Source: an uncultured Anaeroplasmataceae bacterium
GTDB taxonomy: Bacteria; Bacillota_I; Bacilli_A; Acholeplasmatales; Anaeroplasmataceae
NCBI GenBank assembly: GCA_947629825.1
Contig: CANRFF010000004.1
Span: forward strand, 1-64,000
DNA length: 64,000 bases
Direction: 5' to 3'
The position numbers and the translations under genes were made by a program. A model generated the notes under the pieces. It was not told the origin of the DNA, did no database searches, and saw nothing but the letters and a program-made list of their open reading frames with translations. Of this stretch, positions 1-64,000 are shown one piece after another (position 1 is the first letter of the stretch; the number at the start of each line of letters is the position of its first letter).

Positions 1-39
1 GGTTCCCCCCAGCTTCCTTTTTTCCGGGCAACCTTTTTT

Positions 40-68
40 ATATTACTCTAATTTCTTCTGATTGTCAA
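40..68 (-). promoter_or_regulatory. Sigma-A-type promoter firing out of the left edge
   Basis: On the minus strand TTGACA (63-68) and TAATAT (40-45) are separated by 17 bp. Transcription would start near position 33 and leave the window. The first transcribed bases can form a hairpin (GGTT and CCC arms at 21-34 pairing with GGG and AACC at 1-10), so the product may be a structured RNA or a leader. Its identity cannot be seen here. Confidence 0.6.
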
Positions 69-156
69 CACTTTATTTTAAGTTTCAAATCATTTAGAAA
101 TTCTTTCGAATTCTGTTGATTTCCAAAAACCGAGCAATCTTTCTTTACTTCTTTTC

Positions 157-1356
157 CTACTCGGTGCCGATTTGCGAAAGGATTTCTTTCAATTGATTCC
201 GATTCCATAAAACCGGCACGGGATAAAGCGGATTGGCTTCAATATCCGCATCATGAGAAAGTTCATCCAAATCGGATTCTTCTATATGTAAATGAGTGGG
301 ATGATGAAAAGTCCGATTGAGTTTTTCAATCCGGTCGATTACCATTTGAGCGGTTTCTTGGACGCTTTTTCCTTCGATATCGAAACCGCAGTTTTCGGCA
401 ATATGAGACAATTTCTTTTCGATTTTACTGCCATAGGCTTTGAGCACATACGGCAAAATGACCGCATTCGCCAAACCATGAGGAATATCGTATTTTCCGC
501 CGAGTGCATGCGCAAGAGCATGAACATATCCGACATAGGCTTTGGAAAAAGCACGTCCGGCGTAATGGGCGGCCAATAACATTTCTTTACGAGCAGAATC
601 GTTTTGCGGGTGAAGATACGTTTCTTCCAAATTTTCAAAAATCAATTTCATCGCAAAAAGCGCCTCTTTTCTCGTTTGCCGGTTTCCGCTTTTTCCGATA
701 TACGCTTCTATCGCATGCGTCAAGGCATCCATTCCCGTTGTCGATACCACTTGCGGAGGAAGACTTTTGGTTACTTCGCTATCCAATATGGCATAAGAAG
801 GTATCAATACAAAATCGTTGATGGCATATTTATATCGTGTTTTACTGTCGACAATCACGGCTGCCAAAGTGGTTTCACTTCCCGTTCCCGCAGTGGTTGG
901 AATCGCAATCAACAGAGGAATTTTCTTACGAATTTTCAAAAGGCCTTTCATTTGGTTCAAACTTTTCTTGGGACGAGCGATTCTGGCTCCGATTCCTTTG
1001 GCACAATCCATCGGGGAACCGCCTCCGAACGCAATCAGACAATCACATTGATTCTTCAGATAGACTTCTCGTCCTTTTTCTACCTGATCCGTTGTCGGAT
1101 TAGCGGTAACGTCCTGATATACCGCATAAGATATTTGATTTTCGGAAAGAGATTCTTCCAAAGTTTTGGTAAGTCCCAGCGCATAAAGATTCCGATCTGT
1201 TACAATCAAAGGCGCCTTTTTATTGTTTTTTATACATACTTGCGGAATTTCTTCGATTTTCTCAATCATGATCGGATTTCTGTAAGGCAATATCGGAAGC
1301 AACAGTCTCAATGCCTTTTGAAATGTTCTGCAATAAATTCTTCGAAGTCGATTCAT
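157..1356 (-). CDS. Iron-containing alcohol dehydrogenase
   Basis: A 399-residue NAD(P)-dependent group III (iron) alcohol dehydrogenase, expected to interconvert aldehydes or ketones and alcohols in the cytoplasm. The GGGSPMD nucleotide-binding motif is present, followed by PTTAGTGSE. The metal-site motifs are LDSEVT, GMDALTHAIEAY and GYVHALAHALGG with a further His in DIPHGLAN. Length is normal for the family, with about 25 extra N-terminal residues. A ribosome-binding site AGGTGA lies 7 bp before ATG. The gene stands alone behind a long structured leader (see 1435-1548). The substrate cannot be read from sequence; butanol or lactaldehyde-type dehydrogenases are the nearest known groups. 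Confidence 0.9.
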   Translation of the reverse strand: MNRLRRIYCRTFQKALRLLLPILPYRNPIMIEKIEEIPQVCIKNNKKAPLIVTDRNLYALGLTKTLEESLSENQISYAVYQDVTANPTTDQVEKGREVYLKNQCDCLIAFGGGSPMDCAKGIGARIARPKKSLNQMKGLLKIRKKIPLLIAIPTTAGTGSETTLAAVIVDSKTRYKYAINDFVLIPSYAILDSEVTKSLPPQVVSTTGMDALTHAIEAYIGKSGNRQTRKEALFAMKLIFENLEETYLHPQNDSARKEMLLAAHYAGRAFSKAYVGYVHALAHALGGKYDIPHGLANAVILPYVLKAYGSKIEKKLSHIAENCGFDIEGKSVQETAQMVIDRIEKLNRTFHHPTHLHIEESDLDELSHDADIEANPLYPVPVLWNRNQLKEILSQIGTE

Positions 1357-1383
1357 AAAAAAATCACCTGTCTTTTTTTATTT

Positions 1384-1389
1384 ATTATA
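1384..1389 (-). promoter_or_regulatory. Proximal -10 element of the alcohol dehydrogenase
   Basis: TATAAT preceded by ATGA sits about 28 bp before the ATG on the minus strand. No convincing -35 box is found at 17 bp. A small GGGATTCCC inverted repeat lies in the -35 region and could be an operator. It may give a second, leaderless-of-structure transcript. Confidence 0.4.
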
Positions 1390-1434
1390 TCATTTATTTT
1401 TCAGGGAATCCCGTAATTTTCATTTTTTTATCAA

Positions 1435-1548
1435 GGAAAAAAACTCATTACGTTTTTTCCCATAAGAATGATGAATAGAGTGTTCTGCTCTGATGAGGAC
1501 AGACCTCATTTTGATTTCTTGTTTTTTGAATTATTCTTGTCAAGCCAC
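1435..1548 (-). ncRNA. Structured leader or small RNA ending in a terminator hairpin
   Basis: Downstream of the promoter at 1554-1583 the transcript would contain an ATGAGG/CCTCAT hairpin (about 1492-1508), an AGAG/CTCT hairpin, and then a GGAAAAAAC/GTTTTTTTCC inverted repeat (1435-1460) with a T-run, resembling an intrinsic terminator. The alcohol dehydrogenase starts 79 bp later. It may be an attenuator leader or an independent RNA of about 110 nt. I recognise no known riboswitch class. Confidence 0.4.
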
Positions 1549-1553
1549 CTCGA

Positions 1554-1583
1554 ATTGTAGAAAAATGCGTGTTTTATAGTCAA
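1554..1583 (-). promoter_or_regulatory. Promoter of the alcohol dehydrogenase leader
   Basis: Minus-strand TTGACT (1578-1583) and TACAAT (1554-1559) with an 18-bp spacer. Transcription would start near 1547 and run through the hairpins described at 1435-1548. Confidence 0.55.
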
Positions 1584-1614
1584 TAATTTTCTGAAAAATG
1601 TGTGATATTCGACT

Positions 1615-1797
1615 TTAAAAAGCGGGAAAAGTCAAAGACCTTCTGTAAATATTGCGAACCGTGGAGATATCCGTTCGACTCTTTCGTTTGGAAGTTGTTC
1701 GGCTATCTCTTTCGAGAATAACTCCAACTTTTTTCGCCCAACTTATTCTTTGTTTATGCAGTATTTCGAATGTAGAGATAGATAAAAAAAACATCAC
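1615..1797 (-). pseudogene. Possible relic of an IS30-like transposase N-terminus
   Basis: A short minus-strand reading frame holds RISWAKKVGVILERDSRTTSK, split by one residue from motifs typical of the HTH of IS30-family transposases (normally like IAxxLxRDxxTISKE). A tail with IYRRSLTF resembles the YGRxFN that follows in some family members. There is no DDE domain nearby. The likeness is short and the frame may simply be chance, so confidence is low. Confidence 0.25.
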
Positions 1798-1822
1798 AAA
1801 CTCTCGTATGTGATGTTTTTTT
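1784..1822. terminator. Bidirectional terminator-like hairpin
   Basis: ACATCACA (1791-1798) pairs with TGTGATGT (1809-1816), flanked by A-run and T-run on both sides. It could end transcripts from either strand, including the GH105 operon that stops at 1999. Between here and 1998 I see only one small CCTCT/AGAGG hairpin and no gene. Confidence 0.6.
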
Positions 1823-1998
1823 GTCAGTCACTCTCAATCATCTTTTCATCGGATAATTCTATCCTCTTTCTGAGAGGTTTGCTTTTTGTGCTTTTTTACA
1901 GATCGTTATCCCTTTCAAAATCGACCCCTATACTTTTGACGTATGAATTTTTCGTTTCAATATCGCAAAGTCTTACAACCGAAGTTTACGATTGAATT

Positions 1999-3315
1999 TT
2001 ATTCTAACGTTTCCAAATAGGCCATTAAAAAGGGACCTACGCCTTTGGCGTCGTTGGCACCGACTTCTTCCGATAAGTAGTATTCCAAAGAACCATCTCT
2101 TTTCGGATTGCTTTTCGGTCCCAAACCGGCGGTAATACAAATCCCCGTGAAATTCAATTTTCCGTTTTCTTCTTTCAAAAACCGATCGCAAATCGCTTCA
2201 AAGATTTCTTTTCCTTTTTGAGAATAGTCTTTGTTGAGTAATTTTAAGCGACTGCCTTTTAAAAGCGTATAGGCTACCATCGAACTTCCGGAAGATTCTT
2301 CATAATTGTCGGAGACGTCTTTTCGGTCAATCACTTGATAAAACAAATGATTTTCGCTTTCATAAGACAATATTCCCTCAACGGCTTCATTCAAAATAGC
2401 TTGCAGTTGGTTAAAGTTTTCTCCTTTCGGATAGTATTCCAAAACATCAACCAGAGAAACCAGATACCAGCCCATTGCCCGCAACCAAAAGGAAGCGGAA
2501 CAACCGGTATGGTCATCGGCCCAAAAACTTTCCTCGTCTTTGATCGCCGCATACCCATGATAATACAGTTTTTTGGTTTCATCAAGCATATTCTTCCGAA
2601 TCAACCGATACTGATTCAAAATATCCTCTTCATAAGTCATAGACTTCCCATTGACTTCTATGGTCCCTCCCGGATGATGATTGGCATATTGTATATAAAA
2701 CGGTTGTAACATATACATTCCGTCCAACCACACCTGATTCGGATAGGTGGTCTTATGCCAGAAATTGCCTTCCGGCGTTCTGGGTTGTTCTTCGGAAATA
2801 TGACGAAATGTTCGATCGATTGCTTTCGAATACCTGCTGTCATGCGTTTCGTCATATAAATCAAATAAAATTCTGCTTTCGCAAATCGTATCCAATTCCG
2901 TATTGGCATATCCCGATTTTTTAGGGTCTTTCAAATTCAGAAAATTGCCGTCGGAATCAATATAATAATTCACATACCGAATGACGAAATTTTTATATTT
3001 TTCGTCTTTGGTCGAATGGTATAAATTCAATAGAGAATTCAACAAAACACCGTCGATGTAATTCCATTTTCCTTTGTATCCTTCCTGATTCCAGTAAGGA
3101 ATGCTTCCCGTCGTTTCTTCCATTAACTGCTCAATATAAGTATTGATAATTTCCCGATTGCTTTTCGGCGTTTCCGGATTCTCAGACGGAGTTGACGGCG
3201 TGGGTGGTTCCGGATTCTCGGACGGATCGGAAGGGGTCGGAGTTTTTTCTTTGGCACAGGAACAAATTCCGAAAAGAGCCGAAATGCCAAACAAAAAGAT
3301 CAGAAACTTTTTCAT
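1999..3315 (-). CDS. GH105 unsaturated rhamnogalacturonyl hydrolase, lipoprotein
   Basis: A 438-residue glycoside hydrolase of family 105 (YteR/YesR type), which removes the unsaturated uronic acid left on oligosaccharides by polysaccharide lyases. An N-terminal signal with lipobox-like ICSC (Cys about 20) is followed by a Pro/Ser/Glu-rich linker and then the barrel domain from about residue 55. Family motifs include GNFWHK, QVWLDGMYM with the presumed catalytic Asp, FWLRAMGWYL, ESSGSS and AKGVGPFLMAY. Its ATG overlaps the stop codon of the paralogue upstream (ATGA). The lipidated copy probably works at the outer face of the membrane. Confidence 0.88.
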   Translation of the reverse strand: MKKFLIFLFGISALFGICSCAKEKTPTPSDPSENPEPPTPSTPSENPETPKSNREIINTYIEQLMEETTGSIPYWNQEGYKGKWNYIDGVLLNSLLNLYHSTKDEKYKNFVIRYVNYYIDSDGNFLNLKDPKKSGYANTELDTICESRILFDLYDETHDSRYSKAIDRTFRHISEEQPRTPEGNFWHKTTYPNQVWLDGMYMLQPFYIQYANHHPGGTIEVNGKSMTYEEDILNQYRLIRKNMLDETKKLYYHGYAAIKDEESFWADDHTGCSASFWLRAMGWYLVSLVDVLEYYPKGENFNQLQAILNEAVEGILSYESENHLFYQVIDRKDVSDNYEESSGSSMVAYTLLKGSRLKLLNKDYSQKGKEIFEAICDRFLKEENGKLNFTGICITAGLGPKSNPKRDGSLEYYLSEEVGANDAKGVGPFLMAYLETLE

Positions 3316-4454
3316 TCTTCGCTTTTCTCGGCATATTTGACTTCGGTATAAGCCATAATAAACGGTCCGACGCCTTTCGCATCATTTTCCACAACCGGTT
3401 CGGAAATATAATATTGATAACTTCCGTCTCTTCTCAAATTGTTTTCCGGACCCAAACCTGCCACCAGACAAATACCGCCCAGATTCAAATCGTCATTTTC
3501 GATTTTCAAATATTTTTTACAGATTCCGTTAAAGATATCCAACCCGATTTGCCGGTACCGAGGAGGCAAGGCTTTCAGACGAACGCCTTTCAATATCGCA
3601 TAAGCAATCATACAAGATCCGGAAGTTTCCAGATAATTTCCCTCTCGATTCGGAAAATTCGGAACTTGCCAGAACATTTTGGTGGTTTCGTCCTGAAATT
3701 TCAGAACATCTTCAATCGCCTGTTTGAAAATCATTTTAATCGTATGGCATTCGTCATACATTTGTTCGTCCATATACCCGTAAACATCAATAAGGGCCAC
3801 CGTATACCAACCGATCGAACGAAGCCAGAAATTTTCAGACAATCCCGTTTTTTTATCGGCCCAGAACAGTTTCCGTTCGCTGTCATAACCATGATAATAC
3901 AATCCGGTTTTCGAATCTCTCATCAACTCGTAAACATTGGAAAATTGACGGACAATGTCGCTGTAATTCTGCATTTTGTTGAATTCCGTTTCATATCTCG
4001 TATAAAATACCTGCATCATATAAAGGCCGTCCAACCACACCTGATTCGGATAAATTTTTTTATGCCAGAAATTACCTTCTTTGGTCCGAGGGTGCGTTTG
4101 AATCTGTTCGTAAACCAAATGAATGGCTTTCAGGTATTTTTCTTTTTTGGTATATCGATATAAATCGAAAAGAATTCTGCTTTCCGAAACGTCGTCGGTA
4201 GAATACTTGTCTTTTTCGTAACCCAAAATCGACCCGTCTTCATGAACATAGTAATCCACAAAACGAATGACGAAATTCAAATACTTCTTTTCCTGAGTCG
4301 CTTCATAGAGCGCCAACAATGAAGCCATCATACACCCGTCAATATAATTCCATGACGGTTTTTTCCCCTGTCGGATACTTTCGATGTTCCATAGAGGCAA
4401 ATCCGGTTTTGAAGTCATGAGTTTATCAATATAAGCATCGATATATTTGTACAT
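3312..4454 (-). CDS. GH105 unsaturated rhamnogalacturonyl hydrolase, cytoplasmic paralogue
   Basis: A 380-residue paralogue of the downstream lipoprotein, without a signal peptide. It shares GNFWHK, QVWLDGLYMM, FWLRSIGWYT, ETSGSC and AKGVGPFIMAY in the same order, so both belong to GH105 (Glyco_hydro_88 fold). It probably completes breakdown of imported unsaturated oligosaccharides. GGAGG lies before ATG, and a good promoter is at 4483-4511. The two genes form an operon. No polysaccharide lyase or sugar transporter lies next to them, so the polymer (rhamnogalacturonan or another uronate-containing glycan) is inferred from the family only. Confidence 0.88.
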   Translation of the reverse strand: MYKYIDAYIDKLMTSKPDLPLWNIESIRQGKKPSWNYIDGCMMASLLALYEATQEKKYLNFVIRFVDYYVHEDGSILGYEKDKYSTDDVSESRILFDLYRYTKKEKYLKAIHLVYEQIQTHPRTKEGNFWHKKIYPNQVWLDGLYMMQVFYTRYETEFNKMQNYSDIVRQFSNVYELMRDSKTGLYYHGYDSERKLFWADKKTGLSENFWLRSIGWYTVALIDVYGYMDEQMYDECHTIKMIFKQAIEDVLKFQDETTKMFWQVPNFPNREGNYLETSGSCMIAYAILKGVRLKALPPRYRQIGLDIFNGICKKYLKIENDDLNLGGICLVAGLGPENNLRRDGSYQYYISEPVVENDAKGVGPFIMAYTEVKYAEKSEE

Positions 4455-4482
4455 AAAATCCTCCTGTTGTTCTTTTGATTTT

Positions 4483-4511
4483 ATTATACAAAAATAAATG
4501 CTTTTTTACAA
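4483..4511 (-). promoter_or_regulatory. Promoter of the GH105 pair
   Basis: Minus-strand TTGTAA (4506-4511) and TATAAT (4483-4488) with a 17-bp spacer, about 30 bp before the ATG of the first GH105 gene and just behind the stop of the preceding gene. Confidence 0.65.
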
Positions 4512-4514
4512 GAT

Positions 4515-4943
4515 TCATTCCAAGACCTTATTTAAAAACCGGGCACGGTGAAAACTGGTGTTTTCGATTTTTTCTTCATTTAAAAAGATTTTTTTGTTTT
4601 CCAATTTTTGAAAAGACAGAGATTGAAATAACTCCTCGATCTGACTGCATTCGGCAATACATACCAACATTTCGATCCCGTTTTTTTTCGCTTTTTCTTC
4701 CAATCGACTCAATAGCTGTTCCAAATAATCGGTAGATAGAACTTTTTTAAAAACAAAATAGCGGATCAATCCTTTTTCGGAAAATTTTTCAAAAGAAATA
4801 CATCCGACGATTTTGTCGTCGTCCAAAGCCAAAACCGCATTGTTCAAAATTTCTTCGTCGACATTTTCAATGGAAGGAATCGATTTTAAAAAATCTTCCG
4901 CCATTGTTTTCGAAGACGCCGTCACTTCTTCTATCTGAATCAT
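4515..4943 (-). CDS. GNAT-like acetyltransferase (YwlB position)
   Basis: A 142-residue protein that I read as a diverged GNAT-fold N-acetyltransferase. The pattern ALDDDKIVGCISFEKF followed by IRYFVFKK resembles GNAT strands beta2 to beta4, although the acetyl-CoA loop (Q/RxxGxG/A) is not clear. The start is set at the ATG at 4943, 8 bp after AAGGAG, rather than an upstream in-frame codon inside spoIIR. It follows spoIIR by one base. In Bacillus subtilis the acetyltransferase gene ywlB sits in the same cluster, which supports the call. Substrate unknown. Confidence 0.55.
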   Translation of the reverse strand: MIQIEEVTASSKTMAEDFLKSIPSIENVDEEILNNAVLALDDDKIVGCISFEKFSEKGLIRYFVFKKVLSTDYLEQLLSRLEEKAKKNGIEMLVCIAECSQIEELFQSLSFQKLENKKIFLNEEKIENTSFHRARFLNKVLE

Positions 4944-4944
4944 A

Positions 4945-5430
4945 TTATTCTCCTTTTCGTTTTTGAAACCAACGAGCAATCAAACTTTCGTATTGAACTT
5001 CTTCACTGCCGGATATCTGTAAAAATTCCGGATAAATCGTTCCCCACCAATTCGATCCTTCTCCTTTGCCGAGAACCACATAAAGTGTCAATGTCTGCTC
5101 GTTTAAAATGGCATTATCATTATATGTTTTATTGTAAAAGGTATGCTTCCCGAAGTCGACTTTGCATGGAATATCGAGAGTTTCGGTCAACAGTTGACGC
5201 AATGAATCATAAGTGGCGGAGATGTTTTCGGAAAATCGATCGAAATTCTCATCGTAAAGTTCTTTCAGATAACAGACCACCAGATTTTTGGCTTGTTCTT
5301 TGACTTTTAAATCTTGGGCTTCGTCGCCGTTGGGAATAATCCGGACTCTCATTTCTTCTTTCGGTTGGCAATAAAAAAGAACCGCTATCACAAAAAAGAT
5401 CACCAAAACCCCAAAAATCAATTTACGCAT
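4945..5430 (-). CDS. spoIIR: Stage II sporulation protein R homologue
   Basis: A 161-residue secreted protein of the SpoIIR family. In Bacillus SpoIIR is made in the forespore and triggers SpoIIGA to process pro-sigma-E in the mother cell. The N-terminus is a membrane segment or signal (residues 4-20). Family hallmarks are RVRIIPNGDEAQDLKVKE, VDFGKHTFYNKTY and the C-terminal GKGEGSNWWG. It is shorter than the Bacillus protein (about 220 residues). AAAGGGGGA precedes the ATG. The prfA-prmC-tsaC neighbourhood matches Bacillus, where spoIIR lies in the same group. Whether this organism sporulates cannot be told from the window. Confidence 0.85.
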   Translation of the reverse strand: MRKLIFGVLVIFFVIAVLFYCQPKEEMRVRIIPNGDEAQDLKVKEQAKNLVVCYLKELYDENFDRFSENISATYDSLRQLLTETLDIPCKVDFGKHTFYNKTYNDNAILNEQTLTLYVVLGKGEGSNWWGTIYPEFLQISGSEEVQYESLIARWFQKRKGE

Positions 5431-5481
5431 AAAAAATTCCCCCTTTAGTTCTATCTTGAACCGAAGAGGGAGTTTTTATTC

Positions 5482-6024
5482 TTAAAAGTTTTGAAGAAGT
5501 TGAGAAAGTGTAATTTCTCCTTCCCGAAGAACTTTCGGTTTTCCGTCATGAACAGTCGCTACCGTAGAAGATAAGGCGGAAAACGGTTCGTCCGCTTCGA
5601 TGATTTCATCGACCAGATTTTGATACTTTTCTTTCAGCATAAAAATGTCATTGATCGGGGGCTGTCCGGAATCATTGACAGAAGTTACCAACATCGGCCC
5701 CCTTTTTCGCAAAAGTTCCAATGCTTTTCGACAATCGGGAATCCGAACTCCGATGGTTTCATATCCGATTTTCTTTTTCACCGACGGTTGACTTTTCACG
5801 ACCAGCGTCAAGGGTCCGGGCATCCATTTTCGAATCAGTTGTTCTTCTTTTTCCGAAAGAATCGCAATTTGACGAATTTGATCGAGATCGGCACACAGAC
5901 AAGCCAGAGGTTTGTCGTTCGGACGCTGTTTGATGTCATAAATTCTGCGAATATTTCCGGTATCGAAAAGGTCACAACCGATACCATAAACGGTATCTGT
6001 GGGAAATATGGTCAGTTTACTCAT
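5482..6024 (-). CDS. tsaC: Threonylcarbamoyl-AMP synthase (TsaC/Sua5/YwlC)
   Basis: A 180-residue YrdC-domain enzyme that makes threonylcarbamoyl-AMP from threonine, bicarbonate and ATP for the t6A modification of tRNAs reading ANN codons. The N-terminus has FPTDTVYGIGCD and the binding motif IKQRPNDKPL. Only the catalytic domain is present; the Sua5 C-terminal domain is absent. The ATG at 6024 overlaps the prmC stop (ATGAGTAA) and has AGGTGA at the right distance, so I prefer it over the GTG at 6033. Confidence 0.92.
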   Translation of the reverse strand: MSKLTIFPTDTVYGIGCDLFDTGNIRRIYDIKQRPNDKPLACLCADLDQIRQIAILSEKEEQLIRKWMPGPLTLVVKSQPSVKKKIGYETIGVRIPDCRKALELLRKRGPMLVTSVNDSGQPPINDIFMLKEKYQNLVDEIIEADEPFSALSSTVATVHDGKPKVLREGEITLSQLLQNF

Positions 6025-6871
6025 AAAAATCACCTACATAAATAAATGTCATACGATCTTTTCCGGCCAGATCTTTCAATACTTCCACCCGACTTTCCGG
6101 AAAATACTCGTGAGCCAGTTGAATCATTTGTTCTTTTTTATCGTATGCGTGTTCAAAACAAAGGATTGCTTTTTCTTTCAAAAGACAATGAACGTTTTCC
6201 AAGATGATGCGATAAAATTTCATTCCGTCTTTTCCACCGAACAAGGCGATGGAGGGTTCATTGTCTTTGACAATCGGCATTATTTCTTCTTCTTCGGGAA
6301 TATAAGGCGGATTCGATACAAAGATATCGAATTTCCGATGTTGAAGCGGTTGTAACATATCTCCTTGTAAAAAAGTAACTTGGGCTTGCAATTTTTGATT
6401 GTTTTTTTGGGCGACGGCCAGTGCTTCTTCGGAAATGTCGGTGGCAACCACATGCATATGGGGTTCTTCCAGATTCAAAGAAATTCCGATACATCCCGAG
6501 CCTGTCGCAACGTCGCATACATCGACATCTTGTCCTTTGAAATATCGGTCATAGCGATATAAGATCTGTTCGACCAATTCTTCCGTTTCGAATCGGGGAA
6601 TCAATACGGCCGGTGTTACGATAAAATCATATCCGTAAAAACAACATTTGCCGATAATGTATTGAATCGGCTCGTTGAAAAAAAGATATCTTCGATACTT
6701 TTCAAAGAATTCCTTTTCGAGTTCTTCGGGAAGAGGCTGATTCATTTTGGAATACAGTTCGGCAGAAGAAAAGCCGGATACTTCTTCCAATAATAAAATC
6801 GCCGCACTTTCTTCCAGATTCCGTTTTACCGCTTCTGTTTGGGCTTTTTTTAAAAATTCACCGTATGTCAT
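6017..6871 (-). CDS. prmC: Release factor glutamine methyltransferase
   Basis: A 284-residue SAM-dependent methyltransferase (HemK/PrmC) that methylates the glutamine of the GGQ motif in release factors. It has DVATGSGCIGISL for SAM binding and the signature NPPYIP that contacts the glutamine side chain. The start is set at 6871 (MTYGEFLKK), 8 bp after ATGAGG. The upstream in-frame ATG at 6895 lacks a ribosome site and would fall on the probable transcription start. It sits just downstream of its target gene prfA but behind a terminator. A TATAAT at about 6900, with a TGCGAAA/TTTCGCA inverted repeat (6910-6930) upstream, suggests its own promoter. Confidence 0.93.
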   Translation of the reverse strand: MTYGEFLKKAQTEAVKRNLEESAAILLLEEVSGFSSAELYSKMNQPLPEELEKEFFEKYRRYLFFNEPIQYIIGKCCFYGYDFIVTPAVLIPRFETEELVEQILYRYDRYFKGQDVDVCDVATGSGCIGISLNLEEPHMHVVATDISEEALAVAQKNNQKLQAQVTFLQGDMLQPLQHRKFDIFVSNPPYIPEEEEIMPIVKDNEPSIALFGGKDGMKFYRIILENVHCLLKEKAILCFEHAYDKKEQMIQLAHEYFPESRVEVLKDLAGKDRMTFIYVGDFYE

Positions 6872-7043
6872 TTGTTTTGCCTCATTTCCATTCAAATTAT
6901 ATCACAAATTGCGAAATTTTTTGTTTCGCACACCAAAAAAGTCGAAAAAAATCCGTTTGATTTTCACCGCACTCGTTTGAATCTCTTTTCTTTCGAGAGA
7001 AGAGGAAAAATTTTGTCGATCTTTTTGCGAAAAATCAACCCAC

Positions 7044-7070
7044 GAAAAAACCGCAAGTTTCCCTGCGGTT
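7044..7070 (-). terminator. Intrinsic terminator after prfA
   Basis: AACCGCA/TGCGGTT stem (7049-7055 and 7064-7070) followed on the minus strand by a T-run, 10 bp after the prfA stop codon. Confidence 0.8.
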
Positions 7071-7079
7071 GTAATCTTT

Positions 7080-8156
7080 TTACAATTTGATTGCCTGATC
7101 CTGAGATAATTTCCGTTTCTGATCTTCATTGACCAACGGTTCAATCACCAAATCCAATTTTCCGTCGATCACGGCGTCCAATCGATTGATTGTGAAAGAA
7201 ATCCGGTGATCCGTTACTCTGTTTTGCGGATAATTGTAGGTCCGGATTTTTTCGGAACGATCTCCTCTGCCGATCAAAGACTGTCTTTGGGCTCCTTCTT
7301 CGGCTTCTTTGGCTTGCATCAACTGATCATAGAGTCTTGTTTTCAACAATTCCAATGCGGCAGCTTTGTTTTCATGCTGAGAACGATAGGTCTGACAGGC
7401 GACGAACATTCCCGTAGGGATATGAGTGACGCGAACGGCAGAATAAGTTGTGTTGACTCCCTGTCCGCCCGGACCGGAAGAACAAAACGTATCGATCCGC
7501 AGATCGTTCATATCCAATTCAAATTCGATGTCGGATACTTCCGGCATCACCAATACCGTTGCGGTGGAGGTATGGATTCGCCCCTGCGCTTCGGTAATCG
7601 GCACTCGTTGAACCCGATGAGCCCCGCTTTCGTATTTCAACAGAGAATATACCATTTCGCCTTTGACTTTGAATTGAATTTGCGAATATCCTCCCATTTC
7701 CGAAGGCATTGCGTCCAGTACTTCGACTTTCCAACCTTTGCTTTCGGCATATCTGGTATACATCCGGTATAAATCTCCCGCAAAAATATTCGCTTCATCG
7801 CCACCGGCGGCTCCTCGGATTTCCATAATGACGTTTTTGTCGTCATTCGGATCTTTCGGTAGTAAAAGAATTTTAATTTCTTCGGAAATTTCATCGATTC
7901 TTTTTTCGCTTTCTTCCAATTCGCTTGCGGCCATTTCCGCCATTTCCGGATCGGAAGAATTTTTCATTTCCTTTAAATCCGGGATTGCCGCTTTCAGTTT
8001 TTCCTGTTCCCGAAATAACAAAACGGGCTTTTCCAGATTTCTTTGTTCTTTCGAATATTCCGTTAATTTTTTTATGTCACATACGACATTCGGATCGGCC
8101 AAAAGACGATTCAATTCCTCGTATCTTTCTTCCATTATTTTCAATCGATCCAACAT
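7080..8156 (-). CDS. prfA: Peptide chain release factor 1
   Basis: A 358-residue class I release factor reading UAA and UAG. The GGQ motif is present in SSGPGGQGVNTTYSAVR; it enters the peptidyl transferase centre. VPITEAQGRIHTS carries the PxT stop-codon-recognition element of RF1, distinguishing it from RF2 (SPF). The ATG at 8156 (MLDRLK) matches other PrfA N-termini and follows GGAG; an in-frame TTG two codons earlier is less likely. It lies 15 bp after dnaB, in one operon with gdpP-rplI. Confidence 0.96.
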   Translation of the reverse strand: MLDRLKIMEERYEELNRLLADPNVVCDIKKLTEYSKEQRNLEKPVLLFREQEKLKAAIPDLKEMKNSSDPEMAEMAASELEESEKRIDEISEEIKILLLPKDPNDDKNVIMEIRGAAGGDEANIFAGDLYRMYTRYAESKGWKVEVLDAMPSEMGGYSQIQFKVKGEMVYSLLKYESGAHRVQRVPITEAQGRIHTSTATVLVMPEVSDIEFELDMNDLRIDTFCSSGPGGQGVNTTYSAVRVTHIPTGMFVACQTYRSQHENKAAALELLKTRLYDQLMQAKEAEEGAQRQSLIGRGDRSEKIRTYNYPQNRVTDHRISFTINRLDAVIDGKLDLVIEPLVNEDQKRKLSQDQAIKL

Positions 8157-8170
8157 AAACAAATTCTCTC

Positions 8171-9508
8171 CTATTCTTTTTCTTCCCTGAACTGCGCAAA
8201 TTCGCCTTGAAAAATAAACGGCAACCCGTCATGTGTCGAACCGCTTCGGTTTTTCGAAATGATAATTTCCGCACCGTTTTTCTTTCCGGTTTCCTGATTA
8301 TAATATTCATCACGATAAATAAACATTACGATATCCGCATCTTGTTCAATGGAACCGGAATCCCGCAAATCCGCCATCATCGGACGTTTTTTGTCTCTTT
8401 GTTCCACCGCACGTGAAAGTTGGGACAACGCTAATACCGGAACTTCCAATTCCCGAGCCATCAATTTCAAACTTCTCGAAATTTTGGAGATTTTTTCCTG
8501 TTGAGTCGCTCTGGAGCCCGTATTTTCACTTTCAATCAACTGCAAATAATCAATGACTACGAAATCCAGTCCCTGTTCCGAGGCCAATTTCCGACACTTT
8601 GCCCGAATCGATGAGATGGTCGAGTCGGAACTGTCGTCGAAAAACAAATTCAAACTTCCCAGTTTCGCACAACTGCTGTTAAAATGAATCCATTCGTCCC
8701 GACCTTTGATGGTCCCGTTCCGGATTTGATTCAGACGAATATTGCTGTCGCAGGCGATCATTCTTTCTACCAGTTGTTCGGCAGCCATTTCCAAAGAGAA
8801 AATCGCCACTTTGGCTTCTCCGCCCTTATTTCGCTGAGCGACATTGACGGCCAGATTCATCGCAAAGGCCGATTTTCCCATAGAGGGTCTGGCAGCCAGA
8901 ATAATCAATGAACCGTTTTGAAATCCCTGAGTATATTTATTCAATGAGTTATATCCCGTATCCAATCCCAAGACGTCGTTTTTTCGATTGGCGTTGTTCG
9001 ACGTGTTCGCAAGAACATTTTTACTGACTTCCGCAATGGTCTTAAAAGCGTCTACTCTTCTTCTTTTGGAGAGTTCGAAGACTTCTTTTTCCACTCGGTC
9101 GACATATTCGAAGGCATTTAATTTGATATCATATCCTTCCTGAGACAACTTGGACAATCGATCGATGGTGGATCTTTTGATGGCCGCTTCGGCAATCAGC
9201 GCAATATATGAATCGATATTATATGTACTGTAACTGTATTCCGCAATGGAAGAAATATAATCGTATCCGCCGCATTGTTCCAGTAATTGTTTGTTTTGCA
9301 AAACGGAAACCACCGTTGCGACATCGATGTTTTTCTTTTCTTTATACAGTTGCAACATCGTTTTAAAAATCAATTTGTTTTTGGAATCGTAAAAATCTTC
9401 CGGCAACAGTTCGTCACTGACTTGAGCCATCACATTTTCGTCGACAAAAACACAGCCAATCAAAGCAATTTCGGCTTCGATATTTTTGGGGATTTGCAAT
9501 TCCGCCAT
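8171..9508 (-). CDS. dnaB: Replicative DNA helicase DnaB
   Basis: A 445-residue hexameric replicative helicase (called DnaC in Bacillus). The N-terminal DnaB domain spans about residues 1-120. The RecA-like ATPase domain carries the Walker A ARPSMGKSAFAMN, a Walker B in FVVIDYLQLI, and the C-terminal KNRSGSTHDG loop. AGGTGA precedes the ATG. It lies 8 bp after the gdpP-rplI fusion, an order conserved in Bacillus. Confidence 0.96.
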   Translation of the reverse strand: MAELQIPKNIEAEIALIGCVFVDENVMAQVSDELLPEDFYDSKNKLIFKTMLQLYKEKKNIDVATVVSVLQNKQLLEQCGGYDYISSIAEYSYSTYNIDSYIALIAEAAIKRSTIDRLSKLSQEGYDIKLNAFEYVDRVEKEVFELSKRRRVDAFKTIAEVSKNVLANTSNNANRKNDVLGLDTGYNSLNKYTQGFQNGSLIILAARPSMGKSAFAMNLAVNVAQRNKGGEAKVAIFSLEMAAEQLVERMIACDSNIRLNQIRNGTIKGRDEWIHFNSSCAKLGSLNLFFDDSSDSTISSIRAKCRKLASEQGLDFVVIDYLQLIESENTGSRATQQEKISKISRSLKLMARELEVPVLALSQLSRAVEQRDKKRPMMADLRDSGSIEQDADIVMFIYRDEYYNQETGKKNGAEIIISKNRSGSTHDGLPFIFQGEFAQFREEKE

Positions 9509-9516
9509 TTTTTCAC

Positions 9517-9960
9517 CTACTTTTCAATGACATTTATTTCAAACGTTGCGACAATATCTTTATCCAAACGGACATTGGCCGTATAAATTCCGACCGAATT
9601 GATTTCCGTTGCCAATTCCACTTTTTTCTTATCCAGATGAATTCCGGTCTGGTTGGCAAATTCTTCGCAAATGTATTTCGTTGTAACGTGTCCGAAATTT
9701 TTACCGTCGGCACCCACTTTGATATAAACGGAGATAAATTTTCCCTGAATTTCCGCTTTTAATTTTTCAAGAACATTTCTTCTGTTTTCGTTTTCCAGTT
9801 TCTCTTGGGCTTGCTTCTGAGCCAGATCTTTCAGATTTTCTTCCGAGGCCAAGATTGCCAGATGATTCGAAATCAGGAAATTTCCATATCCGTTTGCCAC
9901 TTCCAGAATGTCGTCTTTCTTCCCTTTGCCTTTGACATTGTCTGTTAAAATTACTTTCAT
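9517..9960 (-). CDS. rplI: bL9 portion with its own internal ribosome-binding site
   Basis: Within the fusion the Met that begins the 147-residue bL9 segment (ATG at 9958-9960) is preceded by GGGAG with 8 bp spacing. This is as good as the start sites of neighbouring genes. A free bL9 could therefore be made in addition to the fusion. Production from this site is inferred. Confidence 0.5.
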   Translation of the reverse strand: MKVILTDNVKGKGKKDDILEVANGYGNFLISNHLAILASEENLKDLAQKQAQEKLENENRRNVLEKLKAEIQGKFISVYIKVGADGKNFGHVTTKYICEEFANQTGIHLDKKKVELATEINSVGIYTANVRLDKDIVATFEINVIEK

Positions 9961-11958
9961 TTTCCCATCTCCCGTATCCACATAATCTCTACGAATAATT
10001 TCCAGAAGGCGATTTTTCGCTTCTTCCACCGTAATTCCTTTGATCTGGGTCGCTGCGGCATTGAAATGCCCGCCACCTTCCATTTCTTCCATAATGATCT
10101 GAACATTGACATTTTCCATACTTCTTGCCGAAATTCCCACGGTATCCGAATCGACTTTTCCGATGGTAAAGGCGGTGTCGATTCCTTCAATCGTCAATAA
10201 TTTATCGGAAATTTTTGCCAGCATTGTCCGATCGTCGAAAATGTAATCTTCCGGTTCGGCTACAATGGCAAAACGCTTTTCGAAAACATCCGCACCGACC
10301 AACGCCTGTGCCAGAATTTTCTCTTCGTCCATTGAATCTCTGAGCATTTTCCGAACCATAATCATATCTGCTCCCATGGTATTCAATGTAGAAGCCGCTT
10401 CAAAAGTACGCGTTCTGGTTCGGTAAGTGAAATTATTGGTATCTACAACGATTCCCGCCAACATAATCGAGGCTTCCAGCGGAGTTATTTCAATACTCTT
10501 GTTGTAGAATGTGAACATTTCCGAAATCAATTCCACCGCCGAAGACGCTGCGGTTTCCACATAATAGGAAACCGTTTCGGCATAGCCGTTATCATTGGCA
10601 CGATGATGATCGATGACGGAAACGTTATTGGCTTGTTCCAACAGATCCGGAAACATGGCCAATCTCGGAGATTGTGTATCCGTCATAATCAATAACGTGT
10701 TGGCTTTCAACAAACTCTTGGCAGCCGCCTTGGAAACGAATCCATTTAAAAGAGACGTATCTTCTTGCGAACGAATCAGTTCGAAAATTTTTTGAACAGT
10801 AACCCCCGCACACTGCGGTTCGAAAATCATTTTGGTGTCTTTTCCGGAACTCTTACACAGCGCCCACACACCAATCATCGACCCCAATGCATCGCAATCG
10901 GCCAAATCATGACACATAATCAAAACATTGTTGCTGGCTTCAATGGCCTCTTTCAAAGCCATGGTCTGAATCCGGGCTTCCACCAACGTACTTTTTTCCA
11001 ACGAATTCGTATTTCCGCCGAAATACTGAATTTTTTCATTCTGAATATTGACAACGACCTGATCGCCTCCGCGCTTTTCCGCCAGTTCGATCGCATTTTG
11101 CGCCAAATTCATCAACTCAATCGCATCGACATCAAAACAAGCGACCCCCATGGACATACTGCACCGCAAATGGTTCTTTTCGGTAATATCCCGAACCGCA
11201 TTCAAAAGCGAAAACTTATCCGCAATCATTTTTCTCAGATTTTCCTGATCGAAAATCGCAAACATCGTATCGTCGGACAACGTCTCGAAACTGCTTTGAT
11301 TATTATGCAAATATCCGGAAATGGCTCCCAGAATCTGTCCTCTCAACGCTGCTTGTTCCTGCATGTCGTATCTTCTTAAAGAATCTTCTAAATTGTCAAT
11401 GGAAATCAACGCAAAAGCGGTGATCCGATTGTGATATTTCAATGTGATTGCTTCTCGGGAAGTAACATCGAAGAAATACAACAACCGGTTTTCGATGTTG
11501 TGTACGACATCGAATTTACGATCATAAGACGAAATCAACATCTCTTGTTTACCACTGTCAATTTCTTCTACCAATTCTTTGGAAATGACATCCAACGGGG
11601 CGTTGATCAAATTGTTTTGAAAGACTGTTTTGGCATAATCATTGGCCCATTTGATTTCCAAACCGGCATCATATACGATGATTCCGATCGGCAACTTCGT
11701 AAACGCTTCGTCGCCGGCGGCGGAAACATGATGGGAAATGGAATTCCAGACATTCAACCGATTTTCCAACCATTGAATCCGATCGATATTTTTACGATTC
11801 AAAATCAACATCAATAAAACAATGGAAACCGCAAAAAAGAAAATCGCAAGCGATAAAAAAGTAATCCACCACTGAAAGTTATCAAAATAAAAATATACCA
11901 AATAAGCAAAGAACCCTGTAAGTCCTAATGTAATAAGCATGGCAATTAACTTACGCAT
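9517..11958 (-). CDS. gdpP-rplI: GdpP c-di-AMP phosphodiesterase fused to ribosomal protein bL9
   Basis: An 813-residue fusion. Residues 1-60 hold two membrane helices, then a PAS-like domain (about 75-150), a degenerate GGDEF domain (about 170-300) and a DHH/DHHA1 phosphodiesterase (about 335-640; HDLADCDALGS and VIDHHRAND supply metal ligands). This is the c-di-AMP hydrolase layout. Residues 667-813 are a complete ribosomal protein bL9, starting MKVILTDNVKGKGKK and ending in the normal C-terminal domain. In Bacillus gdpP and rplI are adjacent separate genes. Such fusions are annotated in some Acholeplasma-like Bacilli. A good ribosome site lies inside the gene before the bL9 part (see 9517-9960). 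The promoter is at 11981-12009. Confidence 0.93.
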   Translation of the reverse strand: MRKLIAMLITLGLTGFFAYLVYFYFDNFQWWITFLSLAIFFFAVSIVLLMLILNRKNIDRIQWLENRLNVWNSISHHVSAAGDEAFTKLPIGIIVYDAGLEIKWANDYAKTVFQNNLINAPLDVISKELVEEIDSGKQEMLISSYDRKFDVVHNIENRLLYFFDVTSREAITLKYHNRITAFALISIDNLEDSLRRYDMQEQAALRGQILGAISGYLHNNQSSFETLSDDTMFAIFDQENLRKMIADKFSLLNAVRDITEKNHLRCSMSMGVACFDVDAIELMNLAQNAIELAEKRGGDQVVVNIQNEKIQYFGGNTNSLEKSTLVEARIQTMALKEAIEASNNVLIMCHDLADCDALGSMIGVWALCKSSGKDTKMIFEPQCAGVTVQKIFELIRSQEDTSLLNGFVSKAAAKSLLKANTLLIMTDTQSPRLAMFPDLLEQANNVSVIDHHRANDNGYAETVSYYVETAASSAVELISEMFTFYNKSIEITPLEASIMLAGIVVDTNNFTYRTRTRTFEAASTLNTMGADMIMVRKMLRDSMDEEKILAQALVGADVFEKRFAIVAEPEDYIFDDRTMLAKISDKLLTIEGIDTAFTIGKVDSDTVGISARSMENVNVQIIMEEMEGGGHFNAAATQIKGITVEEAKNRLLEIIRRDYVDTGDGKMKVILTDNVKGKGKKDDILEVANGYGNFLISNHLAILASEENLKDLAQKQAQEKLENENRRNVLEKLKAEIQGKFISVYIKVGADGKNFGHVTTKYICEEFANQTGIHLDKKKVELATEINSVGIYTANVRLDKDIVATFEINVIEK

Positions 11959-11980
11959 TTGTTCTCACCCCTATCTATTT

Positions 11981-12009
11981 ATTATAACAAAAAGAGTAAA
12001 GATAATCAA
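11981..12009 (-). promoter_or_regulatory. Promoter of gdpP-rplI-dnaB-prfA
   Basis: Minus-strand TTGATT (12004-12009) and TATAAT (11981-11986) with a 17-bp spacer, about 23 bp before the ATG, which also has GGGGTGAG as ribosome site. Confidence 0.7.
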
Positions 12010-12010
12010 T

Positions 12011-12691
12011 TCAAGCATTGAACTTTCCGAAGTTTAACATTTTTTCAATCAGTTGATTTCGCAAATCGTTCTGTTCTTCCAATTTTCTGGGAAATTCGGC
12101 CGAAAGTTGAATTTTTTCTTCGGAATTCAACAATACGATTTGATGCGCCAACAGAATCGCTTCATCCACATCGTGAGTTACAAACAGAACCGTTTTTCTT
12201 TTTTCTTTCCAAAGCTTCAGAAAGTATTCGATCAGTTTCATTTTGAGTGCCAGATCCAAAGAAGAAAAAGGTTCGTCCATCAAAAACAAATCTCCGTCAT
12301 ACAAAAAGGCTCTGGCAATCGCAATTCTCTGACGTTGTCCGCCGGACAGTTCGGAAGGATATTTGTCTTTTTGATCCCGCATTTCCAAAACCGTCAAAAT
12401 CTCTTCGATTCTTTCGTCGGAAATCGAAGGACAGACCCAGCGCAGATTTTCTTTTGCTGTCAGATTCGGAAGAAGTCGATCTTCCTGAAAAATAAATGAA
12501 ATTTTTTCGGGAATCTCTTCCATCCTTCCCTCATACGATTCCAATCCGGCGATCATTTTCAACAGTGTCGTTTTTCCGCAACCGGAAGGTCCCAAAATAC
12601 AAGTGATTTGCCGGTCGGGAAAAGACATCGACAAATTTTCGAATACTTTTACGGTCGGATACGACTTATTCACATTGCAAAGTTTCAACAT
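12011..12691 (-). CDS. ABC importer ATPase, SsuB/TauB/ThiZ type
   Basis: A 226-residue ABC ATPase of the nitrate/sulfonate/taurine importer family. Walker A is GPSGCGKTT, the signature is LSGGQRQR, Walker B is LFLMDEPFSSLD, and the switch His is in FVTHDVDEA. The ATG at 12691 overlaps the end of the permease gene by 7 bp. A longer open frame upstream is only the antisense-like extension into the permease. It pairs with the permease and lipoprotein next to it. Substrate not deducible. Confidence 0.9.
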   Translation of the reverse strand: MLKLCNVNKSYPTVKVFENLSMSFPDRQITCILGPSGCGKTTLLKMIAGLESYEGRMEEIPEKISFIFQEDRLLPNLTAKENLRWVCPSISDERIEEILTVLEMRDQKDKYPSELSGGQRQRIAIARAFLYDGDLFLMDEPFSSLDLALKMKLIEYFLKLWKEKRKTVLFVTHDVDEAILLAHQIVLLNSEEKIQLSAEFPRKLEEQNDLRNQLIEKMLNFGKFNA

Positions 12692-13440
12692 CCTTGCCAC
12701 CTCACACACTTTTTCCCCACAAAACGAATCGAATATTCCAGAAGAAAACTCAAAATGACCGCCGTTATGGTCAGCGCAAACAACTTTTCGGTTTCCAGAG
12801 CGATTTTGGCATACTGCATCAATTTTCCGATACTCTGAGCCGATTGAGCCAAGGCCTCCGCCGCAATAATCAATTTCAGATTCAAACTCATTCCGGAAGC
12901 GGATTGTTCCCATAAAACCGGCGACATCAACGGCAGATACATTTTCAAAATTCTCTGTTTTTTGGGAATCCGATAGACGTCCGCCATCTCCACCAAGCGC
13001 AGATCGATTTGATCCAAACCGCTCAGAAATGCGGTATATAACGTCGGACTGATAACTATGACCGAAACGACAATCGGCGCATTGGACGGGGAAAGCCACA
13101 AAATCAAAATCAAAATGACAGCCATCGTGGGAACCGCCCGAACCAAAGCCATCAACGGTTGAATCAATTTTCTGCCGATATCAGACAAGTACGACAAAAT
13201 CGCCAATACCAGTGCGATCGCAAAGCCCAAGAGAAAACTTTCCAAACTTCTCAATAAACTCCAACCGACCGACGTCCAAAATTCCGTTTTTCCCAAATAT
13301 ATTCTCAACTGCAAAAACGCCTCCGTCGGTGTCGGCAAAATCAAATCCACTCCGATCCGCCATGCCGCTATTTGCCAAAAAAGGAGGATCAGCAATACGA
13401 CAAAGACCGGATATAAAATATTGGTTAACGTCTTTTTCAT
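12685..13440 (-). CDS. ABC importer permease, SsuC/ThiX type
   Basis: A 251-residue BPD_transp_1 permease with about six membrane helices. The EAA-like loop is at LVEMADVYRIPKKQRILKMYLP, shortened by a few residues at each end. GGGAGGAAAG precedes the ATG at 13440; an upstream ATG at 13455 lies within that ribosome site region and is rejected. It forms an importer with the ATPase downstream and the binding lipoprotein upstream (23 bp gap). Confidence 0.88.
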   Translation of the reverse strand: MKKTLTNILYPVFVVLLILLFWQIAAWRIGVDLILPTPTEAFLQLRIYLGKTEFWTSVGWSLLRSLESFLLGFAIALVLAILSYLSDIGRKLIQPLMALVRAVPTMAVILILILWLSPSNAPIVVSVIVISPTLYTAFLSGLDQIDLRLVEMADVYRIPKKQRILKMYLPLMSPVLWEQSASGMSLNLKLIIAAEALAQSAQSIGKLMQYAKIALETEKLFALTITAVILSFLLEYSIRFVGKKCVRWQGC

Positions 13441-13463
13441 ACACTTTCCTCCCATTCTTTATT

Positions 13464-14417
13464 TTAAATATAGAAAAACTGATCGTTCAATTCGATTTTA
13501 CCCAATTCTTTCACATAATCCATCACGGATTGTTTGACATCTTCGGCAACTTCCAAACGCAGATGACATCTTTCGATCGTCTCTTTCGTAAAACTCAAAT
13601 TTTGTAAATTGCTATCGTATTTTTTAAATACTTCCGGTAAAGAATCGACGTGTTCGTCCAAGTACTTGCCATTCTTTTCCAATGTTTTCAACAGTGTTTT
13701 CACATAATTCGGATATTGTCCGGAAAAACTGTTTTTTACCACCAAACAAGCCTGCGGATATCCCTCTTGTTGAGTAATGTTTTGATATTCTTTCTGCAAA
13801 TCCACGGCAATTTTCAAACCGGTAATGTTTTTCTGAGCCTGTGTTACTTGCGGTTCTCCCAAAACACCATAAACTTCTTCCCCGGATAAAGAGGCCTTTT
13901 TCAAAAGCGGAATAATTTCCGAAGCGTCGTTTTTGGAAGTCAACGTTACTTTATTTTCTTCCGTTTGTGCCCCTTCCGTAAATGCCACATTGTTTTTATT
14001 CAATACATATTCCACCATCTGAATGGTTGTCGCCGCTGTCGTATAGACTACTTTTCCTTTCAAATCCGAAAGGGACTGAATTTCTTTTGTCCCGACAATA
14101 TACAAGTTTCCGAAAACGTTGACGGAAGCCAACTGAAGTTGAATTCCTTTGGAAAACAACGTCGCCGCAGCCGTCGTCGGCATAATTGCCAGATCACAGG
14201 AATCCTGACTGACTCTGGCGGCAATTTCCGATGCTTGTACAATATGGAACTTCGTTGTTGTTTCCTGATAAGAAAACCCTTGATCCAAAACGGAAGCCAA
14301 CGCCAGAGCCGGCGTTCCGTCCGGCATATAAATATCCACATCCTGCGGACCTTTTTCTTTTGTCTTACAAGATACCAAGGTCAACAGTATCAACAATAAT
14401 AAACCGATTTTTTTCAT
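13464..14417 (-). CDS. ABC importer substrate-binding lipoprotein (NMT1/SsuA-like)
   Basis: A 317-residue type II solute-binding protein with a lipoprotein signal ending LVSCK (Cys about 17). PDGTPALALA and the DLAIMPTTAA segment match NMT1/SsuA-type proteins that bind thiamine precursors, sulfonates or related small molecules. It is the first gene of the importer operon. AAAGGAGAG precedes the ATG and a TATGAT -10 element is near 14440. No TPP riboswitch is visible upstream, so a thiamine-precursor role is unsupported. Confidence 0.85.
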   Translation of the reverse strand: MKKIGLLLLILLTLVSCKTKEKGPQDVDIYMPDGTPALALASVLDQGFSYQETTTKFHIVQASEIAARVSQDSCDLAIMPTTAAATLFSKGIQLQLASVNVFGNLYIVGTKEIQSLSDLKGKVVYTTAATTIQMVEYVLNKNNVAFTEGAQTEENKVTLTSKNDASEIIPLLKKASLSGEEVYGVLGEPQVTQAQKNITGLKIAVDLQKEYQNITQQEGYPQACLVVKNSFSGQYPNYVKTLLKTLEKNGKYLDEHVDSLPEVFKKYDSNLQNLSFTKETIERCHLRLEVAEDVKQSVMDYVKELGKIELNDQFFYI

Positions 14418-14567
14418 ATTCTCTCTCCTTTAAACCCTCTTATATCATACACCTATTTTCAAAAAAAGAAAAGAACAACAAACGATTTCTTCTGCTTCCG
14501 AAAGTAATAAAATTTCCATTAAAGTCTTCTTCCCTTTTTGAAAAGTCCATCTTTCGGCAATTCCAAA

Positions 14568-14590
14568 CAAAAAAGGAGCCTGCTTGCTCC
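14568..14590 (-). terminator. Terminator after the metallophosphoesterase
   Basis: GGAGC/GCTCC hairpin (14575-14579 with 14586-14590) followed on the minus strand by a T-run, directly after the stop codon at 14592. Confidence 0.75.
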
Positions 14591-14591
14591 C

Positions 14592-15299
14592 TTACGAATC
14601 ACATTCGTTTTCGTCTTCCAACAAATAGATCTTCTCGAAGACCGCCGTTTTTCGATCCGTCAAATCTCCGTCCAAATGATAGTGTCCGAAAAACCAATGT
14701 TTGTATTTGACAACATCTTCAAAACAGGAAAGAATCTGATTGTCGGTATATGACGGCATCGTGATTCCGCCCTGCCGTAACGGCGGATACCATAATGCTT
14801 TTTCGTCACAGGAATGAGTAATGACATAATCTACCCGATAATCATATTTTTTCAGATTGGCCATTCCCTCATCCAACTCTTCATACGTCGGAATTTCCTG
14901 TTTCCACCAACTCTCATGTTCTGCCCGACGATATTTATCAATCGACGTTCCGCCACCAAATGTGAAGAACGTTTTTCCTTCGATTTCATAGATCTGTCCC
15001 CGCATCAAATGAATAATATCCGGTCGAATCATCTGTACTTTTCTGCCATGCCACCAAGTTACCGGAAAAGAGGAAAGCAGATCGAAATTTTCATGATTTC
15101 CGTCGACAAATAAGATGGTAAACGGCAAGGCACTGTATCGATCGAGATTTTCCTTTAATGTCTTTTCGCTCCATACCGCACCGAAATCACCGGCAATAAT
15201 CACCATATCCGACTTTGTCAAGTCGGGATTTCGCATAGCCAGATCATATAATTTTTGAATGTTGATATCGTTATGGGTATCCCCCGTTACATAAATCAC
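14592..15299 (-). CDS. Metallophosphoesterase
   Basis: A 235-residue calcineurin-like phosphoesterase. Metal ligands are visible in GDTHND (DxH), IIAGDFGAVW (GDxxxxx), VDGNHENFD (GNHE), THSC and FGHYHLDGD (GHxH). Substrate unknown; family members act on nucleotides, phosphoproteins or phospholipids. I choose the GTG at 15299, which follows AGGAGG by 8 bp; the in-frame TTG at 15323 has no ribosome site. It is a single-gene unit between two terminators. Confidence 0.88.
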   Translation of the reverse strand: MIYVTGDTHNDINIQKLYDLAMRNPDLTKSDMVIIAGDFGAVWSEKTLKENLDRYSALPFTILFVDGNHENFDLLSSFPVTWWHGRKVQMIRPDIIHLMRGQIYEIEGKTFFTFGGGTSIDKYRRAEHESWWKQEIPTYEELDEGMANLKKYDYRVDYVITHSCDEKALWYPPLRQGGITMPSYTDNQILSCFEDVVKYKHWFFGHYHLDGDLTDRKTAVFEKIYLLEDENECDS

Positions 15300-15400
15300 T
15301 TTCTTTTCCTCCTTTTGTTTCAAATCGGTTTTTTCCGATAAAAAAAACAGGCCTTTTTTGAACCCATTCCCACAAACATCCCGATTTGTTCTTGTGTATC

Positions 15401-15416
15401 AAAAAAGCGACCCGCT
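15401..15416 (-). terminator. Terminator after the glycosyltransferase
   Basis: Short AAGCG/CGCTT hairpin followed by a T-run on the minus strand, 25 bp after the stop at 15441. Confidence 0.55.
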
Positions 15417-15440
15417 TAAAATTAATATCCGTAAAATTTT

Positions 15441-16406
15441 TTATTGTTTTTCTTGCGCAGTTTCGTCAAAATTCAATCGTTCTTCTTCAATGACCAACGG
15501 TCGTTTTAAACTTCTCTTATTGATTGCCATCACATATTCTCCGACCATTCCGATGAAAAACATATTCAAAGACAACAACAATGCCAAAGCCGAATAACAA
15601 CACCAATTCCAACCGACGTTTAACGACGTAAAATGAGAAACCGTCGAAAGAATCAGACAAGTCAATGTCAAAAGAAAGAACACAAAGGACAAAAACATTC
15701 CCAATTTTCCCGCCAATCTCGGAAATTTGGTCGTATAAGTCGTAAACGAAAGCATGGCCGCATCATATAAGGAATTAAAATTATTGCTGGATTTCCCTGC
15801 CCGTCTTTTCGCCTGTGTATAAGGGATAACCGCAATATCTTCGGCATACTCTGCGACAATACCGCGAATAAACGGCGTCGGATCGTCGATTTGTTTCAAC
15901 ATTCTCGTAAAAGAAATATCATACAAGCCGAACCCCGTATATTGTTCGATAAATTTCACAGAACTCCAACGTTTCGAAAGTTTATAATAAATCGTTCTCA
16001 TCAAACGAACCAATTTGTTTTCTTTCGAATGGGTTTTCACCCCCACAACGACTTTATATCCTTCTTCCCACTTTTCGACAAAACGATGAATCATCTCTAC
16101 CGGATCCTGAAAATCGGCACATAAAGAAATCGTGCAGGCACACTCTTCGTTTTCGATAATGCCATAATACGGCGAATTGAATTGCCCGAAATTTTTGGCA
16201 TTGAAAATCGCTTTGATTTTTTTATCTTCCGCACATAACTTCCTGATTTTTTCCCTTGTGGAATCTTTGGATTTGTTATCTACAAACAAAATCTGATAAT
16301 CATAATTCGGAAGATTCTTTTTAAATTCTTCTTTGATGGCTTCGGCCATTGGAATGACGTTATCTTCTTCATTAAAGGTCGGTACCATTACTCTGATTGT
16401 TTTCAT
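15441..16406 (-). CDS. Family 2 glycosyltransferase, DPM1/GtrB-like
   Basis: A 321-residue GT2 enzyme with a GT-A domain ([10 protein letters not shown] near the N-terminus, DNKSKDST, and SLCADFQDP as the DxD-like site) and two C-terminal membrane helices (about 225-300). This layout belongs to polyprenyl-phosphate sugar synthases such as GtrB, YkcC and ArnC. It probably loads a sugar on undecaprenyl phosphate for cell-envelope glycans. GGGGGAAAAT precedes the ATG at 16406; the ATG at 16418 lies inside the ribosome site. A TATAAT is at about 16440. Confidence 0.88.
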
Positions 16407-16529
16407 ATTTTCCCCCATCTTCCCCTGAAAGACTATCCTTATTATATCACAAAAAAAGAGAGAAACAACAAAACACGAATAATTTATTTTCTTTCGGGGA
16501 AACGTATATATGAAACAAAGGAGAAAAAA

Positions 16530-17063
16530 ATGAAATTAGAAAATACCAAAACAGAAAAAAACCTGATGACCGCTTTTACGGGAGAAGTTCAAGCCTATGC
16601 CAAATATCGATATTTCGAAGAAAAGGCCAAAAAAGAGGGCTATGAACAAATTGCCGAAATTTTCCGATATACCGCAGAAAACGAATTGGAACATGCGAAA
16701 CTATGGTTCAAACAATTGGGTCTTTTGAATGACACTTTAGAAAATTTGAAAAATGCGGCCTCCGGAGAAAACTTCGAATGGAGTAAAATGTACAAAGATT
16801 TTGCCGAAGACGCCCGACAAGAAGGATTTCTTTCGTTAGCCAAATTATTTGAAGGCGTTGCCGATATCGAAAAAAATCACGAAGAACGATATCGGGCGTT
16901 CATTCGGAATATGGAAAACAATCAAGTATTCTCCAAGAACGATTCGGTCGCATGGCAATGCAGAAATTGCGGTCATATTCATTACGGAACAGACGCTTTG
17001 GAAGTCTGCCCCGTATGCGCTCACAAGCAATCCTATTTTCAAATCGAACCCAAAAATTATTAA
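16530..17063 (+). CDS. rbr: Rubrerythrin
   Basis: A 177-residue peroxide-scavenging protein and one of two plus-strand genes here. The four-helix ferritin-like domain carries ExxH-type ligands ([24 protein letters not shown]) for a di-iron site. The C-terminal rubredoxin domain has CRNCGH and CPVCAH for the Fe(Cys)4 centre. AAAGGAG precedes the ATG. It is transcribed divergently from the glycosyltransferase. Its presence suits an anaerobe coping with oxidative stress. No clear PerR box was seen. Confidence 0.95.
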
Positions 17064-17088
17064 AGACAATTCTTTTGTCTTTTTTATT
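17062..17088 (+). terminator. Terminator of rubrerythrin
   Basis: AAAGACA/TGTCTTT hairpin starting at the stop codon and followed by a T-run. It overlaps the last codons of the convergent ABC gene. Confidence 0.8.
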
Positions 17089-19282
17089 TTATTCTCTTCT
17101 GATAAAAGAACACATTCCAAATACAATGATACAATAATACCAACAGACAAATCAACATAGAGAAAGCCCAAATAAACCCTATTTGATTTGCCATTAGCGA
17201 TCCGACCGAATAATATCTGGTCGGATTGAATTTTTTAATCAGTTCCTGTGTTACGAAGATCCGACTGATCATCACCAGAAGTAAAATTCCCACCGAACCG
17301 AGACTGTTCTTCCATTTGATTTTGTTCAGTTCTTTGCGAGCATAACCGTTATGGTACAAAATCGTTGCTTTTTTTTCATTTTTACGAGTATCGTAAATAA
17401 AATACAAAATAATGAAAATTCCCAAAGCCGCCGCCGTGATACCGACCATCATATTATAAATCTCGTCCCGAAATCCGACATTGTCAATATAATTTTCCAT
17501 ATCGCCCTGATTACCCGTAATGGGTAAAAATTCATGTTCCGATAAAAAACGGGCAACATTTTTATAATTGTCTTTTGTGATTAAAATATAACTTGCGATT
17601 TTCTCAGACCAACATTGTTGAAAAAAATCATCGGAAAATTCCATAGTGGCAATCGCATATTCGGGAGTATAATAACCGGGAACCTGATACTGATAATCGG
17701 TGATCCCGACGATTTTAAACGGAAGATCGTAGGAACAAAACCGAAGTTGTAAGGAAACATAGGTGCCGAGAAATTTTTCGCATTCGGATTCGATTTCTTC
17801 CATAATTTCCCGAGGGTAATCTTTAAACAAAGGCTGGACTCCCATACCATAACCTAAAAGTTGAGACACAGTCGCCATGTTAATTGCGATTTCATTGTCC
17901 TGCTCCGGAAGACGTCCGCAAATTAAATTCAAATTTTCGGGAGCATTTTTTCGGGAAATCAGCGGCATATAGTTTTGAAATTGAGGATGCTTGAGCGTTG
18001 TATTTTCTGTTGTCTGGCACTCTTCGATATATTCGTTTTTGGCCTTTTCAAAAGAATAAGACGCATATTTTTCAAATTGACTTTCCGCAAAACAAATCGA
18101 AAATCGACCACCGATCTGTTGATCAGACACATAAACAATGCGGTATGTGGCGTCCAAACAATCAATGGTAATATATTCATCGCCTCCTTTTTTGCTTAAG
18201 GACGCCCCCTCTATTCCATAGAAGAATGCCTGACGACCTAAGTCATTGATAATTACCTCATCATCTTTCAGTGAAAATTTTTTCATATCGGCAGTTACTT
18301 CATCCGAAAATACAAAAACAAATCCTCCGCTGATAAAAGAGATATCTCCATTGATAACCACAGAGTTTCCCGCTTCCGGATATCTGACCAATTCCCTTTT
18401 TACTTCCTGTACAAACTCATCATTTTTCCCGCTGTAATCTTCTTTTCCGTAATAAATATACTCTCCGATATTTTGTTTCAATTCTTCTTCTATGATATTT
18501 TGTTTGGACAAGGTTTGTTTCAGAGTCAAACTCCATAGAAAAAACATCATCATAACCGTTACCGCAAAATAAAAGAATATTCCTTTCTTTTCAAAATAAG
18601 CTTTGGCGATACTTTTCCTGTGCTTCAAAATCTTGGTCGAAGAAAAATTGTTTTCTATTTTATTTTCTTGTATCACTTTGTCGTTATGTACTTCTTTATT
18701 CAAAATCCGATAAACTTCATCCGCATATTCCCGACATAACGGCAAATAATTCGTAATAAACAGAACCAGATGATCTTCGCTGTATTTTTTTAATTCTTCA
18801 AAAACTTTTTTCTCGCCACCGCTATCCAGATTCGACGTTGCTTCGTCCAACAACAATATCGGAGGTTTCCTTAATAATTTCGTCAGTAAATTGACTTTTT
18901 GCATTTCGCCTTTGGAAAGTTTTTTGACTTGTTTTTGATACTCTTCCGTTAATCCGAATTTTTCTATATATCTTTGAATTTCCTCTTCATCGGAACAAAC
19001 CATTTTCAAATTTTCTTCCACTGTCAAATTCAAAAATAATTCGATTTCCAAATTCACCATTAAAATTTTTTCGTTTCTTTCGATATCTTTAAGATCCGTT
19101 CCATCCAGTTCCATTTTCCCTTCATAATCAATTTGTTGAGTAATTGCCTGAAATAACGTACTCTTTCCGCAACCGTTTTTCCCCGTAATTGCATAAATTC
19201 CCGTACTCGGAAAAGTCAATGACGCATTTTTTAAAATTTCCCTGTGATCTCTTAAGATTCTTACATTTTCCAACCTTAACAT
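17084..19282 (-). CDS. ABC ATPase-permease fusion (MacB/FtsX-like), copy 2
   Basis: A 732-residue fusion: ATPase domain (about 1-205; Walker A GKNGCGKST, atypical signature LSKGEMQK, Walker B ILLLDEATSNLD), one membrane helix near residue 235-255, an extracellular domain of about 350 residues, and three C-terminal helices with an FtsX-like YHNGYARKELNKI loop. This is MacB topology in one polypeptide. The ATG at 19282 (MLRLENV) has AAAGGGAAAG upstream; an ATG at 19306 overlaps the preceding stop codon (TGATG) and could give eight more residues. Last gene of a three-gene cassette. Probable function: moving or releasing a peptide or protein at the cell surface. Confidence 0.8.
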   Translation of the reverse strand: MLRLENVRILRDHREILKNASLTFPSTGIYAITGKNGCGKSTLFQAITQQIDYEGKMELDGTDLKDIERNEKILMVNLEIELFLNLTVEENLKMVCSDEEEIQRYIEKFGLTEEYQKQVKKLSKGEMQKVNLLTKLLRKPPILLLDEATSNLDSGGEKKVFEELKKYSEDHLVLFITNYLPLCREYADEVYRILNKEVHNDKVIQENKIENNFSSTKILKHRKSIAKAYFEKKGIFFYFAVTVMMMFFLWSLTLKQTLSKQNIIEEELKQNIGEYIYYGKEDYSGKNDEFVQEVKRELVRYPEAGNSVVINGDISFISGGFVFVFSDEVTADMKKFSLKDDEVIINDLGRQAFFYGIEGASLSKKGGDEYITIDCLDATYRIVYVSDQQIGGRFSICFAESQFEKYASYSFEKAKNEYIEECQTTENTTLKHPQFQNYMPLISRKNAPENLNLICGRLPEQDNEIAINMATVSQLLGYGMGVQPLFKDYPREIMEEIESECEKFLGTYVSLQLRFCSYDLPFKIVGITDYQYQVPGYYTPEYAIATMEFSDDFFQQCWSEKIASYILITKDNYKNVARFLSEHEFLPITGNQGDMENYIDNVGFRDEIYNMMVGITAAALGIFIILYFIYDTRKNEKKATILYHNGYARKELNKIKWKNSLGSVGILLLVMISRIFVTQELIKKFNPTRYYSVGSLMANQIGFIWAFSMLICLLVLLYHCIWNVFFYQKRIK

Positions 19283-19305
19283 TTTTCTTTCCCTTTCCTT
19301 TTTCA

Positions 19306-20151
19306 TCAGATAAAATAAACATTTTCCGGAGTCGTAATATTCGTATTGTTTACATTGAAATAATTTCGGGAATCGTAAATATCATAAACAAAGCGTTCTC
19401 CGTCCCATCGATAATACGCAAACTCCTCAATCGATTGCGTTGGCGTCGGATATAACATATGAACTCCCAAATAATACGAATCAAAATAGAAATTGTCAAA
19501 TAGTCCAATCTCATTATGAATATAGTGGAAGTTGTAATACAAAAAAACTTTGAATAATGCCGTTTCCTGAAAACAAACCATTGCCGGTTCCTCTTCATCA
19601 TATTTGATTGAAATTTCTTTTTTCACTGTCTGATGCAATTCCGTTGTGGTGGAATACTGATACTCTTGATAATTTTCCAAAGAACAATTCAAACTCGGTT
19701 CTTCTTCAATAGTTGTATTTTCCGTCACACCTTTCCATACCGTCTTAAATCCGAATTGCATGCCGAAACGTTCTTGATAAAGTTGTGAAATCGTCTTCCC
19801 ATAATACTTTGAAATGTTCATTTCAACTTCAAATGTTTCGGTATGTTCCATTCCTTTGGACAGTGTAAAAAAATTTCCTTGAAACAGCGGAAACAATAAT
19901 ACTTTTTCAAATTCATATACCGCCGTTCCCTCATAATAGGTTCCCTGTCGGGTTTGATCTCTTTCTTCAAACAAATACTCACCATTCTCAGAATTGCCAA
20001 TGAGACATATTTTTCGTTCTCCCAATCCCTCAATTTGCGGAATCGGCATACTTTCAAACGAACGATATACTTGAGCCGCATCCAACGTCAATCCTTTTGC
20101 CATTATTCCGATGGTTATCATCAATAATAATAAGAATATCTTTTTTTTCAT
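19306..20151 (-). CDS. Secreted protein of unknown function between two ABC fusions
   Basis: A 281-residue protein with a clear signal peptide (KKK, then a hydrophobic stretch; likely cleavage near LDAAQ, residue 26). The mature part is rich in Tyr, Phe and Glu and lacks cysteine pairs or a lipobox. I recognise no family. It lies 17 bp after one ABC fusion and overlaps the next by one base, so all three are surely co-expressed. It may be the substrate or an extracellular partner of the two transporters; this is inference from position. Confidence 0.75.
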   Translation of the reverse strand: MKKKIFLLLLMITIGIMAKGLTLDAAQVYRSFESMPIPQIEGLGERKICLIGNSENGEYLFEERDQTRQGTYYEGTAVYEFEKVLLFPLFQGNFFTLSKGMEHTETFEVEMNISKYYGKTISQLYQERFGMQFGFKTVWKGVTENTTIEEEPSLNCSLENYQEYQYSTTTELHQTVKKEISIKYDEEEPAMVCFQETALFKVFLYYNFHYIHNEIGLFDNFYFDSYYLGVHMLYPTPTQSIEEFAYYRWDGERFVYDIYDSRNYFNVNNTNITTPENVYFI

Positions 20152-20168
20152 ATTTTTTCCCTCCTTAT

Positions 20169-22466
20169 TTACGCTCCGAGTGCTTCCGCACCGTCAATCC
20201 CTATCTCTCCAATCCATATTCCCAACAAAATCATCATCAAAGGCCAATAATTCGATCGATAAAATATCATTTTCATCATTTGAAACACTCCCCCAATCGA
20301 AGTGGCAAACACCACACACCCGATTGTGAATATCACCGTAATTATCGTCAGTCGACACAAGAACACAGACCTTCGGATTTTCTTTCTTTCATACCCGCGA
20401 ACCGCAAGTACGGAATAGGATTTTCCCTTAAAGACAAATATCATTTTCATCACCGACAACAGTGCCATTATCACAACGACAAAAATCAAAATCATCTGAA
20501 GCGGAGATTGAATCCGTTCCAACTGATTCAAAGCCAGAACGACATGATCTTTATGCAGAAACGAAACTTCATCCACATGGTCGGTAATTTGATAAAAATC
20601 TTTGGGTCCCAAACTATAAATGACTCCGGTATCATTACCTAAAAGTTCTTTTAAAGAATAAGTCTGAACGATTTCCATAAAATCTTTTTTGGATAAATAA
20701 ATTTCTTGAGTAGAACTAAAAGATGACGGCCAAAGTGCGCCTTGATATGTCAATTCTTTATGAAAAACGTTTTGTTGATCGTTTTCAAAAGAATCCGACT
20801 CCGAAAAGTCAGACGAAAAGATTGTTGAAAGATTCGTCTTTGTTGTCGAAGAATCCGATTTTTTTTCAAATGTGAGATCAAATGATTTTCCGACGTATTC
20901 CTTTTTGGTATCTTGATTCGGAGGAGAAAGACGAGCAAAATGACCTTCCTGAACCGATTCGTTATATCTTATGGTATATGTCATAACATTGTTGAAAAAA
21001 CTATGTTCCCGATCGGTGATTGTCATTTTTACTCCCGCAAGTTTCAGATAATCTTCTTCGGTAAAATCAAATACCTTATGTTGAACCGAAGAATGAACAA
21101 ATATTCCTTTAAATTTGAGATCCGTACTTTGAATAGATCTTTCGCTATAAAATGATTCAAATTTTGTCGGTTTATAAAATTCGAAATATTCGGAATACGG
21201 TGTATTGTAAACCGTAATTTTGTGAAAGACATACGGCGTGTGATCCAGATATTCCAAACGAAATTCGTTGGTGGTTTCTCCCAACTCCAAACAATACAAG
21301 TAGTACTGGTACATCATATCACTCATCACCAATTCGTCTTCTTCTATCTTATGGATTTTTCCGTTCAAATAAATTTCATCCGTAAATCCGATATAATCAT
21401 AAAAAATAGACCACGTTGTTGTTGTTACGGGTGTTGTTGGTGGCGTTCCAGATAATATGTAGTCCCCAAGATTCAGTTCTACCGGTTCTTTATAATCAAA
21501 TGCAATGTGATGGGTTCCATTGGAGGGTGGAAGCAAATAATGAATCGGCACGGAATCACTCAATGACAGTTGATTGGAAAGCTGAACCAAAGGAAGTTTT
21601 TCTTTCGATAAATAGCCGTTTACTTCGTCTGTTTTCGTTGTCGTTGACACTCCCACCATCATCAGACAAAAAGTCATCAACAGAAAAATAAGTCCGTAAA
21701 ATATCATTTCCCCTTTATTATGTATCGTCATTTTCATCAAAAACAGATACAACGATCGTTTCGGATTCTTTTTCGTTTCATATTCGTTTTCGTTTTCCTG
21801 TCGTTCTTTTCGTTCTTCCCGGAATCGATATTCTTCCAATCGATAAACTTCATTCGCATACGTCTTGATCTCTTCTTCGAAATGTGAGATAAATAAGATC
21901 AATTTCTTTTGACTGATCCTTTTTAATTCTTTTAAAAATTTCGCGGAATTCTCTTCACTTAAATTCGCCGTCGCCTCATCCAACAACAGTATCTCACATT
22001 CACTGAACAACGATATCAACAACAAGACTTTCTGTTTTTCTCCGCTTGACAACTTTCTCGCTATCGTTTTCTTATATTGATATAAATCATATTCTTTCAT
22101 TTTTTCTTCGATTTCCCGTTCCGTTATTTCTTTCGATACGGAAATCCGGATATTATCTATCACGGACAAATTGGGAATCAAGGCATAATCCTGCGGAAAG
22201 TATCCGATTTTCTTTTGAACCATCGTTTGATAGTTCTTTTTCCGGCATTCGATTCCATTTACATAAATATTCCCGGACGACGGACTAATAAGTCCCATCA
22301 ACAATCGAAAAAACGTGGTTTTTCCACTCCCGTTTCTTCCCAAAAATGCCACAAATCCCGTTGACGGCAATTCCATATTCATTTTTGAAAAAATCTGTTG
22401 TCCGTTAAAATCAAAGTCAACATCCCGAAAAACTATTTTTTCCGTAAATATCGCCTCGTCTTTCAT
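20169..22466 (-). CDS. ABC ATPase-permease fusion (MacB/FtsX-like), copy 1
   Basis: A 765-residue fusion with the same layout as the gene at 17084. The ATPase domain (about 1-215) has Walker A GRNGSGKTT, an atypical signature LSSGEKQK and Walker B ILLLDEATANLS. One helix lies near 250-270, then an extracellular domain of about 370 residues, and C-terminal helices with LAVRGYERKKIRRS typical of FtsX permeases. No ribosome site precedes the ATG; a TATAAT at about 22495 would place the transcription start only some 20 bp upstream. First gene of the cassette. Confidence 0.8.
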   Translation of the reverse strand: MKDEAIFTEKIVFRDVDFDFNGQQIFSKMNMELPSTGFVAFLGRNGSGKTTFFRLLMGLISPSSGNIYVNGIECRKKNYQTMVQKKIGYFPQDYALIPNLSVIDNIRISVSKEITEREIEEKMKEYDLYQYKKTIARKLSSGEKQKVLLLISLFSECEILLLDEATANLSEENSAKFLKELKRISQKKLILFISHFEEEIKTYANEVYRLEEYRFREERKERQENENEYETKKNPKRSLYLFLMKMTIHNKGEMIFYGLIFLLMTFCLMMVGVSTTTKTDEVNGYLSKEKLPLVQLSNQLSLSDSVPIHYLLPPSNGTHHIAFDYKEPVELNLGDYILSGTPPTTPVTTTTWSIFYDYIGFTDEIYLNGKIHKIEEDELVMSDMMYQYYLYCLELGETTNEFRLEYLDHTPYVFHKITVYNTPYSEYFEFYKPTKFESFYSERSIQSTDLKFKGIFVHSSVQHKVFDFTEEDYLKLAGVKMTITDREHSFFNNVMTYTIRYNESVQEGHFARLSPPNQDTKKEYVGKSFDLTFEKKSDSSTTKTNLSTIFSSDFSESDSFENDQQNVFHKELTYQGALWPSSFSSTQEIYLSKKDFMEIVQTYSLKELLGNDTGVIYSLGPKDFYQITDHVDEVSFLHKDHVVLALNQLERIQSPLQMILIFVVVIMALLSVMKMIFVFKGKSYSVLAVRGYERKKIRRSVFLCRLTIITVIFTIGCVVFATSIGGVFQMMKMIFYRSNYWPLMMILLGIWIGEIGIDGAEALGA

Positions 22467-22613
22467 ATTTTATAATTCTATTTTACTCTTATGTATTATA
22501 AAAGACAATATGTTTATTTTAACATTTTTTGACTGCATTTTTCTTGTTTTTGTTTTTTCGGACAATTTGATATAATAAAAAACATACATTTACAAAAATA
22601 TTTCTCGAAAAAG

Positions 22614-22637
22614 AAAAAAAGCGGGCGATTCCGCTTT
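22614..22637. terminator. Bidirectional terminator-like hairpin
   Basis: AAAGCGG/CCGCTTT stem (22618-22624 and 22631-22637) flanked by A- and T-runs. It lies in the 305-bp gap between mscS and the ABC cassette. The rest of the gap holds the cassette promoter and the mscS terminator; a TATAAT on the plus strand near 22570 has no gene behind it. Confidence 0.55.
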
Positions 22638-22721
22638 CTTTTTTTGTTTTTTTCGACTTTTTTCTTTCTTTCTCTTTTTGTTTTTTTCATTTATTTCTTT
22701 ATTTGCGACAGAAAATTTCAA

Positions 22722-22750
22722 AGAAAAAGACCAAAGATCATCTCTTTGGT
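22722..22750 (-). terminator. Terminator after mscS
   Basis: ACCAAAGA/TCTTTGGT hairpin followed by a T-run on the minus strand, about 20 bp after the mscS stop. Confidence 0.75.
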
Positions 22751-22771
22751 TCTTTTCGATCGTCTTGATTG

Positions 22772-23623
22772 CTATTTCATTTTGACTTCTAATTGAGGGA
22801 ATGGAATTTCAATCGCATTTTGATCGAATGTTTTCTTGATTTCCTCATTCAGATAATTGTAAATCGGCCAATATTCCGCACTTTCGCACCAGACACGCAC
22901 CACCAATTCCACACTCGATGAAGCGAATTGATTGATCGCAATATACGGAATCGGATCCTTGAAGATTTTTTCGTTTCGATCGCACACCGCCAAAATCAAT
23001 TTTTTTGCCTCGTCCAAATCGGCACTGTAAGCAATGGACATGGTAATATCCACCCGTCTTGTAGCCTTACCGGAAACATTGACAATGACATTATTTGCCA
23101 AAGATCCGTTTGGAACATAAACCATTTTATTATCCGGGGTAATGATAACGGTATAGAACATACGAATATCTTCCACCGTTCCGGATTGTCCGTTTGTCGT
23201 AATAAAATCTCCGAGTTTGAATGGTCTCATCACAATAATAATGATTCCGCCCGCAAAATTGGAAAGCGATCCTTGAAGTGCCAGACTGACGCCGACTCCG
23301 GCTGCCGCAATCAATGCGGAAATGGAGGCGGTTTCGATTCCGATGTAAGCAATAAAGCCGACAAACACCAATACTTTTAACGAAATCCTTAAAACAGACG
23401 TTCCGACTTTCGATAACGTTTCGTCCCGTTTTCTGCGTTGAAGCCGTTTATAAATTTTTTTCGTAATCAGATTGATCAACTTGAATAAAATAAATACTAC
23501 AATCAATCCGATGACAAATTTAAGCCCCGTTGTCATACACCAGTTGATAATGGTGTTCAACACTTCATTCCAATCAATTTGAACTCCGGTATTTTCCGTT
23601 GTTTCCGCAACCTCTAAAAACAT
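22772..23623 (-). CDS. mscS: Small-conductance mechanosensitive channel
   Basis: A 283-residue MscS-family channel that opens on membrane stretch to release solutes in osmotic downshock. Three membrane helices occupy about residues 25-125. The pore helix region is GVGVSLALQGSLSNFAGG followed by RPFKLGDFI, the family hallmark, and then the cytoplasmic beta and alpha/beta domains. It starts 5 bp after the serS stop with AAAGGAG, so it is in an operon with serS. Confidence 0.94.
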   Translation of the reverse strand: MFLEVAETTENTGVQIDWNEVLNTIINWCMTTGLKFVIGLIVVFILFKLINLITKKIYKRLQRRKRDETLSKVGTSVLRISLKVLVFVGFIAYIGIETASISALIAAAGVGVSLALQGSLSNFAGGIIIIVMRPFKLGDFITTNGQSGTVEDIRMFYTVIITPDNKMVYVPNGSLANNVIVNVSGKATRRVDITMSIAYSADLDEAKKLILAVCDRNEKIFKDPIPYIAINQFASSSVELVVRVWCESAEYWPIYNYLNEEIKKTFDQNAIEIPFPQLEVKMK

Positions 23624-23627
23624 TTTT

Positions 23628-24917
23628 CTACTCCTTTACTGGTTTTAATTTTTTGATTCCGCCCATATACGGATATAACACTTCCGGCAAATCCACCGAA
23701 CCGTCGGCTTGCAGGTGATTTTCCAACAAAGCAATCAACATCCGCGGTGGTGCCACTACCGTATTATTCAGCGTATGCGCAAAATAATTTCCTTTTTCCC
23801 CTTTGATTCGGATTCCCAATCTTCTCGCCTGAGCGTCTCCCAAGTTGGAACAACTTCCCACTTCGAAATATTTCTTTTGGCGTGGAGACCATGCTTCCAC
23901 ATCGACACTTTTTACTTTCAGGTCGGCCAAATCTCCACTGCAACACTCCAGTTTCCGACAAGGAATATTCATAGAAACAAATAACTCTACCGTATAAGAA
24001 CACATTTTCTCAAACCACTTCATAGAATCTTCCGGTTCGCAAACCACAATCATTTCCTGTTTTTCGAATTGATGAATCCGGTAAATTCCTCTTTCTTCGA
24101 TTCCGTGTGCTCCTTTTTCTTTTCGGAAACAAGGAGAGTAAGAAGTCAAAGTATACGGCAATTTTTCTTTCGACAAAATGCTGTCGATAAATCGTCCGAT
24201 CATCGAATGTTCCGATGTGCCGATCAAATAGAGATCTTCTCCTTCGATTTTATACATCATTGCGTCCATTTCCGAAAAGGACATGACACCCGTAACCACA
24301 TTCGACCGAATCATATAAGGAGGGATACAATAGGTGAATCCTTTGGAAATCATAAAATCCCGGGCATACGCCAAAACGGCGGAATGCAATCTTGCCACAT
24401 CGCCGATCAAATAATAAAATCCGTTGCCGGCGACTTTTCTCGCAGAATCCAGATCGATTCCTCCCAATTTCTCGATAATATCCAAGTGATACGGAACTTC
24501 GAAATCCGGCACTTTCGGCTCCAAAAAACGTTCGATTTCCACATTCTCCGAATCGTTTCGGCCGATCGGCACCGAAGAATCGATGATATTGGGGATTCTC
24601 ATCATTTTTTCTTTCAAAGCAGTTTCCAGCGGAATCAATTCACTTTCGATCTCGGTGATTTTTTCATTGATTTGGGAAACTTCTTCTTTTTTGACGGCCG
24701 CTTGGTCTTTCTTTCCTTCTCTCATCAATGTTCCGATCAAAGTACTTTCCCGATTTCGTTGGGATCTCAACTGCTCGGTTTGTTGTTTCAACGTACGGAT
24801 TTGCAAATCCAATGCCAAAACTTCGTCCACCAAAGGAAGTTTTTCGTCTTGAAATTTTTTCCGAATGTTTTCTTTCACTTGATCCGGATGTTCTCGTACA
24901 AATTTTAAGTCTAACAT
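23628..24917 (-). CDS. serS: Seryl-tRNA synthetase
   Basis: A 429-residue class II synthetase. The N-terminal coiled-coil arm (about 30-105) binds the long variable arm of tRNA-Ser. Motif 2 is FRKEKGAHGIEERGIYR and motif 3 lies in TLNNTVVAPPRMLIALLEN; many bacteria have TLNGS at this place. GGAGAGG precedes the ATG. The leader is only about 90 bp and shows no T-box. Confidence 0.96.
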   Translation of the reverse strand: MLDLKFVREHPDQVKENIRKKFQDEKLPLVDEVLALDLQIRTLKQQTEQLRSQRNRESTLIGTLMREGKKDQAAVKKEEVSQINEKITEIESELIPLETALKEKMMRIPNIIDSSVPIGRNDSENVEIERFLEPKVPDFEVPYHLDIIEKLGGIDLDSARKVAGNGFYYLIGDVARLHSAVLAYARDFMISKGFTYCIPPYMIRSNVVTGVMSFSEMDAMMYKIEGEDLYLIGTSEHSMIGRFIDSILSKEKLPYTLTSYSPCFRKEKGAHGIEERGIYRIHQFEKQEMIVVCEPEDSMKWFEKMCSYTVELFVSMNIPCRKLECCSGDLADLKVKSVDVEAWSPRQKKYFEVGSCSNLGDAQARRLGIRIKGEKGNYFAHTLNNTVVAPPRMLIALLENHLQADGSVDLPEVLYPYMGGIKKLKPVKE

Positions 24918-24996
24918 TTTGTCCTCTCCTTTTCGGTTTTTGAAAACGGCACTATAATTATAACACTAAGTTTTGTTTCATACAATTCTTTCTCAT

Positions 24997-25024
24997 TAAA
25001 AAACATCTACTTTTCCGTAGATGT
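24997..25024 (-). terminator. Terminator of the glyA-rnf operon
   Basis: ACATCTAC/GTAGATGT hairpin overlapping the stop codon of the last small gene, followed by a T-run on the minus strand. Confidence 0.8.
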
Positions 25025-25237
25025 TTCCGTTTGTTTTTTCGAATTTTCGATTTCGGATCGAATCCAAAAAAAGCCGATCACGACCCCGACAGCCGTAATG
25101 GCCAAAACAATTAAAAACGTCGCCCACCACAGATGCCAAGAGTCATACGTCCAAATTCCGTAAACCAGATCCGCAATCGTAATATACCCGATCGCAATGA
25201 TGATATTCAAATAATTTTTTTTGATATTTTCTTTCAT
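25007..25237 (-). CDS. Small two-helix membrane protein at the end of the rnf operon
   Basis: A 76-residue protein with two membrane helices (about 10-28 and 35-56) and a charged, Thr/Glu/Lys-rich tail. It has no cysteines and I recognise no family. TGAGGC precedes its ATG; it starts 7 bp after rnfB and its stop lies in the operon terminator, so it is transcribed with rnf. It may be an accessory of the Rnf complex. Confidence 0.65.
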   Translation of the reverse strand: MKENIKKNYLNIIIAIGYITIADLVYGIWTYDSWHLWWATFLIVLAITAVGVVIGFFWIRSEIENSKKQTETSTEK

Positions 25238-25244
25238 AATTGCC

Positions 25245-25565
25245 TCATTTTAATTTGATCGGATTGACCGAGCCGTCTTCATTCGGATGTTCGTCCAAAT
25301 ATTTGCGAATGGCTTCCGGTTTTCCGGATTTCAATCCCGGTTTGCATAAACTCAGACTTTCCGCTGTCTGTGCGACAATCGCTTCCGCATATCCCGCACA
25401 TCCGGGATATCCGCAGGCTCCGCAATTCGCATTCGGCAAAATCGCCGTAATATCTTCGACTCTGGTGTCCGGTTTGACATATAAAACTTTTGCGGCAATC
25501 GCCAAGCCGAACCCCAAAACGATTCCCAATCCTCCTAAAATTCCTATCGCAATCAAAATTTCCAT
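25245..25565 (-). CDS. rnfB: Shortened RnfB: membrane anchor plus one Fe-S domain
   Basis: A 106-residue protein matching only the N-terminal part of RnfB: a membrane helix (2-25), then the Fe-S domain with CGACGYPGC and a further Cys about 16 residues on (SLCKPG). The usual ferredoxin-like domains with two or more 4Fe-4S clusters, which make RnfB about 260-330 residues in most bacteria, are absent. The frame ends cleanly, and the next gene starts at once, so it is not an obvious truncation by frameshift. RnfB normally takes electrons from ferredoxin. Confidence 0.85.
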   Translation of the reverse strand: MEILIAIGILGGLGIVLGFGLAIAAKVLYVKPDTRVEDITAILPNANCGACGYPGCAGYAEAIVAQTAESLSLCKPGLKSGKPEAIRKYLDEHPNEDGSVNPIKLK

Positions 25566-25793
25566 TTATGATTCCTCCTTTTCGGCATCTATCTCTTTTT
25601 TTGCCTGTTCCAAAACATATTTTTCGCGGATCTGACAGTCCTTGTTCGGACACTGCATACAAAACTCCTCGGAAATTTTCAGGTTTTCGCACCCTTTCGG
25701 AACCGGCGTTCTTTTATTCAACACATAAGAGACGATGAACACCGCTACCAATAATACAATCAGCGCAATCGCCAGATACAAAATCGGATCCAT
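25566..25793 (-). CDS. Small membrane protein with C-x9-C-x2-C-x4-C motif in the rnf operon
   Basis: A 75-residue protein with an N-terminal membrane helix (about 4-25), then four cysteines in CENLKISEEFCMQCPNKDC and a charged helix. The C-x2-C-x4-C spacing resembles the Fe-S motif of RnfB. It overlaps the rnfA stop (TAATG) and abuts rnfB. I know no named family. It may carry an Fe-S cluster and make up for the missing RnfB domains; this is inference. Confidence 0.75.
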   Translation of the reverse strand: MDPILYLAIALIVLLVAVFIVSYVLNKRTPVPKGCENLKISEEFCMQCPNKDCQIREKYVLEQAKKEIDAEKEES

Positions 25794-26383
25794 TACCCGA
25801 TCATCCCCGTCAATCCCAAAAATGCCAGACTCATCAAAGCGGCAGTGGCAAGCGCAATCGGAATTCCTTTAAATGCCTTTGGTACATTCGCCGCATCCAG
25901 CCGATACCGGATACAAGAGAAAATATAAATAACCAACGCAAAACCAAGTCCCGTACCAATCGCTTCGGCCATCGAGGCTCCGAAAGAAAGTCCTTGAGAA
26001 GAATTTCCCTGAGCCACTCCCAATACCGCACAGTTGGTCGTGATCAACGGCAGATAAACACCCAACGCTTTATACAAAGACGGTGAAAATTTTTTAATGA
26101 ACATTTCTACCAACTGAACAATGGAAGCAATGACCAGAATAAACGTAATCGTATCCATATAAGCGATATGACAATACGAAAGCAGTTGATAGATCGGCCA
26201 ACAAATCGCCGCTGCCAGTACGATAACGAAAGTTACCGCTACTCCCATACCGAGTGCCGAAGACGTTTTTTTGGAAACTCCCAAAAACGGACAAATTCCG
26301 TAAAAACGGGAAAGCGTTACATTGTTGATTAACATTGAATTTACAATCGCCAGAAAAAAGGCAATGATCATATTCCAAACCAT
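25793..26383 (-). CDS. rnfA: Rnf complex subunit A
   Basis: A 196-residue integral membrane protein with six helices, paralogous to RnfE. With RnfE it forms the core through which electrons pass, with a membrane-embedded Fe-S centre. Family segments include the N-terminal NNVTLSRFYGICPFLGVSKK and TTNCAVLGVA, each with a conserved Cys. Rnf couples electron flow from ferredoxin to NAD+ to Na+ or H+ export. It starts 4 bp after rnfE ends. Confidence 0.95.
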   Translation of the reverse strand: MVWNMIIAFFLAIVNSMLINNVTLSRFYGICPFLGVSKKTSSALGMGVAVTFVIVLAAAICWPIYQLLSYCHIAYMDTITFILVIASIVQLVEMFIKKFSPSLYKALGVYLPLITTNCAVLGVAQGNSSQGLSFGASMAEAIGTGLGFALVIYIFSCIRYRLDAANVPKAFKGIPIALATAALMSLAFLGLTGMIG

Positions 26384-26386
26384 AAC

Positions 26387-27115
26387 TCAGACCTCCGCTT
26401 TCTTTTGTGCCAATTCGGCAGCCTTTTTGGCTTTCAATTCTTCGATTCTTTGTTTTTCCAGCGCCTGTTTTTTGGCTTCTTTATGATTCTTGTATGCGGC
26501 CATTACCGCCAAAATCAATCCGAGGGTCAAAAATCCTCCCGCCGGCAAAACGAATAATTTGATGGCATACGCCTGAAGCGGCGTCCAAGAAACCGAAGGC
26601 AAGAACGTGAAATAAACACCGAAGGAAAGCCCGCCGGTTCCCAAAATCTCCCGAATCACACCCATGATACATAATGCCATGGTAAATCCGATTCCCATTC
26701 CGAGAGCGTCCAACAAAGAGGCCAACGGCCCGTTTTTCGACGCAAAGGCTTCTGCTCGTCCCAGAATAATACAGTTGACCACGATCAGAGAAATAAATAC
26801 GCCCAAACTTGAATACAATTCGGGTACAAAGGCTTCCGCAAACATTTTGATGACGGTCACAAAAGTGGCAATAATCACAATATAACACGGAATTTTCACT
26901 TCTTGAGGAATGATTTTTCTCAATAACGAAATCAGAACATTGGATCCCATTAACGTTAAAATAACCAAAATTCCCATACCGAATGCCGATTCCAACGATT
27001 TGGTCGTCGCCAATGTCGGACACATTCCGAGCAGTCCGACCAATACCGGATTTTCCGTAATGATTCCGGCCAAAAATACTTTCAGCCGTTTTCCTTTCTG
27101 AACGGTCTGTTCCAT
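26387..27115 (-). CDS. rnfE: Rnf complex subunit E
   Basis: A 242-residue membrane subunit with six helices, paired with RnfA. Conserved segments are NPVLVGLLGMCPTLATTKS and VNCIILGRAEAFAS, with the cysteines proposed to hold the shared Fe-S centre. A basic, Ala/Lys/Glu-rich C-terminal helix of about 35 residues extends past the last membrane helix and is longer than usual. Its start overlaps the rnfG stop by one base. Confidence 0.95.
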   Translation of the reverse strand: MEQTVQKGKRLKVFLAGIITENPVLVGLLGMCPTLATTKSLESAFGMGILVILTLMGSNVLISLLRKIIPQEVKIPCYIVIIATFVTVIKMFAEAFVPELYSSLGVFISLIVVNCIILGRAEAFASKNGPLASLLDALGMGIGFTMALCIMGVIREILGTGGLSFGVYFTFLPSVSWTPLQAYAIKLFVLPAGGFLTLGLILAVMAAYKNHKEAKKQALEKQRIEELKAKKAAELAQKKAEV

Positions 27116-27657
27116 TAAGCAACGCCTCCTTTACAATCTTCCAATGCCGACAACACCAGACTCCGAATCAATTTCGACGCATACGTGGCACCGGCCGTAA
27201 CGTCCGAATCGGAAAGATCCAAAGCGGAAACATCGTCCATGGTCATATTTTCTTTATATTGTCGGTCCAGATGAGTTGCGGTTTCTTTCGAAAAAGATTG
27301 TCCGTTGGTAATAAACCGAACGCCCGCCAGCGACAAATCCGAATGGATTCCCACCAACAATTCGATTTCGCCGTAGGTATTGGATCCTTGAACCGTATAA
27401 ATATATCCGAGCGGTGCGGAAGCGGAATCATAAGCCTCGATTTTCTCAACGATATATTCAGACTTGAATCCGGAAGTCGACGTTTTCGATTTCGATTCTT
27501 CATAGGTTGAAAAAATTTCTTGGCAAAGTTTGGCTTTCTTTTCGGTATTGTTTTTTTCAATCATCGGCGCCGTCCATAAATTGACAGAGGCAATCAATGC
27601 CGCACATACTACCGCAATCGCCATTAAAATACAAGCTGTAATCGTATATTTTTTCAT
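27115..27657 (-). CDS. rnfG: Rnf complex subunit G, FMN-binding
   Basis: A 180-residue protein with an N-terminal membrane helix and an extracytoplasmic FMN-binding domain. The Thr for covalent FMN attachment is in DVTAGATYAS (consensus S/TGATxxS/T). It starts next to the rnfD stop. In Rnf it relays electrons between RnfD and the membrane core. Confidence 0.94.
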   Translation of the reverse strand: MKKYTITACILMAIAVVCAALIASVNLWTAPMIEKNNTEKKAKLCQEIFSTYEESKSKTSTSGFKSEYIVEKIEAYDSASAPLGYIYTVQGSNTYGEIELLVGIHSDLSLAGVRFITNGQSFSKETATHLDRQYKENMTMDDVSALDLSDSDVTAGATYASKLIRSLVLSALEDCKGGVA

Positions 27658-27658
27658 C

Positions 27659-28771
27659 TTACAAGCCTCCCAATCTTCCGGCTACCGCAAAGCCGACGAT
27701 CAGACAGAGTGCCGTCATCGACAGTCCTATGCCGAGAATTTGTTTCCACGTATATGTATTCTTTTTCCCGCGCATCAAATGATCGATGGCCGGAACGAAC
27801 ATATTCGCAATCAATATGGAAAAGGCGACTCCTTCCGGATACGCTCCGCAATAGCGGATCAATGCCGTCAGCGATCCGACTATGGTACCGAAAACAATTC
27901 TTCCGAATTTGGTCGTCGGAGAAGTTACGGGATCGGTGATCATAAAGACCGCTCCGAACAACAAACCACCCGAAAGCAATTCATATAAGAACAATTCTCC
28001 GATATTGACGGAAGCCACATTTCCGGCAACGATACTTGCGACCAAAGTCAACACGCAAAAACTTGCAATCATCGAAAGACAAGAACGCAAATCGGCAGAT
28101 CTTCTCGCAAATAAGTAGATTCCTCCGATCAAAATCATCAATGCGGAAACTTCTCCCATACTTCCGGGAACTTGTCCCAAAAACAAATCCAGTAAACTGT
28201 ATTCCTGCAGTGCCTGCGAAAGCAACGACATATCGTCTTTGATGAGTGCGAGCGGAGTTCCTCCGGCCGCAACATCTACTCCGCCTTTGGTATAAATCAA
28301 CTGACTGCCGAAACATACGGCCAAGAACACACGACCGACGGCTGCCGGATTGAAAATATTACTTCCCAATCCGCCGAAAATCATTTTTCCGACAAACATT
28401 CCGAAAAAGGCTCCGATAAATACCACATATCCGCTACATCCCGCCGGCAACAACAAAGCATAAATCAACGAAGAAATCAACGGAGCCGTAATATTATTGA
28501 TCGTATATTGTTGTTTCAACTTCAGAAATCCTTCTTTGGAAAAGAGTTCTTTGATTTTCATATCTTTCGGAAAGCGAAGAATCGCCACACAAAAGAGTTC
28601 CGTAATCAACATCGTCGAAACCGAAATCAAAATCACATAGACGCCGTTCCAACCGTTTTGAATACACGCAAACAAAACGACCGGTAAAAGAGCAATAATG
28701 ACATCCAACATCATTCGTCGAACGGAAACGGGCTTACGAATGTAAGGAGCACTTTGAACAACCAACTTCAT
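27659..28771 (-). CDS. rnfD: Rnf complex subunit D
   Basis: A 370-residue integral membrane flavoprotein, homologue of NqrB, thought to form the ion-translocating part of Rnf. The ATG at 28771 (MKLVVQSAPYIR) has a GGGGA ribosome site; an open frame continues upstream into rnfC but is not coding. The flavin attachment site is AGGTPLAL, where the usual motif is SGATPL: the Thr is kept but the residues before it differ. TDPVTSPTT near residue 295 is a conserved family segment. Confidence 0.94.
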   Translation of the reverse strand: MKLVVQSAPYIRKPVSVRRMMLDVIIALLPVVLFACIQNGWNGVYVILISVSTMLITELFCVAILRFPKDMKIKELFSKEGFLKLKQQYTINNITAPLISSLIYALLLPAGCSGYVVFIGAFFGMFVGKMIFGGLGSNIFNPAAVGRVFLAVCFGSQLIYTKGGVDVAAGGTPLALIKDDMSLLSQALQEYSLLDLFLGQVPGSMGEVSALMILIGGIYLFARRSADLRSCLSMIASFCVLTLVASIVAGNVASVNIGELFLYELLSGGLLFGAVFMITDPVTSPTTKFGRIVFGTIVGSLTALIRYCGAYPEGVAFSILIANMFVPAIDHLMRGKKNTYTWKQILGIGLSMTALCLIVGFAVAGRLGGL

Positions 28772-28782
28772 TTTTTCCCCTC

Positions 28783-30072
28783 CTATACCATTCTTTTTGC
28801 CTTCCGGCAATATTCCGTCAAATGTATTTTGGAAGTGCAAGTATAAGAACACATTCCGCATAAAATACACGCTTTGATATTCAACTTCTGTAAGGCGTCT
28901 TTGTCTTTGTTCTTTACCGCCTGCATGATCGCTACCGGCTGTAATCCCGCCGGACAGGAATAAACGCAAGAAGCACATCGAACGCAGGGTTCTTCGACGG
29001 TCGGTTTGTAATTCAAGACAATCGTCGACGTACACGTTTTGGTAATAACCGCATCATCACGTACCAGATTCGCCCCCATCATCGGACCGCCCATAATCAG
29101 CACTTTGTCTTCGTCGCCTTTGTATCCGCCGCAGACATTGATCAATTCTTTCAAAGAACTGCCGATTCGCAAACGAATATTCTGCGGGATTTTAATTCCA
29201 TCCCCCGACAGCGTATAGTTTCTTTTGATGACCGGTTCATTGTGTTTGATGGCACGATACAAACCGACGATCGTCGAAACGTTGAATACCATCAATCCCA
29301 ATTTTGCCGGTAATACTCCCGTAGGAACACGAACGCCCAAAGCAGATTTGATCATTTCGATTTCCCATCCCTGAGGATAATAATTTCCGACCCGAACCAC
29401 TTCGATATTCAAATCCGGATATCTGGTCAATTCCGAAGTCAGACAATCGTATAAATCCTGATATTTCTTTTTGATACAAATCAGCGCTTTTTTCGCTTTG
29501 AATGCTTTCAGCGCATAACTGATTCCCAATACGACTCTTCTCGGATGCTCCAGAATGATCCGGTGATCCGAAGACAACATCGGTTCGCATTCCACTCCGT
29601 TGATCAAAATCGTATGAATGGGATCTTTCGTTTGAAATTTGATATAAGTAGGGAAAGAACTTCCACCCAATCCCACCAAAGAACACTCTTTGGTAATTCT
29701 CGCATAATCTTCCAAAGTCAATGCGTCGATTTCTTCATCCGTCCGTTCGTATAACGGGTGAACCCATTCGTCTTTGAAATCGTTTTTGACTTTGATGAAT
29801 TCCGTCAGTTTTCCGCTTCGATGAAATTTCTTTTCGAATCCGACCACTTCTCCGCTGACCGTCGAATGTACCGGTTGTTCGAAAAAAGGTCCTTTTCGAA
29901 GTGCCACTACCTGACCGATTTTTACTTTGTCGCCGACTTTGACATATACGTCTCCCGTTGCGCAACGGGCATTGGTCGTCGCCAAGTAAATATATTCCGG
30001 ATTCAGATAGCGCAGTGTCGGTAAACTGACCGTCGAAACGATTCCTTTGATTTGTCTCGTTTTCGCAATCAT
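28783..30072 (-). CDS. rnfC: Rnf complex subunit C
   Basis: A 429-residue peripheral subunit that exchanges electrons with NAD+/NADH. It has the flavin/NADH-binding GLGGSSFPT motif (about residue 135) and two 4Fe-4S clusters near the C-terminus in CVRCASCVYSCP and CILCGMCSYTC. GAGGTGAG precedes the ATG. It lies 23 bp after glyA and begins the order C-D-G-E-A-(small Cys protein)-B. Confidence 0.95.
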   Translation of the reverse strand: MIAKTRQIKGIVSTVSLPTLRYLNPEYIYLATTNARCATGDVYVKVGDKVKIGQVVALRKGPFFEQPVHSTVSGEVVGFEKKFHRSGKLTEFIKVKNDFKDEWVHPLYERTDEEIDALTLEDYARITKECSLVGLGGSSFPTYIKFQTKDPIHTILINGVECEPMLSSDHRIILEHPRRVVLGISYALKAFKAKKALICIKKKYQDLYDCLTSELTRYPDLNIEVVRVGNYYPQGWEIEMIKSALGVRVPTGVLPAKLGLMVFNVSTIVGLYRAIKHNEPVIKRNYTLSGDGIKIPQNIRLRIGSSLKELINVCGGYKGDEDKVLIMGGPMMGANLVRDDAVITKTCTSTIVLNYKPTVEEPCVRCASCVYSCPAGLQPVAIMQAVKNKDKDALQKLNIKACILCGMCSYTCTSKIHLTEYCRKAKRMV

Positions 30073-30094
30073 AAATTCTCACCTCTTTATTTTT

Positions 30095-31384
30095 TTACTG
30101 CTTTTCGATTCTTTTTGTTGCGGTTTGCTGTCCGCTCGGCAATTCGTCTTCGAGATAAGGAAAATTTCGCATGAACGATTCCACTTCTTCTCTGATTTGC
30201 CGTAAAACGTCCGGTTGGTTTCTTCCGCAAAGCGTTCGATCTATCCAATCGACAATGCGGATCATTTCATTTTCTTTCATTCCTCTGGTCGTTACCGCCG
30301 CCGTTCCCAAACGAATTCCGGAAGTAAGCGATGTCTTTTGACGGTCGTTCGGAATCGAATTTTTATTACACGTGATTCCCACCGAATTCAATACCGAAGA
30401 CGCTTCTTTTCCCGTGATACCGACGCTTTTGTAAACATCCACCAAAAGCAAATGGTTATCCGTTCCGCCGGAAATCAGATGATATCCCCGTTTTTGAAGT
30501 TCCTCGGCCATGGTTTTGCAGTTGCGGACCACTTGAACCATATCCTTGCGAAAGGACGGTTCCGACGCTTCTTTCAACGCCACCGCTTTGGCCGCAATCA
30601 CATGCATCAAAGGCCCTCCCTGAATTCCCGGAAATACGGCCGAATCGATTTTTTTGGCAATTTCTTCCTTGTCGGAAAGAATCATTCCTCCCCGAGGACC
30701 ACGAAGCGTTTTGTGCGTTGTCGTCGTTACGACATCGGCATAAGGAAACGGACTGGGATGTTGTCCGGCCGCCACCAATCCGGCGATATGAGCCATATCC
30801 ACCATCAAATATGCGGAAACTTCATCGGCAATTTCGCGAAATTTCGCAAAATCAATGATTCTCGGGTAAGCAGACGCTCCCGCAATGATCAATTTCGGAC
30901 GAACTTTCAACGCCATTTTCCGGATTGCTTCATAATCCAGATAACCTTCTTCATTGACGCCGTAAGAAAATACCGTATATCTTTTTCCGCTGAAACTTTT
31001 GGAAAATCCGTGTGTCAGATGTCCTCCCGCATCCAACGACATTCCCAAAATCACATCGCCATAAGAAAGCAAGGCTTCATAAACCGCCATATTGGCGGAA
31101 GAACCCGAATGCGGTTGCACATTTGCGTATTTGCACCCAAACAAGAAACAGGCTCTTCGAATCGCCGTTTTTTCAATCTCGTCGATAAATTCACAGCCGT
31201 CATAATATCTTTTTTGATAATATCCTTCCGCATATTTATTCGTCAGAATACTTCCCTGTGCTTCCAATACCGCTTTTGAAACATAATTTTCGGAGGCAAT
31301 CAGTTCAATGTGGTTTCTTTGCCGAGTCAGTTCTTTCTGAATCCATTCATAGACTTCGGCATCGGTTTTTTGTAAGTTTTCCAT
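30095..31384 (-). CDS. glyA: Serine hydroxymethyltransferase
   Basis: A 429-residue PLP enzyme that converts serine and tetrahydrofolate to glycine and methylene-tetrahydrofolate. The PLP-binding lysine is in [21 protein letters not shown] and [14 protein letters not shown] are also present. It is the first gene before the rnf operon; a TATAAT lies near 31413. No glycine riboswitch is visible in the short leader. Confidence 0.96.
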
Positions 31385-31436
31385 CGTTTCAAACCCAACC
31401 TTTCTTTCATTATATCATAATTTTTGGGAAAAAAAA

Positions 31437-31461
31437 CAAAAAGGTGGCATTTTATACCACC
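31437..31461 (-). terminator. Terminator of the helicase operon
   Basis: GGTGG/CCACC hairpin with a T-run on the minus strand, about 30 bp after the stop of the large helicase gene. Confidence 0.75.
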
Positions 31462-31490
31462 ATTTCATTCTTATGGGAAAAAACTTTGGT

Positions 31491-34400
31491 TTATACATAC
31501 AAACAACCGTCTTTTTCAAAGACTTCTCCCCGCAATTTCAGATACACCAATGCCCTTTCCAAAATTTGTACCGCATTTTCGCTCATCCGTAAATATCCCA
31601 AAACCGAAACAATGGCCTTGAAACAGCCCTCTTTGGTCATTCCGTTATTCTTTCTGACCATTTTACAGATTCCGTCTTCCAATTCCAAATGAGATATTTC
31701 CTCGATTTTTCTGGTAGAAGAAATACGCAAAGGCTGTGTTTCCAAAGGGTGTGTACTCAAAAATCCGTCTTTGAGTGTCAATCCGGTTTTTTTCAGATCC
31801 GTTTCGAATAAACTCCGAACTCCTTTGGTTACTTTCGTTCTTCCGTATATAAAACAAATCTTTTTCAACAGATATTCCACGGAAATCGGTTGTTCCCGTT
31901 CGACGATTTTCTTAATCAAAGCGGAATGACTTTTTTTCAGATAGAGCCGTTCGATTTCCTCTTGGGTGTATTCTTCATACGGCAAAAACATTTCTTCCCG
32001 ATGAACTTCTTCCTCTTTCAGTAAGGAAATCGGTTCGACGGCCGGAGTTGATTTTGAAATTTCCTCTGAGATTTCCCGTATTTTTTTCAACAGTTGCCGT
32101 TTCGCTTTTTCAAAATCTTTCGCAAAGTCGACAGAGAACAGGCGAATCACTTTCCAACCCAAACGGCTCAACATCATTTCCTGCAAACGATTGGCGTCGG
32201 AAACATTACCGATCTGATACGTCTTTCCGTCAGACATCAATGCCACCTGATAGGCATCATGCTGTTCGTTCAAAAGTGCCAGATCCACTTTAAATGCGGA
32301 AGTGCCTACCGAAGAATGAACGGAATATCCTTCTTCCGTCAACCATTTTTTCAAAACGGCGGGAAGCCCTTCTTCACACGGATGATCCTGTAATAAATCG
32401 GCTTTGATGTTTGCGGCATATTCCAGGTATTCTTTCAACAGACGAACCCCCACGGAATCCGTCGATTCCAAATGAAAATCTCCGGCAGTAATCGAACTGA
32501 CCACCATAATATGATATTTCGCCCGTGTAATCGCCACATTCAACCGTCGTTCTCCGCCGATATTGTTCAGCGGACCGAAATGCTGATAAAATTTATGATC
32601 CTTATTGTACCCGTAACACACGCTGAAAATGATACTGTCCCGTTCGTCACCCTGTACCGATTCCAGATTTTTAATGAAAAACGGTTCATCTTTTTCCTGT
32701 GAAATCCAACGATTCAACCCTTCGGAAGTCTTGATTTTTTCTTCCAACAATTCTTCGATCCGATTGGCCTGCGCATTGGAAAACGCAACGACGCCCAGCG
32801 AACGATTCGGACAGTGACGGATATGATCTTCAATCAATCCCACGACAAATTCGGCCTCTTGGCGATTGGTTCTCGACATCGCATCGTAAATGCCGTCGAT
32901 ATGATAAAAATCAATTCCGCACCGTTCTTCTTTGACTTTGGCTTGCGGAGTGGTAATCAGATGATTCTGGTAAAATTTCCGATTGGAAAACGCAATTAAC
33001 TCTTCGTTGCGACTCCGGTAATGAAAATGAAGTTCCCGAATATCGAAACAAGTCATGGCCTGTTCCAAAACGGAAGAAGTTTCATCCTCCTCTTCCTCTT
33101 CCGACAAGACATTGCCACTGAAAAAATTCGACGGGGGCATCTGCTTGCTGTCGCCGATGACGATCAGTTGTTTTGCCCGATAAATCGCTCCCAACGCATC
33201 CCACATATAAACTTGGGAAGCCTCATCGAAAATCACCACATCAAACAAATCCAAAGTACTGCTCAAATACGTGGAAACCGAAAGCGGCGACATCAAAAAT
33301 ACGGGTTTGATTTCCAAAATAAACTCTTTCAGTTCTTCCAATAACGTCCGAATCGGCTTCTGCGATCGGTTTTTGTGATATTCTTTGACCAAGGAAGCAA
33401 ATTCCGTTCCCGCCGTAATCGTATCATCCGGTCGATAACGGGAAAGTTTGGAAACAATCATTGCCTTATTGGCTTTCAAATGGAGAACGTCTGCCTTTTG
33501 GAAACTTTTCAAAAGCGATTCAAAATCGGACATCTGCAAAATCGGAGAACGCTTGATTGCGGAAATCATAATATTTTCCCAAAAACAACTTTCGTAAAGT
33601 TCGCTCAAGCGGTTCTGTTTTTGCTCGAGCGCCGTCAAAACGAAACCATACAGATGGTTCGACTTCAGTTTTTCCGTCAGGTTCAACAACTCCGCATAAC
33701 TGTTTAAAGAATACGTACTCTGAATCATCGCATTCAATTTCCGTTCGACCAGATCCAAAGAATCCGCCGTCAGATTCAAAACATTCACATCGAACCATTT
33801 CACCGCCTGATTCAACAACGATCCGTCCGTTTTCGAATAGTAAATCAAGAATCTCGTCGCTACTTCTTTTGCCAGATAGAACTGCTCTTCCGTCAGATTC
33901 AGATCTTCGGAAAAAACGTCCATATATTCGGTATCTTTCAACATCAATTCATATTCGTACAACCGGTATCCTTGCGGTAACTCCTGCCGAAGTTGTTCGA
34001 TTTCCAGACGGATTTTCCGCAAAATAAAGGCTTCTTCCAATTTCGTCAACAAATCCCGATCCGCCATTTTGATTTTCAAATACGGTTTCCATCTTCTTTT
34101 CAACCGCCGATACCCTGCGGAAAAATATTTCCGGAAATGGTCGATTTGACATCGGAAATCTTCGATGTCTTTTTCCGAAAGAATCGGTAACATTTCTTCT
34201 TTCAAAAAATGAAAAACCGTCGTGTGATCGTTTTGTTTCTGACATTCCAGATACCGTTTCAGTTTCTGTTGAAATTTTCGACGTTGTTCCTTTCGGAAAT
34301 ATTCTTTTTGATAAAAATTCAACTGAATCAATTTTTCCAGACCGTCCCAGACATCAATCATATCCCGATAACTATTCAAATTCAGATGAAGGGTCTGATT

Positions 34401-35864
34401 CAATTCTTTTCTCATCCGGTTTTGCGTTTTTATCAAATGAAGCAATTCTTCCAATTTTTTAGGGGCTTCGAAATGCAAAAACTCGGGATCCGTCTGACAA
34501 AATCCGAAATATTCGCTGTCTTCGCACTTCCATAATCCGTCTTGACAATGGGCTTCGTATTCGTCCAATATCTTTTGATTTTCAAGCAGTTTTTCAAGCG
34601 TCAATTCCCCGCCCTCGAGAGAAAACGGAAACGGGCGACCGATCGAAAAATACCGTTGAATGACTTCATAAAGACTCATCGAAATCGAATCGATGTTCCG
34701 GTGAAGAACCTGACGATACTCATCCAAACGGTCTTTGGAAAATTCATAGTCCAGTTCGATCTGATCCACGCTTTCTTTGATATCGTATTTCGGCAAATGT
34801 GCCGTTCGATACAGTTCGTTGATAAATTCTTTTTTGTTGGCCTTATGCGAATACAATTCCAAGACAAAACTATCCAGATCCGCTCTTTTCAAGTTTTCGT
34901 ACACGATATTGAGGGCTGCCTGTTTTTCCGAAACGAACAAAACTTTTTTGCCGTTGGCGATAAAAGACGAAATCATATTGGTGATCGTCTGACTTTTTCC
35001 GCTTCCGGGTGGCCCCTGCAAGACAAAAGACGTTCCTTTACATGCTTGACGAATCGCCGAAAGTTGCGAAGAATCCGCATCTACTACCGGATAAATCGGC
35101 AGATTTTCTTCTATCGTTTCCGTTTGTGTTCCGCAAAGTCGCAAAATATTCGCATTCTTTAGTAAAAGATGACGATGTTCCGTTACGTCTTCATACATAT
35201 TCATTTTCAAAAAAGAATAAATTCCAAGGCTTCCTTCCGCCAAAACGTTCATTCCGAGCGGTTCCAGTTGGTGATACACGCTGTCCAGATACGAAAAAAA
35301 ACCGCCCTCCCCATAAGGAAGTAATTCCACCCGAAACATCGATTTCAACCAATAAGAAAACGTCGGATTCGTAATCACTTCATCATCATATAAGACGATC
35401 CGATATTGTCCCTGCGTGATTTTCAAAGAAATCGGAACCAACAATAACGGGGCTTTCGCCGTTTCTTCTCCGTCGGGATATTCAATGAACCCAAACGCCA
35501 TATAAAGCGGATGAATTCCTTTTTCCGATAACGCATTCCGAAATTCTCTGAAAATATTTTTCAATACCTTTTTCATAGACTGTTCTTTTTTATAACAAAG
35601 AACTTCCGTCGGTTTCAATATTTCTTTGGCAAGGGTGGCGATATCTTTTTCTTCCTGTCCGGAAGCATGATAAAACTTTTGTAAAATTTCATCCGTCGGA
35701 AAAATCGAAAATTCCGTTCCGGAAGTCAACTTCAGAAAAAAATCTTCCCAGTCGGCACAAAAGGTCTGAATGGTGCGAAGCCCTTCCGGACGATCGTTTA
35801 AAAGTCGGTTTCGTTTTCCCAAATCCAGCAGGTGTAAACTCCACTCTTTCAACTTGTTTTCCAT
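31491..35864 (-). CDS. Giant superfamily 1 helicase with DUF4011, Vsr-like and DUF3320 domains
   Basis: A 1457-residue protein. The N-terminal part resembles DUF4011. An SF1 helicase follows, with Walker A GPPGSGKSQT (about residue 286), Walker B DVVIFDEASQ with GDSKQMPPS, and helicase motifs such as VQGDERDSIIFS and NVAITRAK. A Vsr/MTES_1575-type nuclease-like domain lies near 1190-1280 and a DUF3320-like end follows. Single genes of this layout have been reported as an anti-phage system (hhe, DUF4011-helicase-Vsr). The usual IECDG of the nuclease core reads LMSDG here and the following YH is YQ. The ATG at 35864 is favoured because the ATG at 35870 touches its ribosome site. It follows cls by 12 bp. 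Confidence 0.8.
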   Translation of the reverse strand: MENKLKEWSLHLLDLGKRNRLLNDRPEGLRTIQTFCADWEDFFLKLTSGTEFSIFPTDEILQKFYHASGQEEKDIATLAKEILKPTEVLCYKKEQSMKKVLKNIFREFRNALSEKGIHPLYMAFGFIEYPDGEETAKAPLLLVPISLKITQGQYRIVLYDDEVITNPTFSYWLKSMFRVELLPYGEGGFFSYLDSVYHQLEPLGMNVLAEGSLGIYSFLKMNMYEDVTEHRHLLLKNANILRLCGTQTETIEENLPIYPVVDADSSQLSAIRQACKGTSFVLQGPPGSGKSQTITNMISSFIANGKKVLFVSEKQAALNIVYENLKRADLDSFVLELYSHKANKKEFINELYRTAHLPKYDIKESVDQIELDYEFSKDRLDEYRQVLHRNIDSISMSLYEVIQRYFSIGRPFPFSLEGGELTLEKLLENQKILDEYEAHCQDGLWKCEDSEYFGFCQTDPEFLHFEAPKKLEELLHLIKTQNRMRKELNQTLHLNLNSYRDMIDVWDGLEKLIQLNFYQKEYFRKEQRRKFQQKLKRYLECQKQNDHTTVFHFLKEEMLPILSEKDIEDFRCQIDHFRKYFSAGYRRLKRRWKPYLKIKMADRDLLTKLEEAFILRKIRLEIEQLRQELPQGYRLYEYELMLKDTEYMDVFSEDLNLTEEQFYLAKEVATRFLIYYSKTDGSLLNQAVKWFDVNVLNLTADSLDLVERKLNAMIQSTYSLNSYAELLNLTEKLKSNHLYGFVLTALEQKQNRLSELYESCFWENIMISAIKRSPILQMSDFESLLKSFQKADVLHLKANKAMIVSKLSRYRPDDTITAGTEFASLVKEYHKNRSQKPIRTLLEELKEFILEIKPVFLMSPLSVSTYLSSTLDLFDVVIFDEASQVYMWDALGAIYRAKQLIVIGDSKQMPPSNFFSGNVLSEEEEEDETSSVLEQAMTCFDIRELHFHYRSRNEELIAFSNRKFYQNHLITTPQAKVKEERCGIDFYHIDGIYDAMSRTNRQEAEFVVGLIEDHIRHCPNRSLGVVAFSNAQANRIEELLEEKIKTSEGLNRWISQEKDEPFFIKNLESVQGDERDSIIFSVCYGYNKDHKFYQHFGPLNNIGGERRLNVAITRAKYHIMVVSSITAGDFHLESTDSVGVRLLKEYLEYAANIKADLLQDHPCEEGLPAVLKKWLTEEGYSVHSSVGTSAFKVDLALLNEQHDAYQVALMSDGKTYQIGNVSDANRLQEMMLSRLGWKVIRLFSVDFAKDFEKAKRQLLKKIREISEEISKSTPAVEPISLLKEEEVHREEMFLPYEEYTQEEIERLYLKKSHSALIKKIVEREQPISVEYLLKKICFIYGRTKVTKGVRSLFETDLKKTGLTLKDGFLSTHPLETQPLRISSTRKIEEISHLELEDGICKMVRKNNGMTKEGCFKAIVSVLGYLRMSENAVQILERALVYLKLRGEVFEKDGCLYV

Positions 35865-35876
35865 AAGCATCTCCTT

Positions 35877-37424
35877 TTAAAACAAAGGCATAAACAAATA
35901 CAAAATATAAGAAATCAATTTCTCCCACCAAGGACGTTTACGGTAATCTTCTTCGACAATCAGACGACTTTGTTCGCACGCCTGTAAATAATCCGCCTGC
36001 ATTTTGGAAATTTCATCGTCCAAAAGAATGACCGCCCCACATTCATAATGCAAAAACAAACTTCTGTAATCCATATTGATCGTTCCGATAAACGCATATT
36101 TTCCATCGACAATGATATTTTTCGCATGATTGAATCCGGGAGTGAATTCATAGATCTTTCCGCCTGCGGCCAAAATATCCCGATAACAGTAATGCGCCAG
36201 ATAGAAAGCCAGTTTTTTATCCGGAATTCCAGGCATCAGAATCCGAACATCCACACCGCTTTTTACCGCAGCCACAATACAATGAATCAGATCGTCGTCG
36301 ATAATGAAATACGGCGTCGAGATATAGAGCGTTTTTTCGGCGGTGGTAATTAAAAATTTGAATATTTCATATCCGGGATTCAGCACGTTGGAAGGCCCGT
36401 CTCCAAACGGCAAAACAAAACTTCCGTTGTTCACAATCGGATTGGCCGGAAAAGAAGATTCTTCCAACGATAAGATTTCTTTGGTCGACATATACCACAT
36501 TTCCGCAAACATCGCCACAAAACTTTTGACGGCATCTCCCGTATATTTGGCACAGTTGTCCCGCCAAAAACCGAACCGCTGTCTTTTGTGAATATACTCG
36601 TCGGCAAGATTGTCTCCCCCGCAGTAAGCGACTCTTCCGTCAATGACGATAATCTTGCGGTGATCCCGATAATTGAATGCCGGATTGATATTGAGTCCCA
36701 AAGGATTATAGTTGACAATCACACAATTCGGAATTTTCGTAAATTCCTTGATGGTTTTTCTTTTGAGCGTTACCGCCGAACCCAAATCGTCATATAAAAT
36801 TTTAATCGTTACTCCCTGCGTTCCTTTTTCTTTCAAAAGAGGAAACAGTTCTTTCAGCACATAACCCTCACCGATAATAAAACTTTCGATAAAAATATAC
36901 GATTGAGCCAATTTCAATTCTTTCAACAAATCGTCGAATTTGACGGCACCGTCCGGTAAAAAAGAAACTTCGGTATTTTTATAAAGCGGAAATTTGGTCG
37001 TTTGATTCAACACCCTTGCGATTCTTGCGGCTTTGGCGTCGATCTTGGCAACTTCTTCGATACAGTCGTTTTTCAGTTGATGCGTTTCCAAAAAAGCATC
37101 GACCTTTTTTTGTTTTCTCTTCGGCAGTTGGCGACTCCGATGATTCAGATAATACAACAACAAAAACGGAAGCGGAATCAACAGAATCAAAATCGACCAC
37201 GTCAATTTATAACTGGTCATAATCGGTTTATGCACGATATGAAAGACCACGATAAACGCAATCAGTTCAATCGACAAATAAATCCAGATATTCAACGAAC
37301 CCGAAAAATTCACTTGAAACAAAAACGCAAAAATCGCAATCTGGAACGCAAATACCACAAGCGTTACCAGAATAATAATGATTTTTTTCCATATCGGTAA
37401 AAATATTCTTTCATTCTGAGTCAT
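35877..37424 (-). CDS. cls: Cardiolipin synthase
   Basis: A 515-residue phospholipase-D-type enzyme joining two phosphatidylglycerol molecules. Three membrane helices occupy about residues 10-90, followed by two HKD motifs: HRKIIVIDGRVAYCGG and HAKNIIVDGKYAFIG. The ATG at 37424 has AGGAAAGGAAG upstream and fits better than the ATG at 37481, which is inside the ribosome site of the histidine kinase end region. It lies in an operon with the two-component system upstream. Confidence 0.93.
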   Translation of the reverse strand: MTQNERIFLPIWKKIIIILVTLVVFAFQIAIFAFLFQVNFSGSLNIWIYLSIELIAFIVVFHIVHKPIMTSYKLTWSILILLIPLPFLLLYYLNHRSRQLPKRKQKKVDAFLETHQLKNDCIEEVAKIDAKAARIARVLNQTTKFPLYKNTEVSFLPDGAVKFDDLLKELKLAQSYIFIESFIIGEGYVLKELFPLLKEKGTQGVTIKILYDDLGSAVTLKRKTIKEFTKIPNCVIVNYNPLGLNINPAFNYRDHRKIIVIDGRVAYCGGDNLADEYIHKRQRFGFWRDNCAKYTGDAVKSFVAMFAEMWYMSTKEILSLEESSFPANPIVNNGSFVLPFGDGPSNVLNPGYEIFKFLITTAEKTLYISTPYFIIDDDLIHCIVAAVKSGVDVRILMPGIPDKKLAFYLAHYCYRDILAAGGKIYEFTPGFNHAKNIIVDGKYAFIGTINMDYRSLFLHYECGAVILLDDEISKMQADYLQACEQSRLIVEEDYRKRPWWEKLISYILYLFMPLF

Positions 37425-37443
37425 CTGTGTTTTCTTCCTTTCC

Positions 37444-38736
37444 TCATTCCGTTTCCGTTTCGGTAATAATGAACGAAACACCGCCGTGTTCTTCGTTTTT
37501 TACCGAAAAATCCATTCCGAAAAAGTCCAGCGTTTTGGTAACAATCGAAAGTCCCAATCCGAATTGTCCGCTTTTTCCCTTTTCATAAGGTCTGAAATTT
37601 CCATTTAAAAATTGTTCTTCAATCCATTCTCCGTCATTGTAAATTCGCAGACGCCCTTTTTTCAAAACAATTCTGATTCTGGTTTTGGCATATCTTTTGG
37701 CATTATCCAACAAATTTTCGACGACGGTAACATAATTTTCCCGATACCCTTTGAAAAAAACATGATCCTGCAAGTCTTTTTCCACTTCGACGGAAATCTG
37801 GTATTTATATTCTTCCAACACGCTTTCGACGACTTCTTTCATATCGACCGATTCCAATGCTTTGTCCTTGGAAAGATATTCCAAAGAATGATATTGAAGC
37901 AGGCGGTTGACTTTGTTTTTCAAAATTTCCGTCTGATTCAAAATGATCTGCGCACTGCCCTCATCGGCCATATGGTCCTGAAATGCTTCCGCATACGACT
38001 GAATGACCGCAAGCGGAGTCTTGAAATCATGAGAAATGTTCTGAAGCATTTCCCGTTTGGTCTGTTCGTTTTGCAGAATTTCGACTCTCATTTTTTCAAT
38101 CGATTGAGAAAGCACTCCCAATTCGTCCATCGAAGTATCCCGGTATTCTTTTTGATAATTTTCTTTCGGAAGCGAAAGAATATGCGCCTGTAAACGATGA
38201 ATTCTTTTGGTAAAATACAAACTCCAAATCGCAAGAATCAGACTGGCAAGAATGATAATCGCCAAAAACACCAACATCAGTTCCGTCGAAAGCCCTCGGG
38301 AATATCGATTGACATAAGATGCATCGGTAAGAACCAACAGATAGTCCATCGAAGTATCTGAGCGAATCAACAAATAGTAAATCGTTTCATCGGAAGCATT
38401 CTTCATCTTGGACTGCAGGACGTTTTTCGGTTCGTCCAAATCCGAAACGATTCCGTTCAAGTCGGATTCCGAGATGAATTTATTCCAATTTTTTGAAAAT
38501 ATTTCCGTTTCGTTGCGATACAGAACATACGCCACTTCCCTTTCGGAAAACTGCGGTAAATTCGCATCTTCGCTCTTTTCGATGAACGTGGCATAGTTCA
38601 ATAATCTCGCATACGTTTCTTCTTCGGCAACCGCCTTAATCCGCGGAATCGCAATAAACGAAAAAGAAACCGTCGATATCAATAAAATCAATAAAATCAG
38701 TAAGAAGATTTGGCTGGCAAGTGGAATTTTTTTCAT
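37444..38736 (-). CDS. Sensor histidine kinase
   Basis: A 430-residue membrane kinase: helix at about 8-30, an extracellular sensor of about 130 residues, a second helix near 155-175, a HAMP-like linker, then the H-box ISHDFKTPLAVIQSY, the N-box ENLLDNAKRYAK and the G-box FGLGLSIV. Its ATG overlaps the stop of the response regulator gene (ATGA). The signal is not known; linkage to cls suggests envelope stress. Confidence 0.93.
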   Translation of the reverse strand: MKKIPLASQIFLLILLILLISTVSFSFIAIPRIKAVAEEETYARLLNYATFIEKSEDANLPQFSEREVAYVLYRNETEIFSKNWNKFISESDLNGIVSDLDEPKNVLQSKMKNASDETIYYLLIRSDTSMDYLLVLTDASYVNRYSRGLSTELMLVFLAIIILASLILAIWSLYFTKRIHRLQAHILSLPKENYQKEYRDTSMDELGVLSQSIEKMRVEILQNEQTKREMLQNISHDFKTPLAVIQSYAEAFQDHMADEGSAQIILNQTEILKNKVNRLLQYHSLEYLSKDKALESVDMKEVVESVLEEYKYQISVEVEKDLQDHVFFKGYRENYVTVVENLLDNAKRYAKTRIRIVLKKGRLRIYNDGEWIEEQFLNGNFRPYEKGKSGQFGLGLSIVTKTLDFFGMDFSVKNEEHGGVSFIITETETE

Positions 38737-39398
38737 TTCAACAACCGATATCCGTATCCGTAAATGGTTTCAATCGAAAGTTTTGGCATTTTCTGACGCA
38801 ATCTTCTTAACAAATCGTCCACTGCCCGATCACTTCCGAAATAATCGGTTCCCCAAACGGCATTCAAAATCTGTTCCCGGGAAAAAGCATTCGCCGGATG
38901 TTTTAAAAAAAACACCAACAAATCGTATTCTTTCGATGTCAACAGAATGTTTTCTCCGTGAAACGATACGCTTCTTTTGGCCAAGTCAATCGTATATTCA
39001 TTCAACACAACCACTTTGTCGGACGCCGTTTTTTCATAGGTTCTTTGAAGAATTCTCTGAACCCGCAGAATCAGTTCTTTGATCGAATACGGCTTGGAAA
39101 CATAATCGTCTCCGCCCAGTTCCAATCCCATGATTTTATCGATATCCTGATCTCTGGCCGACGTGAAAATAACCGGCATCTGCGGATACACTTTGCGGAT
39201 GTTTCGAATCAAATCGTATCCGCTCAAAACCCCCGGAAGCATAATATCCAAAATCCACAAATCGAAATGTTCGCCGATTCCTTCCATTGCCGCCTCGCCG
39301 GTTTCATACCATACGATGTCGTAATTTTCCGATTGAAAATATTTTACAATCAAATTTGCCAAATTTTTCTCGTCTTCGACAAACGCAATCCGAGCCAT
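38733..39398 (-). CDS. OmpR-family response regulator
   Basis: A 221-residue regulator. The receiver domain has the phospho-acceptor Asp in WILDIMLPG and the Lys in VSKPYSIKEL; the winged-helix DNA-binding domain has LTSKEYDLLVFFL and a C-terminal DDLLRRLRQKM/GYGYRL. The ATG at 39398 follows GAGGTGA; upstream in-frame codons run through the promoter and are rejected. It probably regulates its own operon, because a perfect palindrome lies in its promoter spacer (39427-39440). Confidence 0.94.
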   Translation of the reverse strand: MARIAFVEDEKNLANLIVKYFQSENYDIVWYETGEAAMEGIGEHFDLWILDIMLPGVLSGYDLIRNIRKVYPQMPVIFTSARDQDIDKIMGLELGGDDYVSKPYSIKELILRVQRILQRTYEKTASDKVVVLNEYTIDLAKRSVSFHGENILLTSKEYDLLVFFLKHPANAFSREQILNAVWGTDYFGSDRAVDDLLRRLRQKMPKLSIETIYGYGYRLLK

Positions 39399-39417
39399 AG
39401 ATTTCACCTCACTTTTT

Positions 39418-39475
39418 ATTATACCCCATTTTATAAAATGAATAAAGCACAAACCTTACCGGATTGTGCTTTATT
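39418..39475 (-). promoter_or_regulatory. Response regulator promoter with palindromic operator and hairpin
   Basis: TATAAT (39418-39423) and TTTATT (39441-39446) with a 17-bp spacer. The spacer contains the perfect 14-bp palindrome CATTTTATAAAATG (39427-39440). Directly upstream a 12-bp inverted repeat (39441-39452 with 39464-39475, AATAAAGCACAA) overlaps the -35 box. These are probable binding sites or an upstream terminator. Confidence 0.55.
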
Positions 39476-39500
39476 CTGGGAGAGTTATAGTTTGCTTATG

Positions 39501-39537
39501 AAAAAAGTCTCTATCTAACAGGGAGATGAAGATAGAC
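39501..39537 (-). terminator. Probable terminator of rpmG-secE-nusG
   Basis: GTCTATC pairs imperfectly with GATAGAGAC, followed by a T-run on the minus strand, about 75 bp after the nusG stop. The remaining space between nusG and the regulator promoter shows no gene. Confidence 0.5.
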
Positions 39538-39613
39538 ACTGTCCCGTAAGACAATTCCAGTATAACAATCAATTTCTGTGAAATTATCGAATAATTGTGG
39601 AAAATTGTGGGAT

Positions 39614-40162
39614 TTATATTTTCTTGATTTCTTTGAAGCGGAACGTCATTTCGGCCGATCTTCCGCCGAACATTTCCACCAAAACCGTTACTTCTTCCGA
39701 TTCTTCTTTCAAAGAAGCAATCGTAAACGTTCTTCCCGCAAACGGTCCTTCCACCACTTCGATCGAATCGCCGACATGCAGATTCAAAGAAGGTCTTTCG
39801 ACCACACCCAAAGAAATCAATATCCGATTCATCTCATCGACCGGAACGGGAACCGGTTTGGTTCCACCACCGCTTGAACCCAAAAACCCGGTTACTTTCG
39901 GCGTATTACGAATCATAAACCACGCCTTTTCGTCCATTTCCTTTTCAACTTCCATTTCGACAAAAACATATCCCGGGAACATCTTGGTTACTTTTTCTTT
40001 TTTCTTTCCTTTTTTATCCGTTACTTCGACCGTTTCTTCGGGAACAATGACCTGATAAATCTTATCTTTCATATTCATCGTTTCCATACGGCGTTCCAAA
40101 TCCTGTTTTACGGAATTTTCATATCCGGAATACGTTCCGACAATATACCATCTTCTGCTCAT
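39614..40162 (-). CDS. nusG: Transcription termination/antitermination protein NusG
   Basis: A 182-residue NusG with the NGN domain (RRWYIVGTYSGYE at the start; MFPGYVFVEME) and a KOW domain (VGDSIEVVEGPFAGRTFTI). It binds RNA polymerase and tunes pausing, and couples transcription to ribosomes. AAGGAG precedes the ATG; it follows secE by 12 bp as in most bacteria. Confidence 0.96.
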   Translation of the reverse strand: MSRRWYIVGTYSGYENSVKQDLERRMETMNMKDKIYQVIVPEETVEVTDKKGKKKEKVTKMFPGYVFVEMEVEKEMDEKAWFMIRNTPKVTGFLGSSGGGTKPVPVPVDEMNRILISLGVVERPSLNLHVGDSIEVVEGPFAGRTFTIASLKEESEEVTVLVEMFGGRSAEMTFRFKEIKKI

Positions 40163-40174
40163 AACCGCTTCTCC

Positions 40175-40585
40175 TTAAGATATAATTCTTGCCAGAATCT
40201 GCGTAATGAAAGAATCATACAAAAAGAACAATAACGCAAAGATCGTGATAAACAACAATACCCGAACCGAATTTCCGACAAATTTATGGAAATTCAACCA
40301 AGTGATTTTTTTGAATTCCGGAAATGCCGGTTTGAAAAACGGATACAACGCATAAAGCGTGAAAACCGCCGAAATCGCCACCAAAATCCAAGCGAATACC
40401 TTCGGATGAGATCCGATCAACCAGAAGTTTTCCCGAACCACCAAAGATCCCGTTAAAATCAAACATCCCAAAACCAATACCAAAACCGCAAAAAACAGGA
40501 ACACATAATTTTCCCACTTGTGAGATTCTTTCAAATATTCCAGAATTCTCGATTTTTTCGTGCTTTGTTTTTCCTTAATTGCCAT
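40175..40585 (-). CDS. secE: Preprotein translocase subunit SecE, three-helix form
   Basis: A 136-residue SecE. The C-terminal 60 residues match the essential SecE core (FPEFKKITWLNFHKFVGNS and a final membrane helix). Two more membrane helices precede it (about 27-50 and 62-85), as in Escherichia coli; most Bacillus-type SecE proteins have only one. It supports SecY in the translocon and lies between rpmG and nusG. Confidence 0.9.
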   Translation of the reverse strand: MAIKEKQSTKKSRILEYLKESHKWENYVFLFFAVLVLVLGCLILTGSLVVRENFWLIGSHPKVFAWILVAISAVFTLYALYPFFKPAFPEFKKITWLNFHKFVGNSVRVLLFITIFALLFFLYDSFITQILARIIS

Positions 40586-40599
40586 TCGTATCTTCTCCT

Positions 40600-40749
40600 T
40601 TATTTTGTTTCTTTATGAATCGTATATTTATTACAATTCTTACAATACTTTTTCATTTCGATTCTTTCGTTCTGTTTCTGAGGATTTTTCGTTACCGTGT
40701 AATTTCTCGAAAGACATTCTTCGCAGATCAAAATTACTTTCGTTCGCAT
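40600..40749 (-). CDS. rpmG: Ribosomal protein bL33
   Basis: A 49-residue protein translated from ATG at 40749. It begins [12 protein letters not shown] and has a second pair, CKNCNKY, giving a CxxC zinc-binding form of bL33. GAGGAGG precedes the ATG. It sits just upstream of secE and nusG, exactly as in Bacillus. Confidence 0.93.
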
Positions 40750-40797
40750 AAATTCCTCCTCATCCAAAATAAAAAAACCTTTTAAGGCTCTATCCTT

Positions 40798-40826
40798 ATT
40801 GTATAATATCCCGAATATTTAGTCAA
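40798..40826 (-). promoter_or_regulatory. Promoter of rpmG-secE-nusG
   Basis: Minus-strand TTGACT (40821-40826) and TACAAT (40798-40803) with a 17-bp spacer, overlapping the end of the sigma factor gene. A small AGCCTT/AAGGTT hairpin with a T-run (about 40767-40783) follows and may end the sigma transcript or attenuate this one. Confidence 0.65.
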
Positions 40827-41331
40827 CCTTTTTTCGAAGAGAATCCAAAACTTTTCGCACCCGATAATAAATCCGTTCGTAAGAAAGTCCCTTTTGTCGA
40901 CAATATTGTTTGAGCGAAAGATTCGACAACACACATTCTTTCCAAATTTCGACCGCCGGATCCGAAACCGAATCCAGCATTTTCCACAAAACCCAATCCC
41001 GATTCTCAGGGCTTTTGATCATAGAAAAATCCGTTTGATAAACCACCGCATTCTCCCGAAACATTTTTCGTTGAAGTTGATGGGATCTTCTTCGCATACA
41101 AAGTCCGAAATAATAATAAAACGGAAGCGGACAACTTTCCTTATACTGACGAATCACTTTCGCAAGAATCATTCTTCCTTCCTGAATATATTCGTCCTCA
41201 TATTCGTTTTTTCTGATGGTTTGGTTCCAGAACCAATACCGTAAAATCTTTTCATACTTGGCATATAAATATCGCTCGGCCGCTTCGTTGTTGTCGCGAA
41301 TCAGATATAAAAGTTCGTCGTCTGAAATCAT
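40819..41331 (-). CDS. sigH: SigH-like RNA polymerase sigma factor, diverged
   Basis: A 170-residue sigma-70-family protein. Region 2 is recognisable (DDELLYLIRDNNEAAERYLY, EDEYIQEGRMILAKVIRQY, then FGLCMRRRSHQLQRK), close in pattern to Bacillus SigH. Region 4 is weaker, with a helix-turn-helix-like segment near LSLKQYCRQKGLSYERIYYRV. It is about 45 residues shorter than SigH. Its position between rlmB and rpmG is that of sigH in Bacillus, which runs transition-state, competence and early sporulation genes. Its ATG overlaps the rlmB stop. Confidence 0.8.
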   Translation of the reverse strand: MISDDELLYLIRDNNEAAERYLYAKYEKILRYWFWNQTIRKNEYEDEYIQEGRMILAKVIRQYKESCPLPFYYYFGLCMRRRSHQLQRKMFRENAVVYQTDFSMIKSPENRDWVLWKMLDSVSDPAVEIWKECVLSNLSLKQYCRQKGLSYERIYYRVRKVLDSLRKKVD

Positions 41332-42044
41332 TTTGTTCCTTTTTCGGAAAAAGCGTGAAGAAGAATTCCGGCACTGACAGAAGCGTTCAGACTGTTCACA
41401 TGTCCGACCATGGAAATTTTTACCACATAATCCGCAGAACGAAGCAGTGTCTTACTGATTCCAAACCCCTCGGAACCGATGATTACCGCCAGATTCACAT
41501 CCCGACGGATTTGCGAAACGTCAGTCGTCCCTTGCGCATCTGCGGCCACAATCCAATAATTTTCTTTTTTCAGATTCTCCGTAAAAGCATAAAGACTGTT
41601 CACCACTCCGATACGAACATATTCGATCGCCCCCGTGGAAACATGTACCACCGTCGAATTGACCATACAACTCCGGTTTTTGGGAAGCACCACCACATCG
41701 AAACCAAAAGCGTCCGCACTCCGCAAAATCGCTCCCAGATTCTGAGGATCCGTAATTCCGTCCAACAGTAAAATCCGCTCCGGCGCTTGCTGGCGAATCA
41801 GATTCAACAGTTCTTCTTCCCCATCAATTTCAAAATCTTCCCGTTCAGCCGCAAATCCCTGATGCCAGATACCGAATTTCCGATCCAACTCCTGAGAAGA
41901 ACAGATTTTCAAATCGACATCTTTCGCCGTTTCCCGTAAAAATTTTTCTTCTTTTTTCTTTTGGGCTTCCGTCAGATACAACGTCCGTACCCGATGAGTT
42001 CTCAAGGCTTCTTTCACACAATTTTTTCCGTAGATCTTTATCAT
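41328..42044 (-). CDS. rlmB: 23S rRNA 2'-O-ribose methyltransferase (RlmB/TrmH family)
   Basis: A 238-residue SPOUT methyltransferase with an N-terminal L30e-like substrate-binding domain. The trefoil-knot motifs are NLGAILRSADAFG, IIGSEGFGIS and VNSLNASVSAGILL, matching RlmB, which methylates G2251 (E. coli numbering) of 23S rRNA. It is followed by sigH. Bacillus has yacP between them; that gene is missing here. Confidence 0.92.
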   Translation of the reverse strand: MIKIYGKNCVKEALRTHRVRTLYLTEAQKKKEEKFLRETAKDVDLKICSSQELDRKFGIWHQGFAAEREDFEIDGEEELLNLIRQQAPERILLLDGITDPQNLGAILRSADAFGFDVVVLPKNRSCMVNSTVVHVSTGAIEYVRIGVVNSLYAFTENLKKENYWIVAADAQGTTDVSQIRRDVNLAVIIGSEGFGISKTLLRSADYVVKISMVGHVNSLNASVSAGILLHAFSEKGTK

Positions 42045-42171
42045 ATAACGCTCCGTTTTTCAAAACTTGCTCTTCTATTAGTCTATCATACTTTTTTTCC
42101 CACTTCAATCGCTATGGAAATTTCCCCCGCTTTTTCAAGAGAAATTCCTTTTGATTCTGATGATTTGCCAT

Positions 42172-42200
42172 TCAAAAAACACCGACGATTCGGTCGGTGT
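42172..42200 (-). terminator. Terminator of the fibre-export locus
   Basis: ACACCGAC/GTCGGTGT hairpin (42179-42186 with 42193-42200) followed by a T-run on the minus strand, right after the stop codon at 42203. It marks the end of the locus that begins near 53260. Confidence 0.85.
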
Positions 42201-42202
42201 CA

Positions 42203-42877
42203 TTATTTTTTCGACTGTGATTCTTTGATTTTTTTCAATTCTTCTTCCAGAATTTCTTTTTTCAACTCTTCGATTTCCCGTTCCGTCAAAGAACGATGTT
42301 CCTGTGCGATTTTGTTTTTCCGGAATTGAATCCAAGTGGAAACAAACTGCAAAATCAACAAAAGCGCAAACGCCGTTACCAAAATGCCGAAAACAATCGG
42401 TCGGGACGAAGACCCGAAAATACTCATCGCAGATAACGTGCAAATATACTTTCCATACACCATATCCGCCGTAACCGGTTCCGTATCGGCAAGAACATTG
42501 TGGTCGCCTTGCGTAATCAGATACGTCGAATTTTTTTCAACGACACGATGAACGATAAACGATCCCGCTATGGTTCCCGATTTCGACCGATAAATAATCA
42601 CATCTCCGCTTTGAACCTCATCAAAAGAAATCTGCCGGAAGAGAATATAATCTCCCGCCTCAATCGTCGGTTCCATCGAATCGGTCGGGACATAAGAAAT
42701 GCTGTATCCCAAAATCCGAGGAGGGCGATGTTCGTTTGACGCCCGAATCACTTCCGTCGCAATCAGACAACAAAGAATCAAAACACAAACCGTGATTACC
42801 GAAGAAATAATGGCTTTATATCTTTTCTTCGGTGTTTCGCTTTTCTCTGATGATTTTTGCGATTCTTTGTTTTTCAT
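42203..42877 (-). CDS. sipW: SipW-like (ER-type) signal peptidase I
   Basis: A 224-residue signal peptidase of the S26B/SipW type. Helix at 22-46; catalytic Ser67 in PTDSMEP; His110 in FIVHRVV replaces the Lys of ordinary bacterial SPase I; Asp125 in TQGDHN; second helix near 161-182; then a charged C-terminal helix (195-218). SipW enzymes process TasA and camelysin-type proteins, several of which are encoded upstream. The ATG at 42877 lies inside the end of the previous gene (61-bp overlap), with a weak AGAGA ribosome site, so translation may be coupled. Confidence 0.9.
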   Translation of the reverse strand: MKNKESQKSSEKSETPKKRYKAIISSVITVCVLILCCLIATEVIRASNEHRPPRILGYSISYVPTDSMEPTIEAGDYILFRQISFDEVQSGDVIIYRSKSGTIAGSFIVHRVVEKNSTYLITQGDHNVLADTEPVTADMVYGKYICTLSAMSIFGSSSRPIVFGILVTAFALLLILQFVSTWIQFRKNKIAQEHRSLTEREIEELKKEILEEELKKIKESQSKK

Positions 42878-44339
42878 TTTCGATCTCTTGAAGTTTCTGA
42901 TGATCCGTTGTCCGATTCTTTTCCTCTTGCCGTTTCTTCTTCGCAAGTTCTCTGGCTTCCTGCAAGCGAATTCTCCGTTGTAAATTCGTAATTTCCTGCG
43001 TCAGTTTCTTTTGGCTTTTGCCCATTCGGGCGATATTCATCTGTTTTTGCTTATATACCATCTGCAAAACACGTAATTTTTTTCGGGAATACTCCAACTT
43101 CTCATAAAGATCCATCGAATTCAGTTGTTCGTCACTCACATCGAACACCCGCGGATAAATCTGATCCAGCATATCCAACATTTGTCGGTAAATGACGCGA
43201 AGCGATTCGGATTCACTGCTTCCGCTTCTTTGCATACCATTCAGATTCGCTTCATAATATTTCGCCGTTTCCCGCAATAAAAATTCGTTCATCCGGTAAT
43301 CTTCCAATTTCCGATCCCCCGGAGCCAACGAAGGCGTATCCGATATCTTCGGATTTTGCGTCGGTTTCGCTTCTTTCAAAACCTCTTTCAATTTGGTCGG
43401 AACCACACCCTCGATATCCCGACTTCTCAAAAACGCCGTCATCGCCAAAGCCATAATTTCATTCATATCGGCATTCAAAACGGAAGTATACCGATAGTTC
43501 TTCTCCCGGACTTCGACGCCGAAATTGATTCCGTCGGTCCGATCCAGATACAGCCACAGATTATAACACATTTTAAAATCCGGATTATGCAAAATGATAT
43601 TGGTCTTCATAATCGGCGGAAACACGTCTTTCGCTTTCGAAAGAGTTCTCATAAAATCCGTTCCTTTGAGACTCTGAACCAAATCCCGCAAATAACACAA
43701 CCGTTCATACTGCGCTTTGGTCGCCTCAATATTCTGATCTATGGAATTTTTGACGGAAATATCGATGGCCATATGGACTTCCTGCCCGGCCATTAAAAAA
43801 TCGTTTTCCACATTCAAATGTTCTTTTTCAAAAGATTCCAACGATGTTTTCATGACGTTGTAACGACGTTCCAGAAACATCTCGATTCTTTTGACCAGAG
43901 ATTTGATAAAACGATTTTCGTAAATTGCCAATTCTTCTTCGGCAAATGTGGAAAGCACTTTGGCCGGAACCACATCGCCGTTTTCTTTGATTTCTTTGAT
44001 TAAATGCGTATGACTGGAAAGATGTTTTACCGTATCCGAATTGACTTTTTTGGCCTTTTCGACGTTGACGATTTCCTGTTCGTAACGAATCGACCGTTTC
44101 GGATCTTTCATAATCTTCAACAACGCCGGATAGGTACTTTCGATCACATCCAGAAATTCCAGATTAAACTGCCGAATTTCCACTTGCGTCTTATTGTACG
44201 TCTGTTTCCGACCGCTCTTGACTCTTCCGAGAATATAACTTCCGAATTCGTTTTCCAACGTTTTCTGTTCCAAACCATCATAAATCTGTTGATAAAAATC
44301 CTGAATGCTTTCCAGTACCCGTTCTCTTCTCGTTGCCAT
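42816..44339 (-). CDS. DUF2357-like coiled-coil protein paired with a McrB-like ATPase
   Basis: A 507-residue cytoplasmic protein. TFAEEELAIYENRFIKSLVKR (one residue trimmed: ENRFIK at 141-146) resembles the conserved core of DUF2357, found in McrC-like partners of McrB ATPases. Such proteins usually carry a PD-(D/E)XK nuclease after this domain; none is visible here. The C-terminal 100 residues (about 410-507) form a long, very charged coiled coil. It lies 3 bp after the ATPase gene and overlaps the sipW-like gene. Function unknown; a structural or regulatory partner of the ATPase is likely. Confidence 0.65.
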   Translation of the reverse strand: MATRRERVLESIQDFYQQIYDGLEQKTLENEFGSYILGRVKSGRKQTYNKTQVEIRQFNLEFLDVIESTYPALLKIMKDPKRSIRYEQEIVNVEKAKKVNSDTVKHLSSHTHLIKEIKENGDVVPAKVLSTFAEEELAIYENRFIKSLVKRIEMFLERRYNVMKTSLESFEKEHLNVENDFLMAGQEVHMAIDISVKNSIDQNIEATKAQYERLCYLRDLVQSLKGTDFMRTLSKAKDVFPPIMKTNIILHNPDFKMCYNLWLYLDRTDGINFGVEVREKNYRYTSVLNADMNEIMALAMTAFLRSRDIEGVVPTKLKEVLKEAKPTQNPKISDTPSLAPGDRKLEDYRMNEFLLRETAKYYEANLNGMQRSGSSESESLRVIYRQMLDMLDQIYPRVFDVSDEQLNSMDLYEKLEYSRKKLRVLQMVYKQKQMNIARMGKSQKKLTQEITNLQRRIRLQEARELAKKKRQEEKNRTTDHQKLQEIENEKQRIAKIIREKRNTEEKI

Positions 44340-44342
44340 AGA

Positions 44343-45884
44343 CTATCCCATCTTCTTCAAATCTTCAATGAAGTCTTTGGAAACTTGAAATTGTTCTTTG
44401 CCGAACAAACGATCCAACATCGCAATCAATTCGTTGAGTTCGGTTTTCAAGAACGTCAAATTCAACATTTCGAATTTCCTTAAAATCTTAAACGTCAACA
44501 TATAATCCAAACCGTCCAGTTCGCTGAACCCGCAGGCCATATAAACCGGCACAAACAGTTTGATTTGTTTCATAATACGGTTTCCGAACGCAATCTTGAA
44601 TTTTTCCTGAATAAACTGATCCAACTGTTCAAATGCTTTGGACGCCGTTTCCGATAAGTTATATCCCGATTGTGCCCGTTTGAACAAATCTTCCAGATAT
44701 TCGAACGTCATCGATACCGGTTCCGTAAACGGTGCGTCGATAAAATCCGCTCTTTGATTCAACGCAATCGCAACCGCACGGTCATAAACCTTATCGGTAA
44801 TCGTAAACGTGGAATCATCTTTATTCGCCGTACCGATAAACCACAAATTCTGCGGAATCAGTATTTTTCCGTTGATCAAATTCTTCGGATCGGATTCTTC
44901 GCTGACCGGAACGATATCGATTTTCCATTCGCTCGGATCCGGCATTTCCATTACCGACAAGAATTCGGCGAAATAATACTCGATACGAGCCAAGTTCATT
45001 TCATCGAGAACAATCAGATTGACCGTATCGGAATACGAAGCCGCATAAACGCTCTTTAAGAAATCCGTTTCATTGAACCGTTTGGTAAACTCATTCAGAT
45101 ACCCCAATAATTCGGCCCGATCCCGCCAAGACGGTTGAACCGAAATAATCGACGTCGGGTTCTGGAAAAATTTGCCCATCGCATACGGAAGCGACGTTTT
45201 ACCGGTACCGGAAATACCTTCCAGAATCAATACTTTGGAAGTCGCAAGACCGGCAAAAAACCGGGCAATGATTTCTTTTTTATAAAATAATTTCAACTGA
45301 GAAGCGGAGAAATTGATAAAACGATCCACCAATTCTTTCAAATCCAACATATCGGTCGACGTCATCGCCGTAACAATCGGGTTTTCTTCCATCATCTGAT
45401 CCACCTGAAGCAACTTGGAAAATCTGGAATCCGCCAATTCTTCTTTTTTGCGGGAAGTTGCGGATTCATATTCCGCCAGTCCCGGCGCACCGACACCCAG
45501 TTGGGAAATTCTCATCGCAAGAATCTTGTTCTTTTCGTCAATCAAATCCACCACTTTTTGATTCAATAAAGAAACTTCTTCGACCAACGTATCTTTTTCG
45601 ATTTCTTTTTTGGTAAATCGAACATATCGTTTGATCAAAAGGTAAAGCAGAAAAACCACCAACGCAATAAAACCGATATTGATAATGAGTACGAAAATAA
45701 AGGCAATATAGTCCAAAACGCTCCAGTTCGCAATATTTTCAACAAATAACTGATAATATCCATCTACCGCCCAATCTTTATAAAAGATTCTGGCAAACAA
45801 ATCTCCTATTGTCGCAAAGAAATAACAAATATTTCCCCATAATTGTTCCAAAAATCGTAGATAAAATTGTGTAAATCCTGTCAT
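44343..45884 (-). CDS. Membrane-anchored McrB-like AAA+ ATPase
   Basis: A 513-residue AAA+ protein. An N-terminal hydrophobic region (about 13-35) and a strong membrane helix (56-84) are followed by a coiled coil (95-125) and the AAA+ core: Walker A GISGTGKT (223-230), QPSWRDRAELLGYLN, Walker B IVLDEMN (291-297), sensor 1 in GTANKDDST (351-359) and an Arg in YDRA (369). These motifs follow the McrB/dynein-related clade, where the partner is McrC. The membrane anchor is unusual for McrB. It is flanked by the SipW-type peptidases and the DUF2357-like gene. It may drive assembly or secretion of surface proteins. Confidence 0.8.
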   Translation of the reverse strand: MTGFTQFYLRFLEQLWGNICYFFATIGDLFARIFYKDWAVDGYYQLFVENIANWSVLDYIAFIFVLIINIGFIALVVFLLYLLIKRYVRFTKKEIEKDTLVEEVSLLNQKVVDLIDEKNKILAMRISQLGVGAPGLAEYESATSRKKEELADSRFSKLLQVDQMMEENPIVTAMTSTDMLDLKELVDRFINFSASQLKLFYKKEIIARFFAGLATSKVLILEGISGTGKTSLPYAMGKFFQNPTSIISVQPSWRDRAELLGYLNEFTKRFNETDFLKSVYAASYSDTVNLIVLDEMNLARIEYYFAEFLSVMEMPDPSEWKIDIVPVSEESDPKNLINGKILIPQNLWFIGTANKDDSTFTITDKVYDRAVAIALNQRADFIDAPFTEPVSMTFEYLEDLFKRAQSGYNLSETASKAFEQLDQFIQEKFKIAFGNRIMKQIKLFVPVYMACGFSELDGLDYMLTFKILRKFEMLNLTFLKTELNELIAMLDRLFGKEQFQVSKDFIEDLKKMG

Positions 45885-45918
45885 TTGTTACTCACCCTTT
45901 TCTTCAATCGCAAGGTTT

Positions 45919-47160
45919 TTATTCGGAAGTTTTGTTCGTTCCTTTCGGAGTGGTTTTCTTCGGTTGGGAAGATTTCGGTCTGGAGACCGTTGTTTTCGAT
46001 GTTCCCGTCGATTTTGTCGAAGCCGTCTTCTTCGTTTGAGAAGATTTTGCTTTAGAAGCCGTCGTTTTCGATGATCCCGTTGTCGATTTGGAAGTCGTCT
46101 TCTTCGGTTTTACAGGTTTGGCCGCTTCCGGTTGGGAAGGTGCTTCTTCCTGCTGTGCCTCCGGATTCGATTTTTCCGTCGTCAAATTCGGCTCATCAAC
46201 AGACGGATTCGCATTCTCTGTCGAAGGTTTTTCCGAAACAGACTCTTCGGTCGGTTCTTCCGCAGGTGTTTCAACGCTTTCCGCTTTCAAAGCCGAATCT
46301 TCTTCTGTCGGAAGCGGTTGAATCACTTCATTTTTTTCGCTTTCCAAAGCCACTTGATTTCTTTTGGCTTCTTCTTGCAATTCCGCCAGAATCTGCGCTT
46401 TCAAAGCCTCTTTTTGCGATTGTAAATCTTCCGTACCTGCGGCTTTTTGTTTTTCCGCACGCAAATCCAGAACATTCTTCGCAACCATAAATATTTCAAA
46501 AATCAAAAATAACGCAATCGGAAGAACAAAATACCATAACCAGTTCTGATGAATATTATCCAAAACTTTACCGGCTCCGGTATTGACCCCGGTTACAACT
46601 CCTTTGATATTTTCAACGGAAACCAATTCCGTAGCCCGTTCAAATGACAACTTTCCGTTATATTCCGAAAACGGTTCGTCTTTGTCAAACGGTTGTAACT
46701 GCGCCCGTTGATCCCCTTGGGTAATCACGGATTTAGAATCTTCGAAAATATAAACGATTCTATGGGTATTCAGGGCTTCTAAATCCTGAGAATAGAATGT
46801 GATGACATCTCCGACATGCAAAGAACTGCAATCTTTTTTGTTGAAGACATCGACCAACAACAAATCTCCTTTATTGAATCCGCCGATTTTATAGTCTTTC
46901 CATTCTTCCGGATCTTTTCCGCTTTCGGAACGGGACATAGAATCGGATTGTACCGATAAAAATCCCTTTCCGAAAATATTCGGGAATCCCTGATTTTTGC
47001 TTCCTGCGTTAATATTCATAATCGAGAATAACAACAGAAAAAGAATAATCAGATAAAACAGAACATTTCCCGCTATTTTCAAACCGAAAATCGTCTTTTC
47101 TTTCGCCGTTTTCGGTGTCTTTGGTTCGTTCCCATTTTTTTGTTTGGTTACTTCTTGCAT
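45919..47160 (-). CDS. Second SipW-like signal peptidase with long cytoplasmic tail
   Basis: A 413-residue ER-type signal peptidase. Helix at 26-50; Ser74 in SDSMS; His133 in NTHRIV; Asp150 in TQGDQ; second helix at about 207-227. The remaining 185 residues are a predicted cytoplasmic tail: a helix (248-268) similar in pattern to the tail of the shorter peptidase, an acidic Pro/Glu-rich stretch, and a Lys/Ser/Thr-rich end with two imperfect repeats of SKTTxSxxKSSQxKKT. GAGGT precedes the ATG. A weak internal promoter (TTGTTT, TAAAAT) is near 47190-47215. Confidence 0.85.
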   Translation of the reverse strand: MQEVTKQKNGNEPKTPKTAKEKTIFGLKIAGNVLFYLIILFLLLFSIMNINAGSKNQGFPNIFGKGFLSVQSDSMSRSESGKDPEEWKDYKIGGFNKGDLLLVDVFNKKDCSSLHVGDVITFYSQDLEALNTHRIVYIFEDSKSVITQGDQRAQLQPFDKDEPFSEYNGKLSFERATELVSVENIKGVVTGVNTGAGKVLDNIHQNWLWYFVLPIALFLIFEIFMVAKNVLDLRAEKQKAAGTEDLQSQKEALKAQILAELQEEAKRNQVALESEKNEVIQPLPTEEDSALKAESVETPAEEPTEESVSEKPSTENANPSVDEPNLTTEKSNPEAQQEEAPSQPEAAKPVKPKKTTSKSTTGSSKTTASKAKSSQTKKTASTKSTGTSKTTVSRPKSSQPKKTTPKGTNKTSE

Positions 47161-47296
47161 TTTTTTACCTCACTTAGTAATAAAATATATACTCATTTTA
47201 ACATAAACCGCATAAATAAACAACATTTCTGTAAAAATGCCGTTTTTCGTCATACCTATCTAAACAAAAAAATAGGAATGTGTCAAAAACATCAAT

Positions 47297-48334
47297 CTAT
47301 TCTTCGTCTTCTTCCGTAATACCGAAAGTCAAATTCAACGCCGTCGGCATCCGATGAATGATCTCGAAACAATCGCTGTCCCATCCTTCAAACCAAAAGG
47401 TAATCGTCATTTTCATCATTTGATTGGCTCCGATTTTTTCATTTTCATCGGAAGAATCAATGATATGATAGTTTTCCGTATATTCGATATCTCCACGGGA
47501 AATCGCCGCTTGTGGCACCGTTTTGTTCGTTTTGTGAATACTGTTGTAGTTATACAAAGCCAAATTCTTCGAATCTTCCAGAATTCCTCCGAAACTATAA
47601 ACGTCGGATTCGGCGTCATAGTGCGGATTTTGCGTTCCTCCTTGAAAGATCACCATGTTTTGGATCGTTTGCGTCGTCTGATACTGTTCCGGGTGAAATT
47701 TCTCCACCACGTTATATTTTTGAATGGCCACTCTCGAAGCCGATGCGGAATTGACTTTCACAATACCGGAAATGGTCTTTCCGTCCCAGATATCCGCCGG
47801 ATAAGTAAACGGATTGACAACGCTTTTGGAGTTGACTTTTCCCGTAAGCAAATCTCCTTTGAGATAAGCGTCCAAAAACCGTTCTTCTCCCGAATCGTCT
47901 TCCAAAGAGACCTGATATGGAGCAATATATAAATCAAATTGAAAATATCCGTCGGTGGTTTGTCCTTCCAAATCCCGAAACGGAGTCAGGTTGTTTCCGT
48001 TTCTCAAAGTGGTACACTGTGCCAAAGCCAACTCGTCGAATGCCCGATTGACTTGCTGACGGGAAAAAGATTCTGCCCGAATGTTCCGATTCAGCAAAAT
48101 CCGTCTGCGTAATTCCGTCGAATCCACCTGAGAAGAAAACGTCCCCTCTTCTCCCGTCAAAGAAACTTCGATTCCGTAGTCGGCTAACTTCTGAGCCTGC
48201 AATCCGATTTCGAATTCCTCTGTACCGGAAAAGGAATTCAGACCAATCCATGCATAAGTCGTTGCCGCTGCGGTAATGATGACCAGAATACTCATCATCA
48301 CACTCAAATACAATTTTCTAAGAGCAAACTGCAT
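47297..48334 (-). CDS. SipW-type signal surface protein, fibre protein 5
   Basis: A 345-residue secreted protein. The N-terminus has a basic start, a hydrophobic helix and TTYAWIGLN, the TxAW pattern seen in SipW-dependent signal peptides. Near the C-terminus FWFEGWDSDCF matches the W-x-EG motif shared by all six proteins of this locus. Ribosome site AGGAGGG. Probably a minor subunit or cap of a surface fibre. Confidence 0.8.
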   Translation of the reverse strand: MQFALRKLYLSVMMSILVIITAAATTYAWIGLNSFSGTEEFEIGLQAQKLADYGIEVSLTGEEGTFSSQVDSTELRRRILLNRNIRAESFSRQQVNRAFDELALAQCTTLRNGNNLTPFRDLEGQTTDGYFQFDLYIAPYQVSLEDDSGEERFLDAYLKGDLLTGKVNSKSVVNPFTYPADIWDGKTISGIVKVNSASASRVAIQKYNVVEKFHPEQYQTTQTIQNMVIFQGGTQNPHYDAESDVYSFGGILEDSKNLALYNYNSIHKTNKTVPQAAISRGDIEYTENYHIIDSSDENEKIGANQMMKMTITFWFEGWDSDCFEIIHRMPTALNLTFGITEEDEE

Positions 48335-48384
48335 AGATTGGTCCCTCCTCTTATCTTTGAATTTTCAAAAACGAATGTTGTTTT

Positions 48385-49344
48385 TTAATCTTTGGCTGCT
48401 ACCGCAAAATTCAAATCCAATTTGAATGTCTGTTTCCGACAACTATCCCAACAATCCGAATCGGCGCCTTCCAACCAAATCCGAATCACGATTTGTTGTG
48501 CGGTTCCCGCAGTCACGGTCAACGACGTCCAAGCAGATTCGGCATCGGCATTTCTGGTAGATGCACCTGTTGTCGCTGTCGTTCCGAAAGAATCTTTTCC
48601 TAAAACGGCACGATAATACTTGTTGGCATCTCCGCCCGTTACCATTCCTGCTTTGGTAGAATAAGTCGGAGAAACGAGACTCTTCAAAGATCCGCTCCCT
48701 AAAGTGGTAGCCGGATCCTCTCCCAATCCGGTATTGTTTCCATTGGCTTTTTGGCTGGTAATTTCCGCTGCCAAAGCGTATACGGCATCCGCCGTAAATG
48801 CCTTTCCGATTTCTTGATCTACACTGGTAGGCAAATAATCACCGGCGGCATAAACCGTCTGTGGCAACGGTTCCGAAGTTGTATTTTCCAACGTAGCTGT
48901 AACGTTGATGGTAGTGGCATCGGTAGATAAAATCCAGAATTTATACTCAATATATGGATTTTTACCTTCATTTCCGTCGATTTCGCTCCACTTTTTTCCG
49001 CTCGCATCTACCCAGTCGCCTTCGGCCAAACCTTTGTTAGCCCAAGCACCTTCTTCTCCGACGTCGCTTGCCAACACTTTGGAAACCGGATCCAACTGAA
49101 CATCAGAACCAGTCAAAGTGATACTTGACGTAAAGTTTCCCGGCTTATCTCCACCGGTATCAGATATATTTTGGGCAACCAACAGGTTTCCGCCCACTTC
49201 GGTTCCGGCCGTTGCTCCGTTTGCTCCCTGAACTTTGGCCGTTGTATTGGAAACATACCAAGCGAATGTCGTTGTCGACAACGTGGCAACAGCCAATCCC
49301 ATAGAAACGGCACTCAAAACTAATTTTTTCGCAATTTTTTTCAT
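48385..49344 (-). CDS. TasA/camelysin-like surface fibre protein, copy A
   Basis: A 319-residue protein with signal MKKIAKKLVLSAVS...STTTFAWYVSNT, the SipW-cognate pattern. The mature part is rich in Ala, Thr, Ser and Gly and carries KPGNFTSSITL, NPYIEYKFWILST and near the end IWLEGADSDCWDSC (289-302). It is a close paralogue of the next gene, sharing signal peptide, core blocks and the paired cysteines. AGGAGG lies before the ATG. Likely a major subunit of an extracellular fibre. Confidence 0.85.
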   Translation of the reverse strand: MKKIAKKLVLSAVSMGLAVATLSTTTFAWYVSNTTAKVQGANGATAGTEVGGNLLVAQNISDTGGDKPGNFTSSITLTGSDVQLDPVSKVLASDVGEEGAWANKGLAEGDWVDASGKKWSEIDGNEGKNPYIEYKFWILSTDATTINVTATLENTTSEPLPQTVYAAGDYLPTSVDQEIGKAFTADAVYALAAEITSQKANGNNTGLGEDPATTLGSGSLKSLVSPTYSTKAGMVTGGDANKYYRAVLGKDSFGTTATTGASTRNADAESAWTSLTVTAGTAQQIVIRIWLEGADSDCWDSCRKQTFKLDLNFAVAAKD

Positions 49345-49363
49345 TTTCTTTTCCTCCTATTCA

Positions 49364-50278
49364 TTAGGCACCGGTCGTGAAAGTGAAATTCAGTTCGAAA
49401 TCTTGTCCCCGACAACTATCCCAACAATTTTCGCAAGTTCCTTCCAACCAAATCCGGATCACAATTTCTTTCGGCACTCCGGCTGTTACGGTAATCGAAC
49501 TGAAAGAAGCGGCTTCCATTTCAACCGAGTCTCCCGTTCCGGAGGTTCCTTGATTTCCTGCTTTATATCCGGTTGTACCATACGCTGCATATCCAAGCAT
49601 TGCCTTGAAATATTGGTTCGCATCTCCGCCCCAAACACATTCTTCAGGGCTTGTATAAGCGGCATCCAATCCAACCAATCCTCCGGTTGCCAGTTCTGCC
49701 GGACTTTCTTTCAAAGTCATATCCGTAGAAGAAGTGGCATCTTGCCCCGTAATGACACACTTCAATGCCCGAACGGCATCTACTTTGAACTCATCTCCTA
49801 CGTGTGTCGGCTTCGTTGCCGTTCCCGAATCCGGTAAACTTGCTGCGTTATATACCGTTTGTTTAATAAACGATGTTGTGCTGTTTTTCAGTTTGGACGT
49901 TACATTGACGGTTGTTGCCTCCGTAGAAAGAATCCAGAACTTGTATTCGATATACGGATTGCTTGCCGTCTGATCCGTTCCCTCCTGATCATACCATTTC
50001 GATTCCGAGAGAGTAACCGGATTCAACTCTTTTCCCGACGGCGAAAGAGTAATCGACGAAGTAAAGTTTCCCGGTTTATCTGGTCCTTCCAAGTCAGGCG
50101 CGTTTTGGGCAACCAACAAATTACCGCCAATTGCTTCTCCCTCAATTTTTCCGTTGACTCCGCCTACCGACGCTTCGGTATTGGAAACATACCAAGCGAA
50201 TGTCGTTGTTGACAACGTTGCGGCAACAAGTCCCAGAGAAACTGCACTCAATACTAATTTTTTCGCAATTTTTTTCAT
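49364..50278 (-). CDS. TasA/camelysin-like surface fibre protein, copy B
   Basis: A 304-residue paralogue of copy A. Signal MKKIAKKLVLSAVSLGL is nearly identical, ending TTTFAWYVSNT. Shared blocks are GNLLVAQN, KPGNFTSSITL, NPYIEYKFWILST and IWLEGTCENCWDSC. The two genes are 19 bp apart and look like a recent tandem duplication that diverged in the middle. Probably a second major fibre subunit. Confidence 0.85.
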   Translation of the reverse strand: MKKIAKKLVLSAVSLGLVAATLSTTTFAWYVSNTEASVGGVNGKIEGEAIGGNLLVAQNAPDLEGPDKPGNFTSSITLSPSGKELNPVTLSESKWYDQEGTDQTASNPYIEYKFWILSTEATTVNVTSKLKNSTTSFIKQTVYNAASLPDSGTATKPTHVGDEFKVDAVRALKCVITGQDATSSTDMTLKESPAELATGGLVGLDAAYTSPEECVWGGDANQYFKAMLGYAAYGTTGYKAGNQGTSGTGDSVEMEAASFSSITVTAGVPKEIVIRIWLEGTCENCWDSCRGQDFELNFTFTTGA

Positions 50279-50317
50279 TTTTTCCTTTCCTTTCTTTTGA
50301 TTGCTTTTTTATTTTTG

Positions 50318-51376
50318 TTATCTTTTTTGTGCAAAAGATAATTGCACTTTGATGGACTGGCTGATTCCGTTAAAACAATCAGCATCCCAACCTTCCAGCC
50401 AGAACCGGAATGTTACTTTCCGACTTCTTGTGCCTTCCAGTCTGCATACTCTTACCTGATTTACTTCATCTCCTCCTTCTACTTTTGTCAACGAACGAAT
50501 CGTTTCCGGTTTTTGTTCAACCTCCAACTTTTCCAATGCCCCTTCTCCCCGAAGGTGATTGTAATACGTAAACATCGCATTTTTTTCGGCATCATAAAGT
50601 TCATTCGTCGTGTCTGTCGTTGCATAACTTCCCAAATCATATTCATCCGTCATTTCGACGATTTGATATGTCGGTTCATTTTCTTCATCTTTTCCGATAA
50701 TTCCCATTCTCATGGCGTTGGAAGAACGGACTTTCAAATTTTCTCCCGCAACATATTCGGTTTTCGTATCGATTCCCGGTCGCTGGTTCACTGTCAGTCC
50801 CGCTTGTAAAACCACTTGATCCAATTCGCTTTGGATGGCGGTTTTGGGAATTTCGACTTCTTCTCCGCCATTGGCTAACACTCTGTCTTTTCCGTTTAAA
50901 TACACATCGAGTAATCCCGTGGAAGTTTCGGTTGAGTTCGTATTCTTGACGAAATACAAATCCAATTCAAAAAAACTACCGCTGTTCGCATCTACCTGCG
51001 CCCCTTCCCGAAGCGTCAACGCAAAGGTATCCGATCCGACGGAAGTAAGCGGAAACAATTTGATGTTCTGCATTTCTTCTTCGACCGAAACCGGATCGTC
51101 AAACGCATCTGTCAGAATTCCGTTTTCATTGAAATGATAGTCGGAATGGTATTTCAAAAGAATCGCACTCAACGCTTCTTCTTTCGATAGTATCGTCTTG
51201 AAATGCTCATCGTCGACGGAAACCAAAAATCCTTCTCCGGAAGTTACTTCCAATTCCATTCCTTCGATCCAGACATCCGAATTGAGAGAAAGCCAAGCAA
51301 ACGTGGCGGAAACGAACGAAACAATCGTCAGTCCCAATGCCATAAAACTCAAAAAGATTTTTTTTCTTGCGTTCAT
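50318..51376 (-). CDS. SipW-type signal surface protein, fibre protein 3
   Basis: A 352-residue secreted protein. The signal ends SATFAWLSLNSD (TxAW pattern). The mature part is acidic and contains YYNHLRGEGALEKL and, near the C-terminus, FWLEGWDADCFNG. It resembles its neighbour at 51386 in the order of segments (GEGFLVSVDDEHFK against SQLLVSVDGEHFK; NAMFTYYN in both), so the two are paralogues. AGGAGGG precedes the ATG. Confidence 0.82.
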   Translation of the reverse strand: MNARKKIFLSFMALGLTIVSFVSATFAWLSLNSDVWIEGMELEVTSGEGFLVSVDDEHFKTILSKEEALSAILLKYHSDYHFNENGILTDAFDDPVSVEEEMQNIKLFPLTSVGSDTFALTLREGAQVDANSGSFFELDLYFVKNTNSTETSTGLLDVYLNGKDRVLANGGEEVEIPKTAIQSELDQVVLQAGLTVNQRPGIDTKTEYVAGENLKVRSSNAMRMGIIGKDEENEPTYQIVEMTDEYDLGSYATTDTTNELYDAEKNAMFTYYNHLRGEGALEKLEVEQKPETIRSLTKVEGGDEVNQVRVCRLEGTRSRKVTFRFWLEGWDADCFNGISQSIKVQLSFAQKR

Positions 51377-51385
51377 TTTGCCCTC

Positions 51386-52411
51386 CTATTCTCTTTGTTT
51401 CATTTCAAAAGATAAGGCAATCCGTACCGACGTGGTATTCAGCCCAATCAAATTATCCGCATCGAATCCCTCGATCCACAAAGATAAGTCCACTTCCAGA
51501 ACATTATATTTTTTTTCCGTTTCGGAATAGTGAAACGTTCCCAGTGATCCTTCCAAAGAATCTCTCAGAGAATCGATTAAATTTTTGGTATCTTCCAGCG
51601 AGGTTGCCGACTGATAGAATTTCGGTTTCAGAAGATTGTTGTTGATCCGGTTATAATAGGTAAACATCGCATTTTTTCCGCTTTGATATTTTTCCTGATT
51701 ATATTCGGGATCGATTTGTCCCAACTGAGTCAGAATTTCTTCGTCAAACGCATAGGAACCCAGATCGGTTTCGTCCGTCGGACAATAGATATATTTTTCC
51801 GTCTCGGTCGTTACTTGCATTCTGAGCGCATTGACGGGATTGACCGTAATCGTTTCTTTGGCTTTCATCGACCGATCTTTCGTCGTCAACTCGTTCTGTA
51901 AGCGGATTTCCTGAGGGGTTCCGGAAAACGAAGTCTTTCCGACGCCGTCGCTGTCTTCCGATTTGAACTGCAAATCATATTCCGGATATCTCGTATCCGT
52001 CGTTCCCGTCCGAATCGTAAAATACAATTTCATTCCGATCTTGCTGTTGGCGTCTGCCTCTGCGGAAGAAAGTTGTCTTTTTCCGCCGACAAAACGGATT
52101 TCTTCTTTTCTGAAATGAACTCCGTCGTTTGAAGTTACCGGCATCAGCCGAATTTCTTTCAAACTCGAAATCGGAGAATCCGAATACAAATTGACTGCCG
52201 TCAAAATATCTTCTTCCGTCAACAACGGCTTGAAGTGTTCCCCGTCAACACTAACCAATAATTGACTGGTGTTTTCGATTTTCACTTCAAACGGTTCCAA
52301 TTTCGCACTGTCATTCAAGGAAAGCCACGCATACGTGGAGGAAACCGCCGTAATCATCAACAAAATCACGGAAATGACCGTCAGTGTAATCTTACACTTG
52401 ATTTGTCTCAC
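51386..52411 (-). CDS. SipW-type signal surface protein, fibre protein 2
   Basis: A 341-residue secreted protein starting at GTG (52411), with GGCGGGAG before it. The signal ends SSTYAWLSLNDS. Blocks LLVSVDGEHFKPLL, NALRMQV and NAMFTYYNRI are shared with the protein at 50318. The C-terminal motif is LWIEGFDADN, without the Cys of its relatives. Probably a minor fibre component. Confidence 0.82.
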   Translation of the reverse strand: MRQIKCKITLTVISVILLMITAVSSTYAWLSLNDSAKLEPFEVKIENTSQLLVSVDGEHFKPLLTEEDILTAVNLYSDSPISSLKEIRLMPVTSNDGVHFRKEEIRFVGGKRQLSSAEADANSKIGMKLYFTIRTGTTDTRYPEYDLQFKSEDSDGVGKTSFSGTPQEIRLQNELTTKDRSMKAKETITVNPVNALRMQVTTETEKYIYCPTDETDLGSYAFDEEILTQLGQIDPEYNQEKYQSGKNAMFTYYNRINNNLLKPKFYQSATSLEDTKNLIDSLRDSLEGSLGTFHYSETEKKYNVLEVDLSLWIEGFDADNLIGLNTTSVRIALSFEMKQRE

Positions 52412-52426
52412 TATCTCCCGCCTTTC

Positions 52427-53125
52427 CTACAAAACAGACAACTGCAACGTAAAGCGAATCGTCCCTTGCAGTATACTGTCATTGTCATCGGCATCCTGTC
52501 CTTCCAACCAGATCAGAACCGAATATTTCATATTCGTTTCCGGCTCCAACGTGGAATGAACCTGCTGATATACTCTGCCGTTTCCCAAAAAGTTCTCCGT
52601 AACGGGATACTCCGTTCCGTAATCCGTTTCGACATCATCCGGTGCCTGATAACACTGCTGACGTCCTTGGGAAATCGTCATAATCCGTATGGCTTTATCT
52701 ACGTTTTTCGATACTTTCGAATAACTCATCGTCGATTGGATTTCCAATGCCTGTTGAGTATCGTTGACCACAAAAAACGTATATGAATATACACACGCTT
52801 TTTTCGGAGAGCCATTATCGTAGATGACATGCAGGCCTCCTTCTGCCGTAGACGATTCGATTTGTGATTCGAAACGGTTCCACGTCGTATCGGTTACTCC
52901 CCGCAGTCCTTCGACTTCGATTCTCTTTTCATACTGATCATCGGAAAGATTTTCGGTAATGTGCAACTTTCTTTCCGAATCTCCGGATTCGACTTCAATC
53001 ACAAAGTTTCCGGCCTGACGCCCCATAAACAAAGCGATAATGATAATGGCACTCGCCAAAAAAAACGTGATAATGGCTGTTATTAAAATGGCGCGATTTT
53101 TAAACAAACTAACAAAACGTTTCAT
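52427..53125 (-). CDS. First protein of the fibre locus, membrane-anchored
   Basis: A 232-residue protein with a basic start and one membrane helix (about 12-33). It lacks the TxAW motif of the other five, so it may stay anchored rather than be cut by SipW. The C-terminus has IWLEGQDADDND, the same W-x-EG motif, showing it belongs to the family. The ATG at 53125 follows GAGGTG; an ATG at 53173 would run through the hairpin after the riboswitch and is rejected. It is the first gene behind the c-di-GMP riboswitch. Confidence 0.8.
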   Translation of the reverse strand: MKRFVSLFKNRAILITAIITFFLASAIIIIALFMGRQAGNFVIEVESGDSERKLHITENLSDDQYEKRIEVEGLRGVTDTTWNRFESQIESSTAEGGLHVIYDNGSPKKACVYSYTFFVVNDTQQALEIQSTMSYSKVSKNVDKAIRIMTISQGRQQCYQAPDDVETDYGTEYPVTENFLGNGRVYQQVHSTLEPETNMKYSVLIWLEGQDADDNDSILQGTIRFTLQLSVL

Positions 53126-53144
53126 ACAAAGCACCTCTTCAATG

Positions 53145-53179
53145 AAAAAAGTTGCCACCAAAAAAGCCTTCAACTTTTT
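53145..53179 (-). terminator. Terminator-like hairpin between riboswitch and first gene
   Basis: AAAAAGTTG (53171-53179) pairs with CAACTTTTTT (53145-53154) on the minus strand, giving a stem that ends in a T-run. It lies right after the aptamer and before the first start codon, so the riboswitch probably acts by termination. The stem is AU-rich with a long loop. Confidence 0.55.
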
Positions 53180-53258
53180 ACAATGACAACTGGCTATCCT
53201 TTTTGGACCCTTTAGCTTTGCGTCACTACATTTCTATAGCTTTGCCTTTTACATCGAT
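53176..53258 (-). promoter_or_regulatory. Class I cyclic di-GMP riboswitch (GEMM-I)
   Basis: The minus strand reads AAAAGGCAAAGC, a CTATA-GAAA-TGTAG hairpin with a GNRA tetraloop, GTGACGCAAAGCTA, GGGTC, and GGATAGCCAGTTG. This is the conserved GEMM-I aptamer (GACGCAAAGC core, tetraloop in the second helix, AGCCAG near the 3' side). CGATG and CATTG can close the outer stem. It sits between a consensus promoter and the first gene of the fibre locus. GEMM-I RNAs bind c-di-GMP; whether binding turns the locus on or off cannot be decided by eye. Confidence 0.92.
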
Positions 53259-53266
53259 TTACCTAT

Positions 53267-53295
53267 ATTATACGCTTGTATGTAAGCGTTGTCAA
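53267..53295 (-). promoter_or_regulatory. Consensus promoter of the fibre-export locus
   Basis: TTGACA (53290-53295) and TATAAT (53267-53272) separated by exactly 17 bp. The spacer contains the inverted repeat ACGCTT-N6-AAGCGT, a possible operator. Transcription would begin about 53260, just before the riboswitch. Confidence 0.85.
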
Positions 53296-53352
53296 TAAAA
53301 TATTATTTAATATTTTAAGTTTTTTTGCTTATTTTTTTCGAAAAAAGACAAG

Positions 53353-53470
53353 AAAAAGCGTTCGGAAAACGCCTAACTCGTTTCCGGATACTTTATTTTT
53401 TCGATTTGATTTTTGCATATTCCCGCAAAAATAAAAAAAATACTCTTGCGAAAACATCGTAAGAGCATTT
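53353..53470 (-). terminator. Two terminator hairpins after the XRE-membrane protein pair
   Basis: On the minus strand a hairpin with CTCTT/AAGAG arms and a T-run (53432-53470) follows the stop at 53477, and a second GGCGTT/AACGC hairpin with a T-run lies at 53353-53375. They separate the small regulator operon from the fibre-locus promoter. Confidence 0.65.
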
Positions 53471-53476
53471 TTGAAT

Positions 53477-53929
53477 TCAGTATTTTTTCGAAAAATAAAT
53501 ATAAACAAACAGATAAATCAAAAGTACTACCACCAAAATCGAAAGAAGCGTATAGAAAATATATGCATTGAAAAAACCGGTGATAATCAGCGCAATCCCG
53601 CACATATAAATAAAAATTTTAATCACCATCGCATTGGTTCTCAGACGAATGTAATTCAACCGTTCGTCGTTTTTGCGAATCAACGTCATATCCGCATAGT
53701 CGATATCCGTCAAAATCCGGACGTAATTATAGATTTTTACTCCGATATACCCTTCCAACAACACAAAAATCGCATAGCGGAGAACCACCAGATCCTGATA
53801 AACCACCAATTTTTCTTTAAAAAACGCAAACTCGAATAAAACCAACAATAGTATCGGCAAAATCACCGAAAGACTCATCACAATCAATTTGATTTTCGTC
53901 GATTTCCGCAGATGTTCTTTACTCTCCAT
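53477..53929 (-). CDS. Four-helix membrane protein linked to an XRE regulator
   Basis: A 150-residue membrane protein with four predicted helices in two pairs (about 15-35, 45-70, 95-115, 120-142). I recognise no function; small membrane proteins of this sort (DUF2178/DUF3169-like) are often paired with XRE regulators. The ATG at 53929 follows GGAGGG and overlaps the end of the regulator gene by 11 bp. Confidence 0.7.
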   Translation of the reverse strand: MESKEHLRKSTKIKLIVMSLSVILPILLLVLFEFAFFKEKLVVYQDLVVLRYAIFVLLEGYIGVKIYNYVRILTDIDYADMTLIRKNDERLNYIRLRTNAMVIKIFIYMCGIALIITGFFNAYIFYTLLSILVVVLLIYLFVYIYFSKKY

Positions 53930-54134
53930 CTTCGTTTCCCTCCTCATCCAACATAAAAATCTTTTCGATCGGCACTTCGAAAATTTTGGCCATTTTCAAT
54001 GCCAAAGGCAAAGAAGCGATATACTTTCCCTGTTCTATCGAAATAATGGTCTGACGGGTAACCCCGATTTTTTTCGCCAATTCTTCCTGCGTCAATTTAT
54101 GACGTTTCCGTAATTCATATACGTTGTTTTTCAT
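53919..54134 (-). CDS. XRE-family transcriptional regulator (small Cro/CI-like)
   Basis: A 71-residue helix-turn-helix protein: LRKRHKLTQEELAKKIGVTRQT carries the motif (shortened here to LTQEELAKKIGVTRQTI), followed by LALKMAKIFEVPIEKIF. This compact form is typical of YozG/Cro-like regulators. The ATG at 54134 follows AAAGGAG. A TATAAT is near 54163. It might regulate the fibre-locus promoter next door, but that is position only. Confidence 0.9.
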   Translation of the reverse strand: MKNNVYELRKRHKLTQEELAKKIGVTRQTIISIEQGKYIASLPLALKMAKIFEVPIEKIFMLDEEGNEDGE

Positions 54135-54259
54135 ATACACACTCCTTTGTCCGACAGATATTTTTATTATATCAAAAATATTTTCATAAGAAAAGGACTT
54201 GTCATAAAATCCCGTTTTCCGTCCTTTTTGCATATAATAAATCAAAGCGTTGTGATAAA

Positions 54260-54826
54260 ATGCCCTATGACTTCGAATATCATCTGAGATTAGACCAATC
54301 GCATATTCTGCCCAATATTTTAAAAGGCGCTCAAACGGGAGTGGCTTCCCAATTTATCTCGGACATCATCATTTCTCTGTTACTGTTCAATGAAACCATT
54401 GTGATCGAAGACATTCAGATCAGTGAGATTCCCGCCTACTATGCCTCCGTAGCCAGCGGAATGATGGCCGGATTACTGTCGATTTTTTTAGACCCGATCG
54501 CCTTGATTGCTTTTACCACTCTGACCTATGGCGTCGTCTTTGAAATCGTCGATTTCGTCACGACCAATGATCCGATTGTTTTCACCCCGCGAGAAGATAT
54601 TTTCGACATCTGTCTTACCGTACTTCTGGTTACTCTTTTCGATCCCGTCGCCCGTCATCAGTACTTTCGGTTCCGTCAAAAAAGGCACTTTCAGGAACCC
54701 ACTTTACAACGGGAAGACCGAACGCTTTCTTCTACGATTTTTTTCGCAGTTCTTCTGAGTACTTATACTTTTTTGAAACAAACGCAAAAAGAAGCGGAAA
54801 ACGAGAATACCAACGAAACTTCTTAA
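54260..54826 (+). CDS. Orphan membrane protein, function unknown
   Basis: A 188-residue protein with about four hydrophobic segments (roughly 28-45, 60-75, 78-100, 110-128, and 155-172) and a Glu/Asn-rich end. It is one of only two plus-strand genes in the window and I recognise no family. TATAAT (54234-54239) lies about 20 bp before the ATG and no ribosome site is visible, so its mRNA would be nearly leaderless. Its stop codon overlaps that of the convergent oxidoreductase gene. It is transcribed away from the XRE gene. Confidence 0.55.
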   Translation: MPYDFEYHLRLDQSHILPNILKGAQTGVASQFISDIIISLLLFNETIVIEDIQISEIPAYYASVASGMMAGLLSIFLDPIALIAFTTLTYGVVFEIVDFVTTNDPIVFTPREDIFDICLTVLLVTLFDPVARHQYFRFRQKRHFQEPTLQREDRTLSSTIFFAVLLSTYTFLKQTQKEAENENTNETS

Positions 54827-55959
54827 GCTGTCCGATGTTCTTCGGCTTCTTCTTTTTGACGTAATATCTTCTGATATTCTTCTTCGGAAAACGGAAGCGA
54901 AACTTTCTTTCCCGTCCAAGCGGACAAATATGCGGCGTTAATCAACGAAAGGGTTTTGACGCCGTCTTTTCCCGGCGCAATTAACGGCTTTTGATATAAA
55001 ATCGCCTCCCCGAAATTACAAAGCATTTGTTCATACGGCCGTTCGGCCTCTTCCGAATGAAAATGTTCTTCCCGCATGTTTAATTGCTGGCGGGAAGTTA
55101 CCTGCGCTTCTTGGGCATAAGTCAAAATATCCGTATCCCACGTTGTCAGCGTCAACCGGTTTCCCTCCGCCGAAATACACCCTCTGGTTCCGACGATTTC
55201 CAGACGTTCCGAAGCCTTTCCCTCCCCCGTCGAAGCGATAAACGTTCCCGTTACGTGATGCGGATAATTCATTATGAGCGTTACTTCGTCGTCGACATCG
55301 AAAGAATTGTATTTCCCAAACGGAATCTCCGCATAAACCGACTGAGGCACCCCGAACAAATAAATCCACATATCCAATAAGTGATACCCTTGATTGATCA
55401 ACAATCCGCCTCCTTCGTTTTTCCAACTGCTCCGCCAAGAGGCCGATTGATGATAGTATTTCGTCCGGAAAAAACTGCTGTTTTCCATACTGATCCGCAG
55501 AATCGTCCCAATTTTTTTCTCATCCAGCCACTCCTTGATTTTCAGATATTTCGGATACGTCCTTTGATGACACATCATCGCATAGACTTTTTGTGCCTGT
55601 TCTGCCGATTGATTCATTTTTCTGGCTTCCCATACCACCGTTCCCGCCGGTTTATCGCATAAAACGTGTTTTCCTTCCCGAAAGGCTCTGATGGTCATTG
55701 ACGGGTGCAGTTTATGCGGAGTTACAATCAACACCGCATCAAAGACATCGGCAGATTCATACATTTCGTCTTCGCCGTGAAAAATCCGAACGGAAGAGGA
55801 CAGATGATTCTGAACCCAGCACTTGTTTTTTTCACTGTGACAACACACCGCAACCAACCGCAATCCTTCGATTTTTCCTTGATCCAACATCAACGCATAT
55901 TTTTTCCCCATCGAACCGATTCCGATGATCGCACAGCGCACTTTTTCGTTTTCGTTCAT
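54823..55959 (-). CDS. Gfo/Idh/MocA family oxidoreductase
   Basis: A 378-residue NAD(P)-dependent sugar or cyclitol dehydrogenase. The Rossmann motif is AIIGIGSMGKKYA at the N-terminus, and the conserved EKP appears as CDKPAG (about residue 100). NQGYHLLDMWIYL matches the conserved His region of the C-terminal domain. The substrate is not evident; inositol or sugar derivatives are usual. It lies downstream of the two c-di-GMP proteins behind a terminator. Confidence 0.88.
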   Translation of the reverse strand: MNENEKVRCAIIGIGSMGKKYALMLDQGKIEGLRLVAVCCHSEKNKCWVQNHLSSSVRIFHGEDEMYESADVFDAVLIVTPHKLHPSMTIRAFREGKHVLCDKPAGTVVWEARKMNQSAEQAQKVYAMMCHQRTYPKYLKIKEWLDEKKIGTILRISMENSSFFRTKYYHQSASWRSSWKNEGGGLLINQGYHLLDMWIYLFGVPQSVYAEIPFGKYNSFDVDDEVTLIMNYPHHVTGTFIASTGEGKASERLEIVGTRGCISAEGNRLTLTTWDTDILTYAQEAQVTSRQQLNMREEHFHSEEAERPYEQMLCNFGEAILYQKPLIAPGKDGVKTLSLINAAYLSAWTGKKVSLPFSEEEYQKILRQKEEAEEHRTA

Positions 55960-55982
55960 TTTATTTTCCTTTCTTTTTCAGC

Positions 55983-56010
55983 AAAAAGACCATTGACAAA
56001 GTCAACGGTC
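55983..56010 (-). terminator. Terminator after the degenerate GGDEF-EAL gene
   Basis: ACCGTTGAC/GTCAATGGT hairpin (56001-56009 with 55989-55997, one G-U pair) followed by a T-run on the minus strand, directly after the stop at 56013. Confidence 0.8.
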
Positions 56011-56012
56011 CT

Positions 56013-57494
56013 TTATTCTTCTTTTTTCGGTTCTTCTTTGAAAGATTTCCGGTCTTCAATCAAAGCGACGGCATCCAGTTCACGCAACCACCGTTTTTGA
56101 TCCATATATTCTTCGAAATCCGTTGCGCTCAACGGCTTGGCAAAATAATAACCGGATCCGATGGTTACTCCTTGATTTTTCACATAGTCGACAATTTCCG
56201 CCGTTTCGATTCCTTCCGAAATAATCGTTTTATTGTTGTCTTTCGCAAACTGCATCAATATCGACAACAGACGCTCTTTCATAAAGTTGTTCTCGACGTC
56301 TTTCAAGAAATCTCTTCCCAGTTTGATGACATCGACGAAAGATTTCTGAATGTTCTGAACCGATTGACCGTCCAAAGAGAATCCGTCGACGGCGATTTTG
56401 AATCCATAGTCTTTCAATTTCAGAATATTCGTTTTGATGACACCGATTTTTTCATACATCATAAAGTCGGAGATTTCAAACATCACATCCGACGGTTTGA
56501 TTCCCTGTTTGGTCGCAATCGCAATCAAATTGTTCGCAAGCGTCGGGTTAATCAACTGCTTGGTAGACAAGTTCAAAGAAAAGGTCATCGGGATTGCCGG
56601 ATATTTATCTTTCATTTCCTGTTGAAAGCGAATCATCGTATCGATTCCCCATTCACCAACCCAACGGATATCTCCGGATTGCTCCATGACTTTGATGAAT
56701 TTCTGAGGAGACAACACCCCTTGTGTCGGGTGATTCCATCTCATCAACGCTTCGGCTCCGAAAATCACACGATTTTTCAAATCGATAATCGGTTGATAAT
56801 ACAGCACGAACTCTTTATTTTTAATCGCTTCTTTGATTTCTTTGTAGTAAGCCATATTGTCTTTTTCATCATCCGAAAGCGTCGCATAATAAAACGTATA
56901 TTTGTCGCCGCCGTCCCGTTTGGAAACATACGTCGTCAATTCCAGATTGGCCAACAGTTGTTTCAAATCGCTTCCTGCGGTAGGGAAGGTACAAACCCCC
57001 ATTGAAACCGTAATGTCAAGCGTTTCTCCGATCGTCATCTGAAACGGCTTATTGACGATTTCCAAAATTCTCTTACAAAGATTTTCGTTTCTCGTCGAAT
57101 TGTCTTCATCCCGAATGAAAATCAAAAATTCGTCGTTTTGATAGCGGGTGAGCGTCGCTTTATAAGGTAAAACACGCAAGATTCTCGTCGCCATTTCCCG
57201 CAAAATTTCGTCGCAGGCTTTGGTTCCGAACAATTCGTTCAAGTCGTGAAAAGAATCGATGTCCACATAAATCAACGTCGCAGCACCGAAATTTCCGACT
57301 CTTTTGATATGTTTGCGAATGGAATTTTCCATTTGCGAAGTCGTAATCGCATTTTCCACGATAATGTCGTCTTCTTCTTTGAAATGTTTGAGATTCTTCC
57401 GAATCAGAAAAATGGCTCCCACACCCAACAGAATTGTTACCGCAAGCACAATGCACGTAATCAAAATAGATGTTCCGTCTGTTGCGAAAAACAT
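56013..57494 (-). CDS. GGDEF-EAL protein with degenerate active sites
   Basis: A 493-residue protein with one N-terminal membrane helix (about 10-32), a GGDEF domain and an EAL domain. The GGDEF site reads RYQNDEF, so cyclase activity is doubtful. The EAL motif itself is intact (EALMRW) and NLS and EGIET remain, but DDFG is DGFS, KID is KLG and the conserved Gln before GY is Ser. I expect no phosphodiesterase activity; it may sense or bind c-di-GMP or partner the upstream enzyme, from which it is separated by one base. Confidence 0.88.
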   Translation of the reverse strand: MFFATDGTSILITCIVLAVTILLGVGAIFLIRKNLKHFKEEDDIIVENAITTSQMENSIRKHIKRVGNFGAATLIYVDIDSFHDLNELFGTKACDEILREMATRILRVLPYKATLTRYQNDEFLIFIRDEDNSTRNENLCKRILEIVNKPFQMTIGETLDITVSMGVCTFPTAGSDLKQLLANLELTTYVSKRDGGDKYTFYYATLSDDEKDNMAYYKEIKEAIKNKEFVLYYQPIIDLKNRVIFGAEALMRWNHPTQGVLSPQKFIKVMEQSGDIRWVGEWGIDTMIRFQQEMKDKYPAIPMTFSLNLSTKQLINPTLANNLIAIATKQGIKPSDVMFEISDFMMYEKIGVIKTNILKLKDYGFKIAVDGFSLDGQSVQNIQKSFVDVIKLGRDFLKDVENNFMKERLLSILMQFAKDNNKTIISEGIETAEIVDYVKNQGVTIGSGYYFAKPLSATDFEEYMDQKRWLRELDAVALIEDRKSFKEEPKKEE

Positions 57495-57495
57495 A

Positions 57496-59859
57496 TTATC
57501 GTTCTCCTTTCTTCCCTCCGTTTTTTTCTTCCAATAACTTCAATGCTTCCGCATAAGGAATCGGTCGACTGATCAAATATCCCTGAATCACCCGACATCC
57601 CAACTTACGAATCACTTCTTGTTGAGCCTGTGTTTCGACTCCCTCGCAGATCACATTCAGATTCAATTCTTTTGCCAACGTACAAATACAGCTGACAATC
57701 GAATGGTTGACTTGGTTCGTATCGACGTATTTCGTAAACGAATAGTCGATTTTTATGGTGTCTGCCGGCAACTCCGTCAAGTACGTCATCGAAGAATAGC
57801 CCGTACAGAAATCGTCCAAATGAATGGAAAAACCGGCATTTTTCAATAATTTCAGTTTTTCGTTGACCAACGTGAAATTCTCGACCAAGAACGTCTCCGT
57901 GATTTCCAGCGCCACGCTTCCCGGTTTGAGATGATTGCGATTGAACTGTTCAATCAGATCATTCACAAATCCCACTTGCAGTATTTGTACCGGCGACAGA
58001 TTCATCGAAATGGTAATATGATAATCTTCCAACTGTTTGGCAATTCTCAAAGATTCTTTCAAAACGAATTTACTGATATCGAGAATATATCCCCGCTGTT
58101 CCGCCAGTTCGATAAACGCCTGCGGAGATTTTTTCAAATATTTCGGATGATTCCACCGAATGAGTGCCTCAAAACCGACGATTTTGTTCGCCACGATATC
58201 ATATTGCGGTTGAAGATACATTTCGAATTCTTCTTTTTCAATCGCAATTTTCAAATCTTCTTCCATTTGTGCCGTCTGGGTCAGAACTCCGGCCATCGCA
58301 TCATTGTAGACAATAATATCTTTTTTCAATTCCAATCCGTTGTTGTAGGCGATTTCCAAACGTTTTTTGACTTCGTCCAAAGTAATCTGCGACATTTCGG
58401 ATTTGACAACATTCACCACAGACATTTTACAGTGAACATAGATATGATTGCTTTTTACCAAAAACGGCTTGCGCAAAATTTCTTCTATTTTCCGGACATT
58501 GACCAAAACGTCTTCCACATCGACATTCGGAACCAAAACCAAGAAAATCTCATCTCTTGTCTGATAAATCGGACTGTCTTCGAATTGATTTTTCAAAATC
58601 GCCAACAATTCCTGCAACATCAGATAATACGTTTCATTGCCGAACAAAGACAAAACATCATACCATTTATCCACCTGAAATTCCACAAACGCCAAATCCG
58701 TTTGGGCGGTCGCCGTCAAGGTCGGGAACAGATTCGTCAACGCAAAATTGTTGTCGCACCCCGTATGTTCGTTTTTCCCGTTCAGCATTTCCAGAGACTG
58801 AATTCGTTCATACTGTTCGGTAATATCGCTTCCGACCAGATAATATGTCGATAAAACACCAATCGGCGTCAACTGAAAATATTTGACGGTTTCTTGGTTC
58901 CGATAAAAACATTCGATGGTTTTTTTGGTTTTGAAATATTTGAAAATCGGTTCTTCGGTATGGACTTCTTTCAATTCGTTCACGTCCGGAATCTGTTTCA
59001 AATCAAACAACCGTTTGAATGTCGGGTTCGCATAAATCAATTTTCCGTCTTTCTTTACCCGAAGAATGATCGCATGGTTGGTCTGTACGGAATGTCGATC
59101 CACCCGCAACAATACCGAGGCTTTCCGGACGCCCAAGATGATGATGACCAACAGCGCAATCAGAATCAAAACACCGACTCCGAAAAATATCAACGCCTGA
59201 ACCAGTACCCACTGAACCGAATAAAAAGCCGATTCCAACGGAATAAATACGCCGTAATAATATTCGTAAAAACTCTGAACCGCAAAAATTCCTTCCTCGC
59301 CGGCAATCCGGTATACTTTCGCATAATCTTCGGTAAGTTCTGCGGAGGCAAACGATTCGTCGTCCAACAAACGAGAAAGCGTTCCGATCGGCTCTGAAGT
59401 GATGGTGTTATGTTTGATCGTCAACGAGGACGTAAAAACCACGGTTTTGAATTCGGAAAACGACAGGAGTCGTTCCAAAGGAATAGATCCTCCCAAAATA
59501 GATTCGTCTTCCGTATCATATCGACAAAAGAACACATATAACTGCGTATCCCCGTTATCGAAAAACTCGTTTCCCGTTGCGATTTTGATTTTTTGTTCTT
59601 CCATTTTGTTGTAATAACTGGATTTGTTGAAATCCGTTTCGATGCCCGTAAAATTCTGATTTTCGAACTGTTCGTAATAAGCGGAAATTTCGTTATTCAA
59701 AATGGCGACGTCCGAACCTGCCGCTTCCAAAGAAAGAGTTTCCATCGACTGAATCGCTTTGGCGCGTACCGGCAAGTAAAAACAAAATGCAATGGCCAAA
59801 TATGAAATTACCAATATGATACAGGCTAACAGATACCACCTTAAATCTCTCAATCGCAT
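57496..59859 (-). CDS. Membrane c-di-GMP phosphodiesterase (sensor-PAS-GGDEF-EAL)
   Basis: A 787-residue protein: helix at 10-30, an extracellular sensor of about 190 residues, a second helix near 225-248, a PAS-like domain (about 265-350), a degenerate GGDEF domain (site reads TRDEIF) and an intact EAL domain (about 535-780). EALIRW, NLSPVQ, EITET, DDFCTGYSS, KID, EGVET and QGYLIS hold all usual metal and catalytic residues. It should degrade c-di-GMP at the membrane in response to an outside signal. A consensus promoter lies upstream. The nearby c-di-GMP riboswitch is a plausible target. Confidence 0.92.
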   Translation of the reverse strand: MRLRDLRWYLLACIILVISYLAIAFCFYLPVRAKAIQSMETLSLEAAGSDVAILNNEISAYYEQFENQNFTGIETDFNKSSYYNKMEEQKIKIATGNEFFDNGDTQLYVFFCRYDTEDESILGGSIPLERLLSFSEFKTVVFTSSLTIKHNTITSEPIGTLSRLLDDESFASAELTEDYAKVYRIAGEEGIFAVQSFYEYYYGVFIPLESAFYSVQWVLVQALIFFGVGVLILIALLVIIILGVRKASVLLRVDRHSVQTNHAIILRVKKDGKLIYANPTFKRLFDLKQIPDVNELKEVHTEEPIFKYFKTKKTIECFYRNQETVKYFQLTPIGVLSTYYLVGSDITEQYERIQSLEMLNGKNEHTGCDNNFALTNLFPTLTATAQTDLAFVEFQVDKWYDVLSLFGNETYYLMLQELLAILKNQFEDSPIYQTRDEIFLVLVPNVDVEDVLVNVRKIEEILRKPFLVKSNHIYVHCKMSVVNVVKSEMSQITLDEVKKRLEIAYNNGLELKKDIIVYNDAMAGVLTQTAQMEEDLKIAIEKEEFEMYLQPQYDIVANKIVGFEALIRWNHPKYLKKSPQAFIELAEQRGYILDISKFVLKESLRIAKQLEDYHITISMNLSPVQILQVGFVNDLIEQFNRNHLKPGSVALEITETFLVENFTLVNEKLKLLKNAGFSIHLDDFCTGYSSMTYLTELPADTIKIDYSFTKYVDTNQVNHSIVSCICTLAKELNLNVICEGVETQAQQEVIRKLGCRVIQGYLISRPIPYAEALKLLEEKNGGKKGER

Positions 59860-59901
59860 TTGCTATTCTCCTTGTAATGTTTGTCCGACGTCTTTATATT
59901 A

Positions 59902-59930
59902 AGTATATACTTATTGTAAAATTTAGTCAA
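59902..59930 (-). promoter_or_regulatory. Promoter of the two GGDEF-EAL genes
   Basis: Minus-strand TTGACT (59925-59930) and TATACT (59902-59907) with a 17-bp spacer, about 40 bp before the ATG of the phosphodiesterase. Confidence 0.7.
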
Positions 59931-59950
59931 TAAACCCCTTGAGAACAAAT

Positions 59951-59993
59951 GAAAAAAAACCGTCCTTTTCGACAGAAAAAAGAAGGTTTTTTC
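59951..59993 (-). terminator. Terminator of metG-yitT
   Basis: GAAAAAACC and GGTTTTTTTTC arms form a stem with A- and T-runs on both sides, about 100 bp after the stop of the YitT gene. Confidence 0.6.
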
Positions 59994-60089
59994 ATTTTTT
60001 TCCGATAAAACCCAAAAGAAATCATCTTTCGGATTTTCGTTGATATTGCTGTTTAATCGCTATACAATGTTTTGACAGAATCGTTTTCT

Positions 60090-60971
60090 TTATATAATCG
60101 TTCTGCGGAAAAACTTCCCGAAAATCCGTTTGATCGGGGAAACCATCATAAATGCTTTGGGATCCGTTTCCTGTATGATTTCCTGAGCGTGATGAAGTTC
60201 ATAGGAAGAAATGATCATAAAAACATCCGATTTCGGCGTGTTCGTATATCCTCCTCTGGCGTCCATAATCGTACATCCGCGGTTGATTCCGACCACCAGA
60301 TTATGTGCCACTTCGTCGGGAATATCGGAAATGATATCAATCCGCACATAATTATACGCCGTATGAATTTTATCCACCACCAAATTGCTGACGATGATAA
60401 AGATAAACGTATATAGCGTGATATTCCAAGCGTGTTCCAATAACCCTCCGGCAATCACGGCCAAAATAATGTTGATAATGGTCGAAAAAATGCCGATGGA
60501 CATATTTTTCCGTAACGCAAAGGCTTGCGCAATGATGTCGATTCCGCCGGTAGACGTTCCGAATTTCAAAGCCAGTCCCGTGGCACAACCGCCCAACAAT
60601 CCGCCGATGAGCGCCAAAAACAACTTGTCGTCGGGCGAAATCCCGAAATCGACTTTCAGCCAATCCCAGCCCAACAACCAAAACGACTGCACGAGAACCG
60701 AAATCATCGTGAAAATCACAAATCGCAACGACACGGTCTTGATTCCGAAAATACAGATCGGGATATTGCAAATCAAGACGAATACCCCAATCGGTATTTC
60801 TATATTTATATTTTCAAAAACCCGATTTAAAATTTGTCCCAGTCCCGTCAACCCGATGGATATCAATCTTGCCGGTTCCAAAAACCAAATGATCGACAAA
60901 GAATACATGGTTGAGGACAACACCACAATAAATAATCTGAAACAAATGTCCAATTGCTTGTTTTTCATCAT
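60090..60971 (-). CDS. YitT family membrane protein
   Basis: A 293-residue protein with five to six membrane helices (YitT/DUF161, about 10-200) and a C-terminal cytoplasmic DUF2179 domain (about 220-285, with VNRGCTIMDARGGYT-like pattern and PKAFMMVSPIKRIFGKFF). Conserved FGTSTGGIDIIAQ lies in the membrane part. Transport function is suspected for the family but no substrate is known. Its ATG overlaps the metG stop (TAATG). Confidence 0.88.
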   Translation of the reverse strand: MMKNKQLDICFRLFIVVLSSTMYSLSIIWFLEPARLISIGLTGLGQILNRVFENINIEIPIGVFVLICNIPICIFGIKTVSLRFVIFTMISVLVQSFWLLGWDWLKVDFGISPDDKLFLALIGGLLGGCATGLALKFGTSTGGIDIIAQAFALRKNMSIGIFSTIINIILAVIAGGLLEHAWNITLYTFIFIIVSNLVVDKIHTAYNYVRIDIISDIPDEVAHNLVVGINRGCTIMDARGGYTNTPKSDVFMIISSYELHHAQEIIQETDPKAFMMVSPIKRIFGKFFRRTII

Positions 60972-62887
60972 TATTTTACGAGATCTCCGACTTCTGCATC
61001 ATCCATAAATACCAAATGTACATTCGAATCTCTTTCATCGGAAGCACACAACAACATTCCCTGAGAACTTTCGTTTCGAAGCGTAATCGGTTTTAAATTT
61101 TTCACCACGACCACTTTTCTTCCCACCAATTCTTCCGGACGGTAAAAATCGGCGATTTTGGAAACGATTTGACGGACTTCCGTTTTCAAAGATACTTGGA
61201 AAATCAGAAGTTTGTCCGCAGACGGATGTTTTTTCGCTTCTGTAATCTGTCCGACCACCAACTGTACCCGATTGAAATCTTCGATGGTAATCGGCGCTTC
61301 GGCAGGTTTAATCGACGCTTCCTGTGCCGCTTCTTTTTTCAACACAACCGAAAGAACATCTTTTTCCACATCCAACCTTTGAAACAATACTTCCGCCGTC
61401 TGTAACCGGTATTCTTTCTGACTTCCGTAAGACAAATCTTCGAAAGACGTTTTCTGCGTATGAATTTGCCGATAGATTTTTTCCGACGTTCCCGGAATCA
61501 TCGGTTCCAATAAGATAGCGGAAATCCGAATGGTCTCCAACAAATGATACAATACGCTCATCAATTCTTCCCGTTTCGTTTCGTCTTTGTAAAGAACCCA
61601 TGGCGCCGTCATATCGATATACCGATTCGACATTCTCAGTAATTTGATGACTTCTTCCATCGCATCTGCCACTTTAAAGGCGTCCATATTCGTCCGGTAT
61701 TGATTTACCGTCTGAATTACGGCTTGTTCCAACTCCATATCTTGTGCAAACGATTTCGTTTGGACAACTTCTTTATGAAAATACCGTTCGGCCATTCCCA
61801 TGGTCCGATGTAACAAATTCCCCAGCGTATTGGCCAAATCCGCATTGGTTCTTTCGCAGACCAATTCGTAAGTGATATTTCCGTCGGACGCAAAAGGAAT
61901 TTCATGCAAAACATAATATCTGACCGGATCCACACCGAAAATTTCCACCAGATCTTCCGCATAGATGACGTTGCCTTTCGACTTGGACATTTTGTTGTGG
62001 TTCATCAATATCCACGGATGTCCGAATACCTGTTTCGGAAGCGGTAAATCCAATGCCATTAACATGATCGGCCAGTAAATCGTATGAAATCGCAAGATGT
62101 CTTTGCCGATGAGATGAACATCTGCCGGCCAGAATTTCCGAAACAACGGATCGCTTTTTCGATCGGTATGATATCCCAATCCCGTGATGTAATTCAAAAG
62201 TGCGTCCATCCAGACATAAATAACATGATTCGGTTCGAATGTTACCGGAATTCCCCAAGTGTAAGACGTTCTCGAAACACACAAATCGGGAAGCGGTTTG
62301 GAAAGAAAATTATTCAACATTTCGTTTTTTCTCGACTCCGGTTGAATAAAATCCGGATGAGTTTTGATGTGTTCGATCAACCGATCCTGATACGTGGACA
62401 ACTTTAAAAAATACGCTTCCTCTTTCATTACCTGAACGACAGATCCGCAATCCGGACATTTCCCGTCGACCAAATCTTTGGAAGTGAAAAAAGACTCGCA
62501 CGAAACGCAATAATTTCCTTCGTAAGTTCCTTTGTAGATGTCTTTCTTTTGATATAATTTCTCGAAAACTTTCGCTACTTCTCTGACGTGGCTTTCGTCG
62601 GTCGTACGGATAAAACGATCGTATCGAACGTTCATCATCCGATAAATGTTTTGGATTCCCGAGGAAATCCGATCCACATGTTCCTGCGGAGAAATTCCTT
62701 CGCTTTCGGCTTTGGTCTGAATTTTTTGACCATGTTCGTCCGTTCCGGTCTGAAAATACGTTTCAAACCCCATTTTTTTCTTATATCGCACAATGGCATC
62801 TGCCAGAATCGCTTCATATACGTTTCCGATATGTGGCTTCGAAGAAGTATACGCAATCGCAGTTGTCAAATAAAACTTGTTTGCCAT
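60971..62887 (-). CDS. metG: Methionyl-tRNA synthetase
   Basis: A 638-residue class I synthetase. The HIGH motif is PHIGN, KMSKS is intact, and CVSCES with CPDCGS gives one zinc knuckle. The C-terminal 110 residues are an EMAP/Trbp111-like tRNA-binding domain (IEDFNRVQLVVGQI, VVVKNLKP), as in Bacillus MetRS. GGAGAG precedes the ATG and a TATAAT is near 62917. No T-box is visible in the leader. Confidence 0.96.
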   Translation of the reverse strand: MANKFYLTTAIAYTSSKPHIGNVYEAILADAIVRYKKKMGFETYFQTGTDEHGQKIQTKAESEGISPQEHVDRISSGIQNIYRMMNVRYDRFIRTTDESHVREVAKVFEKLYQKKDIYKGTYEGNYCVSCESFFTSKDLVDGKCPDCGSVVQVMKEEAYFLKLSTYQDRLIEHIKTHPDFIQPESRKNEMLNNFLSKPLPDLCVSRTSYTWGIPVTFEPNHVIYVWMDALLNYITGLGYHTDRKSDPLFRKFWPADVHLIGKDILRFHTIYWPIMLMALDLPLPKQVFGHPWILMNHNKMSKSKGNVIYAEDLVEIFGVDPVRYYVLHEIPFASDGNITYELVCERTNADLANTLGNLLHRTMGMAERYFHKEVVQTKSFAQDMELEQAVIQTVNQYRTNMDAFKVADAMEEVIKLLRMSNRYIDMTAPWVLYKDETKREELMSVLYHLLETIRISAILLEPMIPGTSEKIYRQIHTQKTSFEDLSYGSQKEYRLQTAEVLFQRLDVEKDVLSVVLKKEAAQEASIKPAEAPITIEDFNRVQLVVGQITEAKKHPSADKLLIFQVSLKTEVRQIVSKIADFYRPEELVGRKVVVVKNLKPITLRNESSQGMLLCASDERDSNVHLVFMDDAEVGDLVK

Positions 62888-63010
62888 AGTTATCTCTCCT
62901 CAATCGTAATATAAAAAAATTATATCAAATTTGATTCAAATAATCAATGAAATGATTGTCTGAACCGATGTTATTTCTTCTTTGAAAAAAGAAAAGACAT
63001 CCCGAACAAC

Positions 63011-63040
63011 AAAAAGGAATACCGAAACGATATTCCCTTT
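63011..63040 (-). terminator. Terminator after the Rpn-type gene
   Basis: GGAATA/TATTCC arms on the minus strand with a T-run, just after the stop at 63045. Confidence 0.7.
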
Positions 63041-63044
63041 GATG

Positions 63045-63896
63045 TTATTCTTCTTTTATCTTTTCGATTTCTTCTTCGGTAAGCCCCGTCGCCAACATCA
63101 TCTCTTTCATCGTAAAATGATTCTTCTTCATATTTCGGATAATTTCATTCTGACGATTCAGATTCCCTTGTTTCAACCCCTGTTCCAAACCTTGTTCTAA
63201 GCCTTCCTGCAACCCCGCTTCTTCTCCGTTTGCGTACGCCGCATTGTAATTGATCTGCTGTTCTTCTTCCGTCTTCTTCCGAATCCGTAAAATCTCTTTC
63301 AATTCCTCATCGGTGTTGATCTCTTCCATTTTCTCCATCGCTTCTTTCATTCCTTCATCGACCTCCTCAATCTTTTCTCCTTCCAATATCTCGATCCATT
63401 TCTTTACCCCTATCTTATCACACTTCCCTTTCTTTGTAAATTCAATGGTGATGACCTTCACTTCCCCTAAAATCTCTTCCCGATCCTGAAACGCAAATTC
63501 ATGAATACATCTTTCATCCGCAAACAATCGGAAATTCAAAAACCAAATACAGTAAATCTTCTTTTCCAGATATGATCTCCCTCTCGGTTCGCTTTCCGTA
63601 ATCATCTGCCCCATATAATACAACATTCTTTGTCGGATATCATAATTCGGTCGTTCCTCCTGCATTTCCATATCCACATCATTTTGACTTTCCAACATCT
63701 TGAACCGAACATCCAACCTTGACGTTTTCAAATCGACTCCCTGACGGATTTCCGTCGGTGACATCGTAATCTCCGTCGGCAAGATCGTTTGTCCCAACAA
63801 TGCGCTCATCATCGACGCCACAGACACCGGATTGGTGAAAATCTTTTTGAATACGACATCATTCGTACCCGTAAATTCGAAACCTTGTTCTTTCAT
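63045..63896 (-). CDS. Rpn/PD-(D/E)XK transposase-like nuclease
   Basis: A 283-residue protein of the Rpn (PDDEXK_2, formerly YhgA-like transposase) family. The N-terminal nuclease has DLKTSRLDVRF and DVDMEMQ, the D and ExQ of the active site. The C-terminal part has GLQEGLEQGLEQGLKQG, an imperfect GLxQ/EG repeat common in the family, and a helical end with LTEEEIEKI. AAAGGAGG precedes the ATG. Such genes are multicopy and mobile-looking; E. coli relatives promote recombination. Nothing else mobile is seen next to it. Confidence 0.88.
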   Translation of the reverse strand: MKEQGFEFTGTNDVVFKKIFTNPVSVASMMSALLGQTILPTEITMSPTEIRQGVDLKTSRLDVRFKMLESQNDVDMEMQEERPNYDIRQRMLYYMGQMITESEPRGRSYLEKKIYCIWFLNFRLFADERCIHEFAFQDREEILGEVKVITIEFTKKGKCDKIGVKKWIEILEGEKIEEVDEGMKEAMEKMEEINTDEELKEILRIRKKTEEEQQINYNAAYANGEEAGLQEGLEQGLEQGLKQGNLNRQNEIIRNMKKNHFTMKEMMLATGLTEEEIEKIKEE

Positions 63897-64000
63897 TTTT
63901 CTTTTTCCTCCTTTGATGGTCTCTGTCTATATCAATAGTCACCTCAAAAGAAAAAATAAAAAAATTTTTTAATCCCAGACAAAAAAATACGAAACTTCTT

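Follow-up and report, generated by a model that had tools for sequence, protein, structure and literature searches.

A c-di-GMP riboswitch operon linking SipW-type signal peptidases with a McrB/DUF2357-like pair, and its predicted role in building a surface structure

Why would a McrB-like AAA+ ATPase and a DUF2357 partner be encoded among exported proteins, signal peptidases and a c-di-GMP riboswitch, and what would such an operon build? The locus lies in the first 64,000 nucleotides of contig CANRFF010000004.1 (hereafter the window; assembly GCA_947629825.1, an uncultured Anaeroplasmataceae bacterium), from a genome of 1.42 Mb, the whole of which is meant wherever a feature is called the only copy. 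We consider it probable that the operon is induced by c-di-GMP and serves a surface fibre or matrix, with the McrB-like NTPase as its dedicated motor or chaperone.

Operon layout and linkage across relatives

Architecturally, the operon runs on the minus strand from 53295 to 42178, in the order promoter, riboswitch, six subunit-type proteins (T1 to T6), signal peptidase (SPase) B, AAA+ protein, DUF2357 protein, SPase A and terminator (Table 1). Every open reading frame that an earlier sequence-only reading had placed here was found on this one strand, and its view of one start and one strong terminator agrees with a promoter that matches the consensus throughout and a terminator that heads the list of terminator-like sites; we infer a single transcript for the whole operon. 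Two gene boundaries moved: ATG 53125 is the most likely start of T1, and that of the last peptidase, SPase A, is most likely ATG 42877, within an ORF of 42203-42946 and overlapping the end of the DUF2357 gene. The genes listed in that reading are all present, but it had overlooked an attenuator in the leader (53191-53144) and a pair of GGDEF/EAL genes (56013-59859).

Table 1 Features of the operon and the associated GGDEF-EAL genes, in window coordinates.
Feature	Position	Strand	Characteristics
Sigma-70 promoter	53267..53295	-	TTGACA-17-TATAAT; 12/12 consensus matches
c-di-GMP-I (GEMM-I) riboswitch aptamer	53182..53256	-	Predicted transcript 5' end; RF01051
Attenuator terminator in leader	53144..53191	-	Hairpin plus six U
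T1, first subunit-like protein	52427..53125	-	N-terminal transmembrane helix, no TxAW site; WLEG at C-terminus
T2, exported subunit	51386..52411	-	TYAW type
T3, exported subunit	50318..51376	-	TFAW type
T4, exported subunit	49364..50278	-	TFAW type; 52% identity with T5
T5, exported subunit	48385..49344	-	TFAW type
T6, exported subunit	47297..48334	-	TYAW type
SPase B, SipW/archaeal-type Ser-His signal peptidase	45919..47160	-	Motifs SDSM, THR, TQGD; long C-terminal tail
McrB-like AAA+ protein	44343..45884	-	Walker A GISGTGKT, Walker B VLDEMN, NxD motif NKD
DUF2357 (McrC N-domain-like) protein	42816..44339	-	PF09823, E=4e-11
SPase A, archaeal/ER-type signal peptidase I	42203..42877	-	TIGR02228, E=8e-25, over cut-off
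Intrinsic operon terminator	42178..42201	-	Ranks first among terminator-like sites
Membrane GGDEF-EAL protein, 493 aa	56013..57494	-	Degenerate GGDEF; EAL without DDF motif
Sensor-type GGDEF-EAL protein, 787 aa	57496..59859	-	Degenerate GGDEF; EAL with EALIRW and LDDFC

The comparison set comprised 80 named loci from other genomes, with denominators that vary by feature and counts that may be off by a few, since a basic script taking the longest ORF called the genes in relatives. All 80 loci have a SipW-type peptidase together with the AAA+ gene, and DUF2357 is the next gene after the latter in 70 of 73; an SPase lies immediately upstream of the AAA+ gene in 56 of 62 and one within 5 kb downstream in 47 of 50, with fibre- or subunit-type genes upstream in 43 of 49. 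Among 38 loci with enough sequence, a c-di-GMP-I riboswitch is found upstream in 34, always on the operon strand. An EAL pair, which in relatives sits directly ahead of the operon, stands upstream in 22/38. At the genome level, the riboswitch is present in 75 of 78 genomes with the AAA+ gene versus 16 of 82 of the same order without it (Fisher p=2e-25). Loci from four species (L035, L044, L070, L081) have a c-di-GMP riboswitch of their own directly before the SPase-AAA+-DUF2357 part, and in two others (L046, L053) one directly precedes the EAL genes. The AAA+/DUF2357 pair is not strictly obligatory, as three loci (L067, L069, L072) keep the SPase and AAA+ genes with no DUF2357 beside them. The clustering of the operon genes is not due to chance, and the single functional unit proposed in the sequence-only reading is strongly supported, the condition that this reading had set for its own refutation having turned out in its favour: in relatives the AAA+/DUF2357 genes do not occur apart from SipW-type genes, and no defence neighbourhood was seen in their gene maps. 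The locus is distributed across the wall-less Acholeplasmatales and their relatives; the host of the window is itself probably wall-less.

Predicted control by c-di-GMP

The aptamer, assigned to GEMM-I from the letters alone, indeed matches RF01051 with 60.7 bits against a gathering score of 35 (E=2e-9), and is the single c-di-GMP-I riboswitch in the genome. The hairpin of the leader terminator by itself folds at -15.4 kcal/mol, and the 3' strand of aptamer helix P1 serves as its 5' arm (AGUUGUCAUU); a role for it as an antiterminator was dropped given the six-U tract and the P1 overlap. Because the two structures share this strand, the ligand-bound aptamer and the terminator are mutually exclusive, and the architecture of the leader predicts a c-di-GMP ON switch. 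At high c-di-GMP, the P1 strand would be held in the aptamer, the terminator blocked and the whole operon transcribed. Many c-di-GMP-I riboswitches of other bacteria are OFF switches, and an operon repressed by c-di-GMP would follow that habit, yet the terminator arm lies within the aptamer in 57 of 73 leaders (13.6 +/- 3.2 in shuffles, maximum 23), where the terminator needs the P1 3' strand, and we regard repression as very unlikely.

The GGDEF/EAL genes belong to the conserved locus. The 493-aa protein is the orthologue of the second gene in the relatives' EAL pair, and the 787-aa protein is a predicted c-di-GMP phosphodiesterase; among relatives, the larger protein of the pair retains EAL and DDFG and has lost GGDEF in nearly all. 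Such a local phosphodiesterase would lower c-di-GMP, upon which transcription would end in the leader. At least four other GGDEF domains in the genome retain the motif, and no PilZ protein was found in it. The operon offers a concrete c-di-GMP output there, as the one operon behind the genome's single riboswitch, with no PilZ protein besides. Many c-di-GMP enzymes have long been known in wall-less Acholeplasma-type bacteria; A. laidlawii has 14 GGDEF/EAL proteins (PMC2408644). In the paper collection searched, none joined c-di-GMP, Acholeplasma and riboswitch.

Exported proteins, peptidases and the McrB-like pair

A C-terminal W-[LFI]-EG motif is common to all six T proteins, and five of them carry TxAW (TYAW or TFAW) at the signal end, in keeping with the earlier count of six related surface proteins, five of them with SipW-type signals; T1, the exception, is likely an anchor or initiator. 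No Pfam or NCBIfam family matched the subunits, and against pilin, TasA and camelysin families and solved structures they gave no family match and no confident fold. No TasA chain appeared in the search of the PDB with the subunit profile, or among the top 50 Foldseek matches, and VopL matches of that profile (E=0.04) were judged chance. Homology to TasA was rejected, since neither the PDB profile search nor NCBIfam, Pfam or Foldseek gave more than weak matches, and the TasA-type fibre of the sequence-only reading is kept as an analogy only.

Structurally, the AlphaFold2 monomer model of T5 (pLDDT 79.6, pTM 0.75) has a signal/transmembrane helix followed by one beta-sandwich-like domain, whose weak similarities in a fold search extend to domains of MAM, carbohydrate-binding and chaperone-usher pilin type. 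Such a domain would also suit an S-layer-like coat or secreted adhesins, with regulation and processing unchanged, as would a linked unit in a relative (L167) whose last protein, of 745 aa, has a carbohydrate-binding module; we rate this as unlikely, given that several small paralogous subunits, together with a first member that seems to stay uncleaved and processing of the SipW type, form the pattern seen in fibres of the TasA/TapA and BsaA types (PMC9674648, PMC7395162). By analogy with these, the subunits would polymerise into fibres.

The two peptidases, the sole TIGR02228 matches in the genome, fit the Ser-His class to which they had been assigned: SPase A clears the cut-off, and SPase B gives weak matches to SipW (NF046067) and TIGR02228 (E=2e-9 and 2e-8, both under cut-offs) and retains its three motifs. 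T2 to T6, as beta-sandwich subunits, would be exported by Sec with the TxA-W signal and cleaved by both dedicated SipW/archaeal-type peptidases, while T1 would not leave the membrane, serving there as an anchor or starter.

The membrane-anchored McrB-like ATPase and the DUF2357-like coiled-coil protein of the sequence-only reading were likewise recovered. The AAA+ protein has a transmembrane helix at about residues 60-90 and then a coiled-coil-like stretch, both visible across 25 AAA+ sequences; its best solved relative is McrB (6hz4, E=0.001), and Walker A, Walker B and NxD are conserved in 25 of 25 orthologues, with N354 and D356 of GTANKDDST invariant. PF09823 was detected in 32 of 51 orthologues of the DUF2357 protein. 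The predicted model of this protein has a long helix at its C-terminus (residues 411-506), and its two best matches by fold are McrC chains (prob 0.80 and 0.84); profile matches to Huntingtin and Vipp1 are coiled-coil artefacts. None of the 51 members has a McrBC nuclease Pfam family, no (D/E)xK is conserved, and an active nuclease was rejected by Pfam, conserved residues and fold.

Could the pair instead be a McrBC-type restriction or abortive-infection system riding in a surface operon? Its McrB/McrC homology, its match to the PADLOC candidate PDC-M26A (E=2e-39) and the treatment by Bell et al. of the clade, named 'CoCoPALM', within their census of type IV restriction systems (PMC11090510) would fit. 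We nevertheless consider it very unlikely, as the McrC-like partner has no nuclease, the AAA+ protein has no Pfam match to a modified-DNA recognition domain and carries its transmembrane helix and coiled coil in the N-terminal part where such a domain would be, linkage to SPases and c-di-GMP riboswitches is strict, and plasmid and phage searches gave partial AAA-domain matches only. A defence island is rejected on these plasmid and phage results and on the linkage to SPases, subunits and c-di-GMP genes. Conservation of the gene set across many related bacteria suggests rather that a machine of defence type was recruited for making structures on the cell surface. The locus brings together an NTPase pair of restriction type, apparently repurposed for surface building, with the subunits, the enzymes that process them, the switch and the enzyme that would turn it off.

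Sequence and conservation show the clustering and linkage of the genes, the presence of the riboswitch, the overlap of terminator and aptamer, and the lack of a nuclease. Mechanistically, we posit that the McrC-like DUF2357 partner, its nuclease lost, stimulates the membrane-anchored NTPase, which on the inner side of the membrane would act as a secretion/assembly motor or as a chaperone for subunits or peptidases; a role in export or assembly is what we infer for it. Pulling out membrane proteins is a common AAA+ activity, though, and in an otherwise identical operon the pair might serve quality control or recycling, extracting cleaved signal helices or stalled precursors or remodelling the two SPases. 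The transmembrane helix and coiled coil, the position of the AAA+ gene between two SPase genes in nearly all loci and the dispensability of DUF2357 in three of them would suit this, but paralogous YDG-protein loci have the pair without any signal peptidase, which speaks against a role tied to peptidases as the general rule, and we hold quality control to be unlikely. A paralogous AAA+/DUF2357 locus in the window's genome and five others adjoins giant surface proteins. To the wider proposal, of a new surface-fibre assembly class in which a nuclease-less, McrB/McrC-derived membrane NTPase powers export/polymerisation of SipW-processed beta-sandwich subunits, induced by c-di-GMP via an attenuating riboswitch and forming the chief c-di-GMP output that can be identified in wall-less bacteria, we give an even chance.

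Comparison with known systems

Like other c-di-GMP-I riboswitches, the aptamer matches RF01051 well over the gathering score; it differs in being bound to one operon type across the order, often in tandem, and with an aptamer-derived terminator arm (predicted ON). With E. coli McrB/McrC (6hz4, 6ut6), the pair shares the McrB-like AAA+ domain, the McrC N-terminal (DUF2357) fold and the adjacency of the genes, whereas a membrane anchor replaces the modified-DNA recognition domain, the PD-(D/E)xK nuclease is absent, NxD takes the place of NxxD, and the neighbourhood is one of surface proteins.

The tapA-sipW-tasA operon of Bacillus subtilis and sipW-bsaABC of Clostridium perfringens likewise combine beta-rich exported subunits, a dedicated SipW-type peptidase and accessory subunits, with control by SinR or a two-component system and one peptidase (PMC9674648, PMC7395162). 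T1 to T6 have no detectable family relation to their subunits. Those fibres form without an AAA+/DUF2357 pair in the operon, an observation that counts against the motor reading (PMC9674648, PMC7395162).

The sequence-only reading knew of no description of this combination, but the association of McrB/McrC with signal peptidases had already been named CoCoPALM in one paragraph of Bell et al. (eLife 2024; PMC11090510). In that account, the McrB homologue is of the NxD type and has an N-terminal transmembrane/coiled-coil part homologous to FtsB, the McrC homologue contains a coiled coil, and the signal peptidases linked to them are described as likely factors in pilus assembly; it gives no subunits, regulation or mechanism and promises a later paper (PMC11090510). 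Literature searches on SipW with McrB/DUF2357, c-di-GMP riboswitches with SipW, and c-di-GMP with Acholeplasma returned nothing relevant beyond Bell et al. and Galperin, and no description was found of the subunits, the c-di-GMP control or the distribution in wall-less bacteria. By its described features, the operon resembles CoCoPALM in its NxD AAA+ protein with a transmembrane helix and a coiled-coil-like stretch, its coiled-coil McrC homologue and linked SPases, and to that description it adds a subunit family, a c-di-GMP riboswitch (predicted ON), an EAL pair, two peptidases per locus and a partner without nuclease.

Gene set and its conservation

The locus proves to be real, and it is both conserved and coherent. 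All ten genes, namely those of six related exported subunit-like proteins (T1-T6), two signal peptidases (SPase A and SPase B), an McrB-like AAA+ ATPase and an McrC-like DUF2357 protein, lie where the sequence-only reading had placed them, all on the minus strand, and follow one another at distances of 3-50 bases; only SPase B lies farther off, 136 bases from T6, and the last gene overlaps the one before it. The two peptidases are the only archaeal/SipW-type signal peptidases of the genome, and the riboswitch is its only c-di-GMP-I riboswitch (1.42 Mb searched).

Features of the operon and its upstream region in the window
Feature	Position	Strand	Remark
GGDEF-EAL gene, larger	57496-59859		EAL pair
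GGDEF-EAL gene, smaller	56013-57494		EAL pair
Four genes	53477-55959		small membrane protein, XRE-type regulator, plus-strand membrane protein, Gfo/Idh oxidoreductase
Sigma-70 promoter	53295-53267	(-)	perfect match; ends a few bases before the riboswitch
c-di-GMP-I riboswitch	53256-53182	(-)	60.7 bits
T1-T6	53125 to 47297	(-)	exported subunits
SPase B	45919-47160	(-)
AAA+ protein	44343-45884	(-)	McrB-like
DUF2357 protein	42816-44339	(-)	McrC-like
SPase A	42203-42877	(-)
Intrinsic terminator	42201-42178	(-)	closes the operon

That reading had also proposed that these genes form a single functional unit, with the AAA+ protein as the query for a neighbourhood search, and on this basis 80 named loci from other genomes were mapped and counted (records labelled Acholeplasmatales, Izemoplasmatales, Christensenellaceae and other Bacillota). 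A SipW-type peptidase was present in 80/80 loci, DUF2357 in the gene directly after AAA+ in 70/73 (usually no more than 20 bases away), and subunit-type genes upstream of AAA+ in 43/49; therefore the ATPase pair does not occur mostly apart from such genes, and the proposal held up. A peptidase stands immediately upstream of AAA+ in 56 of 62 loci, 47 of 50 have a further one ≤5 kb downstream, and GGDEF/EAL genes stand upstream in 22 of 38.

Variant arrangements were also seen. Three loci (L067, L069, L072) have SPase and AAA+ without an adjoining DUF2357 gene; TxAW proteins and a single giant protein (~2,300 aa) are encoded next. A full copy on a single contig of 1,496,992 bases (L167:3945-18488, genome G005) has three c-di-GMP-I riboswitches, and the last gene of its second unit encodes a TxAW protein of 745 aa that includes a carbohydrate-binding module.

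Predicted control by c-di-GMP

A covariance model built from nine riboswitches of these loci gave 75 matches in relatives, every one on the operon strand; the riboswitch was found in 34/38 loci having >8.5 kb of upstream sequence, mostly within ~220 bases of T1. It also stands immediately before SPase B-AAA+ (L035, L044, L070, L081), before AAA+ (L096) or before the EAL genes (L046, L053), which ties both machine and off-enzyme to the c-di-GMP signal in their own right. Within the order, 75 of 78 genomes with the window's AAA+ type carry the riboswitch versus 16 of 82 without that AAA+ type (p=2e-25, which overstates independence, the genomes being related); these 16 include many incomplete assemblies, and genus-mates without this AAA+ type (G130-G137, G139) lack the riboswitch as well. 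Judged from sequence, the system includes control by c-di-GMP. In four loci (L054:15113, L063:14972, L082:13652, L058:14850) a second c-di-GMP-I riboswitch precedes a downstream unit with TxAW-type genes; some of these units also encode a giant protein and one more signal peptidase.

A terminator hairpin that starts within the aptamer's last 13 bases is present in the window and in 56 of 72 other leaders (200 shuffles of the leaders gave 13.6 ± 3.2, with a maximum of 23). The window's hairpin, AGUUGUCAUU...GGCAACU-UUUUUU, has a folding energy of −15.4 kcal/mol, and its UUGUC strand can pair with GGCAA of either the aptamer stem P1 or the terminator, but not with both at once; ligand binding should therefore block termination, and the riboswitch would be an ON switch.

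The EAL pair is orthologous to the genes immediately upstream of the operon in relatives. The larger protein has kept its EAL and DDF motifs and lost GGDEF; the smaller has kept EAL and misses the DD motif, a split repeated in nearly all copies. On these grounds the pair is predicted to remove c-di-GMP. Synthesis is available in the genome, since at least four of its nine GGDEF domain matches keep the motif; a PilZ domain was sought there and not found. Pair and operon adjoin in most relatives having the pair, and the four-gene stretch between them in the window looks like an insertion.

Exported subunits and the ATPase pair

T1-T6 form one family, with TxAW at the end of the signal in five of six; all six, T1 included, share a W-[LFI]-EG motif close to the C-terminus. 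They matched no family in Pfam or NCBIfam. In a T5 model built with 55 sequences, the TM/signal helix leads, past the predicted A-W cut, into a poorly ordered stretch and then a beta-sandwich-like domain (pLDDT 79.6). No solved structure matched it at E≤0.001; MAM domains and chaperone-usher pilins are among its weak fold matches, and TasA is absent from the top 50. Donor-strand assembly has been demonstrated for TasA (PMC9674648), and the modelled flexible N-terminal strand and sandwich of T5 would be compatible with it.

A TM helix and a coiled-coil stretch are present in the AAA+ protein, whose best match among solved structures is E. coli McrB; 25/25 aligned orthologues keep Walker A, Walker B and the NxD sensor motif. 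Its partner contains DUF2357 and is modelled with one long C-terminal helix; its best fold matches, weak but specific, are McrC chains (prob 0.80, E=0.014; prob 0.84, E=0.065). A search of 51 orthologues found an McrBC nuclease domain in none, and the DUF2357 proteins lack a conserved (D/E)xK pattern. We infer a membrane-tethered NTPase ring with an McrC-like activator and no cutting function.

A second conserved locus in the same genome (L120:7627-19000, G000:C1; also in L161, L162, L163, L164, L166) reads (degenerate AAA+) - AAA+ - DUF2357/coiled-coil - AAA+ and adjoins giant TM proteins with YDG repeats; neither a signal peptidase nor a c-di-GMP riboswitch was found within it. This locus suggests that ATPase pairs of this kind serve surface proteins in general. 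A third type occurs in two genus-mates without the window's locus (L165:4199-8460, L169:3046-7270), where genes for a DUF2357-like protein and for two small conserved proteins come after that of an AAA+ protein of ~900 aa with an N-terminal TM region.

Relation to known systems

Under the name CoCoPALM, one paragraph of Bell et al. 2024 (PMC11090510), which promised a later paper, grouped McrB/McrC systems that have the NxD motif, carry a TM/coiled-coil domain and are linked to signal peptidases; within the literature searched, only that article and its preprint use the name in this sense, and no paper combining c-di-GMP, Acholeplasma and a riboswitch was found. A. laidlawii encodes 14 GGDEF/EAL proteins (Galperin 2008, PMC2408644). 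The most fitting place for the locus is as a variant of CoCoPALM under predicted c-di-GMP control. Despite the restriction label of its relatives, it most likely serves export to, or assembly at, the surface, in a host presumed wall-less because of its placement among Acholeplasmatales. Although by the tests made its subunits are not members of the TasA family, the operon is predicted to work as SipW/TasA-type fibre operons do.
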